Assembly (NCBI RefSeq): GCF_000428125.1
Contig: NZ_ATZI01000001.1
Location: 372,001-436,000 of the forward strand
Direction of reading: 5' to 3'
From: Bacteroides graminisolvens DSM 19988 = JCM 15093
Lineage (GTDB): Bacteria; Bacteroidota; Bacteroidia; Bacteroidales; Bacteroidaceae
DNA: 64,000 nucleotides
In this document: piece after piece, positions 1 to 64,000 of the stretch
Position numbering within the stretch: position 1 is the first letter of the stretch
How the letters are laid out: each line of letters begins with the position of its first letter
The notes under the pieces: generated by a model
The model's input: only the letters and a program-made list of their open reading frames with translations
The model's database searches: none
What the model was told of the DNA's origin: nothing
Program-made: the position numbers and the translations under genes

Positions 1-24
1 TTGACACATTTTTTGTTATATGAT

Positions 25-528
25 ATGAAATTGATAGATTGGTTTATACTCATTGTGTTGGGGATAGGTGCTTATCAGGGATTTATGAAAGGCTTTATCA
101 ACCAATTAGCTGCCATAGCCGGATTTATAGTAGGGCTTATTGCTGCCAAGATGCTTTATGCATCACTTGCAGAAAGACTATGCCCAACATTGACCGAGTC
201 AATGACGCTTGCCCAGATAATATCTTTTATGGCTATCTGGATTGTGGTGCCTGTGTTATTTGGTATGGTAGGTATGTTTCTGACCAAGACGATGGATGTG
301 ATTCTGCTTGGTTGGGTAAATAAGTCGCTGGGAGCAGCGCTCGGACTGCTTAAAAATCTCATTCTGCTTATGTTGCTTATCAGCATACTTGAGTTCATAG
401 ACACGAGTAATCACCTCATCAGTCAAACAAAGAAGGCTGAATCAGTGTTATATTATCCCATAAGGAGTGTTGCAGGGGTGTTTTTCCCTGTAGCCAAACA
501 AGTTTCGCAACAATATATTTTCAAATAG
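25..528 (+). CDS. cvpA: CvpA family membrane protein
   Basis: This small inner-membrane protein belongs to the CvpA (colicin V production) family. The sequence shows about four hydrophobic segments across roughly 167 residues and the family-typical N-terminus [20 protein letters not shown], where a membrane helix leads into a G-x-x-x-G-F turn. The frame is open to the first base, but the ATG at 25 matches where the family usually begins, so I prefer it over the TTG at 1. The gene ends 4 bp before sufB on the same strand, so the two are probably cotranscribed. Its molecular role is poorly known; family members affect envelope stress and colicin V export. A direct role in Fe-S assembly is not shown by the sequence. 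Confidence 0.85.
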
Positions 529-532
529 AATT

Positions 533-1987
533 ATGCAACAGGAAGAACCTAACAAATATGTAAAGGAACTCACCCAAGAGAAATATAAGTATGGATTTAC
601 AACAGAAGTTCATACTGAAGTTATTGAAAAAGGGTTGAACGAGGATACAATTCGTTTAATCTCCTTCAAAAAGGGTGAGCCTGAATGGTTACTAGAGTTT
701 AGGCTAAAAGCCTATCGTCATTGGTTAACAATGGAAATGCCTACCTGGCCTCATCTTAGAATTCCGGAAATAGATTATCAGTCCATTTCTTATTATGCTG
801 ACCCGACCAAGAAGAAAGAAGGTCCGAAGAGTATGGAAGAAGTTGACCCTGAATTAATTAAAACATTTAATAAGCTAGGTATACCTTTGGAGGAACAGAT
901 GGCGCTGAGCGGCATTGCCGTGGATGCGGTAATGGACTCCGTGTCTGTTAAGACTACCTTCAAAGATACGCTGATGGAAAAAGGAATTATTTTCTGTTCC
1001 TTTAGTGAAGCTGTTCGTGAACACCCCGACCTGATAAAGAAGTACTTGGGATCTGTGGTGGGCTATCGCGATAATTACTTTGCAGCGTTGAATTCAGCCG
1101 TTTTCTCTGACGGATCCTTTGTGTACATCCCCAAAGGAGTGCGCTGCCCCATGGAACTTTCTACCTATTTCCGTATCAATGCTGCCAATACCGGCCAATT
1201 TGAACGAACACTTATCGTTGCCGACGATGATTCGTATGTTTCCTATCTGGAAGGTTGTACGGCTCCCATGCGTGATGAGAACCAATTGCACGCAGCTATA
1301 GTGGAAATTATCGTGCATGATCGTGCGGAAGTGAAATACAGTACGGTACAAAACTGGTATCCGGGCGATGCCGAAGGCAAAGGCGGTGTTTATAACTTCG
1401 TTACCAAACGCGGCAATTGCAAAGGAGCAGGCAGTAAACTTTCGTGGACACAAGTAGAAACAGGTAGCGCTATTACATGGAAATATCCATCGTGCATACT
1501 AACGGGCGACAACTCTACCGCAGAGTTTTATAGCGTGGCCGTAACTAACAACTACCAGCAGGCCGATACCGGCACGAAGATGATTCATCTGGGGCGTAAT
1601 ACCCGCAGCACCATTGTGAGCAAAGGAATATCGGCAGGCAGAAGCGAGAACTCATACCGTGGATTGGTTCGTGTGGCCGAGAAAGCTGAGAATGCCCGTA
1701 ACTATAGCCAGTGCGACTCTTTGTTGCTGGGCGATAAATGCGGGGCACACACATTCCCTTACATGGATATCCGCAACGAAACCGCTGTGGTTGAACACGA
1801 AGCTACTACCAGCAAAATCAGTGAAGATCAGATATTCTATTGCAATCAGCGAGGAATCAATACGGAAGATGCCGTAGGACTTATCGTGAACGGTTATGCC
1901 AAAGAGGTGCTCAACAAGCTACCAATGGAATTTGCCGTTGAAGCGCAAAAATTACTTTCCATCTCGTTAGAGGGAAGTGTAGGTTAA
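533..1987 (+). CDS. sufB: Fe-S cluster assembly scaffold SufB
   Basis: SufB is the scaffold subunit of the SufBCD complex, on which Fe-S clusters are built in the cytoplasm before transfer to apoproteins. The 484-residue length is normal for SufB. The C-terminal half carries the right-handed beta-helix core and the family signatures EGCTAP (about 240), [11 protein letters not shown] (about 285), [15 protein letters not shown] (about 362) and [19 protein letters not shown] (about 392), followed by the conserved [16 protein letters not shown] stretch. It is the first of four consecutive suf genes in the order B-C-D-S and lies 4 bp after cvpA. Identification is secure. Confidence 0.97.
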
Positions 1988-2022
1988 TATAGTCTTGTTA
2001 ATAGTTAATAGTATCAGATAAA

Positions 2023-2775
2023 ATGTTAGAAATAAAAGATTTGCATGCCTCTATCAATGGCAAAGAGATATTAAAGGGTATCAACCTTTCAGTGAAACCC
2101 GGTGAGATTCATGCTATCATGGGACCAAACGGTTCCGGAAAGAGCACGTTAAGCAGTGTATTGGTTGGTAACCCCATGTTTGAGGTTACTAAAGGAAGCG
2201 TAGAATTTAGCGGAAAAGACCTGTTGGAACTGAGTCCCGAAGACCGCAGTCACGAAGGTATTTTCCTATCTTTCCAATATCCGGTTGAGATTCCCGGTGT
2301 GAGCATGGTTAACTTCATGCGTGCAGCGGTTAACGAGCAGAGAAAATACAAAGAACTTCCTCCGTTGTCGGCAAGTGAGTTCCTGAAGGTGATGCGTGAA
2401 AAACGTGCCATCGTTGAACTCGACAGCAAGTTGGCAAACCGAAGTGTAAACGAAGGTTTCAGCGGGGGCGAAAAGAAACGTAACGAGATTTTTCAGATGG
2501 CCATGCTTGAACCTAAGTTGAGCATTCTCGATGAAACCGATTCAGGCTTAGACATTGATGCTCTTCGCATTGTAGCCGAAGGCGTGAACAAACTGAAAAG
2601 CCCTGAAAACAGCTGCATCGTTATTACCCACTACCAACGCTTGCTTGATTACATCAAACCGGATGTAGTGCACGTGCTTTACAACGGACGCATTGTTAAA
2701 ACTGCCGGTCCCGAGCTTGCTTTGGAACTGGAGGAAAAAGGTTACGACTGGATTAAGAAGGAATTAGGAGAATAG
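2023..2775 (+). CDS. sufC: Fe-S assembly ATPase SufC
   Basis: SufC is the ABC-type ATPase that drives conformational change of the SufBCD complex during Fe-S cluster assembly. It is cytoplasmic despite the ABC fold. The protein has a Walker A motif GPNGSGKST near residue 35, a signature region [11 protein letters not shown] near 146, a Walker B region [12 protein letters not shown] near 167 and an H-loop [12 protein letters not shown] near 205. The variant Walker B (E-T-D-S-G-L-D) is the hallmark separating SufC from transporter ATPases. The 250-residue length is typical. It lies 35 bp after sufB and 2 bp before sufD. Confidence 0.97.
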
Positions 2776-2777
2776 TT

Positions 2778-4121
2778 ATGAGCGTAGAACAACAATATAT
2801 AGACCTTTACACTCAGTGCAAATCTATGATTTGCAAGCACAGTGCAGAGGCGCTTAACGCTTTTCGGGATGAGGCCTTTAGCCATTTTAAGAGCTTAGGG
2901 TTTCCTACTAAAAAGCTAGAGCAGTATAAGTATACAGACCTAAGCAAGAGCTTTGCAATGGATTACGGATTGAACCTGAATCGTTTGGATATACCCGTAA
3001 ACCCGTACGAAGTGTTTAAGTGCGATGTACCCAATATGAGTACTTCACTCTTCTTTGTGGTGAACGATTCATTCTATAAAAAAGAACTACCCAAATCAAA
3101 TCTTCCCGAAGGAGTTGTGTTCAGCAGCTTGAATGACTTTGCGGCCGAGCACCCTGAGGTTATTGAAAAATATTATGCGAAGCTGGCCGATAACGCCACC
3201 GATGGCACTATTGCTTTCAATACTACTTTTGTGCAAGACGGTGTAGTGCTTTACGTGCCCAAGAATGTAGTCGTTGATAAAACCATTCAATTGGTGAACA
3301 TATTGCGTAGCGATGTTAACTTCATGATGAATCGCCGTTTGCTGATCATTCTTGAAGACAATGCACAAGCGCGTCTGCTGGTTTGTGATCATGCGATGGA
3401 TCCCGTTCACTTCCTGGTAACACAGGTTGCAGAGGTATACGTAGGCAAGAATGCACAGCTTGATTTGTATGAGCTTGAAGAAACTCATAACAACACGGTG
3501 CGTGTAAGCAATATGTTTGTTAATCAGGAGGCCGACAGCCGTCTTCTTCTGAATAACATGACACTGCATAACGGAACAACGCGCAACACAACCCGCGTTA
3601 CCCTTTCGGGAAAAGGAGCCGACACCAATGTGTGCGGCATGGCCATAGCCGACAAGAGTCAGCACGTTGACAACAACACATTTATTGACCATGCAGTGCC
3701 CGACTGTACCAGCAACGAGCTCTTTAAATATGTACTCGATGACAGTGCCGTAGGCGCATTTGCAGGAACCATACTGGTTCGTCCCGATGCCCAACGCACC
3801 AGTTCGCAGCAAACCAACCGTAACCTTTGTGTTACCCGCAATGCGCGCATGTACACACAGCCCCAGCTGGAGATATATGCCGATGATGTGCGATGCAGTC
3901 ACGGAGCAACGGTGGGACAGCTCGACGAGAACGCTTTGTTCTACATGCGTGCCCGCGGTATAGCCGAAAAGGAAGCCCGTTTGTTGCTGATGTTTGCCTT
4001 CGTCAACGAAGTAATTGATACCGTGCGTTTAGATGCACTTAAAGACAGATTGCACCTGTTGGTAGAAAAGAGATTCCGCGGGGAATTGAATAAATGCCAA
4101 GGATGTGCCATCTGCAAATAA
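2778..4121 (+). CDS. sufD: Fe-S cluster assembly protein SufD
   Basis: SufD is the SufB paralogue that completes the SufBC2D scaffold and is thought to help bring in iron. The 447-residue protein has a helical N-terminus and a beta-helix core. The conserved C-terminal part reads TSSQQTNRNL, then ADDVRCSHGATVGQLDENALFYMRARGI, then a helical end. An odd feature is the last eight residues, CQGCAICK, which place three cysteines in a C-x2-C-x2-C pattern at the extreme C-terminus. The SufD from E. coli has no such tail. Position between sufC and sufS confirms the call. Confidence 0.95.
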   Translation: MSVEQQYIDLYTQCKSMICKHSAEALNAFRDEAFSHFKSLGFPTKKLEQYKYTDLSKSFAMDYGLNLNRLDIPVNPYEVFKCDVPNMSTSLFFVVNDSFYKKELPKSNLPEGVVFSSLNDFAAEHPEVIEKYYAKLADNATDGTIAFNTTFVQDGVVLYVPKNVVVDKTIQLVNILRSDVNFMMNRRLLIILEDNAQARLLVCDHAMDPVHFLVTQVAEVYVGKNAQLDLYELEETHNNTVRVSNMFVNQEADSRLLLNNMTLHNGTTRNTTRVTLSGKGADTNVCGMAIADKSQHVDNNTFIDHAVPDCTSNELFKYVLDDSAVGAFAGTILVRPDAQRTSSQQTNRNLCVTRNARMYTQPQLEIYADDVRCSHGATVGQLDENALFYMRARGIAEKEARLLLMFAFVNEVIDTVRLDALKDRLHLLVEKRFRGELNKCQGCAICK

Positions 4122-4134
4122 CCCCTTGATTACG

Positions 4135-5346
4135 ATGGATATAACAAAAATAAGAGCAGATTTCCCGATACTATCCAGAGAGGTGTACGGCAAACCGCTC
4201 ATCTACTTTGATAACGGTGCAACCACGCAGAAGCCCCGCTGTGTAGTAGATGCTATTGTGGACGAATACTACTCGGTGAACGCTAATGTTCACCGAGGCG
4301 TGCACTTCTTGTCGCAACAGGCTACCGAACTACATGAAGGCTCGCGCGAAACCGTACGCCGGTTTATTAACGCCCGTACTTCTGCCGAAGTCATCTTTAC
4401 CCGCGGCACCACCGAAGCAATTAACTTGCTGGCCTTCTCTTTCGGAGAAGAATTTATGAAAGAAGGCGATGAGGTCATTATTTCGACCATGGAACACCAC
4501 AGCAACATTGTTCCCTGGCAACTATTGGCTGCGCGTAAAGGCATCAGTATTAAGGTTATTCCGATGAACGACCGGGGCGAGCTTCTGCTCGACGAATATG
4601 AAAAGCTTTTTTCAGATCGCACCCGTATAGTCAGCATCGCCCATATCTCTAATGTGTTGGGCACCATCAATCCCGTGAAGGAGATGATTGCAACGGCACA
4701 CGCACATGGAGTTCCTGTGCTGGTTGACGGTGCGCAATCCATTCCTCACATGCAAGTTGATATGCAAGACCTCGACGTTGATTTCTTTGCATTCTCCGGT
4801 CATAAAGTGTACGGACCTACCGGCGTAGGCGTTCTTTATGGAAAAGAAGAGTGGCTCGATAAACTGCCCCCCTATCAGGGAGGAGGCGAGATGATTCAAA
4901 GTGTGAGCTTTGAGAAAACCACATTCAATGAACTGCCTTTTAAGTTCGAAGCCGGAACGCCCGATTACATTGGCACCACCGGATTGGCGAAGGCGCTCGA
5001 TTACGTTTCGGCTATCGGCTTGGAGCAAATCGCGGCTCACGAACACGAACTGACCATTTATGCCATGCAACGACTTGGTGAGATTGAAGGCATGCGCTTT
5101 CTGGGCGAAGCTGCCCACAAAAGCAGTGTTATTTCTTTCTTGGTGGGCAACATTCATCCGTTTGACATGGGCACCCTGCTCGATCGTTTGGGCATTGCCG
5201 TGCGTACGGGGCACCATTGTGCCGAACCGTTGATGAGGCGGTTGGGCATTGAGGGCACCGTTCGCGCATCATTCGCCATGTATAACACCAAAGAAGAGAT
5301 TGATGCACTGGTGGCAGGTGTCGACAGGGTCAGGAAAATGTTCTAA
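4135..5346 (+). CDS. sufS: Cysteine desulfurase SufS
   Basis: SufS is a PLP-dependent cysteine desulfurase that takes sulfur from L-cysteine as an enzyme persulfide for Fe-S cluster building. Visible marks are IYFDNGATTQKP at the start of the fold, the TMEHHSN and DGAQSIPHM segments of the PLP pocket, the PLP-binding lysine in FSGHKVYGPTG, and the catalytic cysteine in RTGHHCAEPLMRRLG. The group II-type loop and 403-residue length fit SufS rather than IscS or NifS. I chose the ATG at 4135 because a longer reading from 4105 would overlap sufD and add residues unlike the family. No sufE or sufU follows, so the sulfur acceptor must be encoded elsewhere. Confidence 0.95.
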   Translation: MDITKIRADFPILSREVYGKPLIYFDNGATTQKPRCVVDAIVDEYYSVNANVHRGVHFLSQQATELHEGSRETVRRFINARTSAEVIFTRGTTEAINLLAFSFGEEFMKEGDEVIISTMEHHSNIVPWQLLAARKGISIKVIPMNDRGELLLDEYEKLFSDRTRIVSIAHISNVLGTINPVKEMIATAHAHGVPVLVDGAQSIPHMQVDMQDLDVDFFAFSGHKVYGPTGVGVLYGKEEWLDKLPPYQGGGEMIQSVSFEKTTFNELPFKFEAGTPDYIGTTGLAKALDYVSAIGLEQIAAHEHELTIYAMQRLGEIEGMRFLGEAAHKSSVISFLVGNIHPFDMGTLLDRLGIAVRTGHHCAEPLMRRLGIEGTVRASFAMYNTKEEIDALVAGVDRVRKMF

Positions 5347-5409
5347 TCATTGCAACTTTTGGAGTATCACAAGCGTCTAATAAGTTATAAACTATAAAAC
5401 GAAAAGAAG

Positions 5410-5730
5410 ATGTTAATTACTACCACACCCACTATCGAAGGAAAACGAATAACCAACTATTACGGCATTGTTTCGGGCGAAACCATTATCGGTGCCAATG
5501 TATTTCGTGACTTATTTGCCAGTATTCGTGACATTGTAGGCGGTCGTTCAGGCTCTTATGAGGAAGTTCTTCGTGAGGCCAAAGAAACGGCTCTGCGTGA
5601 AATGCAGGATCAGGCGGCACGTATGGGAGCCAATGCCGTTATTGGTGTTGACCTTGATTATGAAACAGTTGGTGGCAGCGGCAGCATGTTGATGGTAACA
5701 GCGAGCGGCACTGCGGTTTATATTGAGTAG
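5410..5730 (+). CDS. YbjQ/UPF0145 family protein
   Basis: This 106-residue protein belongs to the YbjQ (UPF0145, putative heavy-metal-binding) family, which forms small ring-like oligomers of unproven function. The sequence shows the family pattern: [26 protein letters not shown] at the N-terminus, a central [23 protein letters not shown], and [17 protein letters not shown] near residue 75. It starts 63 bp after sufS on the same strand with no terminator between, so it may be the last gene of the suf transcript. A link to metal handling would fit the Fe-S neighbours, but this is only suggested by position. Confidence 0.88.
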
Positions 5731-5809
5731 TATTCGTCAAAAACAACCGAGTTGTAGACTATTTTTCGGTTTTATTTTCATGAGAACACCGAAATAATTA
5801 GTCGGATAC

Positions 5810-5840
5810 TTGACTTTGACAAGATAATATATTATCTTTG
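5810..5840 (+). promoter_or_regulatory. Bacteroidota-type promoter with overlapping palindrome
   Basis: A TTG at 5810-5812 is separated by 20 bp from TATCTTTG at 5833-5840, which matches the Bacteroides consensus (-33 TTG, -7 TAnnTTTG) in sequence and spacing. A near-perfect palindrome spans 5817-5843 (arms TGACAAGATAAT and ATTATCTTTGTCA with one extra T) and covers the -7 box, so it could be an operator. Transcription would start near 5847, and no ORF begins before the terminator at 5884-5911. Confidence 0.6.
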
Positions 5841-5846
5841 TCATCA

Positions 5847-5911
5847 TAATCCTATAGTACATTCAAATTAATATAGGCGCAAAGGCAGGAGCTCAAACTC
5901 CTGCCTTTTTT
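5847..5911 (+). ncRNA. Candidate small RNA of about 65 nt
   Basis: Inferred from a consensus promoter at 5810-5840 and an intrinsic terminator at 5884-5911 with no start codon between them. The RNA would have a short AU-rich 5' part and a terminator hairpin. No known RNA family was recognised. The terminator may instead simply end the suf/ybjQ transcript, in which case there is no separate RNA. Confidence 0.4.
5884..5911 (+). terminator. Intrinsic terminator
   Basis: A perfect 8-bp stem, GGCAGGAG (5884-5891) with CTCCTGCC (5898-5905) and a 6-nt loop, is followed by six T residues. It would end either the suf operon or the candidate small RNA. Confidence 0.85.
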
Positions 5912-5981
5912 CGTTATGTACGGTTCATTTTTCCACTCAGACGGTTGCTTATTACCATTTGCACGGTAGCAAAAGGTCCGC

Positions 5982-6100
5982 GAGAAACCGTCTCACGGCC
6001 AAGAGACGGTTTCTCATGACCCAAAAGACGGTTTCTCTTTTTAAATTGCTCGTTATCTTTTTCAAATCGGCCGTTATGTTTTTCAAAAAGTTGGTTATGT
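5982..6100. repeat. Hairpin and direct-repeat cluster
   Basis: GAGAAACCGTCTC (5982-5994) and GAGACGGTTTCTC (6003-6015) form a perfect 13-bp inverted repeat with an 8-nt loop. A further copy, AGACGGTTTCTC, follows at 6026-6037. Directly after come two imperfect repeats of about 23 bp built on CGTTATnTTTTTCAAA, and a shorter GGTTATGTTTT copy. The block looks like a dispersed intergenic repeat (REP-like). No transposase or target duplication is visible. Confidence 0.65.
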
Positions 6101-6271
6101 TTTGCCTGATTCTTCCTGGCGACTTATGCGACACTTCTCGTTAGTTAATAATGCATAAAGTTGCTCTTGACGAGATTTGGCTGATTAATGGGGTGAAGGG
6201 GGTGAGTAAGTAAAGTTATTTTCTATTACTTCTAACTGATAGCACCTATTTTGTAAATATCAAATTTGGTT

Positions 6272-6300
6272 GAACTCCTTGCTTGGAGTTCCGCTTTTTT
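6272..6300 (+). terminator. Hairpin with T-run
   Basis: GAACTCC (6272-6278) pairs with GGAGTTC (6285-6291) across a 6-nt loop, followed by CGC and a run of T. It resembles an intrinsic terminator, yet the nearest upstream plus-strand gene ends more than 500 bp away, so it may end another short transcript. Confidence 0.65.
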
Positions 6301-6454
6301 TCGTTTCCTTGTTTTTACTTTAACACGATGAATAAAAGCGTATTAAACAGTCGTAATATATTGCAATGAAACGCATTGATGTTTTAGGAAAATGTTTAGC
6401 CTTGATTTGTTTTGATAAAATATATCTGACTATAAACTATAAAAACAACAAACC

Positions 6455-7564
6455 ATGAAACAACTACTTTTTCTTCTTGCCGCAAGCTTTATGAGCATCA
6501 ATGCTTTTCCATTTACACCTGAAATAAAGAATATTAAATTAAAAGACGGAGAGGAGATTACCGCTCGCCTTTGTCTGCCCGACACTGACGTGAAAACGAT
6601 TGTTTTCTGTGTTCCCGGAACCGGACCAAGTACCTATCTGACCAAAAGAACTACCTTCAACTACTATGACGAGTTGGCTAATGGATTTTGTGAACAAGGG
6701 CTGGCTTTCTTTACTTATAATCGCCGAGGGTGCACAAATAGTGAAACACCTCCTTTGTTTGTTGACGTCGATTCCGTGAAATATGCAAAATATTGCCCCT
6801 TACAAGAGGCCGAAGATATCGAAGTCATGATTAGCTCTCTGGTGAAAGACCGAAGGTTCAAGAATTGCAAAATAATACTCTACGGAATAAGTGAAGGGAC
6901 CATTATTGCACCTCTTGTAGCGGAAAGAAAAAAGGTGAGAGCCGACGCTCTATTATTGCATGGCTATGCCCATGATAATATGTTCGACATTATAAAATGG
7001 CAGAATCAGGGGCATGGAGTGATGATCATGGTGAATTCCATTTTCGATAAAGATAGCGATAAACGAATAAGCAAAGAAGAATACGAAGCGTCGGGTGAAC
7101 AGTTGGCTCAACAAAGAGGCCATCTATTCCAAAACATGCCTTTTAATTCTTTAGACGTTGTAGCAGATGGTTTTATTGATATAAAAGATATTCAAAAGAT
7201 GAGAGAACCTTTTCACGATTACCTCATGAAATGTGTTCAGAACAATAATTATCAATGGATAAAAACGAGCTACTTTAACATTACTCCCCATTGGTTTAAG
7301 TCTCACTTTGAACTGGAGCCCAATAAAACCCGACTTTTAAGGATTCAGATCCCTATCTATGTATTTCACGGAGAAGAAGATGCTAATGTTCCTGTAGAGA
7401 GTGTATCCGATTTAAAATCAAGATTTGATGTATGCAATAAGACGAACCTGAATGTATATATCTTTAAGAAACACAATCACGATTTAAATTTTCAGGATGT
7501 ACTATCTCAAAAGAAATGGTCCGAGGGATTCGAGACAATATTTAAAGTGGCAAAAAGTATTTAA
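6455..7564 (+). CDS. Secreted alpha/beta hydrolase with EF-hand-like insert
   Basis: A 369-residue protein with a signal peptide (about residues 1-17, ending near SINAFPF) and an alpha/beta-hydrolase fold; it probably acts in the periplasm as an esterase or acyl hydrolase. The nucleophile elbow is GISEG with Ser146. The acid is probably Asp309 in HGEEDANVP, and the histidine is in KKHNHDLNF (probably His342). Between nucleophile and acid lies an insert with a canonical EF-hand loop, DKDSDKRISKEE (residues 198-209, ligands at 1, 3, 5, 9 and 12), and a second partial loop beginning at Asp234 (Asp at 1, 5, 9 and 12, Gly at 6). Such a pair implies calcium control or stabilisation of the lid. The substrate is unknown. 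The gene is single, with gene-free DNA upstream and hipBA downstream. Confidence 0.82.
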   Translation: MKQLLFLLAASFMSINAFPFTPEIKNIKLKDGEEITARLCLPDTDVKTIVFCVPGTGPSTYLTKRTTFNYYDELANGFCEQGLAFFTYNRRGCTNSETPPLFVDVDSVKYAKYCPLQEAEDIEVMISSLVKDRRFKNCKIILYGISEGTIIAPLVAERKKVRADALLLHGYAHDNMFDIIKWQNQGHGVMIMVNSIFDKDSDKRISKEEYEASGEQLAQQRGHLFQNMPFNSLDVVADGFIDIKDIQKMREPFHDYLMKCVQNNNYQWIKTSYFNITPHWFKSHFELEPNKTRLLRIQIPIYVFHGEEDANVPVESVSDLKSRFDVCNKTNLNVYIFKKHNHDLNFQDVLSQKKWSEGFETIFKVAKSI

Positions 7565-7576
7565 AGTAGAATCAAT

Positions 7577-7624
7577 ATATCATAAAATAAATATTAATAG
7601 CTATATTTGTATATTATATGATAT
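7577..7624 (+). promoter_or_regulatory. hipBA promoter with flanking inverted repeat
   Basis: TATATTTG at 7602-7609 is an exact -7 element 25 bp upstream of the hipB start; no clear -33 TTG is visible. An 8-bp inverted repeat, ATATCATA (7577-7584) and TATGATAT (7617-7624), brackets it. In known systems HipB binds inverted repeats at its own promoter, so this is a plausible autoregulatory operator. Confidence 0.5.
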
Positions 7625-7633
7625 GTTAAGCGT

Positions 7634-7954
7634 ATGGTGAAGACTACAATGGGGAGCAAGCTCCCTCGAAAATTGGAACAAAAGATGCAGATTGTAGGTG
7701 AGCAAATTAAGCTGGCTCGTTTACGACGTAACCTCAGTGTGGCGCAAATTGCCGAACGGGCTACATGCTCACCGCTAACAGTAGGGCGTATTGAGAAAGG
7801 TGCGTCTACCGTTGCTATTGGAATTTATCTTCGTGTGCTTTACGCATTGCAATTAGATGATGATATTCTTTGGCTTGCTAAGGAGGATCAATTGGGAAAA
7901 GCCTTGCAAGATTTGAGTTTGAAGAATCGCGAGAGAGCATCCAAAAAGGAGTAA
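7634..7954 (+). CDS. hipB: HipB-like antitoxin, HTH/Xre DNA-binding protein
   Basis: A 106-residue Xre-type helix-turn-helix protein. The core runs from about residue 20 to 75: IKLARLRRNLSVAQIAERA, then CSPLTVGRIEKGASTVAIGIYLRVLYAL. It is followed 3 bp later by a HipA kinase gene, the normal antitoxin-toxin order, so it most likely neutralises HipA and represses its own promoter. A short charged C-terminal tail (KNRERASKKE) is present. The symbol is given by family and context; the pair is chromosomal and may act in stress or persistence, which the sequence alone cannot show. Confidence 0.85.
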   Translation: MVKTTMGSKLPRKLEQKMQIVGEQIKLARLRRNLSVAQIAERATCSPLTVGRIEKGASTVAIGIYLRVLYALQLDDDILWLAKEDQLGKALQDLSLKNRERASKKE

Positions 7955-7957
7955 ATA

Positions 7958-9226
7958 ATGAAGAAGTTATTGGTTTATGCTGATTTTGAATGGCTAAAAG
8001 AAAGTCAACTCATTGGGGAGCTATGCTATGAATCATTGCGTGGTTCTGATAACTATAGCTTTACGTTCAATAGTGAATGGCTAAAGGATTATGGTAATCT
8101 GTGCCTAAGCGATGACTTGAATAGCTATCCGGGAATGCAACATACACAGCCGGGGAAAGATATTTTCGGATGTTTTTCTGATGCTTTGCCCGACCGCTGG
8201 GGACGTACCCTTTTGAACCGAAGGGAGCAAGTTTTGGCAAATGAGGAAGGGCGTCCGGCTAAACGCCTGTCTTCTTTTGATTACCTTATGGGTATCGATG
8301 ACTTCTCACGCATGGGAGGCTTCCGATTCAAAGAAACTGTTGAAAGTGATTATATAAACACAACAAATACTCTTCGCATTCCACCTTTAACAAGTATCCG
8401 TGAACTCATGCACGCTAGTCATGAGATAGAAAAAAGTGAAGAAGAAAATCTACTACCGGAAAAGAAATGGTTGACACAATTGCTTCAACCGGGCTCTTCT
8501 TTGGGTGGTGCACGTCCCAAAGCAAGTGTAATTGATGCAGATAAAATTCTTTATATCGCTAAGTTCCCTTCACGTAAGGATGACTATGATATGGGGTTGT
8601 GGGAGCATTTCAGTCATTTGCTTGCAAAGAAAGCAGGTGTTAATGCGGCGTCTACACAGCTCATAGCCTCCAATGATAAACATCATACGTTGCTATCCAA
8701 ACGTTTTGACAGAACTGATGCCGGGAAGCGAATACACTTTGCTTCGGCTATGACATTATTAGGTTTTGTTGATGGTGATAATGCTAGTACGGGACATGGT
8801 TATTTAGATATCGTAGATTTCATTTTACGAAACTGCACCAACGTGAGTGCCAATCTTCAAGAGCTTTTTCGTCGGGTAGCATTTAACATCTGCATCGGTA
8901 ACTCTGATGATCATTTTCGTAACCATGGTTTCCTCCTCACAGCTAAAGGTTGGACACTTTCTCCTGCTTATGACATGAATCCAACATTAAATGAGTATCA
9001 AAGCTTGCTCATTTCGTCTTCTTCCAATAAAGCCGACCTACATATTCTGCTGAATGCTTGTGAAGATTATATGATACAGTATGATGTCGCAACAAAAATA
9101 ATATCTGAAGTAATAGCAGCGATGAATGACCGGAAAGCGTTAGCGGCTCAATTGGGTATCGCAAAACGAGAGATGAATATGTTTGAGAACGTCTTTGCAA
9201 GTAGAATAGCTAATAAAACGCAGTAG
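7958..9226 (+). CDS. hipA: HipA family serine/threonine kinase toxin
   Basis: HipA-family toxins phosphorylate translation factors such as glutamyl-tRNA synthetase (known for E. coli HipA; the target here is unknown). The 422-residue protein has a HipA N-terminal subdomain (about 1-110) and a HipA C-terminal kinase domain. Visible motifs are the G-loop-like SSLGGARPKASV (about 180), the nucleotide-binding lysine in LYIAKFPS, the catalytic NSDDHFRN (residues 315-322) and the metal-binding SPAYDMNP. All key residues seem present, so it is likely active. It is a one-piece HipA, not the split HipS/HipT form. It is 3 bp after hipB, and a hairpin overlaps its stop codon. Confidence 0.9.
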   Translation: MKKLLVYADFEWLKESQLIGELCYESLRGSDNYSFTFNSEWLKDYGNLCLSDDLNSYPGMQHTQPGKDIFGCFSDALPDRWGRTLLNRREQVLANEEGRPAKRLSSFDYLMGIDDFSRMGGFRFKETVESDYINTTNTLRIPPLTSIRELMHASHEIEKSEEENLLPEKKWLTQLLQPGSSLGGARPKASVIDADKILYIAKFPSRKDDYDMGLWEHFSHLLAKKAGVNAASTQLIASNDKHHTLLSKRFDRTDAGKRIHFASAMTLLGFVDGDNASTGHGYLDIVDFILRNCTNVSANLQELFRRVAFNICIGNSDDHFRNHGFLLTAKGWTLSPAYDMNPTLNEYQSLLISSSSNKADLHILLNACEDYMIQYDVATKIISEVIAAMNDRKALAAQLGIAKREMNMFENVFASRIANKTQ

Positions 9227-9261
9227 CACCCAACAAGTATAAACTCTTAATTGGGTGCTAC
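9223..9261. terminator. Hairpin between convergent hipA and S9 peptidase genes
   Basis: A perfect 11-bp inverted repeat, GTAGCACCCAA (9223-9233) and TTGGGTGCTAC (9251-9261), starts inside the hipA stop codon. The following plus-strand sequence has no clean T-run, whereas the minus side runs into GCGTTTTATT. It probably stops transcription from one or both sides. Confidence 0.55.
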
Positions 9262-9285
9262 CTATTATATCAAAAAATGAATAGT

Positions 9286-11544
9286 TTATTTAATTTCGTC
9301 CCAAGCCGGAGGGTTTACCTTTAGCAGGTGACGAACAAAGAAATCAAACCTTTTGTGCTCTCCATAGTCACCGCCCATGGTGTGATTTACTCCGGGTAAC
9401 ACAACAAGCTCAAAGTCTTTATTTGCTTTAATCAAAGCATTGGCCACTTGCAGGGTTGAGGCCGGGTCAACATTATCGTCCATCTCACCTACCACGAGCA
9501 TTAACGGGCGTTGAAGCAAATGAGCGTTGTACACGTTAGAGTATTCTTCGTACTCCTTGCCAATGGGGTAGCCCATCCATTGTTCGTTCCACCAGATTTT
9601 ATCCATGCGATTGTCGTGACATCCGCAGGAGGAGTAGGCAGCTTTGTAAAACTCGGGGTGGAGGAGCACGGCGGTAGTCGATTCTTGTCCGCCTGCCGAG
9701 GCTCCAAATATGCCCACTCGCTCGGCATCCATATACGGATACTTGGCAGATGCTGCTTTTATCCATGCGATTCGATCGGGGAAACCGGCATCTTTGAGGT
9801 TTTTGTAGCACACATCTTCAAACGCTTTTGAGCGAAACGAAGTGCCCATGGCATCGAGTTGTACCACAATGAAGCCCAGTTCAGCCAAACTGGTCATGTT
9901 CCAGTTGTAAGCCAGGAAAGATTTGGGAGTATAATGGCTTCCGGGACCGGCGTAGATGTATTCAATAACGGGATATTTCTTGTTCGGGTCAAAATTTGTA
10001 GGCCTCACAATGATTCCCCACATATCGGTTTGTCCGTCACGACCTTTGGCGCAAAATACTTCCGGAGCTCTCCATCCGGCTTTTGTCAGCTCGGAGATGT
10101 CGGCTGTTTCTAACGGCATAACCACTTTCCCTTGTTCGGCTTCTTTCAGGATGGCTACAGGCGCTTTGTGTGCCAGCGAGTAAACATCGATGAAATATTT
10201 CCTGTCGGCCGAAAAGGTTGCCTGATGCATACCTTCTTCGGGAGTAAGGCAAGTCAGTCCGCTACCGTCAAAATGAATGCGATAGTAACGCAACAGATAC
10301 GGATCTTCGTTGGGCACCATGCCGTTGGCCGAGAAGTATATGACGCGTTGTTCTTCATCCACATGCAATACTTCCCTAACATACCATTGTCCTTTTGTTA
10401 TTTGATTGATTACTTTTCCGTTGTGGCGATCGTACAGATAAAGATGATTCCAATTGTCCCGCTCACTCATCCAGATTATCTCGTTGCCGTTTTGCAAGTC
10501 CTTACGGAAATAACGGGTGTAGTTCACGAAAGTGGGGCTTTTCTCTTCAATAATCGTTTGCACCTGTCCGGTTTCTGCCGATAATTCCAACACCCGATAG
10601 GTTTGATGCCCCCGTTCATTGTACTCAAACAGAATGGTCCGGCTTTGAGCATCCCAGTCCAAACCGTGTACATCAAACTGTTTGTCGAATAGCTTTGTAT
10701 CCGGAATGCAAGCTTTACCTGTTTCCGTATGGAAGATGCAAGGGCGTCTGAAAGGTAGTGCGTCTCCCGGTTTGGTATATTCTCGCTTATGCAACTTGGG
10801 TTGAAGTTGGTCGGCCGGTGAAGATTCAACGAAGTAAATGAATCGTTTTTCGGCGGGACGGACTTTCATTGCGGCTATTTTTTTAGAATCGGGCGACCAT
10901 TGCAGGTAAGCAGAGTAGAATTCTCCCGGGGAACCGTCGAAACTCATGGGCTTTTCGATTCCTGTTTTATTGTCCTTTACATATACATTGCTGTTTTTGA
11001 TAAAGGCAGTTTGCTTACCGTCGGGCGATACCACCGGTTCTCCGGTTTGTTCGTCGGCAGCTTCTGCCCAATATCGGTTACTTGGTTTTTCGGGAACGCC
11101 TTCATCTTTCAAACTGCTTTTCTTTTCAGCGTAACTCCATCTATGGTTGTTGAAGATGAATTTCAATGTATCTAAGGAGGCGTTGACCGTTAATTGCTGA
11201 ATGGGCAAGTTGTTGGCTTCTACTTTTGTAGCACTATGCTTCGACAGCAATGCAGCCAGTTTGGATTGATTGAACAGAGCTTTCTTACTTTTAGCTTGGG
11301 CATCAACCAATACGTACTGTTTCCCTTCGGGCGTATGGTTGGTGTACCAGCATTTGTGAGTGTTGCCAATCCACTGCGGACGAACATCTCCGTAATAAAC
11401 TTTGTTGCTGAACTCTTTACGTAGTGCGTATGCTCTGCGGTAATCATCTGCCGTGCCTTGTGCGGAGAGAGTGCCCACCGGCTGCACGACCAATAATAGC
11501 CATGCACCGGTGTAGCTTATGAATTGTTTTATAAAAGGTTTCAT
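9286..11544 (-). CDS. S9 family prolyl (DPP-IV-like) peptidase
   Basis: A 752-residue serine peptidase of family S9, related to dipeptidyl peptidase IV, which removes X-Pro or X-Ala dipeptides from peptide N-termini. It has a signal sequence (hydrophobic FISYTGAWLLLVVQPVGTLSAQ), so it is probably periplasmic. An N-terminal beta-propeller (about 60-490) precedes the alpha/beta-hydrolase domain. Catalytic marks are GIFGASAGGQES (Ser), VVGEMDDNVDP (Asp) and LPGVNHTMGG (His). I chose the ATG at 11544, where the signal peptide begins, over the upstream ATG at 11574, which would overlap the GH127 gene. It follows the GH127 gene by 14 bp, so the two are almost certainly cotranscribed. Confidence 0.9.
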   Translation of the reverse strand: MKPFIKQFISYTGAWLLLVVQPVGTLSAQGTADDYRRAYALRKEFSNKVYYGDVRPQWIGNTHKCWYTNHTPEGKQYVLVDAQAKSKKALFNQSKLAALLSKHSATKVEANNLPIQQLTVNASLDTLKFIFNNHRWSYAEKKSSLKDEGVPEKPSNRYWAEAADEQTGEPVVSPDGKQTAFIKNSNVYVKDNKTGIEKPMSFDGSPGEFYSAYLQWSPDSKKIAAMKVRPAEKRFIYFVESSPADQLQPKLHKREYTKPGDALPFRRPCIFHTETGKACIPDTKLFDKQFDVHGLDWDAQSRTILFEYNERGHQTYRVLELSAETGQVQTIIEEKSPTFVNYTRYFRKDLQNGNEIIWMSERDNWNHLYLYDRHNGKVINQITKGQWYVREVLHVDEEQRVIYFSANGMVPNEDPYLLRYYRIHFDGSGLTCLTPEEGMHQATFSADRKYFIDVYSLAHKAPVAILKEAEQGKVVMPLETADISELTKAGWRAPEVFCAKGRDGQTDMWGIIVRPTNFDPNKKYPVIEYIYAGPGSHYTPKSFLAYNWNMTSLAELGFIVVQLDAMGTSFRSKAFEDVCYKNLKDAGFPDRIAWIKAASAKYPYMDAERVGIFGASAGGQESTTAVLLHPEFYKAAYSSCGCHDNRMDKIWWNEQWMGYPIGKEYEEYSNVYNAHLLQRPLMLVVGEMDDNVDPASTLQVANALIKANKDFELVVLPGVNHTMGGDYGEHKRFDFFVRHLLKVNPPAWDEIK

Positions 11545-11558
11545 TTGTGCGTTTTTTG

Positions 11559-13964
11559 TTATTCTACTTCCCATTCAAAAAGTCCGGAGGCATTACCGGC
11601 GGGAAGCTTTACTTCCAATTTCATCTCTTGAGTGGTAACGGGTGCGAAGATCACTTCATTGCCCACACCTTTCTCTGTTCCGTATTGGTTTGCCGACTCA
11701 ACCTCAACCCATTGGTTTGCGCTGTTTTTGTAGTATAGCTTCCACCATTCCGGAACGCGACATCCACCCCAGGGAGCATCGTCATACCAGTATACGGTTG
11801 AACGCGAAAGGGTTTTGGGAGAGTTGAAGGAGTACGAAATCCATTCTGTTGTTCCTTCTTTAGGCCACCAATGGTAGTAAGGAGCGGAGCGGTCAAACTC
11901 GTCTCTCGGCAGCAGTCCGTCGTTGATGGCATTGATGGCTTTGACCATGTGCGAAGCAGAAACTTTGCTTTCTGATGCAACAGTAGGGGGCATAGCCGGA
12001 CGAGTGGCATTGAGGTCAACGGGTAACCATACCGCCATTTCACCGCTACCACGGTGCGACCATGCATAGTAAGGAATCAGGTTGAGCCTCACATCTTTGG
12101 CCACTAAGCGGCCGTTGGCATCGTAGCTCAGTGTTTGTGCATCTGTTTGCAGCATGTTTATGCCGTATAATAGTTCGGGTTTGGAGAGGACTTCGAACTG
12201 TGGCTTCTTGTTCAACAGAATGCTTAGCACGCTAAAGTCGTTATCGGGCCACTCAGCACAGTAAACCAGCGGACCTCTTTCAATGGCAATTTTACCTCTG
12301 TCGGCTTCCACCAGCGGGTGAGCTTTAACGGTACGGGCTTCCATATCAAAATGTATCTCTACTGAGTCGCCCTTTTTCCAGCTTCGCTGAATGGTAAAGT
12401 ATCCTTTTTCTTCAGTTGCCTCAACGGCTTTTCCGTTGACTTTGATGCTGTAATGAAGGTTTTTCTTATCTGTATAGCTGTATAAGTTGCCCGGTACTGC
12501 ACTGTTCTTAACCCATCCGGGGATGCGGATTTTCAGATTGAACGTTTGTTTGCCTTTAGGTGATACGTTCAATTGAATGTTGCCCGACCAGGGGTAGTTT
12601 GTTTCTTGTTGTAAGTGTACTGTTTTACCATTCACTTTTACATCGGCGCTGTTGCCCATGAAGAGGTTTACGTAAACATCGTTGTTGTGAACGGCGTATA
12701 CGTATCCCGGAACGGAGGGGATAAAGCGACAGATGTTGGACGGACAGCAGGCGCAACCAAACCAGGGCTGACGTTGGTGCTGACCAATAGACTCAAGCGG
12801 GTTAGGGTAGAAGAAGCCGCCTCCATCAAGAGATACACCGGAGATTAGTCCGTTGTAGAGTGTGCGCTCCAGCACATCGTAATACTTTGATTCACCGTGT
12901 AACAAGAACAATCTGTGATTAAGGTATACGTTACCAATAGCGGCACAGGTTTCGCAATAGGCCGACATGTTGGGCAGCTCGTAATTCTTTCCGAATGCTT
13001 CGCCGTGACTGGTGGCACCAATTCCGCCCGTAACATAGAGCTTTTTGGTCACTATATTATCCCATATCTTATCTATGGCATGAATGTAGGCTGTGTCTCC
13101 GGTAAGTGCGGCTACATCTGCCATGCCCGAATACATATAGGCGGCACGCACAGCATGCCCCACGGCCTCGTCTTGCTGAACAACCGGTTTGTGAGCCTGA
13201 CTATATTCATCGGTGCGGGTGGTGTATCCTCTTTTATCAAGGAAGAACTTGGCTTGATTCAAGTACTTCTTGTCACCGGTTACCAAGTATAGTTTAGCCA
13301 ATGCCATTTCGGCAATCTGGTGACCGGGAACTGCTACGGTTTGTCCCGGCTTGTCTCCAATTTCCCGACATACGCAGTCGGCATACTTAATCGCAATGTC
13401 AAGGAAATTGCGTTTTCCTGTAGCTTGATAATGTGCAATGGCACCCTCAACCATGTGCCCCAAATTATAAAATTCATGGCTTAAGTCTTCAACCTTTTCC
13501 CATCGTTTGCTTCCTGCCCATTCGTGTGGGTGTTTGGGATTTTGCGTACGTGCGGTGTAAAGGTAACCATCCGGTTCTTGCGCGGCAGCTACAATAACCA
13601 AAACGCTGTCAATGTATTTATCCAGCTTCTTATTGGGATACGTTTGCATTGAGTAACTGGCTCCTTCAATGGTTTTATACACGTCGGTATCATCAAAAGC
13701 CAATCCACCTACGGTAATGGTGTCACTAGGATGTGCTGCCCTGACAAAGTTCAGGTAGCGCCCTGTCTCTTCACATTTGCTGAATGCCAGCGGTATGGTT
13801 ACTTCACGACTGGCATTAAGGCGTTGCCCCCAAAATGAATCGGTCACTTTCACAGCGGTAAAAGGCACCGGATTGACCGGATATCCTGTCTGTTCATGCT
13901 TCTTCTGAGCATTTGCTAACACAGTAGCCGAGGCTAGAATGATGGTAAATAGACTCTTTTTCAT
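11559..13964 (-). CDS. GH127-family beta-L-arabinofuranosidase
   Basis: An 801-residue secreted glycoside hydrolase (DUF1680), with signal peptide MKKSLFTIILASATVLANAQ. The fold is an (alpha/alpha)6 barrel followed by beta-sandwich domains. The zinc-thiolate active site of GH127 enzymes such as HypBA1 is visible: the acid/base glutamate and a zinc cysteine in SAYCETCAAIGN, and the nucleophile and zinc cysteines in GCACCPSNICRF. Known relatives release beta-L-arabinofuranose from hydroxyproline-linked arabino-oligosaccharides of plant extensins; related GH146 enzymes act on other arabinans, and family choice between them is uncertain. The extended C-terminus (about 640-801) looks like an extra carbohydrate-binding sandwich. 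No SusC/SusD genes are adjacent. Confidence 0.88.
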   Translation of the reverse strand: MKKSLFTIILASATVLANAQKKHEQTGYPVNPVPFTAVKVTDSFWGQRLNASREVTIPLAFSKCEETGRYLNFVRAAHPSDTITVGGLAFDDTDVYKTIEGASYSMQTYPNKKLDKYIDSVLVIVAAAQEPDGYLYTARTQNPKHPHEWAGSKRWEKVEDLSHEFYNLGHMVEGAIAHYQATGKRNFLDIAIKYADCVCREIGDKPGQTVAVPGHQIAEMALAKLYLVTGDKKYLNQAKFFLDKRGYTTRTDEYSQAHKPVVQQDEAVGHAVRAAYMYSGMADVAALTGDTAYIHAIDKIWDNIVTKKLYVTGGIGATSHGEAFGKNYELPNMSAYCETCAAIGNVYLNHRLFLLHGESKYYDVLERTLYNGLISGVSLDGGGFFYPNPLESIGQHQRQPWFGCACCPSNICRFIPSVPGYVYAVHNNDVYVNLFMGNSADVKVNGKTVHLQQETNYPWSGNIQLNVSPKGKQTFNLKIRIPGWVKNSAVPGNLYSYTDKKNLHYSIKVNGKAVEATEEKGYFTIQRSWKKGDSVEIHFDMEARTVKAHPLVEADRGKIAIERGPLVYCAEWPDNDFSVLSILLNKKPQFEVLSKPELLYGINMLQTDAQTLSYDANGRLVAKDVRLNLIPYYAWSHRGSGEMAVWLPVDLNATRPAMPPTVASESKVSASHMVKAINAINDGLLPRDEFDRSAPYYHWWPKEGTTEWISYSFNSPKTLSRSTVYWYDDAPWGGCRVPEWWKLYYKNSANQWVEVESANQYGTEKGVGNEVIFAPVTTQEMKLEVKLPAGNASGLFEWEVE

Positions 13965-14516
13965 GGTATTCTTTATTATTAGTTACTTTTTAATTGTTGT
14001 TTTTTGCCTGGTTTGCTCATTTGGTAGTGTTGCAACACCTCTTCTTCTTGTATAACGCCTGCATACACTTTCAATGAATGAAGAAAACCGCTATACGGCC
14101 AGTCGCCAATGGCTGTTCTGCCCAAAGTTACGTACTTACTTTCAGGTAAAAGCAAGACAATATCCTTTTCTTTAATCTTTTTACCGTTCGCAGTGAAAAA
14201 TCACACCGCAGCGAGGTTCTTTACCATTGCACAGCATGATTTTTTGTAATTCTCCTTCTGAAGATGTCAGGTCGGCTATACGTCTCTCAGTCAGGAAACG
14301 CCTTGCTTTATAGTCGTTAGCCTGAATCTCGAGTAGTAGCTCCGGCTGATTTCGCTCTCAAGCATAAAAAAGTGTAAACAGTTTGTTGCTTTACCTAAAG
14401 GGAACAGTCTTTTTTTTCGGAATAATTCATCCGAATGTTTTTTTATGAAATATTTCATTGTTTATCTCATTGATAATGAATATTTTTAAGCCATTGAACC
14501 TCTAAATTAATATTCT
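13965..14516. other. Gene-free stretch with decayed coding remnants
   Basis: The 552 bp between the divergent GH127 and hppA genes contain no intact gene. The GH127-proximal half reads as relic coding sequence on the minus strand (next entry). The hppA-proximal part has a small hairpin, TTCGGA (14416-14421) with TCCGAA (14430-14435), followed by T residues, and a perfect 14-bp AT-rich palindrome at 14445-14458. No clear TAnnTTTG promoter was found for hppA. Confidence 0.6.
13979..14200 (-). pseudogene. Remnant of a LamG/concanavalin-like domain
   Basis: Read on the minus strand, about 73 codons end at a TAA at 13979-13981 and resemble the end of a LamG-type lectin domain: ANGKKIKEKDIVLLLPESK, then VTLGRTAIGDWPYSGFLHSL, then KVYAGVIQEEEVLQHYQ. 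In the same frame a stop (14201-14203) lies just upstream and no start codon is present. The adjoining sequence up to about 14350 is open in a different frame for about 45 codons (for example LEIQANDYKARRF) and is not recognised. This looks like the tail of a lost polysaccharide-related gene upstream of GH127. Confidence 0.5.
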
Positions 14517-16721
14517 ATGGATAGCTTACTTTTTTTGATGATTCCCCTGTCGGCTTTTGCAGCCCTGTGTTTTGCCTATTATTTTCATAAACAGATGATG
14601 AAGGAGAGTGAAGGCACTCCTCAGATGGTAAAAATAGCGGCTGCAGTACGTAAAGGGGCGATGTCTTACCTGAAGCAGCAATATAAAGTTGTTGCTTTTG
14701 TCTTTTTGGGATTGGTTATCTTGTTCTCCATCATGGCTTACGGATTTCAGGTACAGAACCCATGGGTGCCTGTGGCTTTTCTAACAGGCGGTTTCTTTTC
14801 CGGCTTATCGGGCTTTTTGGGAATGAAAACGGCGACTTATGCTTCTGCTCGTACAGCGAATGCCGCACGTACTTCTCTGAATGCCGGTTTGCGTATTGCT
14901 TTCCGAAGCGGTGCGGTGATGGGGCTCGTCGTTGTTGGCTTGGGACTGCTTGATATCGCTTTCTGGTATTTGCTGTTAAATGCAGTAATTCCTGCCGATG
15001 TGTTTTCACCTACACATAAGTTGTGTATCATTACAACAACCATGCTGACATTTGGTATGGGAGCCAGCACACAAGCTTTGTTTGCTCGTGTTGGTGGTGG
15101 TATTTATACCAAAGCGGCCGATGTAGGGGCCGATTTGGTGGGTAAGGTGGAAGCCGGGATCCCCGAAGACGATCCGCGAAATCCTGCTACCATAGCAGAT
15201 AATGTAGGTGATAATGTGGGTGATGTGGCCGGAATGGGAGCCGATTTGTACGAATCATACTGTGGCTCTATCTTAGCCACTGCGGCGTTAGGGGCCGCTG
15301 CTTTTATTCATACGGCCGACGCGGCAATGCAGTTCAAAGCTGTCATAGCGCCTATGTTGATTGCTGCCGTGGGCATATTGCTTTCTATTGCCGGAATATT
15401 CTCAGTTCGTACCAAAGAGAATGCCACCATGAAAGATTTGCTGAATTCCCTGGCGTTTGGAACCAACTTAAGTTCTGTGCTAATTGTGGCTGCTACTTTC
15501 TTTATTCTCTGGTTACTACAGATTGATAACTGGATGTATATTTCTTGTTCGGTGGTTGTAGGGCTGATTGTTGGAATTATTATCGGACGCTCTACGGAAT
15601 ATTATACTTCACAGTCATATAAGCCCACCAGGTATCTAGCTGAGAGCGGCAAAACAGGACCGGCTACGGTCATTATTTCAGGTATTGGATTGGGTATGTT
15701 GTCGACTGCAATTCCTGTCTTGGCTGTTGTAGTGGGCATTATTGCTTCCTACTTGTTTGCTTCCGGCTTTGATTTTGCCAACGTGGGCATGGGGTTGTAT
15801 GGCATAGGTATTGCGGCAGTAGGGATGCTTTCAACTTTGGGTATTACGCTGGCTACTGATGCTTATGGCCCTATAGCCGACAATGCAGGAGGCAATGCCG
15901 AGATGTCGGCTTTGGGCGAAGAGGTAAGAAAGCGAACAGATGCTCTCGACTCGTTGGGTAATACGACTGCCGCTACGGGGAAAGGGTTTGCTATTGGTTC
16001 GGCTGCGCTGACGGGTTTGGCTTTGCTGGCTTCTTATGTGGAAGAAATCCGTATCGGACTTACCCGTTTGGGTACAATGGAAATAGCGTTGCCGCATGGG
16101 GGAGCTATTAAAACTGCCGATGCTACTTTTGTCGATTTCATGGATTATTATAATGTAACACTGATGAATCCGAAAGTTCTCTCGGGAATGTTTATCGGAT
16201 CGATGATGGCGTTCCTGTTTTGCGGATTAACGATGAATGCTGTAGGCCGTGCGGCCGGACACATGGTCGATGAGGTGCGCAGGCAGTTTAGAGAAATCAA
16301 GGGGATTCTCACCGGAGAAACAGAACCTGATTATGAACGTTGTGTAGCTATCTCTACCAAAGGTGCACAAAAGGAAATGGTGCTTCCTTCTATTCTGGCT
16401 ATTATTGCTCCCATAGCAACCGGATTGATATTTGGTGTGCCCGGTGTGTTGGGGTTGCTTATCGGAGGATTAAGTAGTGGCTTTGTTCTTGCCATCTTTA
16501 TGGCCAATGCCGGTGGTGCATGGGATAATGCCAAGAAGTTTGTTGAAGAAGGTAACTTAGGCGGTAAAGGTGGAGAAGTTCACAAGGCTACTGTGGTTGG
16601 TGATACCGTTGGCGATCCTTTTAAAGATACCTCGGGCCCCAGCTTGAACATTCTTATTAAGTTAATGAGCATGGTAGCTATTGTTATGGCGGGACTCACC
16701 GTTGCCTGGAGTTTATTCTGA
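14517..16721 (+). CDS. hppA: Membrane-bound ion-pumping pyrophosphatase
   Basis: This integral membrane pyrophosphatase hydrolyses cytoplasmic PPi and uses the energy to pump Na+ and/or H+ across the inner membrane. The 734-residue protein has about 16 helices. The PPi-site loops are present: [20 protein letters not shown] (about 196), [19 protein letters not shown] (about 217), [10 protein letters not shown] (about 457) and [20 protein letters not shown] near the C-terminus. Ala485 in [10 protein letters not shown] is the residue associated with potassium-dependent enzymes, where potassium-independent ones have Lys. Bacteroides enzymes of this group have been reported to move both Na+ and H+. 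The gene stands alone, with rnhB following on the same strand. Confidence 0.95.
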
Positions 16722-16787
16722 TCGTTGTTTTGCGGACTAAGATGGTTCTTTTTCTGATAGCTTGTATTTCTTTGAAGAGAAGAATTG

Positions 16788-16795
16788 TATCTTTG
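16788..16795 (+). promoter_or_regulatory. rnhB promoter -7 element
   Basis: An exact TATCTTTG sits 18 bp before the ATG at 16814. Transcription from here would start downstream of the alternative upstream start at 16730, supporting the shorter rnhB product. No well-spaced -33 element is obvious. Confidence 0.55.
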
Positions 16796-16813
16796 TCCGC
16801 AAAATCTTTTTGT

Positions 16814-17413
16814 ATGCTATTACCCTATTTGAATAAAGGACTGATTGAAGCCGGTTGTGATGAAGCCGGACGCGGATGTTTGGCCGGATCAGTTTACGCG
16901 GCAGCGGTTATATTACCTCCCGACTTCAAGAATGAATTATTGAACGATTCCAAACAACTGACCGAAAAACAACGTTATTTGCTCCGCGAAGTGGTAGAGA
17001 AAGAATCTATTGCATGGGCCGTCGGCGTTGTTACGCCTCAGGAAATAGATAAAATCAACATATTGAATGCTTCTTTTCTGGCTATGCATCGGGCTGTCGA
17101 TCAATTAAAGATCCGGCCGGAACATTTAATTATTGACGGAAACCGATTCAAAGCATATCCTTCCATTCCTCATACTACTGTGATCAAAGGCGATGGCAAG
17201 TATCTTTCTATTGCAGCAGCCTCTATTTTGGCAAAAACATACCGTGACGATTACATGAATGGTTTGCACGAAGAATTCCCTTGCTATGATTGGGATCACA
17301 ACAAGGGTTATCCTACTAAGAAGCACCGTGCCGCAATTGCGGTTAATGGCCCTTCGCCTTATCATCGGTTGAGTTATAACCTACTGGGTGACGCGCAACT
17401 GGAACTGTTTTAA
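16814..17413 (+). CDS. rnhB: Ribonuclease HII
   Basis: RNase HII cuts the RNA strand of RNA-DNA hybrids and starts removal of single ribonucleotides from DNA. The 199-residue product begins [21 protein letters not shown]; the D-E pair of CDEAGRG supplies two catalytic carboxylates, the Asp of LIIDGNRF a third, and the Asp of AKTYRDDYM the fourth. GxG-type loop residues and the C-terminal [15 protein letters not shown] are typical. A longer frame exists from 16730, but a promoter element at 16788 and the normal family length favour 16814. Its stop codon overlaps the stop of the convergent corA gene. Confidence 0.95.
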
Positions 17414-18336
17414 AACCATTTGATTCTTTTGAAAATAACGAATGCAAGGGCAGACAGAAACACGGATGATAATACAATGATGGCAAATGCATGTGGTATG
17501 GTATCCAAATGAATATCAACATTCATCCCGTAAAAACTGGCAATGAGTGTGGGAACCATCAGGATAATTGAAATACTGGTCATTCGTTTCATGATGGTAT
17601 TCACGTTGTTTGATATGATGGATGCAAAAGCATCCATTGTTCCCGTTAAAATGTCACTGTATATATTTACTGTGTTATACGCCTGCCTGAGTTCGGTGAT
17701 AACGTCTTCCATCAGCTCCTCGTCCAAGTACTCTGGTTCTTGAAAGATACTTTTTAACTTACCGATCATGATTTCGTTGCCGCGAATGGAGGTGTTGAAA
17801 TAGACCAATGTCTTTTGAAGTTTCATAAGACGAAGCAAGTCTTCGTTACGAATGCTCCGTTCAAGTTCCTTTTCCGCACTTGTCACATCGTTGTTTATTT
17901 GCTTCAGGTATTTTAGAAACCATACAGCTGAAGAGTAAATAAGACGTAATATAAGATCGAACTTATTGCGTACGATGAGGTTCTTGCGACGTGTGTAGCT
18001 TATAAAATCAGGAATAATTTCAGTATGATGATAGCATACTGAAATGGTAATTTCGTTGTTTGTAATAATACCAATAGGCACGGTTGTAAACGGAATACCA
18101 TTTTGGGGACTCTGCATGGGGATGCGGATGATGGTTAGCAGCCAGTTCTCTTCTGTCTCGGTTCTTGGGCGCTCATCTGTATCGGCAATATCTCTAAGAA
18201 AAGACTCGGGTACTCCCAGTTTATTGAGTAGAAATTGAAAATCGCCTTCGTCGGGACAAACTACGTTAATCCAGCAGTTAGGCTGCCAGTTCGGCTTTTC
18301 GACAAAGCCGGCCTCACAATAAAGATAGGTTCTCAT
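17410..18336 (-). CDS. corA: CorA family divalent cation transporter
   Basis: A 308-residue CorA-type channel for Mg2+ (possibly Co2+ or Ni2+) in the inner membrane. It has a cytoplasmic alpha/beta domain with long stalk helices (about 1-240) and two C-terminal membrane helices. The pore signature GMN is present in [12 protein letters not shown] near residue 265, and the last helix ends in the basic FKRIKWF expected for the cytoplasmic C-terminus. The loop after GMN (VDIHLDT) carries acidic residues, although the classical MPEL sequence is absent, as in many distant CorA proteins. Its final four bases overlap the end of rnhB on the opposite strand. Confidence 0.92.
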
Positions 18337-18406
18337 TATTGCCTCCTTTCGTTAGTTGGTCGAGCAGAGACAGCATGAGTGTGACTCTGTTCGCTTTAGT
18401 TCATAT

Positions 18407-18524
18407 TATCTTTGCACGTTCGCGGGTTTGAATCGTCCATATTTTTATTTATGATTTTTTGCAGCACAAAAGTAGATAAATCATTTGAATTAAAGCTCGT
18501 TAACGGCCTTTTTTTGTAACTTTG
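18407..18524 (+). promoter_or_regulatory. Two -7 elements upstream of gpmI
   Basis: TATCTTTG at 18407-18414 and TAACTTTG at 18517-18524 both match the TAnnTTTG consensus on the plus strand upstream of the phosphoglycerate mutase start at 18563. The second, 38 bp from the ATG, is the more likely gpmI promoter; the first would give a leader of about 140 nt. Neither has a convincing -33 element. Confidence 0.5.
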
Positions 18525-18562
18525 CCTCCGAAAAAATAAGGAATCTATAAACTAACATAATT

Positions 18563-20077
18563 ATGAGTAAAAAAGCCCTTTTAATGATTCTCGACGGTTG
18601 GGGAATCGGAAATCACGGAAAAGCTGATGTTATTTTCAATACTCCTACTCCTTATTGGGATTATTTAGTAAAAACCTATCCCAATTCACAACTACAGGCC
18701 AGTGGCGAAAATGTAGGTTTGCCCGATGGTCAAATGGGAAATTCTGAGGTCGGTCACCTCAACATCGGTGCGGGCCGTGTGGTTTATCAGGACTTGGTGA
18801 AGATTAACCTGGCTTGTCGCGACAATAGCATTATGCAAAACCCTGGAGTCGTTGCGGCTTTTACGTATGCCAAAGAGAATGGCAAAAATATTCATTTCAT
18901 GGGGTTGACTTCTGACGGTGGAGTACATAGCTCTCTCGATCATTTGTTTAAGCTTTGTGATATAGCCAAAGAATATGGTATTGAGAATGCATTTGTTCAC
19001 TGTTTTATGGATGGTCGTGATACAGACCCTAAAAGCGGAAAAGGCTTTATTGAGCAGCTGGATGCATACTGCCAGGCTTCTGCCGGCAAGATTGCTTCCA
19101 TCATAGGCCGTTATTATGCTATGGACCGTGACAAACGTTGGGAACGTGTGAAAGAAGCTTATGATTTGTTGGTAAACGGAACCGGTAAAAAAGCAACCTG
19201 CATGGTTGAGGCTGTACAGGAGTCTTATGATGAAGGTGTTACTGACGAGTTTATTAAGCCTATTGTAAACGCTAACTTCGACGGAAGAATTAAAGAAGGT
19301 GACGTGGTTATTTTCTTTAATTACCGTAACGACCGTGCTAAAGAGCTGACCGTTGTTTTAACTCAGCAAGATATGCCGGAAGCCGGAATGCAAACAGTGC
19401 CGGGACTTCAGTATTACTGTATGACTCCTTACGATGCTTCATTTAAAAATGTGCACGTATTGTTCGATAAAGACAATGTAGAAAATACATTGGGCGAATA
19501 TCTGTCTAAACAAGGTAAATCTCAGTTGCACATTGCAGAAACTGAAAAGTATGCACACGTAACTTTCTTCTTCAATGGTGGTCGTGAAACTCCTTACGAA
19601 GGAGAAGAACGTATCTTGGTAGCATCACCTAAGGTTGCTACTTACGACTTAAAGCCAGAGATGAGTGCTTATGAAGTGAAAGATAAGTTGGTAGCTGCTA
19701 TCAATGAAAATAAATTCGATTTTATTGTTGTAAACTATGCAAACGGTGACATGGTTGGTCACACCGGTGTATATGAAGCAATTGAAAAGGCTGTAACTGC
19801 TGTTGACACTTGTGTAAAAGAAACCATTGAGGCGGCTAAAGCGCAAGGCTATGAGGCTATCATCATTGCCGATCACGGAAATGCTGATAATGCGGTTAAC
19901 GAAGATGGCAGCCCTAACACAGCTCACTCGCTCAATCCCGTTCCTTGTGTTTATGTTTCTGAGAACACGAATGCAGTGGTTGAAAACGGACGTTTGGCGG
20001 ATGTGGCTCCAACTATCTTGAAACTGATGGGCTTGGAAGCTCCTAAAGAGATGACTGGAAAGGTTTTAGTGAAATAA
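18563..20077 (+). CDS. gpmI: 2,3-bisphosphoglycerate-independent phosphoglycerate mutase
   Basis: GpmI interconverts 3- and 2-phosphoglycerate in glycolysis and gluconeogenesis using two Mn2+ ions. The 504-residue length is standard. The N-terminal metal site ILDGWGIG (Asp11) and the phosphoserine in [16 protein letters not shown] (Ser61) are present, followed by the FMDGRDTDP loop, the RDNxxxxY-equivalent [15 protein letters not shown] and the C-terminal metal motifs [12 protein letters not shown] and [11 protein letters not shown] strong terminator follows the stop codon. A gene for a small DUF3109 protein is next but is likely transcribed separately. Confidence 0.97.
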
Positions 20078-20100
20078 GAAATTTCTCTTGAGTAATTATA

Positions 20101-20127
20101 ACGGGAGATTCATTCTCCCGTTTTTTT
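20101..20127 (+). terminator. Intrinsic terminator after gpmI
   Basis: ACGGGAGA (20101-20108) and TCTCCCGT (20114-20121) form a perfect 8-bp stem with a 5-nt loop, followed by a run of seven T. It ends the gpmI transcript 24 bp after the stop. Confidence 0.9.
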
Positions 20128-20140
20128 ATGTTGTATATGT

Positions 20141-20722
20141 ATGGTACAAATTGATGATGTAGTTGTTTCGCTCGATGTTTTTCGGGAGAAATTTATTTGT
20201 AATCTGGATGCTTGCAAAGGACAATGTTGCATTGAGGGCGATGCCGGTGCGCCTCTGGAAGAGGAGGAGGTGGCTGAATTGGAGAAGGTTCTTCCGGTTA
20301 TTTGGGATCAACTTTCACCACAGGCTCGCGAGATTATAGACAGGCAAGGAGTGTGTTACACGGATCAGGATGGTGACTTGGTAACATCAATCGTCAATGG
20401 TAAGGATTGTGTGTTTACTTGTTATGACGAGAAAGGTTGTTGTTATTGCGCCATAGAGAAGGCTTACCGCGATGGGAAAGTTGATTTCTACAAACCGGTT
20501 TCGTGTCATTTATATCCCATTCGTGTGGGTAACTATGGTCCTTATAAAGCCGTTAATTACCATCGTTGGGATGTTTGCAAAGCTGCTGTGATTCTGGGTC
20601 AGAAAGAGAATGTTCCGGTTTACAAGTTCCTGAAAGAACCTTTAATACGTAAGTTTGGTGAAGCATGGTACAACGAAATGGAGTCTGTAGCCGAAGAATT
20701 ACGCAAAAGTAATCACATTTAA
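20141..20722 (+). CDS. DUF3109 cysteine-rich protein
   Basis: A 193-residue cytoplasmic protein of the DUF3109 family, which is conserved in Bacteroidota and related to the YkgJ-type metal-chelating fold. Its cysteines are clustered: CNLDACKGQCC (about 22-32), CVFTCYDEKGCCYC (about 90-103), SCHLYP (about 127) and VCKAA. Such clusters suggest binding of zinc, iron or an Fe-S cluster, but no biochemical function is established. It begins 13 bp after the gpmI terminator and is closed by a long hairpin shared with gyrB. Confidence 0.85.
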   Translation: MVQIDDVVVSLDVFREKFICNLDACKGQCCIEGDAGAPLEEEEVAELEKVLPVIWDQLSPQAREIIDRQGVCYTDQDGDLVTSIVNGKDCVFTCYDEKGCCYCAIEKAYRDGKVDFYKPVSCHLYPIRVGNYGPYKAVNYHRWDVCKAAVILGQKENVPVYKFLKEPLIRKFGEAWYNEMESVAEELRKSNHI

Positions 20723-20755
20723 TGTGTGAATAGTTTGTTCTAGTGTAAGAACAAG

Positions 20756-20797
20756 AAAAGCGCCGGATTGAAAGAATTTCTTTCGTCCGGCGCTTTT
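20756..20797. terminator. Bidirectional terminator between DUF3109 gene and gyrB
   Basis: AAAAGCGCCGGA (20756-20767) pairs perfectly with TCCGGCGCTTTT (20786-20797). The inner sequence adds a GAAAG/CTTTC stem. The A-run on one side and T-run on the other make it work in both directions for the convergent genes. Confidence 0.92.
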
Positions 20798-20824
20798 CGT
20801 TATGAGGTTGACTGTGATTGTGCC

Positions 20825-22888
<2,064 letters not shown>

Positions 22889-22925
22889 TTAGTTTTATGG
22901 TGTGTGTGATGACTAAAAACAGATA

Positions 22926-22949
22926 AGGCCGAACTAAAAAGTTCGGCCT
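22926..22949 (-). terminator. Terminator after rpsT
   Basis: AGGCCGAAC and GTTCGGCCT form a perfect 9-bp stem with a 6-nt loop 35 bp beyond the rpsT stop. On the minus strand it is followed by TATCTGTTTTT, giving a T-rich tail. Confidence 0.75.
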
Positions 22950-22983
22950 GTATATTGTCTATACAAGTAGATTGCTACCTAGA

Positions 22984-23238
22984 TTAAGCGAGCTTATTGA
23001 TGTGAAGAGCTAGCTTAGACTTCAGGTTGCTTGCCTTGTTCTTGTGTATAACATTAGTTTTAGCTAATTTATCAATAACCTTAGCTACACTAGGGAACAT
23101 TGCAACAGCTGCTGCCTTCTCAGTAGTCGAGCGAAGTTTTCTAACAGCGTTTCTCATGGTCTTGCCATAATATCTGTTATGAAGTCTTCTTTTCTCTTCT
23201 TGTCTTATTCTCTTGATTGATGATTTATGATTTGCCAT
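22984..23238 (-). CDS. rpsT: 30S ribosomal protein S20
   Basis: S20 binds 16S rRNA early in assembly of the small ribosomal subunit. The 84-residue, strongly basic protein starts [21 protein letters not shown] and ends in the conserved helix [18 protein letters not shown]. It lies 40 bp downstream of the tRNA-Glu gene on the same strand, and the only good promoter seen is upstream of the tRNA, so the two are probably expressed together and separated by RNA processing. Confidence 0.97.
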
Positions 23239-23278
23239 TTCGACTAATCTTTTTAAATTCGTTATATTTCTTTAATTG

Positions 23279-23350
23279 TAGCCCATAGGGGAGTCGAACC
23301 CCTCTTTCAAGAATGAAAATCTTGCGTCCTAACCGATAGACGAATGGGCC
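23279..23350 (-). tRNA. tRNA-Glu (TTC)
   Basis: The minus strand folds into a complete cloverleaf. The acceptor stem begins GGCCCAT and ends ATGGGCT, with a G1-U72 wobble pair. The D arm is GTCTATCGGTTAGGAC. The anticodon stem CAAGA/TCTTG encloses the loop TTTTCAT with anticodon TTC. The T arm is AGGGG TTCGACT CCCCT. CCA is not encoded. It is transcribed towards rpsT. Confidence 0.95.
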
Positions 23351-23402
23351 ATCGTAGAAGCATTTCTGCTTGCCTGTCAGGCTTTGTTCCCGATTGCGGA
23401 TG

Positions 23403-23433
23403 CAAATGTAGGGACTATTTTTGAATTGGCAAA
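23403..23433 (-). promoter_or_regulatory. Promoter of the tRNA-Glu/rpsT unit
   Basis: On the minus strand TTTG (23433-23430) and TACATTTG (23410-23403) are 19 bp apart, a full match to the Bacteroides -33/-7 consensus. The distance to the tRNA 5' end at 23350 implies a leader of roughly 45 nt to be removed by RNase P. Confidence 0.75.
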
Positions 23434-23571
23434 ATGTTTATTCTATGAAGTTTTAAAATAGTTTTCATTTTTAAGTGTATATTCGTGCCTTATATGCTGA
23501 TAATAAGCCTTTTTAATGTGATGATTTTTTTCTTCTTATTTACCAATATTTTTTTGATTTAATTTTTGTGC

Positions 23572-23602
23572 TTGTCTTTCAGGTTCTAATTTTGTAGTTT
23601 TG
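23572..23602 (+). promoter_or_regulatory. recO promoter
   Basis: TTG (23572-23574), a 20-bp spacer and TAGTTTTG (23595-23602) form a consensus promoter ending 33 bp before the chosen recO start. Confidence 0.65.
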
Positions 23603-23635
23603 CTATGCTTCTGCGCTTAATATAATGTGGTTTTT

Positions 23636-24364
23636 ATGTTGCAAAAAACAGTAGGAATAGTACTTCATGTGCTGAAATACAATGATTCTTCGAACATTGT
23701 TGATATGTATACCGAGCATTCGGGCAGGACTTCGTACCTGGTCACTGTTCCTCGTTCGCGCAAGAATGCGTTGAAATCAGTGTTGTTTCAGCCGTTGGCT
23801 ATGATTGAGTTTGACTCTGACTGGAGACCGGGTAGTTCCTTGCATCGCATCAAGGAGGCTCGTTCTTACCTTCCTTATACAACGATTCCTTATGATCCAT
23901 ATAAATCGGCCATTGCTTTGTTTTTAGCCGAATTTCTCTATCGTGGTGTGCGTGAGGAAACTGAAAATGAGTCGCTTTTTGCTTATTTAAAGCATTCTAT
24001 CACTTGGCTTGATGAATGCCAGTCTGATTTTGCGAACTTTCATCTTGTTTTTCTGATGCGCTTTTCACGCTTTATAGGGTTGTATCCCAATCTTGATGAC
24101 TATGCGGAAGGTGATTATTTTGATTTGTTGAATGCTTGTTTTGTTGCAACTAAACCATCGCATCATGTATTTTATGTAGGACCCGATGAGGCTGCCCGAA
24201 TTAAGCAATTGATGCGTATGAATTATGAAACGATGCATCTTTTTAGTATGAATAGAGTGGAGAGAATGAGGTGTCTGGTTATCTTAAATGAGTATTACCG
24301 GCTTCATATACCCGAGTTCCCGGTGCTAAAGTCGTTGTCGGTCTTGCAAGAGCTTTTCGGTTAA
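23636..24364 (+). CDS. recO: DNA repair protein RecO
   Basis: RecO acts in RecF-pathway recombination repair, loading RecA on SSB-coated single-stranded DNA. The 242-residue product has the N-terminal OB fold ([36 protein letters not shown]) and a helical C-terminal domain (FRFGLYP-like segment [22 protein letters not shown]). The zinc-finger cysteines found in some RecO proteins are missing, as is common in Bacteroidota. The ATG at 23636 is preferred over a GTG at 23627. It converges with yqeY across a repeat-rich intergenic region. Confidence 0.9.
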
Positions 24365-24396
24365 GAAAGATTTGCTCGTGGCCATTTTTCTTGTAG

Positions 24397-24473
24397 ACCC
24401 GGGTGTACACATGTTATACATCCGGGTCTGCAGATTGCCTAAACCCAGGTGTACAAGGTGTGTACATCCGGGT
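24397..24473. repeat. Pair of 31-bp imperfect palindromes
   Basis: Two related palindromes lie at 24397-24427 and 24443-24473. Both begin ACCC-G/A-GGTGTACA and end TACATCCGGGT, and each can fold into a hairpin. They lie between the convergent recO and yqeY genes and lack T-runs, so they look like REP-type elements rather than ordinary terminators. Confidence 0.65.
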
Positions 24474-24503
24474 GGTGACTAGAATTGTTCACCTGCAAAA
24501 AAG

Positions 24504-24607
24504 TTGGTGATACTTGGTGATACTTGGTGAGGCTTTTTTTCAGGAAAGTATCACCCATAATAAACTGGTTATCAGTTAGTTGATGAGTTGGTGATACTTG
24601 GTGATAC
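24504..24607. repeat. TTGGTGATAC repeat cluster
   Basis: TTGGTGATAC occurs in tandem at 24504-24513 and 24514-24523, followed by a partial copy, and again in tandem at 24588-24597 and 24598-24607. An inverted GTATCACC copy sits at 24548-24555. The unit spacing of 10 bp places copies on one face of the helix. There is no spacer diversity, so it is not a CRISPR. Confidence 0.75.
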
Positions 24608-24655
24608 TTTTTTCATGCATTTTATGTAGCGTTACTTCACCTGCACCGGGTGTCT

Positions 24656-25105
24656 TTATCCGAGCAACTCTTTTACTTTGGCCGAAATGGCGCGTCCTTC
24701 TGCAATTCCTGCCAACTTTTTAGAAGCTACTCCCATTACTTTGCCCATGTCTTTGGCATCTGTAGCGCCTACTTCTGCAATAATCTCTTTTAAAGCCGCT
24801 TCGAGTTCTTCTACACTGAGTTGTTTGGGAAGGTATGACTCGATTACTTTCACTTGAGCAAGCTCTGCATCGGCTAAATCCTGGCGGTTTTGTTGCAGGT
24901 AGATGTCGGCAGAGTCTTTTCCTTGTTTAGCAAGCTTCTGCAGTATTTTAAGTGCATCGGCATCGGCTAGCGTATCGTTGGCTCCCGGAGCTGTTTTGGC
25001 TTCAATAAAGAATTTCTTTACGTTTCTCAAAGTTTCGAGGGCAACCTTGTCTTTTGCCTTCATTGCGTTTTTAATGTCTTCGCTGACTTTATCAAATAGA
25101 TCCAT
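24656..25105 (-). CDS. yqeY: GatB/YqeY domain protein
   Basis: A 149-residue YqeY-family protein, related to the tail domain of the tRNA-dependent amidotransferase subunit GatB. The helical sequence MDLFDKVSEDIKNAMKAKDKVALETLRNVKK and the later ESYLPKQLSVEELEAALKEII and DMGKVMGVASKKLAGIAEGR are diagnostic. As a stand-alone protein its role is unclear; tRNA-related function is assumed from the domain. It follows ftsZ by 30 bp on the same strand and is probably the last gene of the division cluster transcript. Confidence 0.9.
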   Translation of the reverse strand: MDLFDKVSEDIKNAMKAKDKVALETLRNVKKFFIEAKTAPGANDTLADADALKILQKLAKQGKDSADIYLQQNRQDLADAELAQVKVIESYLPKQLSVEELEAALKEIIAEVGATDAKDMGKVMGVASKKLAGIAEGRAISAKVKELLG

Positions 25106-25135
25106 TATATAATGAAATTATTAGTTTGTTACTAA

Positions 25136-26446
25136 TTAGAATGTGATAACTCCACTTTCTTCTGTTGTTTCTTGAATTTGTTGCTCTTCGTCGGCTATGG
25201 CCTTATTCTTGATTTTGCTCAGGGTTGTCTTGTCTCTGAGGTACGTTGGTGATTCTTCAACAATCGAGATGATATCGTCATTGTCAAGATCTTCTGCGCT
25301 GAACAGATAAATGTGTCTGCGCTTGCGAAAGTTCTTGCTTCCGATGCTGTTGGCACTTTCTCCGTAAGCTTTGCGAATACGCTCTTTATTCTTTTCCTTT
25401 TCTTCTTCCAGCAACATCTGACGCTCTTCTTCTTCTTGGCTGCGTTTCTGAAGCACACTGTCCATACCGGGAACATCTTCCATGCCGAATCCGGTAGCAA
25501 GTACAGTGATTTTCACTTTCATATCGAGCGAATTATCCATTGCAACACCCCAAATCACTTCCACGCCTTCACGGAACTTGCTCATGAACTCGTGTATTTC
25601 GTTCATTTCTTCCATCATCAATTCTGACTTATCACAGAATGAGACGTTGAGCATTACCTTCTTGGCGTTGAATATATCGTTGTTGTTGAGCAACGGTGAA
25701 TGCAGGGCGTCATCAATGGCTTTGGTCACACGGCTTTCGCCTTCGCCGAAGCCTGTACTCATGATGGCTACGCCACCATCTTTCAAGATGGTTTTCACGT
25801 CGGCAAAGTCGAGGTTCACGGTTCCTCTCATGGTGATAATCTCTGCAATACTTTTGGCGGCAATGGAGAGTGTATCATCGGCTTTTCCGAAAGCATTCAT
25901 GAAGGTCAGATCAGAATAAATTTCGCGCAGGCGTTCGTTATTGATGACCAGCAAGGCATCAACGTGCTGTGCAATGCGTTCAACACCGTCCAGCGCCTGA
26001 ATAATTTTCTTTTCTCCTTCGAAAATGAAAGGAATGGTTACAATACCTACGGTTAGTATATCCATTTCTTTAGCAATGCGGGCAATAACCGGAGCAGCAC
26101 CTGTACCTGTTCCGCCACCCATACCGGCGGTTATGAACACCATTTTGGTTCCGTCGTTCAGCAAATCTTTAATTTCTTCAATGCTTTCTTCGGCGGCGTC
26201 TTTTGCCCTGTCGGGGCGGTTACCTGCACCGAGTCCTTCGGTTATGGAACGTCCCAGTTGTAACTTAACGGGAACGGGAGATTCGGCCAGGGCCTGATTG
26301 TCGGTATTGCAAAGTACGAAAGTCACATCGTGAATACCTTCTTTGAACATGTGATTAACAGCGTTACCGCCGCCACCTCCAACTCCTATTACTTTGATAA
26401 TCTTTGGTGAATCGGTTGGGAAATCAAATTGTACTATCTCGTCCAT
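25136..26446 (-). CDS. ftsZ: Cell division GTPase FtsZ
   Basis: FtsZ is the tubulin-like GTPase that forms the division ring. Residues 15-35 give the nucleotide-binding VIGVGGGGGNAVNHM, followed by the tubulin signature GMGGGTGTGAAPVIA near 108 and the T7 loop NLDFADVKTIL near 205. The 436-residue protein has a charged linker (EEEERQMLLEEEKEKNKERIRK). The PTYLRDK peptide, which probably binds FtsA, lies about 40 residues before the C-terminus and not at the very end as in E. coli. It is followed by yqeY and preceded by ftsA. Confidence 0.97.
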   Translation of the reverse strand: MDEIVQFDFPTDSPKIIKVIGVGGGGGNAVNHMFKEGIHDVTFVLCNTDNQALAESPVPVKLQLGRSITEGLGAGNRPDRAKDAAEESIEEIKDLLNDGTKMVFITAGMGGGTGTGAAPVIARIAKEMDILTVGIVTIPFIFEGEKKIIQALDGVERIAQHVDALLVINNERLREIYSDLTFMNAFGKADDTLSIAAKSIAEIITMRGTVNLDFADVKTILKDGGVAIMSTGFGEGESRVTKAIDDALHSPLLNNNDIFNAKKVMLNVSFCDKSELMMEEMNEIHEFMSKFREGVEVIWGVAMDNSLDMKVKITVLATGFGMEDVPGMDSVLQKRSQEEEERQMLLEEEKEKNKERIRKAYGESANSIGSKNFRKRRHIYLFSAEDLDNDDIISIVEESPTYLRDKTTLSKIKNKAIADEEQQIQETTEESGVITF

Positions 26447-26465
26447 ATCTTGCTATCGTTACAGG

Positions 26466-27902
26466 TTATTTCATATCGTCATCAGAGAATATCTCATTAG
26501 AAATCTTGTCGAACGTGCTCTTAAACCAACCTGGTCTATTTGCTTTTTCGGCTTCTTTTCTTTTTTTCTCTTCTATCTTTCTTAGTCTTTCTTCTTCTTT
26601 CTTCCGCTTTTCTTCCTCATCTCTCAACTTTTTAGCAGCCTTGGCTTCTTCTTCTTGTTGTTTGAGGAACTCGTCTTCTTCGAAAATTTCTTTCTGTGCT
26701 ACGGTTGACGCAGGAGCGGCTTCTGTATAAGATTTCTGAATGACTGGCTTTTCTTCCAGACAACAATTTTCCTCTCCGGCAAAGAGGATACCTAAAATGG
26801 TGTTTTGTGTTCCGTCTTTTTTCAGGAGCTCTGTGGAAGCATGAACAGCATGGCGCACAAACCGTGCTACCTTTACTTTCTCTGCTTTACTTTTTCTTTT
26901 GATCAGCTCGTCCATGTTTTTGAGATTGGATCCGCCCCCTGTGATAATGATACCTGCGTTGAGCTTGTCGTCAAATCCGGAAAGCTGTATCTGGTTCCAC
27001 ACGTTGGCTGCAATCTCTTCAGCTCTTGCTTCAATGATATTATTGAGCGTTTGCAATTCGAAACTGCGACTTCCATCTTCTGTTTGGCATTCAACGGGCT
27101 CTTCCTCTTCTTCAAAGAGAGCATTCCCAAATTGCTTCTTTAGTTTCTCGGCATCTTCCTCTTCTATTTGCAAAGTTGTAACGTCTCGTGTAATAGCGTT
27201 GCCTCCTAATGGAAGTACGGTAAGGAATCTCAGGATGTTATTTTTGTAGATAGAGATGGTCGTTGTGTCGGCGCCGAAGTCGACTAATGCGCAGCCTGCT
27301 CTTTTTTCTCCTTCAGTCAGAACCACTTCGGCCATAACAAGTGGGGAAATAAATAAATCGGCTATGTTAATTTTAGCTTGCTCGAAACTCCTTTCAAGGT
27401 TTTTCTTTACAATGGAGCGAGCCACAATATTCAAAAATCTTCCTTCAATGTGACTAGATGCAACTCCCACAGGATCTGCCTGCAGGTTATTACCTATTTT
27501 ATACTCTTGTGGTGCCACATCAAGAATATCCATGTCGATAAGCGGAATTGCCAGATTCTCGTCGCAGATGGAGTCAATCAGCTCTTGGGAAATGATTGTA
27601 TCTTCTTTCAAGTCGCGGCCCACCAGATTTCTCACTGTGCGTAATGACTGTCCTCCCATGCCGACATATACTTTGCCTATCTCGTTACCAAGAGAGCCTT
27701 CCAGCGTATTGATAATTGATGTAAGCGCTTGCGCTGTTTTATCCAGATTATAAATGGTTCCTTTACGGATGAATGAACCCGATTGTTCTTCAGCGTATGC
27801 CAGAACTTCTATGCTCCCGTCACCCGCTTTGCGGCCTGCCATTCCGGCAATCTTTGACGAACCGATCTCGATAGCGGCTATAAAATCTGTTGTTGACACC
27901 AT
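26466..27902 (-). CDS. ftsA: Cell division protein FtsA
   Basis: FtsA is the actin-like protein that anchors FtsZ filaments to the membrane. The 478-residue product begins MVSTTDFIAAIEIGSSKIAGMAGRK, with actin-type phosphate loops at the start, ALVDFGADTTTISIYKNN (about 205) and GIIITGGGSNLKNMDELI (about 320). The C-terminal part carries a long Glu/Lys-rich coiled coil (about 405-455) and ends in an amphipathic helix (WFKSTFDKISNEIF) that would touch the membrane. A start 30 bp further upstream is possible, but the residues added are not FtsA-like. It is 19 bp before ftsZ. Confidence 0.94.
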   Translation of the reverse strand: MVSTTDFIAAIEIGSSKIAGMAGRKAGDGSIEVLAYAEEQSGSFIRKGTIYNLDKTAQALTSIINTLEGSLGNEIGKVYVGMGGQSLRTVRNLVGRDLKEDTIISQELIDSICDENLAIPLIDMDILDVAPQEYKIGNNLQADPVGVASSHIEGRFLNIVARSIVKKNLERSFEQAKINIADLFISPLVMAEVVLTEGEKRAGCALVDFGADTTTISIYKNNILRFLTVLPLGGNAITRDVTTLQIEEEDAEKLKKQFGNALFEEEEEPVECQTEDGSRSFELQTLNNIIEARAEEIAANVWNQIQLSGFDDKLNAGIIITGGGSNLKNMDELIKRKSKAEKVKVARFVRHAVHASTELLKKDGTQNTILGILFAGEENCCLEEKPVIQKSYTEAAPASTVAQKEIFEEDEFLKQQEEEAKAAKKLRDEEEKRKKEEERLRKIEEKKRKEAEKANRPGWFKSTFDKISNEIFSDDDMK

Positions 27903-27938
27903 ATCTATTTTTCTATTTAGACTATTAACCAAATGTTT

Positions 27939-28709
27939 CTATAACTTTACTTGTGGCCGGGCGGTATCCGTACTGTCTCGTTTGGTACATATTATCTGGT
28001 TATTGAACTCCAGATTGATACGAGAATATTTGTTCCACCCTACCTGATTCAATGCTTTCTCGTAAAATAATCTGAGACGAGAAAGTTTTTCCTCAAAGTT
28101 ATCTATTTTTCCCAAATATACAATATGATTACCCACTCTTGGAACTAATTCTATTTCTTTTCCGGGTAATACGTTAATTTGCTCTACCTGAGCATTCCAG
28201 AAATCATTTTGCTGCAAAAATACACCAAACTTATGTAAATACCTCGTTGCGAAAGATTTTTCTACTTCTCCGGTTACAATAGCCAGATGCGCAACACATT
28301 TTGACTCGGGCGGCATGATATTGCCTTTGTTGTCAATGTAGTAATTTTCGCCATTGTTGCTCATTATTCTTAATACCGGTACACGTTGAGTAATTTCTAT
28401 GCAGAGTTTGTTGCTGGGAGTTTTATAGCATTCGGCACGGTCAATGAGAGGATGCTTATTCAACTCTCTCTCCAGAGATTTGGTGTGTATACGATCCATC
28501 TTCTTGCCTACCGGATAGATGCCTTTTCGATGCATTAACGTAGCTATTTCTTGTCTGGTTATAAATCCGGCATTCACAGAATCTTTGATCGCTAATTCCA
28601 TGTCACTGCATATCCTGTCTGCCGGTCTTTTGTTAAAGGCGGTTACGGCTACTACCAGATAGGCTATCAGTAGTAGCATGATAAGTGACAGAAGAATTCT
28701 TTTAATCAT
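27939..28709 (-). CDS. ftsQ: Cell division protein FtsQ
   Basis: FtsQ is a bitopic divisome protein linking early and late division components. The 256-residue protein has a short cytoplasmic start, one membrane helix (about 4-26, ILLSLIMLLLIAYLVVAVTAF), a POTRA-like region (about 40-110, containing RELNKHPLIDRAECYKTPSNKLCIEITQRVPVLRI) and a beta domain. Sequence conservation in this family is low; position between murC and ftsA and this topology carry the identification. Its start overlaps the end of murC by 4 bp. Confidence 0.88.
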   Translation of the reverse strand: MIKRILLSLIMLLLIAYLVVAVTAFNKRPADRICSDMELAIKDSVNAGFITRQEIATLMHRKGIYPVGKKMDRIHTKSLERELNKHPLIDRAECYKTPSNKLCIEITQRVPVLRIMSNNGENYYIDNKGNIMPPESKCVAHLAIVTGEVEKSFATRYLHKFGVFLQQNDFWNAQVEQINVLPGKEIELVPRVGNHIVYLGKIDNFEEKLSRLRLFYEKALNQVGWNKYSRINLEFNNQIICTKRDSTDTARPQVKL

Positions 28710-30082
28710 CGGGCTGCAAGTATTTTTTCAATAGCGGGTACGTAATTATCAATATCGCCTGCTCCAAGGGTAATCAAAACTTCAATGTGCTTGTTTTTCA
28801 CAACATCGAGAATCTCTTCTTTCTTGCACAATGTTTTTTCAATCCCCGGACGGAGATGGTTGTATATCAATTCGCTGTCCACTCCGGGTATGGGAAGTTC
28901 CCTGGCCGGGTAGATGTCGAGCAGAATCACTTCATCGAGCAAAGACAAGCTGTCGGCAAATTCTTTATAGAAGTCACGCGTGCGGCTATACAAGTGCGGC
29001 TGAAAAATAGCTGTAATCTTTCTGTCGGCATAAAGTTCGCGAATAGACATCACGCTTTGCTTGATTTCGGACGGATGGTGTGCATAGTCACTCAGGAAGA
29101 CAACCTTTTCATTCTTTAGTTTGAAGTCGAATCTTCGATCAACTCCCCGGAAACTTTCCATTCCTCTTTTAATCTCTTCGGGAGTTACTCCGTTAAGATA
29201 TGCCAATGCCATGGCGGCTACTCCGTTTTCAATGTTAATGCTTACGGGCACGCCTAGTTTGATATCTTTAATCGTGCAATAGGGTGCAACAAAATCAATT
29301 TGAATCTCACCATTGCCTATGCGGATGTTTTCGGCATGGAAATCGCCTTCTTCTTTTGAATAAGTGTATACCTTTACGCCTACTTGTACCTGGGGTTTCA
29401 AACTAATTCCTTTTCGCATAATAAGGCATCCGCCGGGTTGTATCAATGTAGTGTACTTCTCAAAACTTTGCAAATAAGCCTCTTCCGTTCCGTAAATGTC
29501 GAGATGGTCGGGGTCTGTAGAGGTGATAACCGACATGTAGGGTGAAAGCCAATGGAAGGAGCGATCGAATTCATCCGCTTCAATGACTGTGTAAGGACTA
29601 TCTTTTGACAACAAAAGATTGGTGCCGTAGTTTTTTGAAATACCTCCCAGAAAAGCGGTGCATCCTACATGCGACTGATGCAGCAGGTGGGCTGTCATGG
29701 TTGAGGTCGTTGTTTTACCATGTGTACCCGCTACGCAAAGCCCTTTGCTTGCATGGGTGATTGTACCCAACACTTGTGCCCGCTTCTGAATGGTGTAACC
29801 GTTTTCCTTGAAATAACACAACTCAGCATGCTCGTTGGGAACAGCAGGAGTGAGAACAACCAAAGTAGCCTCTTTGTCGAGGCACATGGGTGGAATTAAA
29901 TCAATGTTTTCTTCGTAGTGTATGGCGGCTCCTTCGGCTATGAGTTGCTCGGTAAGTTCGCTGGGAGTGCGGTCGTATCCGGCTACGAATTTGCCTATGG
30001 ATAAGAAGTAGCGAACCAAGGCACTCATACCAATGCCACCTGCACCTACAAAATATACTGATTTGATATCTGCTAAATTCAT
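28706..30082 (-). CDS. murC: UDP-N-acetylmuramate--L-alanine ligase
   Basis: MurC adds L-alanine to UDP-MurNAc, the first step in building the peptidoglycan stem peptide. The 458-residue protein shows the Rossmann start YFVGAGGIGMSALVRYFLS, the Mur ligase P-loop VAGTHGKTTTSTMTAH (about 112), the Mg2+/ATP site TVIEADEFDRSFH, and DYAHHPSEIK in the C-terminal domain, which is specific for MurC. It overlaps ftsQ by 4 bp and lies 2 bp after murG, consistent with tight translational coupling. Confidence 0.97.
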   Translation of the reverse strand: MNLADIKSVYFVGAGGIGMSALVRYFLSIGKFVAGYDRTPSELTEQLIAEGAAIHYEENIDLIPPMCLDKEATLVVLTPAVPNEHAELCYFKENGYTIQKRAQVLGTITHASKGLCVAGTHGKTTTSTMTAHLLHQSHVGCTAFLGGISKNYGTNLLLSKDSPYTVIEADEFDRSFHWLSPYMSVITSTDPDHLDIYGTEEAYLQSFEKYTTLIQPGGCLIMRKGISLKPQVQVGVKVYTYSKEEGDFHAENIRIGNGEIQIDFVAPYCTIKDIKLGVPVSINIENGVAAMALAYLNGVTPEEIKRGMESFRGVDRRFDFKLKNEKVVFLSDYAHHPSEIKQSVMSIRELYADRKITAIFQPHLYSRTRDFYKEFADSLSLLDEVILLDIYPARELPIPGVDSELIYNHLRPGIEKTLCKKEEILDVVKNKHIEVLITLGAGDIDNYVPAIEKILAAR

Positions 30083-30084
30083 CT

Positions 30085-31209
30085 TTATCTTTGTTTGTTA
30101 GTGGCTAGCTGCCATACTTCATGTGCAATGATGTTTGCCGAGTCGGGTAAAGCTAGTTTGCTAATGTTATCACTTAATTCTTTTAATAATTTTTCGTCTG
30201 TCACCGTTTGCAGTGCTTTGTCAATCAGTTCGGCGTTAGCGCTGGCGTCTTTTACATAAATTGCTGCAAGTTTGTTGACCAGAGCCATTGCATTCTTTGT
30301 TTGGTGATCTTCTGCTACGTTAGGTGAGGGTACCAGAATAACCGGTTTGCCCAGCAGGCAAAATTCAGAAATGGATCCGGCACCGGCTCTGGAGATAACA
30401 AGATCGGCTGCGGCATAAGCACTTGCCATGTCTTTGATGAAATCGGTGACATGTAAGTTCTCACTTTCACCAGCTTCTTCAACAGCTTTGCGTGCCTGGT
30501 CGATGTAAATCTTTCCTGTTTGCCAGATAAATTGTACCTCAGACGTTTTGATTTTGTCGAGGTTTCCCATAACGCATTGGTTGATGGTACGGGCACCCAG
30601 ACTTCCTCCTAAAATAAGAATCGTTTTCTTACGACTGTCGAGTCCGAATGAAGCCAGAGCATCTTCTTTGCTTACCTTATTGTTGAGAAGGGCTTGGCGT
30701 ACAGGATTGCCTGTCATGATGATCTTTTTCGAAGGAAAAAACTTGTCCATCCCATCATAAGCAACACATATTTTGTGTGCTTTCTTGGCAAGAAGTTTAT
30801 TGGTTACTCCCGCATACGAATTCTGTTCCTGAATCAGGGTGGGAACTCCCATCATGCCTGCTGCTTTTAACGTAGGACCGCTTGCATAACCCCCTACACC
30901 TACTGCCACGTCAGGTTTAAATTCTTTGATTATAGCTCTGGCTTTCCATTGACTTTTAGCTAGTTTTATCAGTACAGAGATATTCTTCAGTAAATGTTTT
31001 CTGTCGAAACCTGCCACTGGTAATCCGATAATTTTGTAACCAGCTTCCGGAACACGTTGCATTTCCATTCGGCCTTCAGCACCCACAAAAAGAATTTCAG
31101 CGTTGGGGTGTTGTTCCTTAACCGCATTTGCAATGGATACAGCCGGAAAAATATGTCCGCCGGTTCCTCCTCCGCTTATAATTACTTTGATTTTCTTTTC
31201 CATTTGCAT
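30085..31209 (-). CDS. murG: Lipid II-forming GlcNAc transferase MurG
   Basis: MurG transfers GlcNAc from UDP-GlcNAc to lipid I on the inner face of the membrane, giving lipid II. The two GT-B domains are clear: the N-terminal IISGGGTGGHIFPAVSIA, the membrane-facing GVGGYASGPTLKAA and QEQNSYAGVTNKLLA, and in the C-terminal domain LGGSLGARTINQ and SRAGAGSISEFCLLGKPVILVPSP. The 374-residue length is typical. Translation may start at the first ATG or at the third codon, also ATG. It lies between ftsW and murC. Confidence 0.97.
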   Translation of the reverse strand: MQMEKKIKVIISGGGTGGHIFPAVSIANAVKEQHPNAEILFVGAEGRMEMQRVPEAGYKIIGLPVAGFDRKHLLKNISVLIKLAKSQWKARAIIKEFKPDVAVGVGGYASGPTLKAAGMMGVPTLIQEQNSYAGVTNKLLAKKAHKICVAYDGMDKFFPSKKIIMTGNPVRQALLNNKVSKEDALASFGLDSRKKTILILGGSLGARTINQCVMGNLDKIKTSEVQFIWQTGKIYIDQARKAVEEAGESENLHVTDFIKDMASAYAAADLVISRAGAGSISEFCLLGKPVILVPSPNVAEDHQTKNAMALVNKLAAIYVKDASANAELIDKALQTVTDEKLLKELSDNISKLALPDSANIIAHEVWQLATNKQR

Positions 31210-31217
31210 TCTTATTG

Positions 31218-32495
31218 TTATTCTTCAAATTCAGCGTCACTGTTCAACATTTGAGAGGTGGGCTCGGCCGCTTCTTCATCGGGTGCTACAATTTCCATCT
31301 GAATTTGATTATTCTTCTCTTTTTCTTCATCCAGTTTTGCGGTGTAACGGCTTACACTCAATATCATGCCAATGTAGGCGCAATTAATCAAGGTACTGGT
31401 TCCTCCTTTACTAATAAGCGGTAGGGGTTGTCCGGTAACGGGGAATAATCCTACGGCAACCATCATATTGAGCAAGGCCTGAGATACCAGCATCAAGGCA
31501 ATGCCCATGACCAGAAAAGCCGGAAACGTTCGTTCGCACTTCTTTGCAATACGTCCGGCTCGGATGAGTAGCCAAATATAGAGCATAGTTACGAAGCCTC
31601 CTCCCAGCAAGCCTAATTCTTCTACGATAATAGCATATATGAAATCGGAGAAAGCCTGACTCAGGAAGTCACGCTGAACTGAATTTCCGGGTGCTTTACC
31701 AACTACGTTGCTGGTGGCGATGGCTATGCGGGCATGTGCTATTTGTGCGTCTTTGTCAATATCAAATTTGGCAGCCGGGACTTCTTCTTTACTTGTGAAA
31801 TTGGTGATGCGACTTTTCCATGTACTGAGACGATGTAAAAAAGGTAACTCGCTATTCTCGGGTACAACAAATACCACTGCTACCATCAAGCCGGCACCTA
31901 AAGCCAATATACCAATCAATGAAAGTAGTTTTTTCATGGCTACCCGACCGATAAACATCATTAAAAAAACAACGCCAAACAACAACATGGCTGTCGACAG
32001 GTTCTCGGGTGCGATGAGAATACAAATAGCCCCTGTGATATACATGATGTACTTAAAAGCTTTCGGATTAGCTCCTTCGTCATCTTGTTTCTTTGATAGA
32101 ATAAATGATACGGCAATAATCACAGCCATTTTGGCCAGTTCTGATGGTTGGAACTGAACTCCAAAGAAGGTCATCCAACGGGCAGCTCCATTTACACGGT
32201 CACCGGTCAGTACGCCCATTAAGGTAACCAATGCCAGTAAAACCAATGACAAAGGAATCAAGAACACAGGAAAAACCTGAAACCATTTATAAGGAATGTT
32301 GTGCATGAATACCACCACTACTACACCTACCATCAATATGACTGAGTGTTGCGTAATAGGTCCCCAGTGATCTCCGCTTTTATACGTAAGGGTACTGGCA
32401 GCACTAAACACTTCAATGATGGAAATAAGGCATAGACAGAGGAAAATAATCCAGATGACCTTGTCTCCTTTAAATATGTTTTTAACTAAATCCAT
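31218..32495 (-). CDS. ftsW: Peptidoglycan glycosyltransferase FtsW
   Basis: FtsW is the SEDS-family polymerase that makes septal glycan strands from lipid II with its partner FtsI. The 425-residue protein has about ten membrane helices. Signatures include FQPSELAKMAVIIAVSF (about 115) and the C-terminal VTGQPLPLISKGGTSTLINCAYIGMILSVSRY. The extended, highly charged cytoplasmic tail (DEEKEKNNQIQMEIVAPDEEAAEP) is longer than in E. coli. Position between murD and murG in a division cluster, together with the ftsI gene, favours FtsW over RodA. Confidence 0.94.
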   Translation of the reverse strand: MDLVKNIFKGDKVIWIIFLCLCLISIIEVFSAASTLTYKSGDHWGPITQHSVILMVGVVVVVFMHNIPYKWFQVFPVFLIPLSLVLLALVTLMGVLTGDRVNGAARWMTFFGVQFQPSELAKMAVIIAVSFILSKKQDDEGANPKAFKYIMYITGAICILIAPENLSTAMLLFGVVFLMMFIGRVAMKKLLSLIGILALGAGLMVAVVFVVPENSELPFLHRLSTWKSRITNFTSKEEVPAAKFDIDKDAQIAHARIAIATSNVVGKAPGNSVQRDFLSQAFSDFIYAIIVEELGLLGGGFVTMLYIWLLIRAGRIAKKCERTFPAFLVMGIALMLVSQALLNMMVAVGLFPVTGQPLPLISKGGTSTLINCAYIGMILSVSRYTAKLDEEKEKNNQIQMEIVAPDEEAAEPTSQMLNSDAEFEE

Positions 32496-32522
32496 TCATT
32501 CATCGGTTTACAAATTGCTAAT

Positions 32523-33854
32523 TTATAATTCTAAAACGCATTTTTTAAACTGTTCTCCTCTGTCTTCGTAACTTTTGAAGAGGTCGAAACTGGCACAACA
32601 AGGTGACAAGAGCACGGTTTCTCCTTTCTGTGCCATTTTGTAGGCTGCGTCTACTGCATCTTTCATGCTTTGTACGTCTGCTACGGGCAGGCCGAATCGA
32701 TCAAAGAAAGTGTGTAGTTTTTCGTTGTGCAATCCCAAATATACTAAACCACTACATTTCTCTTTAACCAGATCTTCTATTTCAGTATAATCATTTCCTT
32801 TATCTTTTCCGCCTAATATAAGTATGGTTTTTGTAGGCATACTTTGCAAGGCATACCAACATGAATTTACATTGGTCGCTTTAGAATCATTGATAAAATC
32901 TATGCCTCTTACGCGTGCTACTTTCTCAAGTCTGTGTTCTACACCCTTGAAATCAGACAGTGCTTTGCGAATATCATCTTTGGTTATTCCGGCTAAATTA
33001 GCCGAGATTCCTGCGGCAAGGGAGTTGTATAGGTTGTGCGTGCCGGTCAACGCTAATTTCTCTTGCTCCATGTTAAAAGCGATAGGTTTGTTGATAACCA
33101 CTTCATGCTGTTCAACATAGGCAACGGCTCCTTCTTCTTTAATTGCTGAAAAAGGATAAAGCTGGGCTTTGATGCCATGTTTGCTCAGTTCTTGTTTAAT
33201 GATAGGATCATCATTCCAGAAGATGAAGGCATCGTCTTGCGTTTGATTTTGAGCTATCCGAAACTTAGCGTTAATATAGTTTTGCATGTTGTGATCATAA
33301 CGATCCAGGTGGTCGGGCGTTATGTTCATCAATACGGCAATGTTTGCACGGAAGTTGTACATGTCATCCAATTGGAAACTACTCAACTCAATAATATAGT
33401 AGTCGTGTTGTTCGGTTGCAACTTGCAAAGCTAAACTTTTTCCGATGTTACCGGCCAGGCCAACATTCAATCCCGCACTTTTAAAGATGTGATATATCAA
33501 GCTAGTAGTAGTGGTCTTGCCGTTACTGCCGGTGATACATATCATCTTGGCATTGGTATATCTGCCAGCAAACTCTATTTCCGAAATAATAGAGGTGCCC
33601 TGTGCTTTTAACTTTTGGATTATGGGAGCTTCATTGGGTATACCCGGGCTTTTAATGATTTCGTCAGCGTTCAGAATCAACTCTTCCGTATGCTTGCCTT
33701 CTTCCCAAGAAATATCATGCTTTTTGAGTAAATTCTTATACTTCTCTGATATATTCGACATGTCGGATACAAAGGTGTCGAACCCTTTTACCTTGGCCAA
33801 TACTGCTGCACCGGCTCCGCTCTCGCCCGCTCCTAATACTACAATCCTTTTCAT
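32523..33854 (-). CDS. murD: UDP-N-acetylmuramoylalanine--D-glutamate ligase
   Basis: MurD adds D-glutamate to UDP-MurNAc-L-Ala. The 443-residue protein begins with the Rossmann loop VLGAGESGAGAAVLA and carries the Mur ligase P-loop CITGSNGKTTTTSLI (about 110), the LSSFQLDDM segment with the catalytic region, NITPDHLDRYDHNMQNY, and the C-terminal NDSKATNVNSCWYALQSM followed by GGKDKGNDY, which is specific to MurD. It lies 12 bp after mraY and 27 bp before ftsW. Confidence 0.97.
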   Translation of the reverse strand: MKRIVVLGAGESGAGAAVLAKVKGFDTFVSDMSNISEKYKNLLKKHDISWEEGKHTEELILNADEIIKSPGIPNEAPIIQKLKAQGTSIISEIEFAGRYTNAKMICITGSNGKTTTTSLIYHIFKSAGLNVGLAGNIGKSLALQVATEQHDYYIIELSSFQLDDMYNFRANIAVLMNITPDHLDRYDHNMQNYINAKFRIAQNQTQDDAFIFWNDDPIIKQELSKHGIKAQLYPFSAIKEEGAVAYVEQHEVVINKPIAFNMEQEKLALTGTHNLYNSLAAGISANLAGITKDDIRKALSDFKGVEHRLEKVARVRGIDFINDSKATNVNSCWYALQSMPTKTILILGGKDKGNDYTEIEDLVKEKCSGLVYLGLHNEKLHTFFDRFGLPVADVQSMKDAVDAAYKMAQKGETVLLSPCCASFDLFKSYEDRGEQFKKCVLEL

Positions 33855-33865
33855 ATTATTTATTC

Positions 33866-35134
33866 TTATCTAATCTTTAAAGTTATAATAGTGATTGCCG
33901 CCAAAACAATTGTTACAATCCAGAATCTTACTGTAATTTTGGATTCATGATACACATTGCTTGGCTTGGTGAACATGTACGTGCAATTAGGATCAAGCTG
34001 GGATAGGGTAGTCCTGAAATGATCATGTATGGGCGTACGTTTAAATATTCGTTGTCTTATTCCTTTTCTTTTTCCTATTTTGAAGAAGTTGACCTGTAGA
34101 ATAACAGATAAGTTTTCTACCAGAAAAACTCCACATAAAATGGGAATGAGTAATTCCTTATGTATGATGATGGCAAATACGGCAATGATACCACCTATGG
34201 TAAGACTGCCGGTATCGCCCATGAATACTTGTGCCGGAAAGGCATTGTACCACAAGAAACCGATAAGGGCACCTATAAATGCACAGATGTATATTACCAG
34301 CTCTTCACTTCCCGGTATGTACATAATGTTGAGGTAGCTGGCATATTCAATGTGACTTGAAACGTATGCCAATATACCGAGCGTTAGTCCGATAATTGCA
34401 GAATTGCCTGCTGCCATTCCATCCATACCATCATTAAGATTGGCTCCGTTTGATACGGCTGTCACTACAAATATAGTGATGATCACAAATAAAATCCAGC
34501 CGGCTGCTTGTGCGTGTTCCCCCATAAAAGAAACCAAGTCGGCGTAATCAAGGTTGTTGCTCTTGAAAAAAGGAATAGTAGTTTGCGTGGACTTCATATT
34601 TTTTGTCGCGTGAACTACTTCTATCTGCTCTCCGTTTTTTTGTATTTCAATATTTTCTTTGATAACTACATGGGGGCTTAAATAAAGCGTTAGCCCTACA
34701 ATTAATCCGAGACCTACCTGACCTATTATTTTAAACTTTCCGTGTAATCCTTCCTTGTCTTTTTTAAATATCTTTATGTAGTCATCGGCAAATCCTAAAG
34801 AACCTAACCACATGGTAGTGATCAGCATCAGAATCATATATATGTTGTGCAATTTGCCTAGCAACAAACAAGGAATCATGATTGCCACTATAATAATGAC
34901 TCCACCCATACTGGGGACTCCGACTTTGTTTACACCAAATGGATCTATGCTGGCATCACGCTGAACTTCTGTAATTTGCTTCTTTTTGAGTAGATTGATG
35001 AACTTATTACCAAATATACTGGAGATGAGCAGTGCCAGAATGATTGCCATTAGCGAACGGAAAGAAATGTATCCGAACATTCCCGCACCCGGCAAATCAT
35101 ATTTGTCTAACCATTGGAATAAATAGTATAACAT
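33866..35134 (-). CDS. mraY: Phospho-MurNAc-pentapeptide transferase MraY
   Basis: MraY transfers phospho-MurNAc-pentapeptide to undecaprenyl phosphate, producing lipid I. About ten membrane helices are visible with the motifs PSMGGVIII (about 74), FADDYIKIFKKDKEGLHGKFK (about 116), NGANLNDGMDGMAAG (about 230), FMGDTGSLTIGG (about 305) and the final cytoplasmic KRTPIHDHFR. At 422 residues it is about 60 longer than the E. coli protein; the extra part is a hydrophilic segment at about 165-205 (KENIEIQKNGEQIEVVHATK and following), seen in Bacteroidota MraY. Confidence 0.96.
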   Translation of the reverse strand: MLYYLFQWLDKYDLPGAGMFGYISFRSLMAIILALLISSIFGNKFINLLKKKQITEVQRDASIDPFGVNKVGVPSMGGVIIIVAIMIPCLLLGKLHNIYMILMLITTMWLGSLGFADDYIKIFKKDKEGLHGKFKIIGQVGLGLIVGLTLYLSPHVVIKENIEIQKNGEQIEVVHATKNMKSTQTTIPFFKSNNLDYADLVSFMGEHAQAAGWILFVIITIFVVTAVSNGANLNDGMDGMAAGNSAIIGLTLGILAYVSSHIEYASYLNIMYIPGSEELVIYICAFIGALIGFLWYNAFPAQVFMGDTGSLTIGGIIAVFAIIIHKELLIPILCGVFLVENLSVILQVNFFKIGKRKGIRQRIFKRTPIHDHFRTTLSQLDPNCTYMFTKPSNVYHESKITVRFWIVTIVLAAITIITLKIR

Positions 35135-35170
35135 AAGCGCTCTATTTTAAATGGGTTGTTTTAAATCCTT

Positions 35171-36625
35171 TTATTCGTTATCAAATATATCTTTTAGAAC
35201 TTCTTTATCATCAAAATGGTGCTTGACTCCTTTGATTTCCTGGTAGTTCTCGTGCCCTTTACCGGCAACTAAAATGACATCTCCCTTTTGCGCCAACATA
35301 CATGCGGTGCGGATGGCTTCCTTACGGTCGACAATACTTAGGGTTTTCTTTTTATCATCTGCATCCAAACCGGCCATCATATCATTGATGATATCTTGAG
35401 GCTCTTCAAAACGAGGATTGTCAGATGTAATGATGACACGATTACTGTAGCGCACAGCTTCTTTGGCCATGATGGGGCGTTTACCTTTATCACGGTTTCC
35501 GCCGGCACCTACTACAGTGATAACATTACCTCTTCCGTCAAGTACGTCATGTATGGCATTCAATACATTAATCAGCGCATCGGGAGTGTGTGCATAGTCA
35601 ACAATTGCGGTATATTCACGAGGTGATCTCATTGAGTCAAATCGTCCGGCTACAGGATGTAAAGTACTGAGTGCTACTAATACATCTTCTTCTTTTTTAC
35701 CCAATAATACGGCGGCACCAAATACAGCTAAAAGATTAGACGCGTTGAAGCGTCCGATGAATTGCACGGCTAGTTCCTTGTTGTTGAAATCAAGCAGCAT
35801 TCCTTCAAAGTGCGACTCAATGACTCTGCCTTTAAAATCACTGAGGCTTCTCAATGAATAGGTATGTACCTGCGATTTTGTATTTTGAGTCATAACCAGC
35901 CCATTCTTATCGTCAACATTGGTCAGACTAAATGCGTTTTTAGGCATGTCATCAAAGAATTTCTTTTTGGCTTTCAGGTAATTCTCAACTGTTTTGTGAT
36001 AGTCGAGGTGATCGCGGGTGAGATTTGTGAAAATTCCTCCTGCAAAGGTGAGCCCACTGATACGCTTCTGATCTATAGAATGTGAACTGACTTCCATGAA
36101 AGCATATTTGCATCCTTCATCGGCCATGCGACCGAGTAACTTATTTAAAGTTATCGGGTCAGGGGTTGTGTGTTCTGTTGGTATTGCCTCGTCATCTATA
36201 TAATTGCATACAGTTGATATAAGCCCTGTTTTATATCCGAAATATCGAAATGTATTATATAATAAGGTGGCAATAGTTGTTTTCCCATTTGTTCCAGTTA
36301 CTCCTACCAACTTTAATTTTGAGGTAGGATCCCCAAAGAATCTGGTTGCAACCTTTCCTACAGCATCTTCACTGTCGGCAACCTGGATATAGGTTATTTT
36401 ATCCGAAAGCGTTTCAGGAAGAACTTCACATAGAATAGCAACTGCCCCTTTCTCTATAGCAATTGAGATATACGCATGACCATCTGTTTGCGTACCTTTC
36501 ATAGCCATAAACAAGTCTCCAGTTTCAACTTGTCGTGAATCAATATTCACTGCTTTGATTTCAGTTTCACAAGTTCCTATAACCTGTATTATCCGAATTG
36601 GCTTAATTAATTCTCCTAATTTCAT
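35171..36625 (-). CDS. murE: UDP-MurNAc-tripeptide synthetase MurE
   Basis: MurE adds the third amino acid to UDP-MurNAc-L-Ala-D-Glu. Visible motifs are the N-terminal [25 protein letters not shown], the P-loop [17 protein letters not shown] (about 108), the carbamylated-lysine region and the C-terminal [20 protein letters not shown]. The selectivity motif near 405 reads [12 protein letters not shown]. The DNPR sequence is the type found in enzymes that add meso-diaminopimelate, so this organism probably has DAP-type peptidoglycan. The 484-residue length is normal. Confidence 0.95.
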
Positions 36626-36644
36626 ATAGCTTTCTTATTTATTA

Positions 36645-38765
36645 TCATTTTAATGTGAGGATGATTTTCTCGTTTTTTCGGACTAACGTACCTTGAGGTA
36701 TGGATTGATTGACCACTTTACCTATACCATTGAGTTGTACCTTTAATCCTTTACTTTCCAATATAAAAACAGCATCCTTAGCTCCCATACCAATTACGCT
36801 GGGGATAAACCCTTTGAGTGTATGGTTGTTTTGTAATACAACCGATTTTGCCGTTGAATAGCTGTTCCCCCATATCTGTTTTCCGGTAGTGCTGAATTCT
36901 GTTTGAGCTTGTATCTTCAAGGCATCTAGTACACGCTTAGTCTCATTCATCTCGCCCGCTTTTACTTCAGGAATGATAATGCGATTGGTGTCAATTGCAT
37001 TTTTCAGGTCAAGAGCCAAGTTTTTGGCGTATACCCTTTCTGCTATTTTCCCAAAGACACTACCAGCCATTAATCCTCCCGAAGCAGGAAGCCCAGGCTT
37101 TTGAATAGAAACAATGCAACTATATTTGGGCGCTTCTGAAGGGAAAAATCCGCAGAAACTGACGAGGTAATTCACTGTACCGCTTTTGTAACCGGCTACT
37201 CCTTGAGATATCTGTGCTGTACCTGTCTTTCCTGAAACATGAAATTGTTTGGATCCAGCGGGTTTTGCCAAACCTTCAGATACTACCCGTTGTAAGATTT
37301 CCCGTATTTGAGTTAAAGTGCGTGGTGAGCAGATAGAAGGGTTAATAACCTCTGTAGGATATTCTTTTATTATTTCTCCGTTTTTAGATATGGCCTTTAC
37401 GAATTTAGGTCGTACCATGATACCGTTATTGGCAATAGCATTGTAAAACGTAAGAATGTTCATGGGAGGTACTTGCGTTTCATAACCAATACTCATCCAT
37501 GGCAAGGTTGTTTTTGCGAAATACCTTTCTTTGGGACCTTTGATGTTTGGTTTCCCTTCTCCGGGAACTTGCAAATGCAGTGGCTCATTGATGCTCATCC
37601 TTTTTAAACCATCAACGAACTTCTGGGGATTCTTTCCATAATGTTTATCAATGAGATAGGACACTCCAATATTAGATGAAACCATTAAAATTTCAGGAAC
37701 AGTAAGGTATTGATATCCTCCTCTTCTCCAATTATGGTCTTTCATATCTCTGCCATGCATTTTCATTACGCCATTGCCCGTATCTACTCCATCTTGAGGT
37801 GTAATCATTCCATCTTCTAGAGCTACCATAATTGAAGCTGTCTTGAATGTTGAGCCGGGTTCCATCATGTCGCTGATAGCATTGTTCCTGATTTCGCGGT
37901 AAATGCCGTCTTCACATTTTGTCATGTTTACGATCGCCTTTATCTCTCCTGTTGCTACTTCCATAAGTACGGCAACACCTACGCTGGCGTTAATCTCCTT
38001 AAGTTTGTCAACAAGAGCTTTTTCACATATATCTTGCATGCTTACATCTATGCTGGCAATCACATCACAACCGTCAACGGGTGGTATGTCAACTATATTC
38101 AGGTATTTGTTCATCACTTTCTGGCGATGAGTAACTCCATCTTTACCTCTTAAGATACTATCAAAAGACAGTTCAAGACCATTTTTTGCTCCTTTTGCAG
38201 TATCTGCATATAGATCTCCCAACGTTCTTGTAGCGAGCGATCCGAAAGGTTTTTTTCTTCTGTTATATGCTTGTTCGTGGAACCCTCCTTTGTATTTATT
38301 CAAATTAAATACAGGTAATTGTTTCACCTCTTTGTATTGAATGTAAGATATCCGTTTGGGATATAAAAGGTAATTCCGACTACCTCTTTTTCTACCATTT
38401 TTGATATGAGTTTTGAATTCAGAAGCACTTTTGTCGGGGAATATTTGGTGAAGTCCTTCACATATTTCATCTATGTGATTGATAAGCATTGTGTCTTTTG
38501 TTTCCCCACCTGCTTTGAAATCCATATAAATACGATATTCAGGTAAAGAGCTGGCCATTAGTCGTCCGTCAGATGATATAATGTTACCTCTGCTTGGCTT
38601 TACTGTTACATTTTCTTTTATAAAACGATCTGCAACGTCCTGCCAATATTGTCTTTCGGCGAACATGGTAATTCCTGCCTTGATGACAATAGATACTCCG
38701 ACCATGCCCATTAGCAGGATCACGAAGAAATATCGGGTCATTATATTTTTCTTATTAACAGCCAT
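36645..38765 (-). CDS. ftsI: Penicillin-binding protein FtsI (PBP3-type) with PASTA domain
   Basis: FtsI is the transpeptidase that cross-links septal peptidoglycan together with FtsW. The 706-residue protein has one membrane helix (about 10-30), a dimerisation domain (about 45-230) and a transpeptidase domain. Active-site motifs are STFK with Ser305, SSN in VSSNIGVSYL and KTG in HVSGKTGTAQ (Lys513). A C-terminal PASTA domain (about 645-706, ending FIPSVIGMGAKDAVFILESK and following) is present, as in other Bacteroidota FtsI but not in E. coli. It lies 2 bp after the FtsL-like gene. Confidence 0.95.
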   Translation of the reverse strand: MAVNKKNIMTRYFFVILLMGMVGVSIVIKAGITMFAERQYWQDVADRFIKENVTVKPSRGNIISSDGRLMASSLPEYRIYMDFKAGGETKDTMLINHIDEICEGLHQIFPDKSASEFKTHIKNGRKRGSRNYLLYPKRISYIQYKEVKQLPVFNLNKYKGGFHEQAYNRRKKPFGSLATRTLGDLYADTAKGAKNGLELSFDSILRGKDGVTHRQKVMNKYLNIVDIPPVDGCDVIASIDVSMQDICEKALVDKLKEINASVGVAVLMEVATGEIKAIVNMTKCEDGIYREIRNNAISDMMEPGSTFKTASIMVALEDGMITPQDGVDTGNGVMKMHGRDMKDHNWRRGGYQYLTVPEILMVSSNIGVSYLIDKHYGKNPQKFVDGLKRMSINEPLHLQVPGEGKPNIKGPKERYFAKTTLPWMSIGYETQVPPMNILTFYNAIANNGIMVRPKFVKAISKNGEIIKEYPTEVINPSICSPRTLTQIREILQRVVSEGLAKPAGSKQFHVSGKTGTAQISQGVAGYKSGTVNYLVSFCGFFPSEAPKYSCIVSIQKPGLPASGGLMAGSVFGKIAERVYAKNLALDLKNAIDTNRIIIPEVKAGEMNETKRVLDALKIQAQTEFSTTGKQIWGNSYSTAKSVVLQNNHTLKGFIPSVIGMGAKDAVFILESKGLKVQLNGIGKVVNQSIPQGTLVRKNEKIILTLK

Positions 38766-38767
38766 AC

Positions 38768-39109
38768 CTAATCTTTCTTAATTACATAAGGTGGATTTGT
38801 TGATGTTTGCAAATCACTTTGTTCTTCTGATACGTATTCTTCAATGCGTGACTGGCGACTTTTCTCCATTAATTCCGAGCTTCTTGTCAATGCATCATAT
38901 TTGATGTCAATCAATTCTTTTTTAAGTTTGTCAATTTCAATTTGCTGCTGTTGACTGGCGTACCGGTTATGAATGTAGAATAAGATGAAGATCATCATTA
39001 AGATGAGAAGTTTGGTCTGACGCCTGAAAAAATCATTCGCCAAAATATCACCTCCTAAGATGCTTTTTACGGAGGGACTTCTTTTTTTATCTTCTGCTTT
39101 ATTTGCCAT
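38768..39109 (-). CDS. ftsL: FtsL-like division protein
   Basis: A 113-residue bitopic protein: a basic cytoplasmic start (ANKAEDKKRSPSVKS), one membrane helix (about 32-49, LLILMMIFILFYIHNRYA) and a periplasmic coiled coil (QQQQIEIDKLKKELIDIKYD). FtsL sequences hardly resemble each other; the identification rests on size, topology and the invariant position between rsmH and ftsI. It would work with FtsQ and an FtsB-type partner to activate FtsWI. No FtsB-like gene is in this window. Confidence 0.82.
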   Translation of the reverse strand: MANKAEDKKRSPSVKSILGGDILANDFFRRQTKLLILMMIFILFYIHNRYASQQQQIEIDKLKKELIDIKYDALTRSSELMEKSRQSRIEEYVSEEQSDLQTSTNPPYVIKKD

Positions 39110-39121
39110 ATCCGTGTATCC

Positions 39122-40036
39122 TTATTTTTTTTCTGCAATTCTCAATTTTGCACTTCTTGAACGTGGATTTCTTTGTATCTCATCTTCAGCGGGAACGATC
39201 ACTTTGTTATTTACGAGTTTAAAGGAATTTTGCACTTTCCCAAAGAAGTCCTGCACTATTTTTCCTTCTACATTCCCAGCTTTCATGATGTTCTTTACCA
39301 TCCTATCCTCCAAAGAGTGATAGGTGATAACTACTAACCGGCCTCCCGGTTTGAGAGATTGAGTGGCTGCTTCAAGCATCTCTTTTAGTGCCTCCATCTC
39401 TTGGTTAACCTCTATTCGTAACGCCTGGAATACTTTTGCTAACTCCTTTTTCTCCCTTTCTCTGCCGAATAATGGTTTAATCAGATTCAAAAAATCATCA
39501 ATGGTTTCTATGGTTTTGCTTTTACGTGCCTTTACAATTACCGAAGCTAGTTTCCTGCTGTTCTTTAGCTCACCATAAAGATAAAAAAGATCAGCAAGTT
39601 TTTCTTCGTCGTAGTTGTTGATTACTTCTGCAGCCGTAATGCCCGATCGTTTATTCATTCTCATATCAAGTGCTCCGCTGAATCGGAACGAGAAACCTCT
39701 TTCACTATCATCAAAGTGGTGAGAAGAAACGCCAAGATCTGCTAATATGGCATCAACTTTGTCGATGTTATGATAACGAAGGAAGTTATGCAGGTAGCGG
39801 AAGTTACTGCGTACAAAGATAAAGCGCTTGTCGCTTGGAATGTTACTTTCAGCATCCTCGTCCTGATCAAATCCCAATAAGCGACCATTTTCATCTAGGC
39901 GAGACAAAATTTCTTTAGAATGTCCACCACCTCCAAAAGTCATGTCAACATAAATGCCGCTGGGTGATATGTTCATCGCATCAACACTTTCTTTGAGAAG
40001 AACAGGTATGTGATATATATTTCCTTCGTTTGCCAT
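39122..40036 (-). CDS. rsmH: 16S rRNA m4C1402 methyltransferase RsmH
   Basis: RsmH (MraW) methylates N4 of C1402 in 16S rRNA using S-adenosylmethionine. The 304-residue protein shows HIPVLLKESVDAMNISPSGIYVDMTFGGGGHSKEIL at the start, with the SAM-binding TFGGGGHS, then ADLGVSSHHFDDSERGFSFR (about 95), and the C-terminal VVITYHSLEDRMVKNIM. Location directly after mraZ is conserved across bacteria. Confidence 0.97.
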   Translation of the reverse strand: MANEGNIYHIPVLLKESVDAMNISPSGIYVDMTFGGGGHSKEILSRLDENGRLLGFDQDEDAESNIPSDKRFIFVRSNFRYLHNFLRYHNIDKVDAILADLGVSSHHFDDSERGFSFRFSGALDMRMNKRSGITAAEVINNYDEEKLADLFYLYGELKNSRKLASVIVKARKSKTIETIDDFLNLIKPLFGREREKKELAKVFQALRIEVNQEMEALKEMLEAATQSLKPGGRLVVITYHSLEDRMVKNIMKAGNVEGKIVQDFFGKVQNSFKLVNNKVIVPAEDEIQRNPRSRSAKLRIAEKK

Positions 40037-40049
40037 TTTTGTTTATAAA

Positions 40050-40505
40050 TTATTCGTTATTGCTTTTCATGATCTTCTCTAAAGCGGAGCTAAATGCTTC
40101 TGCCGTGAGAAAAAGATTATCCGTTTTTTCTTTTGACCAAATTTCAATTTTTGTATCTATTCCGATAAAACGTACATCGGTGGTGATATCTACAAGTTGA
40201 AGATATCTTTTAGGAATGAGGATACGTCCGTTGCTGTCGGGTATTAATATCTCTACATCGCTCACAAATTGGCGAAAAATATTTTGGTGCGCCGGATTCC
40301 ACTTGTTCAATTTGGTTTTTAACTCGTTTAGTTCATCCTCCCAAACTCTTTCCGGATAGAGAACTAAGCAATCTTGGAAGACATCTTTGCGCATAATAAG
40401 TCTTTCTTCGGAAGCGGATTGTAACTGTCTTCTGAATTGTGCGGGGATGAAAAGTCGCCCTTTCGCATCCATTTTAGCCTCAATATTGCCTAAAAAACGT
40501 ACCAT
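40050..40505 (-). CDS. mraZ: Transcriptional regulator MraZ
   Basis: MraZ is a ring-forming DNA-binding protein with an AbrB-like fold that regulates its own division/cell-wall operon. The 151-residue product begins MVRFLGNIEAKMDAKGRLFIPAQFRRQL, the first of two SpoVT-AbrB repeats; the second includes SDVEILIPDSNGRILIPKRYLQL. A start further upstream at 40571 exists, but it would place the binding repeats and promoter inside the gene. Its probable targets, TGGGG-type repeats spaced by 10 bp, lie at 40546-40570. Confidence 0.95.
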   Translation of the reverse strand: MVRFLGNIEAKMDAKGRLFIPAQFRRQLQSASEERLIMRKDVFQDCLVLYPERVWEDELNELKTKLNKWNPAHQNIFRQFVSDVEILIPDSNGRILIPKRYLQLVDITTDVRFIGIDTKIEIWSKEKTDNLFLTAEAFSSALEKIMKSNNE

Positions 40506-40545
40506 GCACATTATTATAAATAAGCGACGGTAAAAATAGGCATTT

Positions 40546-40570
40546 CCCCACAATTCCCCACAATATTCCA
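40546..40570 (-). promoter_or_regulatory. MraZ-binding repeat array upstream of mraZ
   Basis: On the minus strand TGGAA, TGGGG and TGGGG lie exactly 10 bp apart (5-bp units with 5-bp spacers), the arrangement known for MraZ boxes in E. coli (TGGGN-N5 repeats). The array ends 41 bp before the mraZ start. A possible -7 element (TATTTTTA, one mismatch) lies just downstream at 40538-40531, so MraZ binding would block or modulate this promoter. Confidence 0.75.
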
Positions 40571-40773
40571 CGAATATTTTTTTAATAAGTTTTCAACAGC
40601 TTTTTTAATGGTTAAAAAGCAGGGTTGAATAGTCTGGATTACTCGCCTTTAGCTGAGATATAAATCGTAGCTTAAGTTCATTGAAATGCTAAAAATAGCT
40701 GCTTATTATGGGCTTGATGCTTTAAAAGTTAGTATTTTCTTGCCATTTATTACAATTAATTAAAAAGATGCGT

Positions 40774-40781
40774 TAATTTTG
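40774..40781 (+). promoter_or_regulatory. glsA promoter -7 element
   Basis: TAATTTTG matches the -7 consensus and lies 25 bp before the glsA start. A matching -33 element is not evident. Confidence 0.5.
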
Positions 40782-40806
40782 CGCTATTGTTTTTTATTTA
40801 AAAAGA

Positions 40807-41625
40807 ATGGCAGAAGAGAGTTTGTTCTTGATTGATGTCGAAAAGATACTACGCGAAAAAGCGCGTAAGTACTATAAATACATACCATCCTTTGTTGTTT
40901 CTTACCTGAAGAAGATTGTTCATCAGGAAGAACTCAACGTCTTCTTATTTGAATCACGAAACAAAGTGGGAGTTGATTTTTTAGAGGCTTCATTGCAGTT
41001 TCTTGATGTGAAAATTGAAATAAAAGGCGCTGAGAATTTACCGGAGGACGGTCTCTATACATTTGTGTGTAATCATCCATTGGGAGGGCAAGATGGCGTT
41101 GCTTTAGGTTATGTCTTAGGTAAACATTATAATGGTAAAGTGAAGTATCTCGTCAACGACTTGTTGATGAATTTGCGCGGATTAGCTCCGTTGTGCATTC
41201 CCATTAACAAAACCGGAAAACAAGCCAAAGATTTCCCGCAATTGGTTGAAGCTGGTTTTAAATCAGACAATCAACTCATCATGTTTCCGGCAGGTCTGTG
41301 TTCCAGAAGACAAAATGGAATTATCAAAGATCTTGAATGGAGGAAAACTTTTGTGGCCAAAAGTGTACAGTTTCAACGAGATGTTGTACCGGTTCATTTT
41401 AATGGACGCAACTCGAATTTTTTCTATAATCTGGCCACTGTTTGCAAGATGTTGGGCATTAAGTTTAATATCGCTATGCTATATTTGGCAGACGAAATGT
41501 TTAGAAATCGCCATAAGACTTTTACCGTTACATTTGGAAAACCTATTCCATGGCAAACGTTTGATAAGTCTAAAACGCCTGCTCAATGGGCGCAATATGT
41601 AAAAGACATTGTTTATAAACTCTAA
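40807..41625 (+). CDS. glsA: Glycine lipid O-acyltransferase (PlsC-like) GlsA
   Basis: A 272-residue acyltransferase of the PlsC/LPLAT type. It shows the acyl-transfer motif NHPLGGQD (about 92-99), the substrate motif FPAGLCSRRQNG (about 160) and VVPVHFNGRNSNFFY (about 195). The spacing is H-x5-D instead of the usual H-x4-D. Together with the following gene it matches glsA/glsB of Bacteroides thetaiotaomicron, where GlsB makes N-acyl-3-hydroxy-acyl glycine and GlsA adds the second fatty acid to form glycine lipids. The pair lies next to the division cluster there too, as far as I recall. Assignment therefore rests on family and neighbours. Confidence 0.82.
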   Translation: MAEESLFLIDVEKILREKARKYYKYIPSFVVSYLKKIVHQEELNVFLFESRNKVGVDFLEASLQFLDVKIEIKGAENLPEDGLYTFVCNHPLGGQDGVALGYVLGKHYNGKVKYLVNDLLMNLRGLAPLCIPINKTGKQAKDFPQLVEAGFKSDNQLIMFPAGLCSRRQNGIIKDLEWRKTFVAKSVQFQRDVVPVHFNGRNSNFFYNLATVCKMLGIKFNIAMLYLADEMFRNRHKTFTVTFGKPIPWQTFDKSKTPAQWAQYVKDIVYKL

Positions 41626-41652
41626 GAAATAAAGACACTACTGACGAAAGAT

Positions 41653-42648
41653 ATGGAAGAAATTATTAAACCTGTAAGTAAGAAGCTGCTTATAGCTGAA
41701 TTAACCGACGACAAGCGCTTGCGCATGACGAACAAGAGTAATAATCAGATTTATATTATCACTCATCATGATTCGCCGAATTTAATGAGAGAAATCGGCC
41801 GTTTGCGTGAAATCGCTTTTCGTGCTGCAGGTGGGGGTTGTGGTCTGTCAATGGATATTGATGAGTACGATACCATGGAGAATGCTTATAAACAATTGAT
41901 CGTTTGGAACCCAGAAGCTGAAGAGATACTTGGTGGCTATCGTTATATACGAGGTACGGATGTTGAATTTGATCAGCATGGACATCCTATTCTTGCCACT
42001 TCACATATGTTTAACTTTTCCGAGAAGTTTTTGAAAGAGTATCTTCCTACTACCATTGAACTAGGGCGTTCATTTGTTACGCTAGAGTATCAGTCAACTC
42101 GTGCTGGTAGCAAAGGATTATTTGCTTTAGATAACTTATGGGATGGTTTAGGCGCATTGACTGTGGTTATGCCTGAAGTTAAATATTTTTTCGGAAAGGT
42201 GACTATGTATCCTAGTTTTCATCGTCAGGGGCGTGATATGATTCTTTATTTTTTGAGAAAACATTTTGGAGACAAAGAAGGCTTGATAACTCCGATGAAA
42301 CCTTTACAGATAGAAACAAATATGCATGAATTAGAATGCTTATTTGACAAAGATACTTTTAAAGAAGACTATAAAATTCTCAATGCCGAGGTTCGTAAAC
42401 TCGGTTACAATATACCTCCTTTGGTTAATGCATACATGAGTTTGAGCCCAACGATGAGGATGTTCGGAACGGCCATTAATTATGGTTTTGGTGATGTAGA
42501 AGAGACTGGAATTCTTATTGCTGTAGATGAAATTCTAGAAGAAAAAAGAATGCGTCATATTCAGTCCTTTATTGAAAAAGATCCTAATGGCTGTAAACTC
42601 ACCTCGGGTGCAAATAAAGTGTTTTTCAGTCCTCCCTCTGCGAAGTAA
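41653..42648 (+). CDS. glsB: Glycine lipid N-acyltransferase GlsB
   Basis: A 331-residue GNAT-fold acyltransferase related to OlsB and formerly called hemolysin-like. It probably transfers a 3-hydroxy fatty acid from acyl-ACP to the amino group of glycine. Sequence marks are LREIAFRAAGGGCGLSMDIDEYD (about 60), EILGGYRYIRG (about 98), ELGRSFVTLEYQ (about 141) and a long C-terminal extension. It follows glsA by 27 bp in the same direction, the expected order, and its stop lies 2 bp from the stop of the convergent dgt gene. Confidence 0.85.
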   Translation: MEEIIKPVSKKLLIAELTDDKRLRMTNKSNNQIYIITHHDSPNLMREIGRLREIAFRAAGGGCGLSMDIDEYDTMENAYKQLIVWNPEAEEILGGYRYIRGTDVEFDQHGHPILATSHMFNFSEKFLKEYLPTTIELGRSFVTLEYQSTRAGSKGLFALDNLWDGLGALTVVMPEVKYFFGKVTMYPSFHRQGRDMILYFLRKHFGDKEGLITPMKPLQIETNMHELECLFDKDTFKEDYKILNAEVRKLGYNIPPLVNAYMSLSPTMRMFGTAINYGFGDVEETGILIAVDEILEEKRMRHIQSFIEKDPNGCKLTSGANKVFFSPPSAK

Positions 42649-42650
42649 GT

Positions 42651-43976
42651 TTATACCGCAGGCAGACTGTTTCCATTGATTTTTCTATAAAGATCAAGAG
42701 CGAACACATCAGTCATGCCCGATATATAATCTAGAACAGCCTGCACTCTGTCAATGAGCGCAGGCGCTTTTATGTTATATTGTTCGGATACCCTATTTAT
42801 TAAAAGTTTTGAATAAGCTTTTTCCGGTTCCATTACCGCATTGATCATGAGGTCAAGTAGAGTCGTTATTACTCTGAATCCTGCTAGTTCGATGTCTAAT
42901 ACATCCCTGGAACGATATATTCTTTCAAATGATAATTCTGAACAATTCTTATATGCACAAGCTGGTCGTTGAGCTATTTCCTTTATTAAGGTACTATTAA
43001 ACTCTCCGCTTAAAATGACTTTTTCATTTTCGACAAAGACGTTGGTGCATTCTTTTATTAATAATCCGATAACTGAAGATCGGAGATAAGCTATCTGTTC
43101 ATTGCGGTCTTTAACGATTTTGAATGTTCTCATAAGATGGTTCTGTCTTTCATCGTCAAAATAGGCCATAAGTAAGCCGATTGTTTCTTCTGTAGAAAGT
43201 ATTTTGAGTTTGTGAGCATCTTCAATGTCCATCATTTGGTAGCATATGTCATCGGCGGATTCAACTAAGTAAACAAGTGGATAACGTGCATACTTCAATG
43301 GAGAAGCTTGAAGTTGATGCATGCCTAATTCATTCGCTATAAGCTGAAAATCATCTTGCTCTGAAACGAAAAAGCCAAATTTTGGCTTATTGCCGGCTAG
43401 TCTGGAAGAATATGGGTATTTTATGATGGAGGCCAATGTAGAGTAGGTCATGGCAAAGCCTCCTTTTCGTCGGCCCTCAAATTGATGAGTTAATAGGCGG
43501 AACGCATTAGCATTTCCTTCAAAGTGAATTAAGTCTTCCCATTCCTCAGGCTTTAAGAGTTCTTTTAATCGAATGCCCGGTCCTTCGGAGAAATAGGTAG
43601 AGATGGCTTTTTCGCCGGAGTGTCCGAAAGGTGGATTTCCCAGATCGTGAGCAAGGCATGCAGCTGATACGATCGATCCTATTTCGGGTAAAAAAGTATC
43701 ACTCAATTGGGGGTTTTTGCTGATAATTGCTTTGGCAGAGTCATTTCCTAATGAGCGGCCTACACAAGAAACTTCCAAACTATGTGTTAGTCGGTTGTGT
43801 ACAAATACACTTCCGGGAAGAGGGAAAACCTGAGTTTTATTTTGTAACCTTCTGAAAGGAGCAGAGAAGACCAATCGGTCATAGTCTCGTTGAAATTCGC
43901 TTCTGTTCTCCTGTCTTTCCTCGTGAAATTCTTCCATCCCAAATCGTTTGGCGGAAATTAATTTCTTCCATTCCAT
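42651..43976 (-). CDS. dgt: dGTP triphosphohydrolase
   Basis: A 441-residue HD-domain enzyme that releases tripolyphosphate from dGTP or other dNTPs and so limits nucleotide pools. The metal-binding residues are visible: His in THSLEVSCVGRSL, HD in CLAHDLGNPPFGHSGEKA and the distal Asp in LVESADDICYQMMDIED. The N-terminal region FQRDYDRLVFSAPFRRLQNKTQVFP is typical of Dgt. An exact -7 element lies upstream at 44016-44023. It is divergent from dut, another dNTP pool enzyme. Confidence 0.93.
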   Translation of the reverse strand: MEWKKLISAKRFGMEEFHEERQENRSEFQRDYDRLVFSAPFRRLQNKTQVFPLPGSVFVHNRLTHSLEVSCVGRSLGNDSAKAIISKNPQLSDTFLPEIGSIVSAACLAHDLGNPPFGHSGEKAISTYFSEGPGIRLKELLKPEEWEDLIHFEGNANAFRLLTHQFEGRRKGGFAMTYSTLASIIKYPYSSRLAGNKPKFGFFVSEQDDFQLIANELGMHQLQASPLKYARYPLVYLVESADDICYQMMDIEDAHKLKILSTEETIGLLMAYFDDERQNHLMRTFKIVKDRNEQIAYLRSSVIGLLIKECTNVFVENEKVILSGEFNSTLIKEIAQRPACAYKNCSELSFERIYRSRDVLDIELAGFRVITTLLDLMINAVMEPEKAYSKLLINRVSEQYNIKAPALIDRVQAVLDYISGMTDVFALDLYRKINGNSLPAV

Positions 43977-44015
43977 ATCTTGCGTAATAAATTAATCATT
44001 AACCGTTATTAACTG

Positions 44016-44023
44016 CAAATGTA
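44016..44023 (-). promoter_or_regulatory. dgt promoter -7 element
   Basis: The minus strand reads TACATTTG 39 bp upstream of the dgt start. Just upstream on the plus strand a one-mismatch TAATTTCG could serve the divergent dut gene. Confidence 0.45.
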
Positions 44024-44074
44024 TGAAAAATAGCCCCAAATTACCTAATTTCGCAAATTAAAAAGTAAACAAGG

Positions 44075-44515
44075 ATGAATATGAATATACAAGTCATCAA
44101 TAAATCAAAGCATCCGTTGCCCGCATACGCCACAGAACTTTCGGCAGGAATGGATATTCGCGCCAATTTATCAGCTTCAGTAACCCTTAAACCACTTGAA
44201 AGATGTCTTATTTCAACGGGTTTATATATAGCTTTACCAAAAGGATATGAAGCGCAAATACGCCCTAGAAGCGGGTTGGCTATTAAAAAAGGAATCACTG
44301 TACTCAATTCGCCTGGAACGATTGATGCCGATTATCGTGGTGAAATCTGTATTATTTTGGTTAACCTTTCTGCTGAGCCGTTTGTGATTGAAGATGGTGA
44401 ACGTATTGCTCAGATGGTGATAGCCCGCCACGAACAAGCTGAGTGGACTGAAGTACAAACACTGGATGAGACAGAACGTGGCAGTGGCGGATTTGGGCAT
44501 ACAGGCAAAGACTGA
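44075..44515 (+). CDS. dut: dUTP diphosphatase
   Basis: Dut hydrolyses dUTP to dUMP and PPi, keeping uracil out of DNA and supplying dTMP synthesis. The 146-residue protein carries all five trimeric dUTPase motifs: [38 protein letters not shown] and the C-terminal arm [11 protein letters not shown]. Translation may start at the first or third codon, both ATG. The TPR lipoprotein gene follows 40 bp downstream on the same strand. Confidence 0.97.
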
Positions 44516-44555
44516 TTTAACTGTTTTGCTTTTACTAAAGTAAAAAATAATAATT

Positions 44556-46361
44556 ATGATGTATTTCCGAGGAAAAAGAAGTCGTGGCATGGCCGGACTG
44601 ATACGAAATAGTTTTCTATCACTGAGTTGTCTGGTACTGCTCTCTTGTTTTCTTAATGCTTGTTCGCCGGCTGGGAAAATTAAAGGTCGGAGATCGGAAT
44701 CCCTCACTCAAACAAGTGTGCTTTCTTTGGATATGCAGCGTAAATATAATTATTATTTTCTTGAGGCTGCCCGCCTCAAAGCAAAAGGACAGTACGATGC
44801 TGCTTTTGATTTATATAAACATTGTTTGGCAATTCAACCAGATGCTCCTTCTGCTTTGTATGAAATATCTCAATTCTATTTGTATTTGAAACAAGTTCCT
44901 CAGGGACAAGAGGCACTTGAAAAAGCAGTAGAAAATGATCCTCAGAATTATTGGTATTCCCAAGGTTTATCAAATCTTTACCAACAACAGGGGCAGAAAG
45001 AAAAAGCCATAAATCTCCTCGAAGACATGTATCAGCGTTTTCCGGAAAGAAGAGAATCCCTGTTCAATCTGGTCGATCTGTATAATCAAACAAAAGATTA
45101 TAAGAATGTCATTCATACGCTTGACAGGCTTGAGCAAATCATTGGTAAGAATGAACAGCTCAGCATGGAGAAGTTCCGCATTTATCTCCAAATGGAAGAT
45201 GATAAGAAAGCTTTTCAAGAAATAGAGAAGCTTGCGGAGGAATATCCCATGGATATGCGTTACCTTACTTTATTGGGTGATTTGTATCTTCAAAACGGCA
45301 AAAAGCAGGAGGCTTATAGCACTTACCAAAAAGTACTTTCCATAGAACCAGATAATGCAATGGCCATGTTTGCTTTAGCTTCCTATTATGAGCAAACTGG
45401 TCAGAAAGAACTTTATCAGCAACAGATTGATACGTTGCTGCTCAATAATCAAGTTCCTTCCGAAACCCGAGTGAATGTTATGCGGGAATTTATCGTGCAG
45501 GCAGAGCAAGAATCCAAAGACAGTACGCGCGTCATCGCTATGTTTGATCGGATGTTACGTCAAGATCCCGATGATGACCAAGTACCGATGCTTTATGCTC
45601 AATATTTATTGTCTAAAGGAATGGAAAAGGAATCTATTCCGGTGCTAAAGCTGGTATTGCAAATAGACCCTACTAATACGGCTGCACGAATGACTTTGTT
45701 GGGATCGGCTATCCGTAAAAATGATTTTCAAGAGGTAATAGGTCTTTGTGAGCCTGGTATTGAAGCCAATCCGGAATCATTAGAGTTTTATTATTATTTG
45801 GGAATTGCATATTATCAGGCTGAAAGGTTAGATGATGCGCTTGCAATATATCAAAGAGCGTTGCAACATGTTACTGCTGATAGTAAGAAAGAAGTCGTAT
45901 CTGACTTTTATAGTATGATGGGTGATATTTATCACTCAAAAGATAAAATGGCAGAGGCTTATGCAGCCTACGACTCTGCTTTGGTATACAACCCTTCAAA
46001 TATTGGAGCATTGAATAACTATGCTTATTACTTATCTGTTGAAAGAAGGGAGTTGGATAAAGCTGAAGAAATGAGTTTCAAAACAGTTAAAGCAGAGCCT
46101 AAAAATTCAACATATTTAGATACTTATGCTTGGATTCTTTTTGAGAAAGGTAACTATGCTGAAGCTCGTATTTATATCGATGAGGCCCTTAAAAATGGCG
46201 GCGAACAAAGTGATGTGATTGTTGAACATAGTGGCGATATTTATTACATGACCGGAGACGTAGAAAATGCACTTAAATTTTGGAAGAAAGCATTGGAAAT
46301 GGGCAGTAAGTCGGCTACAATAAAAAAGAAAATTGAACAGAAAAAATACATAACAGAATGA
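44556..46361 (+). CDS. TPR-repeat lipoprotein
   Basis: A 601-residue protein with a lipoprotein signal (hydrophobic LSCLVLLSCFLNAC; Cys36 is the probable lipidation site) followed by many tetratricopeptide repeats from about residue 65 to the end, such as YDAAFDLYKHCLAIQPDAPSA, NGKKQEAYSTYQKVLSIEPDN and DDALAIYQRALQHV. It should sit on the periplasmic face of the inner or outer membrane as an assembly or docking protein. It overlaps the next gene by 4 bp and forms a conserved Bacteroidota group with dut, the DUF4292 lipoprotein and the EnvC-like protein. The function is not known. Confidence 0.88.
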   Translation: MMYFRGKRSRGMAGLIRNSFLSLSCLVLLSCFLNACSPAGKIKGRRSESLTQTSVLSLDMQRKYNYYFLEAARLKAKGQYDAAFDLYKHCLAIQPDAPSALYEISQFYLYLKQVPQGQEALEKAVENDPQNYWYSQGLSNLYQQQGQKEKAINLLEDMYQRFPERRESLFNLVDLYNQTKDYKNVIHTLDRLEQIIGKNEQLSMEKFRIYLQMEDDKKAFQEIEKLAEEYPMDMRYLTLLGDLYLQNGKKQEAYSTYQKVLSIEPDNAMAMFALASYYEQTGQKELYQQQIDTLLLNNQVPSETRVNVMREFIVQAEQESKDSTRVIAMFDRMLRQDPDDDQVPMLYAQYLLSKGMEKESIPVLKLVLQIDPTNTAARMTLLGSAIRKNDFQEVIGLCEPGIEANPESLEFYYYLGIAYYQAERLDDALAIYQRALQHVTADSKKEVVSDFYSMMGDIYHSKDKMAEAYAAYDSALVYNPSNIGALNNYAYYLSVERRELDKAEEMSFKTVKAEPKNSTYLDTYAWILFEKGNYAEARIYIDEALKNGGEQSDVIVEHSGDIYYMTGDVENALKFWKKALEMGSKSATIKKKIEQKKYITE

Positions 46362-46933
46362 AAAGATCAATTTATATATTCTGTGGCATACTTACTTTGG
46401 TAATGCTTTTTACTTCCTGTAAAAGCTCTAAGCAGATTGGAATGTTACCATCGGGTGAACCATCAAACCCTTATTTGTCATCGAAAATGCAACTAACATT
46501 TCCCTATAAAGGTGATAAAATGTCTATGGGCGGTACTATGAAAATGAAGCAAAACGAACGTATCCAGCTTTCCGTGCAGTTACCAGTTATCCGGACAGAA
46601 GTGGTACGTATTGATATAACACCGGAGGAAGTGTTGTTCGTTGATCGTATGAATAAACGTTTTGTTAAAGCGACCCGTGCTGAGATGACTCCATTCTTGC
46701 CTAAAGGGAGTGATTTTGAGAAATTACAGAAACGCCTTATGGATGCTTCAAAACCGGGTGGTAAAAATGTGCTTACAGGCAAAGAAATCGGTTTGACTTC
46801 TTCAATGGCTGAAGCAAAAATCCAATTATATGATTTTTCATCCGATGAAATGAATGTTACGGCAACTGAGGTCTCTTCTAAATACGCACAAGTTGAATTC
46901 AATGATCTGATAAAACTCCTTTTTGATTTATGA
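46358..46933 (+). CDS. DUF4292 lipoprotein
   Basis: A 191-residue lipoprotein of the DUF4292 family. The signal ends in LFTSC with Cys21 as the lipidation site. The mature part looks like an all-beta, LolA/LolB-like curved sheet: KMQLTFPYKGDKMSMGGTMK, then a RTEVVRIDITPEEVLFVDRMNKRFVKATRAEM segment. By resemblance it might handle lipids or lipoproteins in the periplasm, but this is inference. It overlaps both neighbours by 4 bp. Confidence 0.82.
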   Translation: MKRSIYIFCGILTLVMLFTSCKSSKQIGMLPSGEPSNPYLSSKMQLTFPYKGDKMSMGGTMKMKQNERIQLSVQLPVIRTEVVRIDITPEEVLFVDRMNKRFVKATRAEMTPFLPKGSDFEKLQKRLMDASKPGGKNVLTGKEIGLTSSMAEAKIQLYDFSSDEMNVTATEVSSKYAQVEFNDLIKLLFDL

Positions 46934-48267
46934 GATACTTTTTAATCGCTATTATTTTATTACTTGGTACTTCAACGACTCTTTTAGCGCAATCTAACAA
47001 GCTGATTAAAGAACTTGAAAGCAAGAGAGGAGCTTTGCAAAAACAGATAGCGGAGACTGAGTCGTTGTTGAAGACAACCAAGAAAGATGTGGGCAGTCAG
47101 CTGAATGGATTGGCGGCCCTTTCCGGACAGATAGAAGAACGAAAACGCTATATTAATTCGATCAACAAGGATGTAGATGCCATTGGCGATGAACTCTATA
47201 AACTAGAAAGACAACTAGGCGTGTTGCGTAAAGATTTGGCTGATAAAAAAAAGAAATATGAATCATCTGTTCAATATCTTTATAAGAATAAATCCATTGA
47301 AGAGAAATTAATGTTTATTTTCTCAGCAGATAACCTCACCAAAATGTATAGAAGGTTACGTTATGTTCGTGAATATGCTACTTATCAACGTCTGCAAGGC
47401 GAAGAGATATTAAAAAAGCAAGAACAAATCAATCGAAAAAGAGCCGAACTTCAACAGGTAAAGGCTGCTAAAGAGTCACTTTTGAAAGAGCGTGAGTCCG
47501 AGAAAGCCAAATTGGAAGTTCAGGAAAAGGAAAAGCGTACTTTGGTAGCCAATCTGAAGAAAAAACAACAAGGACTTCAAAGTGAAATCCGTCGTAAAAA
47601 GACAGAGGCTAATCGTTTGAATGCACGTATTGATCGTTTGATTGCAGAAGAAATTGAGAAAGCTCGTAAGCGGGCTGAAGAAGAAGCTCGTCGTGAAGCC
47701 GAGGCTAGAAGGAAAGCAGCAGAAGCGAAGTCTACTTCCAAAGAGTCGGAAGCAAAAAAGTCTGATTCCCGGAAATCTAGTTCAAGTCGTAAACGTGCTG
47801 CGGAGAAACCCATGGAATCTTATTCCATGAGTCGCGAAGATAGAGAGTTGTCAGGCAATTTTGCAAATAACAGAGGACGTTTGCCGATGCCTATTTCTGG
47901 ATCATACATCATCACGAGTCATTATGGCGAATATGCTGTTGAGGGATTGCGGAATGTGAAGCTTGATAACAAAGGTATTGATATTCAAGGGAGGCCTGGG
48001 GCGCAAGCTCGTGCCATCTTTGATGGCAAGGTAGCCGCGGTATTCCAGCTGAACGGACTGTTTAATGTTCTAATTCGTCACGGCAATTACATTTCGGTAT
48101 ATTGCAACTTGTCGTCAGCTTCTGTTAAGCAAGGCGATAATGTGAGTACCAAACAGAGCATCGGACAAGTCTTTTCTGATATGAGTGATAGCGGTCGCAC
48201 GGTTTTGCACTTCCAGTTAAGGCGTGAAAAGGAGAAACTTAATCCTGAACCGTGGCTGAACCGATAA
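46930..48267 (+). CDS. EnvC-like murein hydrolase activator
   Basis: A 445-residue periplasmic protein with a signal peptide (to about 21, LLAQS), a long coiled coil (about 22-260, very rich in Lys/Glu/Arg) and a C-terminal LytM/M23 domain (about 320-445). The zinc ligands of active M23 peptidases are altered: the first His is Asn in LDNKGIDIQG (only the Asp remains) and HxH reads HFQ in VLHFQLRR. The domain is therefore probably inactive and works like EnvC, activating septal amidases through FtsEX. It overlaps the DUF4292 gene by 4 bp. Confidence 0.87.
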   Translation: MRYFLIAIILLLGTSTTLLAQSNKLIKELESKRGALQKQIAETESLLKTTKKDVGSQLNGLAALSGQIEERKRYINSINKDVDAIGDELYKLERQLGVLRKDLADKKKKYESSVQYLYKNKSIEEKLMFIFSADNLTKMYRRLRYVREYATYQRLQGEEILKKQEQINRKRAELQQVKAAKESLLKERESEKAKLEVQEKEKRTLVANLKKKQQGLQSEIRRKKTEANRLNARIDRLIAEEIEKARKRAEEEARREAEARRKAAEAKSTSKESEAKKSDSRKSSSSRKRAAEKPMESYSMSREDRELSGNFANNRGRLPMPISGSYIITSHYGEYAVEGLRNVKLDNKGIDIQGRPGAQARAIFDGKVAAVFQLNGLFNVLIRHGNYISVYCNLSSASVKQGDNVSTKQSIGQVFSDMSDSGRTVLHFQLRREKEKLNPEPWLNR

Positions 48268-48270
48268 ATG

Positions 48271-49338
48271 TTATAGGCGGAAGCCATCGAGTAGCCGATG
48301 GTATATCTCTATGGCTTCTTCCATTTCTTTTATCATGATATATTCATCAGCAGTATGCGAACGAGATGATTTACCCGGTCCCATTTTTACCGATGGGAAA
48401 TTCATTAATGCTTGGTCAGATAACGTTGGAGAACCAAAAGGAACTCTGCGGAGTTGGATGGCTCTTTGAATGAAAGGGTGCGCCATGTCAATACGCGAAG
48501 AATTTAACCTGAAAGAGCGCGCTTTAGCTTCACAAGAAATACTCCTCTCAATAATCCTGAATATTTCCTCATTTGAATAAAGTTCATTACTCCTTACATC
48601 GACGACGAATGTACATAGATCGGGTATGACGTTGTGTTGTGTCCCTGCATTAATTTGTGTCACACTCATTTTGACCGGACCTAGCAGAGGTGATTCTTGG
48701 GGAAAGTGGAAGTCACGAAACCAAGCTATGTCATTCAATACCTTGTATATGGCATTGTCTCCCTCATTGCGGGCGGCATGTCCGGCTTTGCCTTTTGCCG
48801 TTACATCAATTACCATCAAACCTTTCTCGGCTATAGCCGGATGCATCTCCGTTGGTTCTCCTACAATAGCTAAAGAAATAGGAGGCAGAGCCGGTAATAT
48901 GCTTTCAATGCCATCTTTTCCAGAGATTTCCTCTTCACAGGATGCCAAGAAAATCAGATTATAGGGTTGCTCTTTACGGCAAAGATCCAGAAACACCTGT
49001 AGTAATGTTGCCACACTTGCTCCTGCGTCATTACTCCCCAAACCGTATAATTTCCCATTTTCCTCGCGGGGGGTGAAAGGATCTTTTCTCCATCCGTTTA
49101 CCGGTTTAACCGTATCAATATGAGAATTGAGCAATAAAGTGGGCTTTTCTATTTTGAACATAGGGCTTAAACACCAAACATTGTTGCCTTTACGACCAGT
49201 TTGCATGCCAACTTCTTCTATATATTTTTGCACAAAATCGGCTACTTGATTTTCTTCTCTGCTAATAGCGGGAATGCTGATTATAGACTTCAAGAAGCTT
49301 ACAGCTTCTGCTGTCATGGTTGCGTAATCTGTTGTCAT
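48271..49338 (-). CDS. M20 family deacylase (ArgE-like)
   Basis: A 355-residue M20 metallopeptidase-fold enzyme. Both zinc-site segments are visible: LLLNSHIDTVKPV, GLGSNDAGASVATLL, the catalytic Glu pair in ASCEEEISGKDG, VGEPTEM and the distal His in KSSRSHTADEYI. The middle insertion (about 170-280) is the dimerisation lid. Family members deacylate N-acyl ornithine, citrulline or diaminopimelate; Bacteroides arginine synthesis uses succinylated intermediates, so an N-succinyl-citrulline or ornithine deacylase is a reasonable guess. The ATG at 49338 is chosen; a frame from 49398 would run through the promoter. Confidence 0.82.
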   Translation of the reverse strand: MTTDYATMTAEAVSFLKSIISIPAISREENQVADFVQKYIEEVGMQTGRKGNNVWCLSPMFKIEKPTLLLNSHIDTVKPVNGWRKDPFTPREENGKLYGLGSNDAGASVATLLQVFLDLCRKEQPYNLIFLASCEEEISGKDGIESILPALPPISLAIVGEPTEMHPAIAEKGLMVIDVTAKGKAGHAARNEGDNAIYKVLNDIAWFRDFHFPQESPLLGPVKMSVTQINAGTQHNVIPDLCTFVVDVRSNELYSNEEIFRIIERSISCEAKARSFRLNSSRIDMAHPFIQRAIQLRRVPFGSPTLSDQALMNFPSVKMGPGKSSRSHTADEYIMIKEMEEAIEIYHRLLDGFRL

Positions 49339-49355
49339 TGTTACTTGTTTTGTTG

Positions 49356-49363
49356 CAAAGATA
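49356..49363 (-). promoter_or_regulatory. -7 element of the M20 gene
   Basis: The minus strand reads TATCTTTG 17 bp upstream of the chosen ATG, which supports the shorter start. Confidence 0.5.
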
Positions 49364-49407
49364 ATTAAATGTATTGTAGTATTAACATTTAATTCCAAAT
49401 TAAACTA

Positions 49408-49415
49408 TACCTTTG
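49408..49415 (+). promoter_or_regulatory. -7 element of the acyl-CoA ligase gene
   Basis: TACCTTTG is an exact consensus match 26 bp before the start codon. No good -33 element. Confidence 0.5.
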
Positions 49416-49441
49416 TGTCTCAATTTTAAAAGAGAAAAGGT

Positions 49442-51247
49442 ATGACTAATCATCATCTGTCTGCTCTGGTTCATCATCAAGCAGAAAAGTACGGAGAAAA
49501 AATAGCCTTGAAATATCGTGATTACGATACGGCACAATGGGTATCTGTTAGTTGGAGCAACTTCTCGGATATCATCAAGAAAACAGCCGATGCTTTTGTA
49601 GCGTTGGGTATTAGAGAGGAAGAAAATGTTGCTATCTTTTCTCAAAACAAACCTGAATGTTTTTATGTTGACTTCGGAGCGTTTGCAAATAGAGCTGTTA
49701 CCGTTCCACTTTATGCAACCAGTTCGTCTTCTCAGGCACAATACATTGTAAATGATGCCGAAATTCGTTTCCTTTTTGTTGGAGAACAGCTTCAATATGA
49801 TGTGGCTTTCAGCATCCTTTCATTGTGTCCTTCGTTGCAGAAGATAGTTATATTTGACCGATCAGTGGTGAAAGACCCCAGAGATATTGCCTCTGTCTAT
49901 TTCGATGAATTTATTCAGACAGGAGAAGGGCTAACTCATTATGATACGGTGGAAGAACGTACGAAGCGAGCCTCTGAAGATGACTTGGCTAATATTCTTT
50001 ATACATCCGGTACAACGGGAGAACCTAAAGGAGTGATGATTCATCATTCTTGTTACATGGAGGTATTTCGCACCCATGATGAGCGCCTGAAGACAATGAC
50101 TGATCAGGACATCTCGATGAACTTTCTTCCGTTAACTCATATTTTTGAAAAAGCCTGGTGCTACTTGTGCATACATAAAGGTGTGCAGATTTGTGTGAAC
50201 CTTCGTCCGGCAGACATACAGACTACCATCAAAGAGATTCGTCCCACATTAATGTGCAGTGTTCCTCGTTTTTGGGAGAAAGTATATGCAGGAGTACAAG
50301 AAAAAATAGCTGAAACAACTGGTTTGAAGAAATCTTTGATGCTTGATGCGATTAAAATAGGTAAAATTCACAATGTAGACTATCTACGAGTAGGTAAGAC
50401 TCCTCCTTTACTTGTTCAGATGAAATATAAATTCTACGAGAAAACCATCTATTTGTTGCTGAAAAAAACCATTGGAATAGAAAATGGTAATTTCTTTCCT
50501 ACAGCCGGTGCTGCTATCTCGGATGAAATATGCGAGTTTGTACATTCGGTTGGGATTGATATGCTTACCGGCTATGGATTGACCGAGTCGACTGCCACTG
50601 TATCTTGTACATGGAAAACCGGTTACGAGATAGGTTCCGTGGGGGATGTGATGCCTGGATTAGAAGTGAAAATTGGCGACGAGAACGAAATTCTTCTTCG
50701 TGGTAAGACCATCACGAAAGGATATTATAAGAAAAGTGAAGCCACGGCCGCTGCAATTGACGCCGAAGGTTGGTTTCATACGGGCGATGCCGGCTATTTC
50801 AAAGATGGCCAATTGTATCTTACCGAACGCTTGAAAGATTTGTTTAAGACATCTAACGGTAAGTACATAGCCCCTCAGGCATTGGAAACGAAACTTGTTG
50901 TTGATCGCTATATTGATCAAATAGCCATTGTTGCCGATCAACGCAAATTTGTATCGGCTCTCATTGTTCCCGTGTACGGTTTTGTAGAGGAGTATGCCAA
51001 ACAAAAAGGCATTGCTTATCAAAGTCGGGCCGACTTGCTTGAAAAGCCCGAAATAATTAACTTGTTCAAAGGTCGTATTGATACTTTGCAGCAGCTGTTT
51101 GCACACTACGAACAAATTAAACGCTTTACTTTGTTGCCGGAACCATTCAGCATGGAGCGCGGAGAATTGACCAATACGCTTAAACTTCGCAGGGCAGTTA
51201 TCTCCCGAAATTATAAAGAACAGATAGATAAAATGTACGAAGAATAA
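49442..51247 (+). CDS. Long-chain fatty acid--CoA ligase
   Basis: A 601-residue AMP-forming acyl-CoA synthetase that activates fatty acids with ATP and CoA. Motifs are the P-loop ILYTSGTTGEPKGVMIHH (about 180), LTHIFEKAW, the A5 motif GYGLTESTATVS (about 378), HTGDAGYFKDGQLYLTERLKDLFKTSNGKYIAPQ (about 440) and the C-terminal GELTNTLKLRR with the catalytic lysine. It is soluble or membrane-associated. It is a single gene with its own promoter and terminator. Confidence 0.92.
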   Translation: MTNHHLSALVHHQAEKYGEKIALKYRDYDTAQWVSVSWSNFSDIIKKTADAFVALGIREEENVAIFSQNKPECFYVDFGAFANRAVTVPLYATSSSSQAQYIVNDAEIRFLFVGEQLQYDVAFSILSLCPSLQKIVIFDRSVVKDPRDIASVYFDEFIQTGEGLTHYDTVEERTKRASEDDLANILYTSGTTGEPKGVMIHHSCYMEVFRTHDERLKTMTDQDISMNFLPLTHIFEKAWCYLCIHKGVQICVNLRPADIQTTIKEIRPTLMCSVPRFWEKVYAGVQEKIAETTGLKKSLMLDAIKIGKIHNVDYLRVGKTPPLLVQMKYKFYEKTIYLLLKKTIGIENGNFFPTAGAAISDEICEFVHSVGIDMLTGYGLTESTATVSCTWKTGYEIGSVGDVMPGLEVKIGDENEILLRGKTITKGYYKKSEATAAAIDAEGWFHTGDAGYFKDGQLYLTERLKDLFKTSNGKYIAPQALETKLVVDRYIDQIAIVADQRKFVSALIVPVYGFVEEYAKQKGIAYQSRADLLEKPEIINLFKGRIDTLQQLFAHYEQIKRFTLLPEPFSMERGELTNTLKLRRAVISRNYKEQIDKMYEE

Positions 51248-51254
51248 TAGAAAT

Positions 51255-51290
51255 AAAAAAACGGCTGCTAAATGAAACAGCCGTTTTTTA
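51255..51290. terminator. Bidirectional terminator
   Basis: ACGGCTG (51261-51267) and CAGCCGT (51279-51285) with an A-run before and a T-run after form a hairpin that serves both the acyl-CoA ligase gene and the convergent M16 peptidase gene. Confidence 0.88.
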
Positions 51291-51312
51291 TTTTTATGAA
51301 GTTACATACTGA

Positions 51313-54234
51313 TTAATAACCGAATATATCTTCCGGGGTCAGTCTGATGATGGGTCCTACTTCTTTCAGTTTCTCCAAATCAAGCTCTTTCTCATCGCCA
51401 AGAATACAGTAAGTATAGGTGCGATTCTTGATCCATTTATTCTGGAAATTAACTATGTCTTTTAGTGTCATAGTCTGCACGTCATTATACAATTTAATGC
51501 GACTGTCTTCTTTCACGCCAAGGTCTTGCGCAGCAATAAAAGACCACAATACTTCGTCCTTAATAATACGTTCAGTTCTTAAACGAGCTATCAGTCCGTC
51601 TTTTGCCAATTTAAATGCCGCTTCCGACTCAGGCATTTCGTTGATAATATCGTTAAATACCTTGATTGCGTCAATCATCTTGTCATTCTGAGTTGCAATC
51701 TGAGTACGGAACATATAAGGATACTTTAAGTACGAGGGTTGTATGATCCTAGCGTTGGCAGAATAAGCAAGTCCCCTGCTTTCGCGCATTTCTTGGAAAA
51801 CAATGGAATTCATACCTCCACCGAAATATTCGTTATAAAGGTTCAATACCGGTTCCATACTTGGGTCAAACTTCTCTCCTCTGTTTGAAATCTGGCTCAT
51901 GTATATCTGTTTAGCCTCATAAGGAGCAATAAACACCTTGGTCTGATTGGTCAATTCCATCTGAAACTGATCGTTGGGTACAATTTTTGTCAATTTTCGG
52001 GGAGTATTGTGAAGCTTGTTGATGGTAGCAAGCAATTCTTTTTCGCCACTTGGTCCGTAATACAAAATACGATGCTCGTAACTGTTTTGTTGGTGTATTC
52101 TGTTAATGAGCTCTTGCGGATCCATGGCTAACAATTCTGCCTCTGAAAGCAGATTAGTAGCAGGTGATTTAGCTCCCCAAATACCATAATTTACCAATCG
52201 GTTGAAGTTTTGCGCTTGGTTTAATTTGGCATCTTTACGGGCTTTGATGATGTCTGCACTCAGGTTTTTGTAAGTATCCTTGTTTACTTGTGCGTTGGCC
52301 ATTAACTTTTCAAAAAGAGCCATAGCCTCAGGTAGGTTCTCATTCAGACCTGATAGTACAACATACGTACGTTCGTTGCCCGGCATAACTCTGAATGTAC
52401 AAGCTAAACGATAAAACTCACTTTTTATCTGCTCCGCTGTCATATCCGGAGTGCCCAAGTAAGACATGTATTGGAATGCAATACCTAGAGCCTTATCATT
52501 GTTATTGCCCATGTCAAACAAGTAGAGCAATTGGAAAAGATCATTGCTTGTGTTTTGTTTGTATAGTACAGGAATACCCGTTTTAGCTTTCAACTGTTTT
52601 AAATCCGTTGTGAAGTTTAAGAAGACCGGGCTCATTGGTTCTACTTTACTTTCTTGTATCTCTTTCAAGAAGGGGCTTACGGCATCGCGATTCATTACTA
52701 TCGGTGTGATGGCAGGTTTCGACATTTTCTTTTCATTCGGATCCTGTCCGCGTTTCTTGTAAATGACAGCGCAATTATTCTCGTTCAAGTACTTATTGGC
52801 AAAAGCAACAATTTCAGACTTAGTAAGTTTTGACATGCGTTCTAAAGCAGTCACTTCATCAGCCCAATTACTACCGTTGATAAATGAATTAACAAACATT
52901 TGAGCACGTGATTCATTTTTCTCGAGCTGTTGCATTAAGCCCAGCTTGAAATTGTTGATGTTAGCTTCGAGCATTTTTTCATCGAAGTCACCGGCACGCA
53001 ACTTTTTAATTTCCTCTAGCAGCAAGCCTTTCACCTCATCGAGTGTTTGTCCCTGTTTAGGACGACCCTGCATTAAAAGCACGCTATAATCGGCCATGTC
53101 GAGCGGATAGCAATAAGCCGACAAGGCCTTTTGTTGCTGATTAATGTTCAGGTCAATCAATCCGGCTTTGTCATTGTATAATATCTGAGAAACAATCTGT
53201 AACGTTTCGTATTCCTTGCTGGCAGCTCCGGGGAAACGCCATGCCAGCGTGATATTTTCAGCATCCGGACCTAGTATCTCTTTGACAACCGGAGCGGTTA
53301 GCGCCTCTTCCTTAGCTAAATTCAGCTTGGGTAAGCTCATGTTAGGCGTCATGTGCCCGAAATACTTATCAATGGTGACAATCATCTTGTCCGGATCAAA
53401 GTCGCCCGACAGACAGATTGCTATATTGTTAGGTACATACCAAGTTTTTTTGTAATTCTTTATGTTAGTGATGGATGGGTTCTTCAAATCCTCTTGTGTA
53501 CCTAAAACAGTTTGCGTCCCATACGGGTGGTGAGGGAATAAAGAAGCCAAAACGGCCTCGTATACTTTTCTCGGATCGCGGGTGAGCGACATGTTTTTCT
53601 CTTCGTAAACCGTTTCTAACTCAGTGTGGAAACCGCGTATTACATTGTTTTCGAAACGATCGGCTTGTATCTTAGCCCAGTTTTCAATTTGATTGGAAGG
53701 TATGTCTTCAGTGTAAACCGTCATATCAAAACCGGTATATGCATTGGTCCCATTTGCTCCGATAGCCGCCATTAGTTTGTCGTACTCATTGGGTATAGCG
53801 TATTTTGAAGCCTCGTATGACAAGCTGTCAATTGTGTGATAGATGGCTTTACGCTGCGCTTCGTCTTTCGTTTTGCGATACACCTCAAATTGTTGCTCTA
53901 TGGCATCAAGTAGTGGTTTCTCGGCGGCATAATTTTGTGTTCCAAATTTCTCGGTACCCTTAAACATCAGGTGCTCAAAATAATGAGCGAGTCCGGTCGT
54001 TTCTGCCGGATCATTTTTTCCGCCTACGCGGACTGCAATAAACGTTTGGATACGTGGTGTCTCTTTGAATACAGTCATGTACACCTTCAATCCGTTATCG
54101 AGAGTGTAAATACGCGCATTCATCGGGTCATTTGGAACAGTCACGTAGCGATAATCTTTTTGATTGGCGCTACTATAGCCGGTAAAGCACAATAGTGCAA
54201 CCAGCAAGCAGAATAGTTTGATACTTTTCTTCAT
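51313..54234 (-). CDS. M16 family zinc peptidase (pitrilysin type)
   Basis: A 973-residue secreted metallopeptidase with a signal peptide (MKKSIKLFCLLVALLCFTGYSSA). It contains four M16 domains in one chain. The inverted zinc motif H-x-x-E-H is at 84-88 (HYFEHLMFKGT), with the third ligand in TVYEEKNMS about 80 residues later. The second half lacks the motif and completes the substrate chamber. Such enzymes degrade small peptides in the periplasm. An exact -7 element lies 30 bp upstream. A single gene, divergent from prfB. Confidence 0.92.
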   Translation of the reverse strand: MKKSIKLFCLLVALLCFTGYSSANQKDYRYVTVPNDPMNARIYTLDNGLKVYMTVFKETPRIQTFIAVRVGGKNDPAETTGLAHYFEHLMFKGTEKFGTQNYAAEKPLLDAIEQQFEVYRKTKDEAQRKAIYHTIDSLSYEASKYAIPNEYDKLMAAIGANGTNAYTGFDMTVYTEDIPSNQIENWAKIQADRFENNVIRGFHTELETVYEEKNMSLTRDPRKVYEAVLASLFPHHPYGTQTVLGTQEDLKNPSITNIKNYKKTWYVPNNIAICLSGDFDPDKMIVTIDKYFGHMTPNMSLPKLNLAKEEALTAPVVKEILGPDAENITLAWRFPGAASKEYETLQIVSQILYNDKAGLIDLNINQQQKALSAYCYPLDMADYSVLLMQGRPKQGQTLDEVKGLLLEEIKKLRAGDFDEKMLEANINNFKLGLMQQLEKNESRAQMFVNSFINGSNWADEVTALERMSKLTKSEIVAFANKYLNENNCAVIYKKRGQDPNEKKMSKPAITPIVMNRDAVSPFLKEIQESKVEPMSPVFLNFTTDLKQLKAKTGIPVLYKQNTSNDLFQLLYLFDMGNNNDKALGIAFQYMSYLGTPDMTAEQIKSEFYRLACTFRVMPGNERTYVVLSGLNENLPEAMALFEKLMANAQVNKDTYKNLSADIIKARKDAKLNQAQNFNRLVNYGIWGAKSPATNLLSEAELLAMDPQELINRIHQQNSYEHRILYYGPSGEKELLATINKLHNTPRKLTKIVPNDQFQMELTNQTKVFIAPYEAKQIYMSQISNRGEKFDPSMEPVLNLYNEYFGGGMNSIVFQEMRESRGLAYSANARIIQPSYLKYPYMFRTQIATQNDKMIDAIKVFNDIINEMPESEAAFKLAKDGLIARLRTERIIKDEVLWSFIAAQDLGVKEDSRIKLYNDVQTMTLKDIVNFQNKWIKNRTYTYCILGDEKELDLEKLKEVGPIIRLTPEDIFGY

Positions 54235-54263
54235 AAAATATATTGTAAATTAAGTTGTTACGA

Positions 54264-54271
54264 CAAAGATA
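54264..54271 (-). promoter_or_regulatory. -7 element of the M16 gene
   Basis: The minus strand reads TATCTTTG 29 bp before the M16 start. Confidence 0.5.
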
Positions 54272-54318
54272 TTTATTAATTCATAGAAATGCTGTTTTTA
54301 TGCTGCTAAAAAAATAGT

Positions 54319-54326
54319 TATATTTG
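54319..54326 (+). promoter_or_regulatory. prfB promoter -7 element
   Basis: TATATTTG is an exact match 29 bp before the prfB ATG. A -33 TTG is not clear. Confidence 0.5.
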
Positions 54327-54355
54327 CAGCGAGAATAAACAATTAAATTTTATTT

Positions 54356-55475
54356 ATGATTACAATTGAGCAACTTAAAGACGTGAAAGAGCGCACTGAT
54401 GCGCTGAGGAGGTACCTTTGACGTCGATGGCAAGAAAATACAAGTAGAAGAAGAACAACTCAGGACTCAAGCTCCCGGATTTTGGGATGATCAGAAAAAA
54501 GCTGAAGCCCAGATGAAATTGGTGAAAGGTTTGCAAAAGTGGATTGACGGCTATCAGGAAGTCAAAACACTGAGTGATGAGTTGGAGTTATCTTTTGATT
54601 TTTATAAAGACGAGCTGGTAACAGAAGAAGAAGTAGACCAGGCCTATGCCAAAGCTCTGGAGGCTATCGAGAATCTGGAACTGAAAAATATGCTTCGTGA
54701 AGAAGCTGACCAGATGGGCTGTGTGCTTAAAATCAATTCGGGCGCAGGTGGAACTGAAAGTCAGGATTGGGCTTCTATGCTGATGCGTATGTACTTGCGT
54801 TGGGCAGAAAGTAATGGCTACAAAGCCAGCATATCGAACTTACAAGAAGGAGATGAGGCCGGAATAAAAACCTGCACCATTCAGGTAGAAGGCGATTATG
54901 CCTACGGTTATCTGAAAGGAGAAAACGGAGTTCATCGGTTGGTGCGTGTTTCTCCGTACAATGCTCAGGGTAAAAGAATGACTTCGTTTGCATCCGTATT
55001 TGTTTCTCCTTTGGTTGATGATACCATTGAAGTTCAGATAAACCAAGCCGCTATTACCTGGGATTTATTCCGATCAGGCGGTGCTGGTGGACAGAACGTG
55101 AACAAGGTGGAAACCGGTGTGCGTTTGCGTTACAAATACAAAGATCCTGAAACGGGTGAGGAAGAAGAAATTCTTATTGAAAACACAGAGACTCGTTCTC
55201 AACTCGATAACCGTGAGAATGCCATGCGGCTTTTGCGTTCACAACTATATGATAGAGAGTTGCAAAAACGCTTGGCTGAGCAACGGAAGATTGAGGCTGG
55301 AAAGAAAAAAATTGAATGGGGATCGCAAATCCGGAGCTATGTTTTTGACGACCGCCGTGTGAAAGACCATCGTACAAACTACCAAACCTCTGATGTAAAC
55401 GGAGTGATGGACGGAAAGATTGACGATTTTATCAAAGCCTATCTGATGGAGTTTTCCTCGGAAGGAGAGAACTAA
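54356..55475 (+). CDS. prfB: Peptide chain release factor 2 (programmed +1 frameshift)
   Basis: RF2 ends translation at UGA and UAA. The gene is in two frames: 54356-54418 encodes 21 residues to CTT, then an in-frame TGA (54419-54421) is bypassed by a +1 shift, and decoding continues at 54420 to the stop at 55475, giving about 372 residues. The shift site has the classical parts: an internal Shine-Dalgarno AGGAGG, a 3-nt gap, then CTT TGA C. GGQ is at about 244-246 in RSGGAGGQNVNKVE. The stop-reading tripeptide, SPF in E. coli, reads SPY here (199-201). The reading starting at 54513 is only the open part of frame two. Expression is autoregulated by RF2 level. Confidence 0.96.
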
Positions 55476-55480
55476 TAACG

Positions 55481-55523
55481 AAACTTCCTGCTGCCTGTTT
55501 GGGCGGTAGGAAGTTTTCTTTTT
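55481..55523 (+). terminator. Terminator after prfB
   Basis: AAACTTCCT (55481-55489) pairs with AGGAAGTTT (55508-55516), with further imperfect pairing inside, followed by a T-rich run. It closes the prfB transcript. Confidence 0.8.
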
Positions 55524-55530
55524 TAAGGTG

Positions 55531-55560
55531 TTGCTTTTTCTAAATTAGTTAGTATATTTG
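55531..55560 (+). promoter_or_regulatory. Promoter of the 43-residue membrane protein gene
   Basis: TTG (55531-55533), a 19-bp spacer and TATATTTG (55553-55560) match the Bacteroides promoter consensus. The first ORF downstream starts at 55618. Confidence 0.7.
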
Positions 55561-55617
55561 GAACAACAAAGCAAAGACAGTTTGCTGGTTTTGTTGAACT
55601 TAATATAAATCATCACT

Positions 55618-55749
55618 ATGAACAGAAGTCGTAAACTAAAGCACACCAAACAAGAAGAGATGCAGGCCAACCGCGTTTTGAAGATGCTATTTCTGGCATT
55701 ATTCATTTTAGCACTTGTCCTGTTAGTTAGCTTCTCATTTTTTGCCTGA
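55618..55749 (+). CDS. Small single-pass membrane protein, 43 residues
   Basis: An uninterrupted frame from ATG to TGA encodes 43 residues: a basic, hydrophilic N-terminus (MNRSRKLKHTKQEEMQANRV) and one hydrophobic helix to the end (LKMLFLALFILALVLLVSFS and three more residues). The positive charges before the helix predict a cytoplasmic N-terminus in the inner membrane. It has its own consensus promoter and lies between the prfB terminator and the porin gene, with only 84 bp to the porin start, so it may be cotranscribed with it. No family was recognised. Confidence 0.6.
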   Translation: MNRSRKLKHTKQEEMQANRVLKMLFLALFILALVLLVSFSFFA

Positions 55750-55833
55750 TTGACCGGCTAGTTTTCATGCTGACAAGCTTGCATGAAACTACAAACGCTT
55801 GTCAGTATGAAGATTTTTATAACAACATTTACA

Positions 55834-57144
55834 ATGAAAAAACAGTTTATTGCTTTTTCCACATTACTTATGCTGGCTGCTGCCATGAAACTACAGTCGG
55901 CTGAGCCCGAAAATTCTTTAATTAGTAAATCCTTATCGGTACAGTCGGCCGATGAAAAGTTCAAATTGTCATTTGGTGGACGGATACAGGCCGATGGCGC
56001 TGTTTTTGTGGGTGAGGACTACCAGCCTTTGGGCAACGGGGTGGGCTTTCGTAGAGTGCGACTGGGAGCTACCGCAACTTTTGGTGATCACCTTTCCGGC
56101 AAGATGGAAGTTGACTTTACCGATGGCAGCTTTTCGCTGAAAGATTGTTTTGTGAAATACGACCTGCCACATAGCCTCAGTGTCAAAGCCGGCAATTTTA
56201 AGGAAAGCTTTGCTATGTCAGCCATGACCTCATCGGGCGATTTGATGTTTATGGAGAAGGCGAATGTGGTATCTGCCTTCGCCCCCGAATATCACATGGG
56301 AGTGCAAGGAGAGTGGAGGTCAGGCTCATTTATGACAGCGGCCGGAGTTTACTTTAGAAGAATAAACGGTAGCAAAGAAAAAGACTATTCCGAAACCAAT
56401 AATAAAGCAGGCCAGGACGAAGGCATATCATATACGGCGCGTGCCGTATGGATGCCCCTTTCCCAAGACAAGACCAGAGGATTTCATTTGGGCGGTGCGC
56501 TCTCGTATCGCACCCCGAAAACAACAGTGGGTTCACTAATGCCCAACACAGTTCGTTATAGCACTACTTCATTATCATACATTAATAAGATTAAGTTTTT
56601 AGACACTGCACCTATTACGAATGTTGACAATGATTTGCTGGCAGGTTTAGAACTGGCGGCATTCCATAGACAGTTTCGCATGCAAGGCGAGTATATTCTG
56701 AACCATACCCATCGTAGTGGCGATTTGAGTACGGAGAAATTCAACGGCTTTTATATACAAGCAGGCTACCTGCTCTTTGGGGGACAACAGAAATACAGTA
56801 CTTCCAGAGGAGCGTTTACGCAACCTACGCCCGGCAAAAGTTGGGGCGATTTGGAACTAGCTGCTCGTTTTGACCGTATCGACCTGAACGGAACTCAGGT
56901 AAAAGGAGGCTCGGCCAACGGGCTGACTCTGGGATTAAACTATTACGCTACCCGTAACCTGAAGTTGCAACTCAATTACTCATACGTTGATAATGATAAA
57001 TATGCTGATGCTTTTAACAGCGCGGCAGTGGGCTACAACAGTTCCGGTGAAAAGGTTTACGACGGCGAAAAAGTCGATGAAAACAGCGGAAAAGGAGGAA
57101 ATGCTTACGGAATTCTGGGACTTCGCATGCAGTTGAACTTCTAA
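55834..57144 (+). CDS. Porin of the phosphate-selective OprO/OprP type
   Basis: A 436-residue outer-membrane beta-barrel with a signal peptide (MKKQFIAFSTLLMLAAAMKLQSA). The first strands read FKLSFGGRIQADGAVFVGED and VGFRRVRLGATATFGDHLSG, typical of the OprO/OprP family, followed by KAGNFKESFAMSAMTSSGD and alternating hydrophobic strands ending in LGLRMQLNF with the C-terminal Phe expected for barrel insertion. It probably admits anions such as phosphate or polyphosphate, but specificity cannot be read from the sequence. The ATG at 55834 begins the signal peptide. Confidence 0.85.
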   Translation: MKKQFIAFSTLLMLAAAMKLQSAEPENSLISKSLSVQSADEKFKLSFGGRIQADGAVFVGEDYQPLGNGVGFRRVRLGATATFGDHLSGKMEVDFTDGSFSLKDCFVKYDLPHSLSVKAGNFKESFAMSAMTSSGDLMFMEKANVVSAFAPEYHMGVQGEWRSGSFMTAAGVYFRRINGSKEKDYSETNNKAGQDEGISYTARAVWMPLSQDKTRGFHLGGALSYRTPKTTVGSLMPNTVRYSTTSLSYINKIKFLDTAPITNVDNDLLAGLELAAFHRQFRMQGEYILNHTHRSGDLSTEKFNGFYIQAGYLLFGGQQKYSTSRGAFTQPTPGKSWGDLELAARFDRIDLNGTQVKGGSANGLTLGLNYYATRNLKLQLNYSYVDNDKYADAFNSAAVGYNSSGEKVYDGEKVDENSGKGGNAYGILGLRMQLNF

Positions 57145-57172
57145 GCATTGAACCATTCAAAGGAAATGATAT

Positions 57173-57640
57173 ATGGCGCAAGAGATAGAACGTAAGTTTT
57201 TGGTTCAGGGAGAGTACAAGTCGTATGCATACGCCCACAGCCACATTGTTCAAGGCTATATCAGCAGTGCGCGTGGACGCACTGTTCGCGTGCGTATTCG
57301 CGATGAAAAGGGTTATTTAACGATCAAAGGAGCTTCGGATACTGCCGGAATGAGTCGTTATGAGTGGGAGAAGGAAATTCCGCTTGATGAGGCCCGTGAA
57401 CTAATGACACTTTGTGAACCCGGTGTGATTGATAAGACACGCTATCTCGTTAAGTCGGGTGATCATGTCTTTGAAATTGATGAATTCTATGGTGATAATG
57501 AAGGACTTGTTATGGCCGAAGTGGAATTGTCCCAGGAAAACGAATCGTTTGTAAAGCCCCATTTCATCGGAGAGGAAGTCACCGGAGATATTCGTTATTA
57601 TAACTCACAGTTAATGAAAAAGCCCTTTAAAAGTTGGTGA
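57173..57640 (+). CDS. CYTH domain protein (triphosphate tunnel enzyme)
   Basis: A 155-residue single-domain CYTH protein. The N-terminal signature EIERKFLV (the E-x-E-x-K motif that binds metal and triphosphate) is at residues 4-11, with basic strand residues in RTVRVRIRD and YLTIKG and acidic ones in FEIDEFYGD and VMAEVELSQENE. Short bacterial CYTH enzymes act on inorganic tripolyphosphate, so this is probably a triphosphatase; adenylate cyclase activity is a less likely alternative. It follows a phosphate-type porin by 28 bp, which would suit a polyphosphate link. Confidence 0.9.
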   Translation: MAQEIERKFLVQGEYKSYAYAHSHIVQGYISSARGRTVRVRIRDEKGYLTIKGASDTAGMSRYEWEKEIPLDEARELMTLCEPGVIDKTRYLVKSGDHVFEIDEFYGDNEGLVMAEVELSQENESFVKPHFIGEEVTGDIRYYNSQLMKKPFKSW

Positions 57641-57706
57641 ATTGTTTTGTTTCGAACAATACCACTTCACAACTGTTATCAACATACTAACATCTAAGCG
57701 CGCTTC

Positions 57707-59008
57707 ATGGAGAAACTCTACAACTACTTCCCGGCAGAATTGGTTACCTTTGTGTTGGTTACCCTTTTTTCTCTTCTAATCGGACTGAATCAACGAAAAA
57801 TCAGTCTGAAACGTGAAGGGGAGACTACCCTTTTCGGAACAGACAGAACCTTTACCTTTATTGGTATATTAGGGTACCTACTTTATATATTAGATCCCGC
57901 CGAAATGCGTCTTTTTATGGGTGGCGGACTTATTTTGGGGCTGTTGCTGGGTATCAACTACTACGTGAAGCAAGCCCAGTTTCATGTGTTTGGAGTTACT
58001 ACCATTATCATTGCACTGATTACATACTGCCTGGCACCGATTGTATCTACCCAGCCGTCTTGGTTCTATGTCATGGTAGTTGTAACCGTGTTGCTCTTTA
58101 CCGAAATGAAGCGCACGTTTACGGAAATTGCACAACAGATGGAAAATGACGAGATAGCCACTTTGGCCAAGTTCCTTGCCATCAGTGGTATTATACTCCC
58201 CATGCTTCCCAACGAGAATATCATTCCCGAAGTGAATCTTACCCCTTATAGTATCTGGTTAGCAACAGTAGTTGTGTCGGGCATATCATACCTTTCTTAC
58301 CTGTTGCGCCGTTATGTTTTTCGCGAATCGGGCGTATTGGTATCAGGCGTGATAGGAGGATTGTATAGCAGTACAGCTACCATTTCCGTGCTGGCCCGCA
58401 AAAGCAGAACCGCCCAACTTAATGAAATATCCGAATACGTAGCGGCTATGTTGCTGGCTGTGAGCATGATGTTTTTGCGTTTCCTCATTCTTATCCTGAT
58501 ATTCAGTAAAGATGTTTTTTCCATTGTATATCCCTATTTGCTTATAATGGCCGTTGCGGCAGCAGCATCTGCCTGGTTAACTTATGCACGTGACAAGCAT
58601 CGCCAGAAAGCAGGCCAGCCAACCAGTGAAGAAGAGAGTAGCAGCAACCCCCTCGAATTTAAAGTTGCGTTGATCTTTGCTATTCTATTTGTTGTATTCA
58701 CGTTGCTTACTCATTATACCTTGCTTTACGCCGGAACCGACGGATTGAATCTTCTTTCGTTTATTACCGGCTTGAGTGACATTACACCCTTCATTTTGAA
58801 CTTATTGCAAGGCACCGGTGGGGTGGCTACTTTGGTGATAGCGGCTTGTAGCATGCAAGCGATTATCAGTAACATTGTGGTTAATATGTGTTATGCTATC
58901 TTCTTTTCGGGTGCACGCAAAGACCTCATCCCCCGAATTCTGGGAGGTTTCGGAACTGTAATAAGCATCAATCTCCTACTGCTAGTTATTTTTTACTTTA
59001 TCTGGTAA
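57707..59008 (+). CDS. MgtC/SapB-DUF4010 membrane protein
   Basis: A 433-residue inner-membrane protein with about twelve helices. The N-terminal third is MgtC/SapB-like (LVTFVLVTLFSLLIGLNQRKISLKREGETTLFGTDRTFTFIGILGYL) and the rest is a DUF4010 domain with SGVIGGLYSSTATISVLARKS near residue 210. MgtC proteins influence magnesium homeostasis and ATP synthase activity, while the role of DUF4010 fusions is unknown. It begins 66 bp after the CYTH gene. Confidence 0.87.
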   Translation: MEKLYNYFPAELVTFVLVTLFSLLIGLNQRKISLKREGETTLFGTDRTFTFIGILGYLLYILDPAEMRLFMGGGLILGLLLGINYYVKQAQFHVFGVTTIIIALITYCLAPIVSTQPSWFYVMVVVTVLLFTEMKRTFTEIAQQMENDEIATLAKFLAISGIILPMLPNENIIPEVNLTPYSIWLATVVVSGISYLSYLLRRYVFRESGVLVSGVIGGLYSSTATISVLARKSRTAQLNEISEYVAAMLLAVSMMFLRFLILILIFSKDVFSIVYPYLLIMAVAAAASAWLTYARDKHRQKAGQPTSEEESSSNPLEFKVALIFAILFVVFTLLTHYTLLYAGTDGLNLLSFITGLSDITPFILNLLQGTGGVATLVIAACSMQAIISNIVVNMCYAIFFSGARKDLIPRILGGFGTVISINLLLLVIFYFIW

Positions 59009-59072
59009 GATATAAAATCTGCTTATTTAACATTAAAAAGGAATAAGTTTCGTTTAATTAACGAGCAAACTG

Positions 59073-59102
59073 TTGTAAGGTGTTGGTTATCATGTACTTT
59101 TG
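59073..59102 (+). promoter_or_regulatory. Promoter of the outer-membrane barrel gene
   Basis: TTG (59073-59075), a 19-bp spacer and TACTTTTG (59095-59102) match the consensus 28 bp before the ATG at 59130, supporting this start over 59100. Confidence 0.65.
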
Positions 59103-59129
59103 CGCATTGTTAAAATAAAAAAGATACTT

Positions 59130-61604
59130 ATGAAAAACAAGACTTTCTTACTATTGCTGATACTTCTTGTATCATCTGTTTCACGGGCGCAAGCACCCAA
59201 AAATCCTCTTTTTATAGTCAAAGGTCTACTGCTGGATTCCATCACTAAAGAAGCCGAGCCGTATGCAACCTTGAAGATTGCCAAAAAAAACTCTCCTCAA
59301 AAGGCTGTAAAGATGGCTGTGACCGATTTGAATGGTAAATTCTCTGAAAAACTATCAGAACCATCTACTTACATTCTTACAATCAGTTCGGTAGGGAAAG
59401 CAACCGTGCAGAAAGAATTTACATTCACTGAAGAGTCGAAAACCATCGATTTAGGAACACTCTTTGTGAGCGACGCTACAAACGAACTAAAAGGAATAGA
59501 AGTTGTGGCGCAAAAGCCACTGGTGAAAGTCGATATTGATAAAATTGAATACAACATACAAGATGACCCCGATTCCAAAACGAATACGGTCATAGAAATG
59601 CTTCGAAAAGTTCCTCTGGTAACGGTTGACGGAGAAGATAACATTCAGGTAAACGGAAGTAGCAACTTTAAGATACACGTAAACGGCAAACCCAATACCA
59701 TGATGAGTAGTAATCCGAAGGAGGTGTTGAAAAGCATGCCTGCGAACTCCATCAAATACATTGAAGTTATTACCAATCCGGGCGCAAAATATGATGCCGA
59801 AGGAGTGGGAGGTATCCTCAATATTGTAACCATAGACAACCGTGGAGTGGAAGGGTATACCGTGACACTGAGTGGGAGTGCCCGAAATACAGGTGTTGGA
59901 GGTAGTGTATACGGAACGGTGAAAAAGAACAAACTTACCGTGACGGGAAATTATAACTACAGCCTTAATAATTCTCCTAAAAATTATAATTCTGTTCTTC
60001 GTGAAGATTATACCGGAAAGACAAGACTCACAACCGATAATACCAATGACTACGATGGCAGTTTTCAATACAGTAATCTTGAAGCTAGCTATGAAATTGA
60101 TACACTACGCCTGCTTTCCATGTCTTTTGGATTGTACGGAGGTGGTAATGATACTAAAGGCGATGGTTTTACGCAAATGACAACGGATGCAGGATTGCCT
60201 GTGTATAAATATGTAGCTAGAAATAAGTCGGACGGCTCTTGGTATTCCATCCGCGGAAATATAGATTACCAACGTATGTTTTCTGTGAAGGATCGTATGC
60301 TGACCTTTTCTTATAAAATTAATACGGAACCAGAGAGTTCAGATTCTTATGCTTACTACTCGGACATGGAGATACCAGATGAGTGGAAGCAGCGTTTGGC
60401 GCTTGAAAACCGTCGTTCGGACGGAGAGACCAATACCACAGAACATACTTTCCAGACTGACTATACTACGCCTTTAGGCAAGATACATACGCTTGAAACC
60501 GGTGCGAAGTACATTATACGTAATAATGTGAGTGAAAATAACGTTTCTCTGGCACAGAGCGGAACGGATAATTATACTTACAACGAAAAAAAGAGCAGTC
60601 ATTACGAGCACTTAAACAATATTCTGGCTCTTTACGGGGGCTATTCCTTTAAATACAAGACATTGTCGGCCAAAGCCGGACTTCGTTATGAGTATACCAG
60701 TCAGGAAGTGAATTACCTAGTAGGTACCGGGAGCGATTTTAATTCTTATTTGAGTGATTGGGTTCCTTCGGCTAGTATGGGCTTAAAAATAGGTCAGACT
60801 CAAAATCTAAGTCTCGGTTACAATATGCGCATTTGGCGCCCCAGTATTTATTTCCTTAATCCGTATGTTGATGATAGTAATCCGAGTGCCATTAGCTATG
60901 GTAATTCGGAGTTGAAAAGTGAGAAAAGTCATGCTTTTAATCTGTCTTACAGTAATTTTACGGCTAAGCTCAGTGTAAACCTTTCGCTACGCCATAGCTT
61001 TAACAACAATAGCATAGAAAATTATAGTTTCATAAAAGATGGTATCCTGAACTCAACTTATGCTAACATTGGTAAGAGTCGCACTACCGGCATGAGTGCA
61101 TACATCAATTGGAATGCTTCACCTAAAACACGTATTTATGTGAATGCCAGCGGCAATTATTCCGATTACAGAAGCCCTTCTCAGAATCTGAAAAATAATG
61201 GTTGGTATGCTTTTGCATACGGAGGCGCGCAGCACACTTTTCCACTCGATATCCGTTTAAGTCTGAACCTGATGGGTTCTACTCCTTACATTAGCATTCA
61301 AGGAAGAGGCAGCAGTTATTACGACTACGGATTGAGTTTGAATCGTTCTTTTATTGACAAAAGATTGACGCTAAGTGCATTTGCTTATAACTTCCTTAAA
61401 AGATACACTGATTATTCCAATTCAATCAGTTCGGCCAGTTTTTTGCAAAATACCAACAGCAGCTATTCGCGCATGCGTTACGGGTTCAGTGTGAGCTACC
61501 GCATTGGCGAGTTGAAAGCCAGCGTGAAAAAAGCAGCAAGAACCATCAATAACGATGACGTGAAAGGTGGCGGTAGCTCCGAAGGTGGAGGCGGCGAGAA
61601 TTAG
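59130..61604 (+). CDS. Outer-membrane beta-barrel protein, TonB-receptor-like
   Basis: An 824-residue outer-membrane protein with a signal peptide (to about residue 21, SVSRAQA). It has a carboxypeptidase-like regulatory domain (about 30-115), a plug domain (about 120-225, containing VTVDGEDNIQVNGSSNFKIHV and PGAKYDAEGVGGILNI) and a large barrel of the OMP_b-brl_3 type. It lacks a SusD partner, so it is not a classical SusCD importer. The last residues form an unusual Gly/Ser/Asp-rich tail (DDVKGGGSSEGGGGEN). The transported substrate is unknown. Confidence 0.88.
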   Translation: MKNKTFLLLLILLVSSVSRAQAPKNPLFIVKGLLLDSITKEAEPYATLKIAKKNSPQKAVKMAVTDLNGKFSEKLSEPSTYILTISSVGKATVQKEFTFTEESKTIDLGTLFVSDATNELKGIEVVAQKPLVKVDIDKIEYNIQDDPDSKTNTVIEMLRKVPLVTVDGEDNIQVNGSSNFKIHVNGKPNTMMSSNPKEVLKSMPANSIKYIEVITNPGAKYDAEGVGGILNIVTIDNRGVEGYTVTLSGSARNTGVGGSVYGTVKKNKLTVTGNYNYSLNNSPKNYNSVLREDYTGKTRLTTDNTNDYDGSFQYSNLEASYEIDTLRLLSMSFGLYGGGNDTKGDGFTQMTTDAGLPVYKYVARNKSDGSWYSIRGNIDYQRMFSVKDRMLTFSYKINTEPESSDSYAYYSDMEIPDEWKQRLALENRRSDGETNTTEHTFQTDYTTPLGKIHTLETGAKYIIRNNVSENNVSLAQSGTDNYTYNEKKSSHYEHLNNILALYGGYSFKYKTLSAKAGLRYEYTSQEVNYLVGTGSDFNSYLSDWVPSASMGLKIGQTQNLSLGYNMRIWRPSIYFLNPYVDDSNPSAISYGNSELKSEKSHAFNLSYSNFTAKLSVNLSLRHSFNNNSIENYSFIKDGILNSTYANIGKSRTTGMSAYINWNASPKTRIYVNASGNYSDYRSPSQNLKNNGWYAFAYGGAQHTFPLDIRLSLNLMGSTPYISIQGRGSSYYDYGLSLNRSFIDKRLTLSAFAYNFLKRYTDYSNSISSASFLQNTNSSYSRMRYGFSVSYRIGELKASVKKAARTINNDDVKGGGSSEGGGGEN

Positions 61605-61611
61605 TAAAGTG

Positions 61612-62061
61612 CTATTTCAAGGGCTTTACTAGTGACCAATGTGTGTGAATGATTTTCCATTTGCCGGAAGTCTCCAAACGGTAGACTTCCGTGCAATTCC
61701 ATTTGTGCACCTCTTCCTTGTAGTAAGAAATGAAATTGTAGGTTAAAACGGCACAGCCGCCTGCGGCCTGCACAACCGGACGTATAAACTCATATCGGTC
61801 AATTTCAACTTTGCCTCTGATGGTCTCGTAAAGCTCCTTTAATTGGTCAATACCTTCAAATTTTTGTTCCAAGAAAGGATCTATGTACACAACATCATCG
61901 GTAGATAACTCAATGAATCCATCGGGATCTCCTTTTGCCCATCGATCCATAGCAGCTCTTTCGAGTGCTATAATTGTTTCTTCAACAGGTTTATTGTCGG
62001 CTGCAATCTTGTTTCCGGCAGGTAGCAATAAACATAAAAATAATAACTTTCGTAAATTCAT
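61612..62061 (-). CDS. Secreted SnoaL/DUF4440-like protein
   Basis: A 149-residue protein with a signal peptide (MNLRKLLFLCLLLPAGNKIAA) and an NTF2-like cone fold, read from AMDRWAKGDPDGFIELSTDDVVYIDPFLEQKFEGIDQLKELYETI and the C-terminal WKIIHTHWSLVKP. Such proteins bind or convert small hydrophobic molecules, but there is no diagnostic catalytic residue here. An exact -7 element on the minus strand lies at 62087-62094, and it converges with the outer-membrane barrel gene. Confidence 0.8.
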   Translation of the reverse strand: MNLRKLLFLCLLLPAGNKIAADNKPVEETIIALERAAMDRWAKGDPDGFIELSTDDVVYIDPFLEQKFEGIDQLKELYETIRGKVEIDRYEFIRPVVQAAGGCAVLTYNFISYYKEEVHKWNCTEVYRLETSGKWKIIHTHWSLVKPLK

Positions 62062-62086
62062 AATACTTCGTTTTTTAGTGATGCAA

Positions 62087-62094
62087 CAAAGATA
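62087..62094 (-). promoter_or_regulatory. -7 element of the SnoaL-like gene
   Basis: The minus strand reads TATCTTTG 25 bp upstream of the start codon. Confidence 0.5.
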
Positions 62095-62146
62095 CAGTCC
62101 CGAAGATTTTAAATAACTGACATAATAATGGCAAAAATGGTACTTT

Positions 62147-63022
62147 TTATGGTTTTTCTTTTCTACGGAACTCTCCAGGTGTTTTCTTTGTCAGTTTTCG
62201 GAAGAAACGAATGAAGTAAGAAGTATCCTCGAAGCCAAGTGTCATGCCGATTTCGTTAATGCTGTGATCCGTGTACAATAATAGCTTCTTTGCTTCAATC
62301 AGCAGAGCATGCTGAATGTGTTTGGTAACCGGAATGCCTGTGTCGTTTTTAACCCGTTCGTTGAGATAATTGGGTGTAATGCACAGTTTGTTGGCATAGA
62401 AACTAGTTGAATGATGTACCCTGCCTTCTATGGATAATAGCTCCATGAAACGGTTTGTACAGCTTGTTGCTATATGATTGGGCTGACAAGGTATTTTTTC
62501 AGAATAGATTCTGTCCAGATATTTAAGTACCTGATACAGAATAGCGCGGAGTAGGTGCTTGTCTTTATGTTGATAATTACTGATTTCCTTTTTAATTTGC
62601 CCCAATAGCTGGTAGATGAGTAGATATTCTTCCTCGTTGAGTGAAAGCGATGCCCGATTTCCCTGCGCATTGAAGAAAGCAATATTCTTTAGAAAATTCA
62701 TATCGTTAAAAAACGTCAGCAGAAATTCTTCTTCGAATATCAGTGCCACCCCGTCTTTAATTCCCTTTACATCCCATTGTCTGTAATCTCCGGGGCGGGT
62801 AAAAATCACGTCGCGGGTCTTAACTGGGTATTCTTGTTCGTTAATAGAAAAATGTCCTTCTCCTTCGGTAATGAATGTTATGTCGTAATAGGTGAGCCGG
62901 TGCAAAAGCTTTTGAGGCAGGTATTTTTTGATATTCTTCAGCGCCACAATATCAATAAGTAGCTCTGCTCCATACTTTGTTTTGTGGAAATTATACTCGG
63001 GTATAGCATTGGGTAAGGTCAT
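62147..63022 (-). CDS. AraC family transcriptional regulator
   Basis: A 291-residue AraC/XylS regulator. An N-terminal cupin-like sensing domain (about 1-140, with EGEGHFSINEQEYPVKTRDVIFTRPGDY) is joined to two C-terminal helix-turn-helix units (about 190-291: FYANKLCITPNYLNERVKNDTG and IGMTLGFEDTSYFIRFFRKLTKKTPGEFR). The cupin part suggests it senses a small molecule, perhaps a sugar. The ATG at 63022 gives the usual start. It is divergent from the GH2 gene 172 bp away and may control it. Confidence 0.9.
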   Translation of the reverse strand: MTLPNAIPEYNFHKTKYGAELLIDIVALKNIKKYLPQKLLHRLTYYDITFITEGEGHFSINEQEYPVKTRDVIFTRPGDYRQWDVKGIKDGVALIFEEEFLLTFFNDMNFLKNIAFFNAQGNRASLSLNEEEYLLIYQLLGQIKKEISNYQHKDKHLLRAILYQVLKYLDRIYSEKIPCQPNHIATSCTNRFMELLSIEGRVHHSTSFYANKLCITPNYLNERVKNDTGIPVTKHIQHALLIEAKKLLLYTDHSINEIGMTLGFEDTSYFIRFFRKLTKKTPGEFRRKEKP

Positions 63023-63155
63023 ATAATGATGCCGTTTTATGTTTTTGCCACGCAATTTATAAAAAAAATGAAGTAATAATCCTGGTTTTATTGAATATAA
63101 TGCTAAAGTTCTATTTATTGGTTGTATAATTCTATTTTATATAGTGGAATCGCTA

Positions 63156-63163
63156 TATATTTG
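63156..63163 (+). promoter_or_regulatory. GH2 gene promoter -7 element
   Basis: TATATTTG lies 30 bp before the ATG at 63194 and matches the consensus exactly; the -33 region is only T-rich. Confidence 0.5.
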
Positions 63164-63193
63164 CTTTATCTAAAACTAATTTATTGTAATACT

Positions 63194-64000
63194 ATGAGAA
63201 GATTTATTGTTTTTCTATTATTTTTTATGTTCGCTATTATTGAAACCTTTGCGCAATGGAAAGCTGTAGGAAGTAGAATTAAAACGGAATGGTCTTCTCA
63301 GGTTGATCCTTCAAATGTTCTTTCTGAATATCCTAGACCCATCATGGAACGGGATAAATGGAAAAATTTAAATGGTTTATGGAACTATGCAATCATTAAT
63401 AAAGGCGAATCTCTACCTATTAAATTTGAAGGAGAGATTCTTGTACCTTTTGCTATAGAATCTTCATTATCGGGAGTTGGAAAACTAATTACAGAACAGC
63501 AGGAGCTTGTTTACCAACGATATTTTGAGATACCTTCATCTTGGAAAGGAAAATCTATTTTACTACATTTTGGCGCTGTTGACTGGAAGGCTGATGTATG
63601 GGTTAACAATATTAAAGTGGGCAGTCATACTGGTGGCTTTACCCCATTTTCATTCAATATCACATCTGCCATTTTAGCAAAAGGCAAGAATTGTGTTGTG
63701 GTTAAAGTTTGGGATCCTACAGATAAATCATCTCAACCACGAGGTAAACAGGTGAGTAAGCCAGAGGGAATTTGGTATACGCCTGTTACTGGTATTTGGC
63801 AAACAGTATGGATAGAACCTGTTTCTAATGCATACATCGAAAGTTTACATATCACTCCTGATATTGATAATCACTTGCTTATTGTAAAGACAGAGTTGGA
63901 AGGAAGCATTAATGCTGATGTAATAGAAGTAGAAGTTTATGATGATGAGAACTTGATATTAACAGAGAAAAGTATTTATTCTCAGCCCGTAGAGATTGTA
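63194..64000 (+). CDS. Glycoside hydrolase family 2 enzyme (partial, runs off the window)
   Basis: The frame is open from the ATG at 63194 to the last base, giving the first 269 residues. A signal peptide (about 1-20, LLFFMFAIIETFAQ) precedes the GH2 sugar-binding jelly roll: PRPIMERDKWKNLNGLWNYA, QRYFEIPSSWKGKSILLHFG, VDWKADVWVNNIKVGSHTGGF and PFSFNITSAIL, then TGIWQTVWIEPV leading into the immunoglobulin-like domain. The catalytic barrel lies beyond the window, so beta-galactosidase, beta-glucuronidase or mannosidase cannot be separated. It faces away from the AraC regulator. Confidence 0.88.
   Translation, partial: MRRFIVFLLFFMFAIIETFAQWKAVGSRIKTEWSSQVDPSNVLSEYPRPIMERDKWKNLNGLWNYAIINKGESLPIKFEGEILVPFAIESSLSGVGKLITEQQELVYQRYFEIPSSWKGKSILLHFGAVDWKADVWVNNIKVGSHTGGFTPFSFNITSAILAKGKNCVVVKVWDPTDKSSQPRGKQVSKPEGIWYTPVTGIWQTVWIEPVSNAYIESLHITPDIDNHLLIVKTELEGSINADVIEVEVYDDENLILTEKSIYSQPVEIV

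Follow-up and report, generated by a model that had tools for sequence, protein, structure and literature searches.

The question raised by this locus was whether two adjoining genes of Bacteroides graminisolvens, encoding a GH127 beta-L-arabinofuranosidase and a family S9 peptidase, act together on the hydroxyproline-rich glycoproteins (HRGPs) of plants. A preliminary description of the DNA, a window of 64,000 nucleotides, had proposed such a two-step system, in which arabinose is stripped from extensin and the exposed peptide is then digested. The idea held in outline, and the evidence for it turned out stronger than that description could draw on, but what is present in the window strain is only the end of the system. 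The two genes probably form the intact remainder of a larger cluster directed at plant cell-wall proteins that are rich in hydroxyproline (Hyp); most of this cluster seems to be gone here, while relatives retain it. The preferred reading, given a probability of about 0.6, is that GH127 and S9 are what survives of a locus for the use of hydroxyproline-rich plant glycoproteins, extensins being the likeliest.

The GH127 gene (positions 11,559–13,964, minus strand) encoded a protein of 801 residues, and the S9 gene (positions 9,286–11,544, minus strand) a protein of 752 residues. Both genes were intact and lay on the same strand with 14 bp between them, as the preliminary description had stated and as the open reading frames and Pfam matches bore out. 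The mechanically called S9 frame (9,286–11,574, 762 residues) overlapped the GH127 gene by 16 bp, and the start at 11,544 gave the 14-bp gap and a signal-peptide-like N-terminus (MKPFIKQ...). Judged by eye, the N-termini of the two proteins contained a hydrophobic stretch followed by ANA/Q and LSA/Q, without a lipobox Cys, which fits the signal peptides proposed for both. A periplasmic location is likely for each protein.

The GH127 catalytic domain was matched by PF07944 with 425 bits (cut-off 24.9), and the middle and C-terminal domains of the family were also matched by Pfam. The best solved relative in a phmmer search of the PDB was 6ex6, with 1136 bits over residues 27–658, whereas other GH127 chains were far behind, at 463 bits or less. 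This entry, described in the database as 'Six-hairpin glycosidase', is taken here to be BT3674 of B. thetaiotaomicron. The Cys-rich motifs AYCETCA (at 335) and CACCP (at 404) were aligned with those of 6ex6 and 4qjy, and their ETC and CxCC elements presumably constitute the catalytic and zinc motif. Approximately 140 more C-terminal residues extended beyond 6ex6, with an F5/8-type match that was weak and below the cut-off, and the C-terminal region gave a 25-bit match to HypBA2 (GH121) against a cut-off of 3200. Elsewhere in the genome, one GH127-domain match lay beside SusC/D- and GH51-like genes (L168), another in a different cluster (L169), and one more was weak and contained internal stops.

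The S9 protein was matched by PF00930 (165 bits) and PF00326 (158 bits), and its similarity to solved dipeptidyl peptidase IV (DPPIV) and prolyl tripeptidyl aminopeptidase (PTP) was modest, with a best PDB sequence match of 174 bits. The AlphaFold model (mean pLDDT 90.7, 48 sequences) had the DPPIV fold, composed of a beta-propeller and an alpha/beta hydrolase domain with Ser-Asp-His. It matched 2ecf with a Foldseek E-value of 1.6e-46 and 5yp1_C with a VIA Z of 30.5 over 616 residues (rmsd 5.7). The triad residues Ser616, Asp689, and His721, together with Tyr531, were invariant in 48 of 48 aligned relatives. The fold, the triad, and the Tyr of the oxyanion site are shared with PTP and DPPIV (S9B), and to this extent the earlier term 'DPP-IV-like' held. 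Unlike those enzymes, the S9 protein had GxSAGG, with Ala after the Ser, for GWSYGG/GWSFGG; the two DPPIV-like proteins of the same genome (L147 and L148) both had GWSFGG. Trp occupied positions 652 and 656 throughout the 48 aligned sequences, where L147 and L148 had Tyr, and Phe or Tyr. The position aligned with Glu636 of PTP was Lys649, invariant in the 48 sequences; the PTP structure entry is titled 'mutant E636A'. Glu636 is presumably the amine anchor of PTP, and the Glu motif of the DPPIV propeller helix is likewise taken to bind the N-terminal amine. By comparison with DPP4 and PTP, positions 652 and 656 and Lys649 were assumed to represent the S1 and amine-anchor sites. The propeller Glu motif was not conserved: of the 48 sequences, 18 had Glu and 10 had Asp at the nearest position (208), within a loop of uncertain alignment, and this segment was shorter than in L147 and L148. 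Since the amine-anchoring Glu residues of DPPIV and PTP are not conserved, 'DPP-IV' is, judged from sequence, the wrong label for this subfamily. The protein has the features of a functional S9 peptidase but, on these alignments, not the amine anchor of either enzyme. No activity of the subfamily was reported in the open-licence PubMed Central literature searched.

The surroundings of the pair were compared with those in B. ihuae. In the window, the left flank began with an H+-pyrophosphatase gene (14,517–16,721, plus strand), followed by genes for RNase HII, CorA, iPGM, DUF3109, and gyrB, and the right flank contained Fe-S assembly genes of the suf type (533–5,346, plus strand) with SufB/D and class-V aminotransferase Pfam matches. 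A HipA-like gene (7,958–9,226, plus strand; PF07804, 159 bits) was located between the suf genes and S9. It lies outside the system, and gene order showed none at the counterpart site of B. ihuae. An alpha/beta hydrolase gene and housekeeping genes were also found near the pair. No SusC/SusD genes adjoined the pair, whose neighbours were the HipA-like and pyrophosphatase genes, in agreement with the preliminary description. The locus of B. ihuae (L172), like that of G177 (L173), sat between the same flanks, with gyrB to the pyrophosphatase on one side and suf-type genes on the other, and suf-type genes 79–96% identical stood beside S9 in L045, L046, and L125. In another genome of the genus, G135, the DNA around the locus (L127 and L174) showed none of these flanking genes, so the position of the locus is not constant within the genus.

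In B. ihuae, the corresponding site contained genes for a hybrid two-component regulator (HTCS; L172:15121-19149), GH127, SusC and SusD (L126), DUF6055, GH97, GH43, a second GH127, and S9. The distance from the start of GH127 to the start of the pyrophosphatase gene was approximately 18.4 kb in B. ihuae and 552 bp in the window, where no HTCS gene was present and the gap leaves no room for one. Directly upstream of GH127 lay the remnant of a GH43 gene, a disrupted C-terminus from the LamG-domain part, split over two frames (14,036–14,279, minus strand). A tblastn search with the B. ihuae GH43 aligned to it with 83% identity over 29 residues and 67% over 51 residues (E 3e-27). The window strain has lost this GH43 gene. 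In the rest of its genome, no GH43 orthologue (best 32–34%) or GH97 orthologue (best 49%) was found, and no DUF6055 gene was found in the genome. The simplest reading is that HTCS, SusC/D, DUF6055, GH97, and the other GH127 were also once present and then lost. Because of the synteny with B. ihuae and the GH43 scar in a gap some 18 kb shorter, a deletion is the most likely reason why SusCD is missing, and the earlier conclusion that the substrates would be small glycopeptides is not supported. On the same grounds, a system designed without SusCD was judged unlikely.

The pair was not confined to this strain. Among the matches listed for a family sample of 201 genomes, a close S9 was found in 94, a close GH127 in 82, and both in 70; these counts were based on the first 94 S9 matches (at least 47% identity) and the first 83 GH127 matches by E-value, with most paralogues of about 50% identity left out. 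Within these matches, the two genes were adjacent on one strand in 13 of the 70 genomes (12 of 69 without the query genome). The adjacent pair spanned four genera, and six of the 13 genomes carrying it were among the 13 genus genomes listed. In the other 57 the genes were not adjacent, many of these genomes being drafts in which separate contigs carry them. In a class sample of 395 genomes, S9 and GH127 lay within 15 kb in four of the 12 genomes with both (three of 11 without the query), against 0.12 expected at random. Neighbour families were further called by tblastn around 80 named S9 loci, which were the best 80 of 590 confirmed candidates and lean to close relatives. A GH127/146-type gene was found in 28 of these best 80 and was adjacent to S9 on the same strand in 24, and the GH127 domain was confirmed by Pfam in six (L048, L064, L073, L081, L104, and L123). 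The partner gene stood upstream of S9 in genomes such as those of Paludibacter, Parabacteroides, and a Prevotella; a downstream partner, of another GH127/146 subtype, was found in Arsenicibacter, Runella, Zunongwangia, and a number of Prevotellaceae MAGs. No GH127/146 gene was seen within the stretch around S9 in 52 of the best 80. In nine of the 80, and in 13 of all 100 loci, S9 was preceded by a PD40-type gene, which usually came with a DUF6057 gene; the 100 loci hold repeats, as some of L125–L144 come from the same genomes as named loci. S9 may therefore serve other substrates.

Both genes were linked, partly at separate loci, to the catabolism of 4-hydroxyproline. A 4-hydroxyproline epimerase and a DAO-family flavoprotein were encoded within 8 kb of S9 in eight of the best 80 of 590 loci (three in Zunongwangia, two in Pontibacter, and one each in Sinomicrobium, Echinicola, and Sphingobacterium), and directly adjoined it in L077, L080, L081, and L095. 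The L081 epimerase scored 597 bits with NF010578 (cut-off 376). In the same 80, a DHDPS-family gene was present in six loci and an aldehyde-dehydrogenase gene in seven; L100 and L122, which lacked one or both, are loci whose sequence stretch ends there. In the class sample, the epimerase was above its cut-off in 39 genomes, S9 was found in at least 15 (E <= 1e-140), and GH127 in at least 39 (E <= 1e-100), with at most two S9 or GH127 candidates scored per genome. Outside Bacteroidales, the epimerase was present in seven of seven S9 genomes, compared with 39 of 380 overall (Fisher p 7e-8, ignoring kinship); five of the seven belong to one family and thus represent fewer than seven independent events. 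Within Bacteroidales, it was found in none of the eight S9 genomes of the class sample. S9 and the epimerase lay within 15 kb in three class genomes against 0.04 expected. GH127 and the epimerase occurred together in at least 20 class genomes (p 8e-13, ignoring kinship), and within 15 kb in five against 0.16 expected, four of the five being in one family.

GH127 was also found near Hyp-catabolic genes at loci without this S9. In L163, Hyp genes, an S9 (33% identical to the window S9 family), two GH127 genes, DUF885, and, as detected by BLAST, SusD and SusC genes stood side by side. L159 contained an M1 peptidase, Hyp genes, a DUF885-like gene, S9, and GH43, and L165 contained an amino-acid permease in addition. 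This linkage favours a hydroxyproline substrate for the pair. For the window genome itself, neither of two known Hyp routes that were checked was found: PF05544 had no match there and was above its cut-off in none of 21 genus genomes (below it in two), and the single PFL-like enzyme was judged a pyruvate formate-lyase by its Cys-Cys motif, which is assumed to mark that enzyme. A tentative suggestion, with the odds against it, is that the S9 genes linked to GH127 and Hyp catabolism form an undescribed hydroxyproline-adapted subfamily, perhaps accepting Hyp that is still arabinosylated, and that together with GH127, an alpha-galactosidase, and the Hyp pathway they make up a 'hydroxyproline glycoprotein utilization locus' across Bacteroidota. 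The suggestion is based on the Ala that replaces an aromatic residue after the Ser, the Trp residues at two S1-region positions, and the invariant Lys649 in place of the amine-anchoring Glu of PTP, by which the enzyme would fall outside the DPPIV type of aminopeptidase.

The relatives also encoded alpha-galactosidases. The GH97 protein of B. ihuae matched the retaining alpha-galactosidase 3a24 with 674 bits, compared with 228 bits for the alpha-glucosidase 5hq4, and a GH97 relative, counted at the family level for any subtype, was present in five of the best 80 of 590 S9 loci. In L160, a Melibiase_2 protein, presumably of the GH27 type, was encoded between the Hyp genes and GH127, and BLAST relatives of it were found in L162 and L167. 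The combination of alpha-galactosidase and arabinosidase favours extensin over arabinogalactan protein (AGP), because extensin carries alpha-galactose on Ser and arabinosides on Hyp in Ser-Hyp4 motifs, the latter as given in the covered parts of one account (PMC6085000). The DUF6055 proteins of the relatives contained HEXGH in 13 of 13 cases, like the Svx gluzincin metallopeptidases of soft-rot bacteria. The one member scanned had a weak Svx-family match (47 bits), far below the cut-off of 625. When a model of a DUF6055 protein (pLDDT 77) was searched with Foldseek, M1 aminopeptidases ranked first, second, and sixth (best E 2e-6, TM 0.36), and phmmer against the PDB gave one chance-level match. 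These features are no more than suggestive of a Svx-type peptidase, and extensins are the presumed target of Svx in the parts of the source covered (PMC10815107).

In the full locus of the relatives, SusC and SusD would import glycopeptides, and the alpha-galactosidase (GH97, or a Melibiase-type enzyme elsewhere) would remove Ser-linked alpha-galactose. GH43 would then remove terminal alpha-L-arabinofuranose, and the two GH127 enzymes beta-L-arabinofuranose down to the Hyp residue. The DUF6055 HEXXH protein may act as an endopeptidase, and the exposed Pro/Hyp-rich peptides would be cleaved by S9 within the periplasm. In relatives outside Bacteroidales, genes within the cluster itself would break down the hydroxyproline that is freed. 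Loss of approximately 18 kb by deletion would have stripped the window strain of what lay upstream of GH127, leaving GH127 and S9 intact. The remaining pair may still work on material released by other organisms, or may be a recent relic. Points against an extensin locus are the 52 of the best 80 of 590 S9 loci without GH127/146, the family genomes in which the two genes are not adjacent, the PD40 loci, the eight Bacteroidales S9 genomes of the class sample without the epimerase, the window genome, in which neither Hyp route nor DUF6055 was found, the lack of a constant site as seen in G135, and the reported activity of BT3674 on arabinogalactan.

AGP cores are also Hyp-rich, and an unlikely alternative is that GH127 trims terminal beta-L-arabinofuranose from AGP side chains and S9 digests the Hyp-rich core, extensin not being the main target. 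The GH43 of the locus, which was assigned to the family and not to a subfamily, may be an exo-galactanase. However, no galactanase-only family was present among the neighbours scanned with Pfam, a minority of all neighbours, and the alpha-galactosidases of two families found there fit the Ser-linked alpha-galactose of extensin. The closest structure, 6ex6, taken to be BT3674, also speaks for AGP, since a published account describes joint action of BT3674 and galactanases on larch arabinogalactan (PMC10850190). That reported substrate sets BT3674 apart from the role proposed for the window GH127, in which a further C-terminal region follows residue 658, near which the solved chain ends. Still less probable is general peptide scavenging, in which S9 is an ordinary periplasmic peptidase placed after GH127 by chance, with no functional coupling. 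The varied neighbours of S9, the S9 loci lacking GH127/146, and the 57 family genomes, out of 70 carrying both genes among the matches listed, in which the two are not adjacent would suit chance placement, but S9 recurs above random placement with different GH127/146 subtypes, on either side, and with Hyp catabolism.

A further explanation concerns this strain only and is compatible with the extensin-locus reading. GH127 and S9 could be unexpressed leftovers heading for loss after the transporter, regulator, GH43, GH97, and endopeptidase were lost; this is somewhat unlikely, although less so than an AGP locus. The missing 18 kb relative to B. ihuae between GH127 and the pyrophosphatase and the broken GH43 end are consistent with it. 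A sigma-70-type promoter scan, which does not cover Bacteroides promoters and is thus uninformative, showed no excess of sites (seven against 7.7 in shuffled sequence). Against it, neither frame was interrupted and each kept its active-site motifs; relative to B. ihuae, dN was low for the two genes (0.11 and 0.19), with saturated dS and with pairwise dN being blind to recent relaxation. The dN/dS ratio was computable only for B. ihuae versus UBA1317, dS being saturated otherwise.

The use of an arabinosidase with a prolyl peptidase on HRGPs, called little-described in the preliminary description, had already been suggested for Xanthomonas in 2018. In the covered parts of that account, a prolyl oligopeptidase encoded beside xehypAA was proposed as a possible HRGP degrader (PMC6085000). 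As in the window, the Hyp-arabinoside arabinofuranosidase genes of X. euvesicatoria (xehypBA1 and xehypBA2-xehypAA) stand beside a prolyl-type peptidase gene, with the same two-step idea. Unlike the window, X. euvesicatoria has a GH146-type HypBA1 (PMC10850190), a GH121-type HypBA2, and a GH43 HypAA, its operon is under HrpX, and a frameshift was reported in its peptidase gene; the parts covered do not mention an alpha-galactosidase or Hyp catabolic genes (PMC6085000). Bifidobacterium longum likewise uses GH127 (HypBA1) and GH43 (HypAA), with GH121 (HypBA2), on Hyp-arabinosides (PMC7263609, PMC10850190, PMC6085000). Unlike the proposed locus, it relies on ABC import and GH121 without SusCD, and no peptidase or Hyp genes are mentioned in the covered parts of these sources. 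The B. thetaiotaomicron polysaccharide utilization locus BT3674-87 has, by the covered parts of its descriptions, an HTCS regulator, as does the B. ihuae locus (PMC10850190, PMC3243724). For Latescibacteria, GH127 action on extensin was predicted and the peptidases were called non-specific, in the part of the paper covered (PMC4454575). In titles and abstract starts of the open-licence PubMed Central literature, no description was found of the Bacteroidota locus or of this S9 with a Hyp epimerase.

The bacterial use of the protein part of HRGPs, above all of extensin, is poorly known. A locus that combines uptake, removal of sugars, cleavage of the peptide, and Hyp catabolism would supply named genes from B. 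ihuae and Zunongwangia, together with a candidate Hyp-directed peptidase, for its study, and the window strain would offer a naturally cut-down version for comparison.

The interval between the suf-type Fe-S assembly genes and the S9 peptidase gene of the window contained a HipA-like gene (7958–9226, plus strand; HipA_C, 159 bits) together with an alpha/beta hydrolase gene (6455–7564). These two genes looked like an insertion, because the corresponding interval of the B. ihuae stretch L045 contained no gene of at least 150 aa. The cell-division and peptidoglycan cluster of the window (26466–38765, minus strand) was ordinary, as judged from its scanned members: a penicillin-binding protein, glycosyl transferase 4, an FtsW-type protein, glycosyltransferase 28, a Mur ligase, and FtsA. 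The genome carried two further full GH127-domain genes, each in a separate locus (L168:1948–18294 and L169), and the former locus, which included SusC/D-like and GH51-like genes, was arabinan-like.

The DUF6055-type protein at the B. ihuae S9 locus (L126:6917–8269) and its relatives all contained an HEXGH motif (13 of 13). Weak fold similarity was found to the M1 aminopeptidases, and the DUF6055-type proteins are possibly a metallopeptidase family of the S9/GH127 locus.

Among the best 80 of the 590 confirmed S9-orthologue candidates, eight loci (L084, L086, L108, L109, L110, L114, L115, and L118) had proteins of ~900 aa near S9, assigned as DUF5695-type by a Pfam scan of one member. A PD40-type gene preceded S9 in nine of these 80 loci (L060, L062, L063, L065, L068, L075, L082, L087, and L088) and likewise in L136, L137, L141, and L142; these 13 loci were mostly of Prevotellaceae type. 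This arrangement, in most cases with a DUF6057 gene upstream, argues for a second role for S9.
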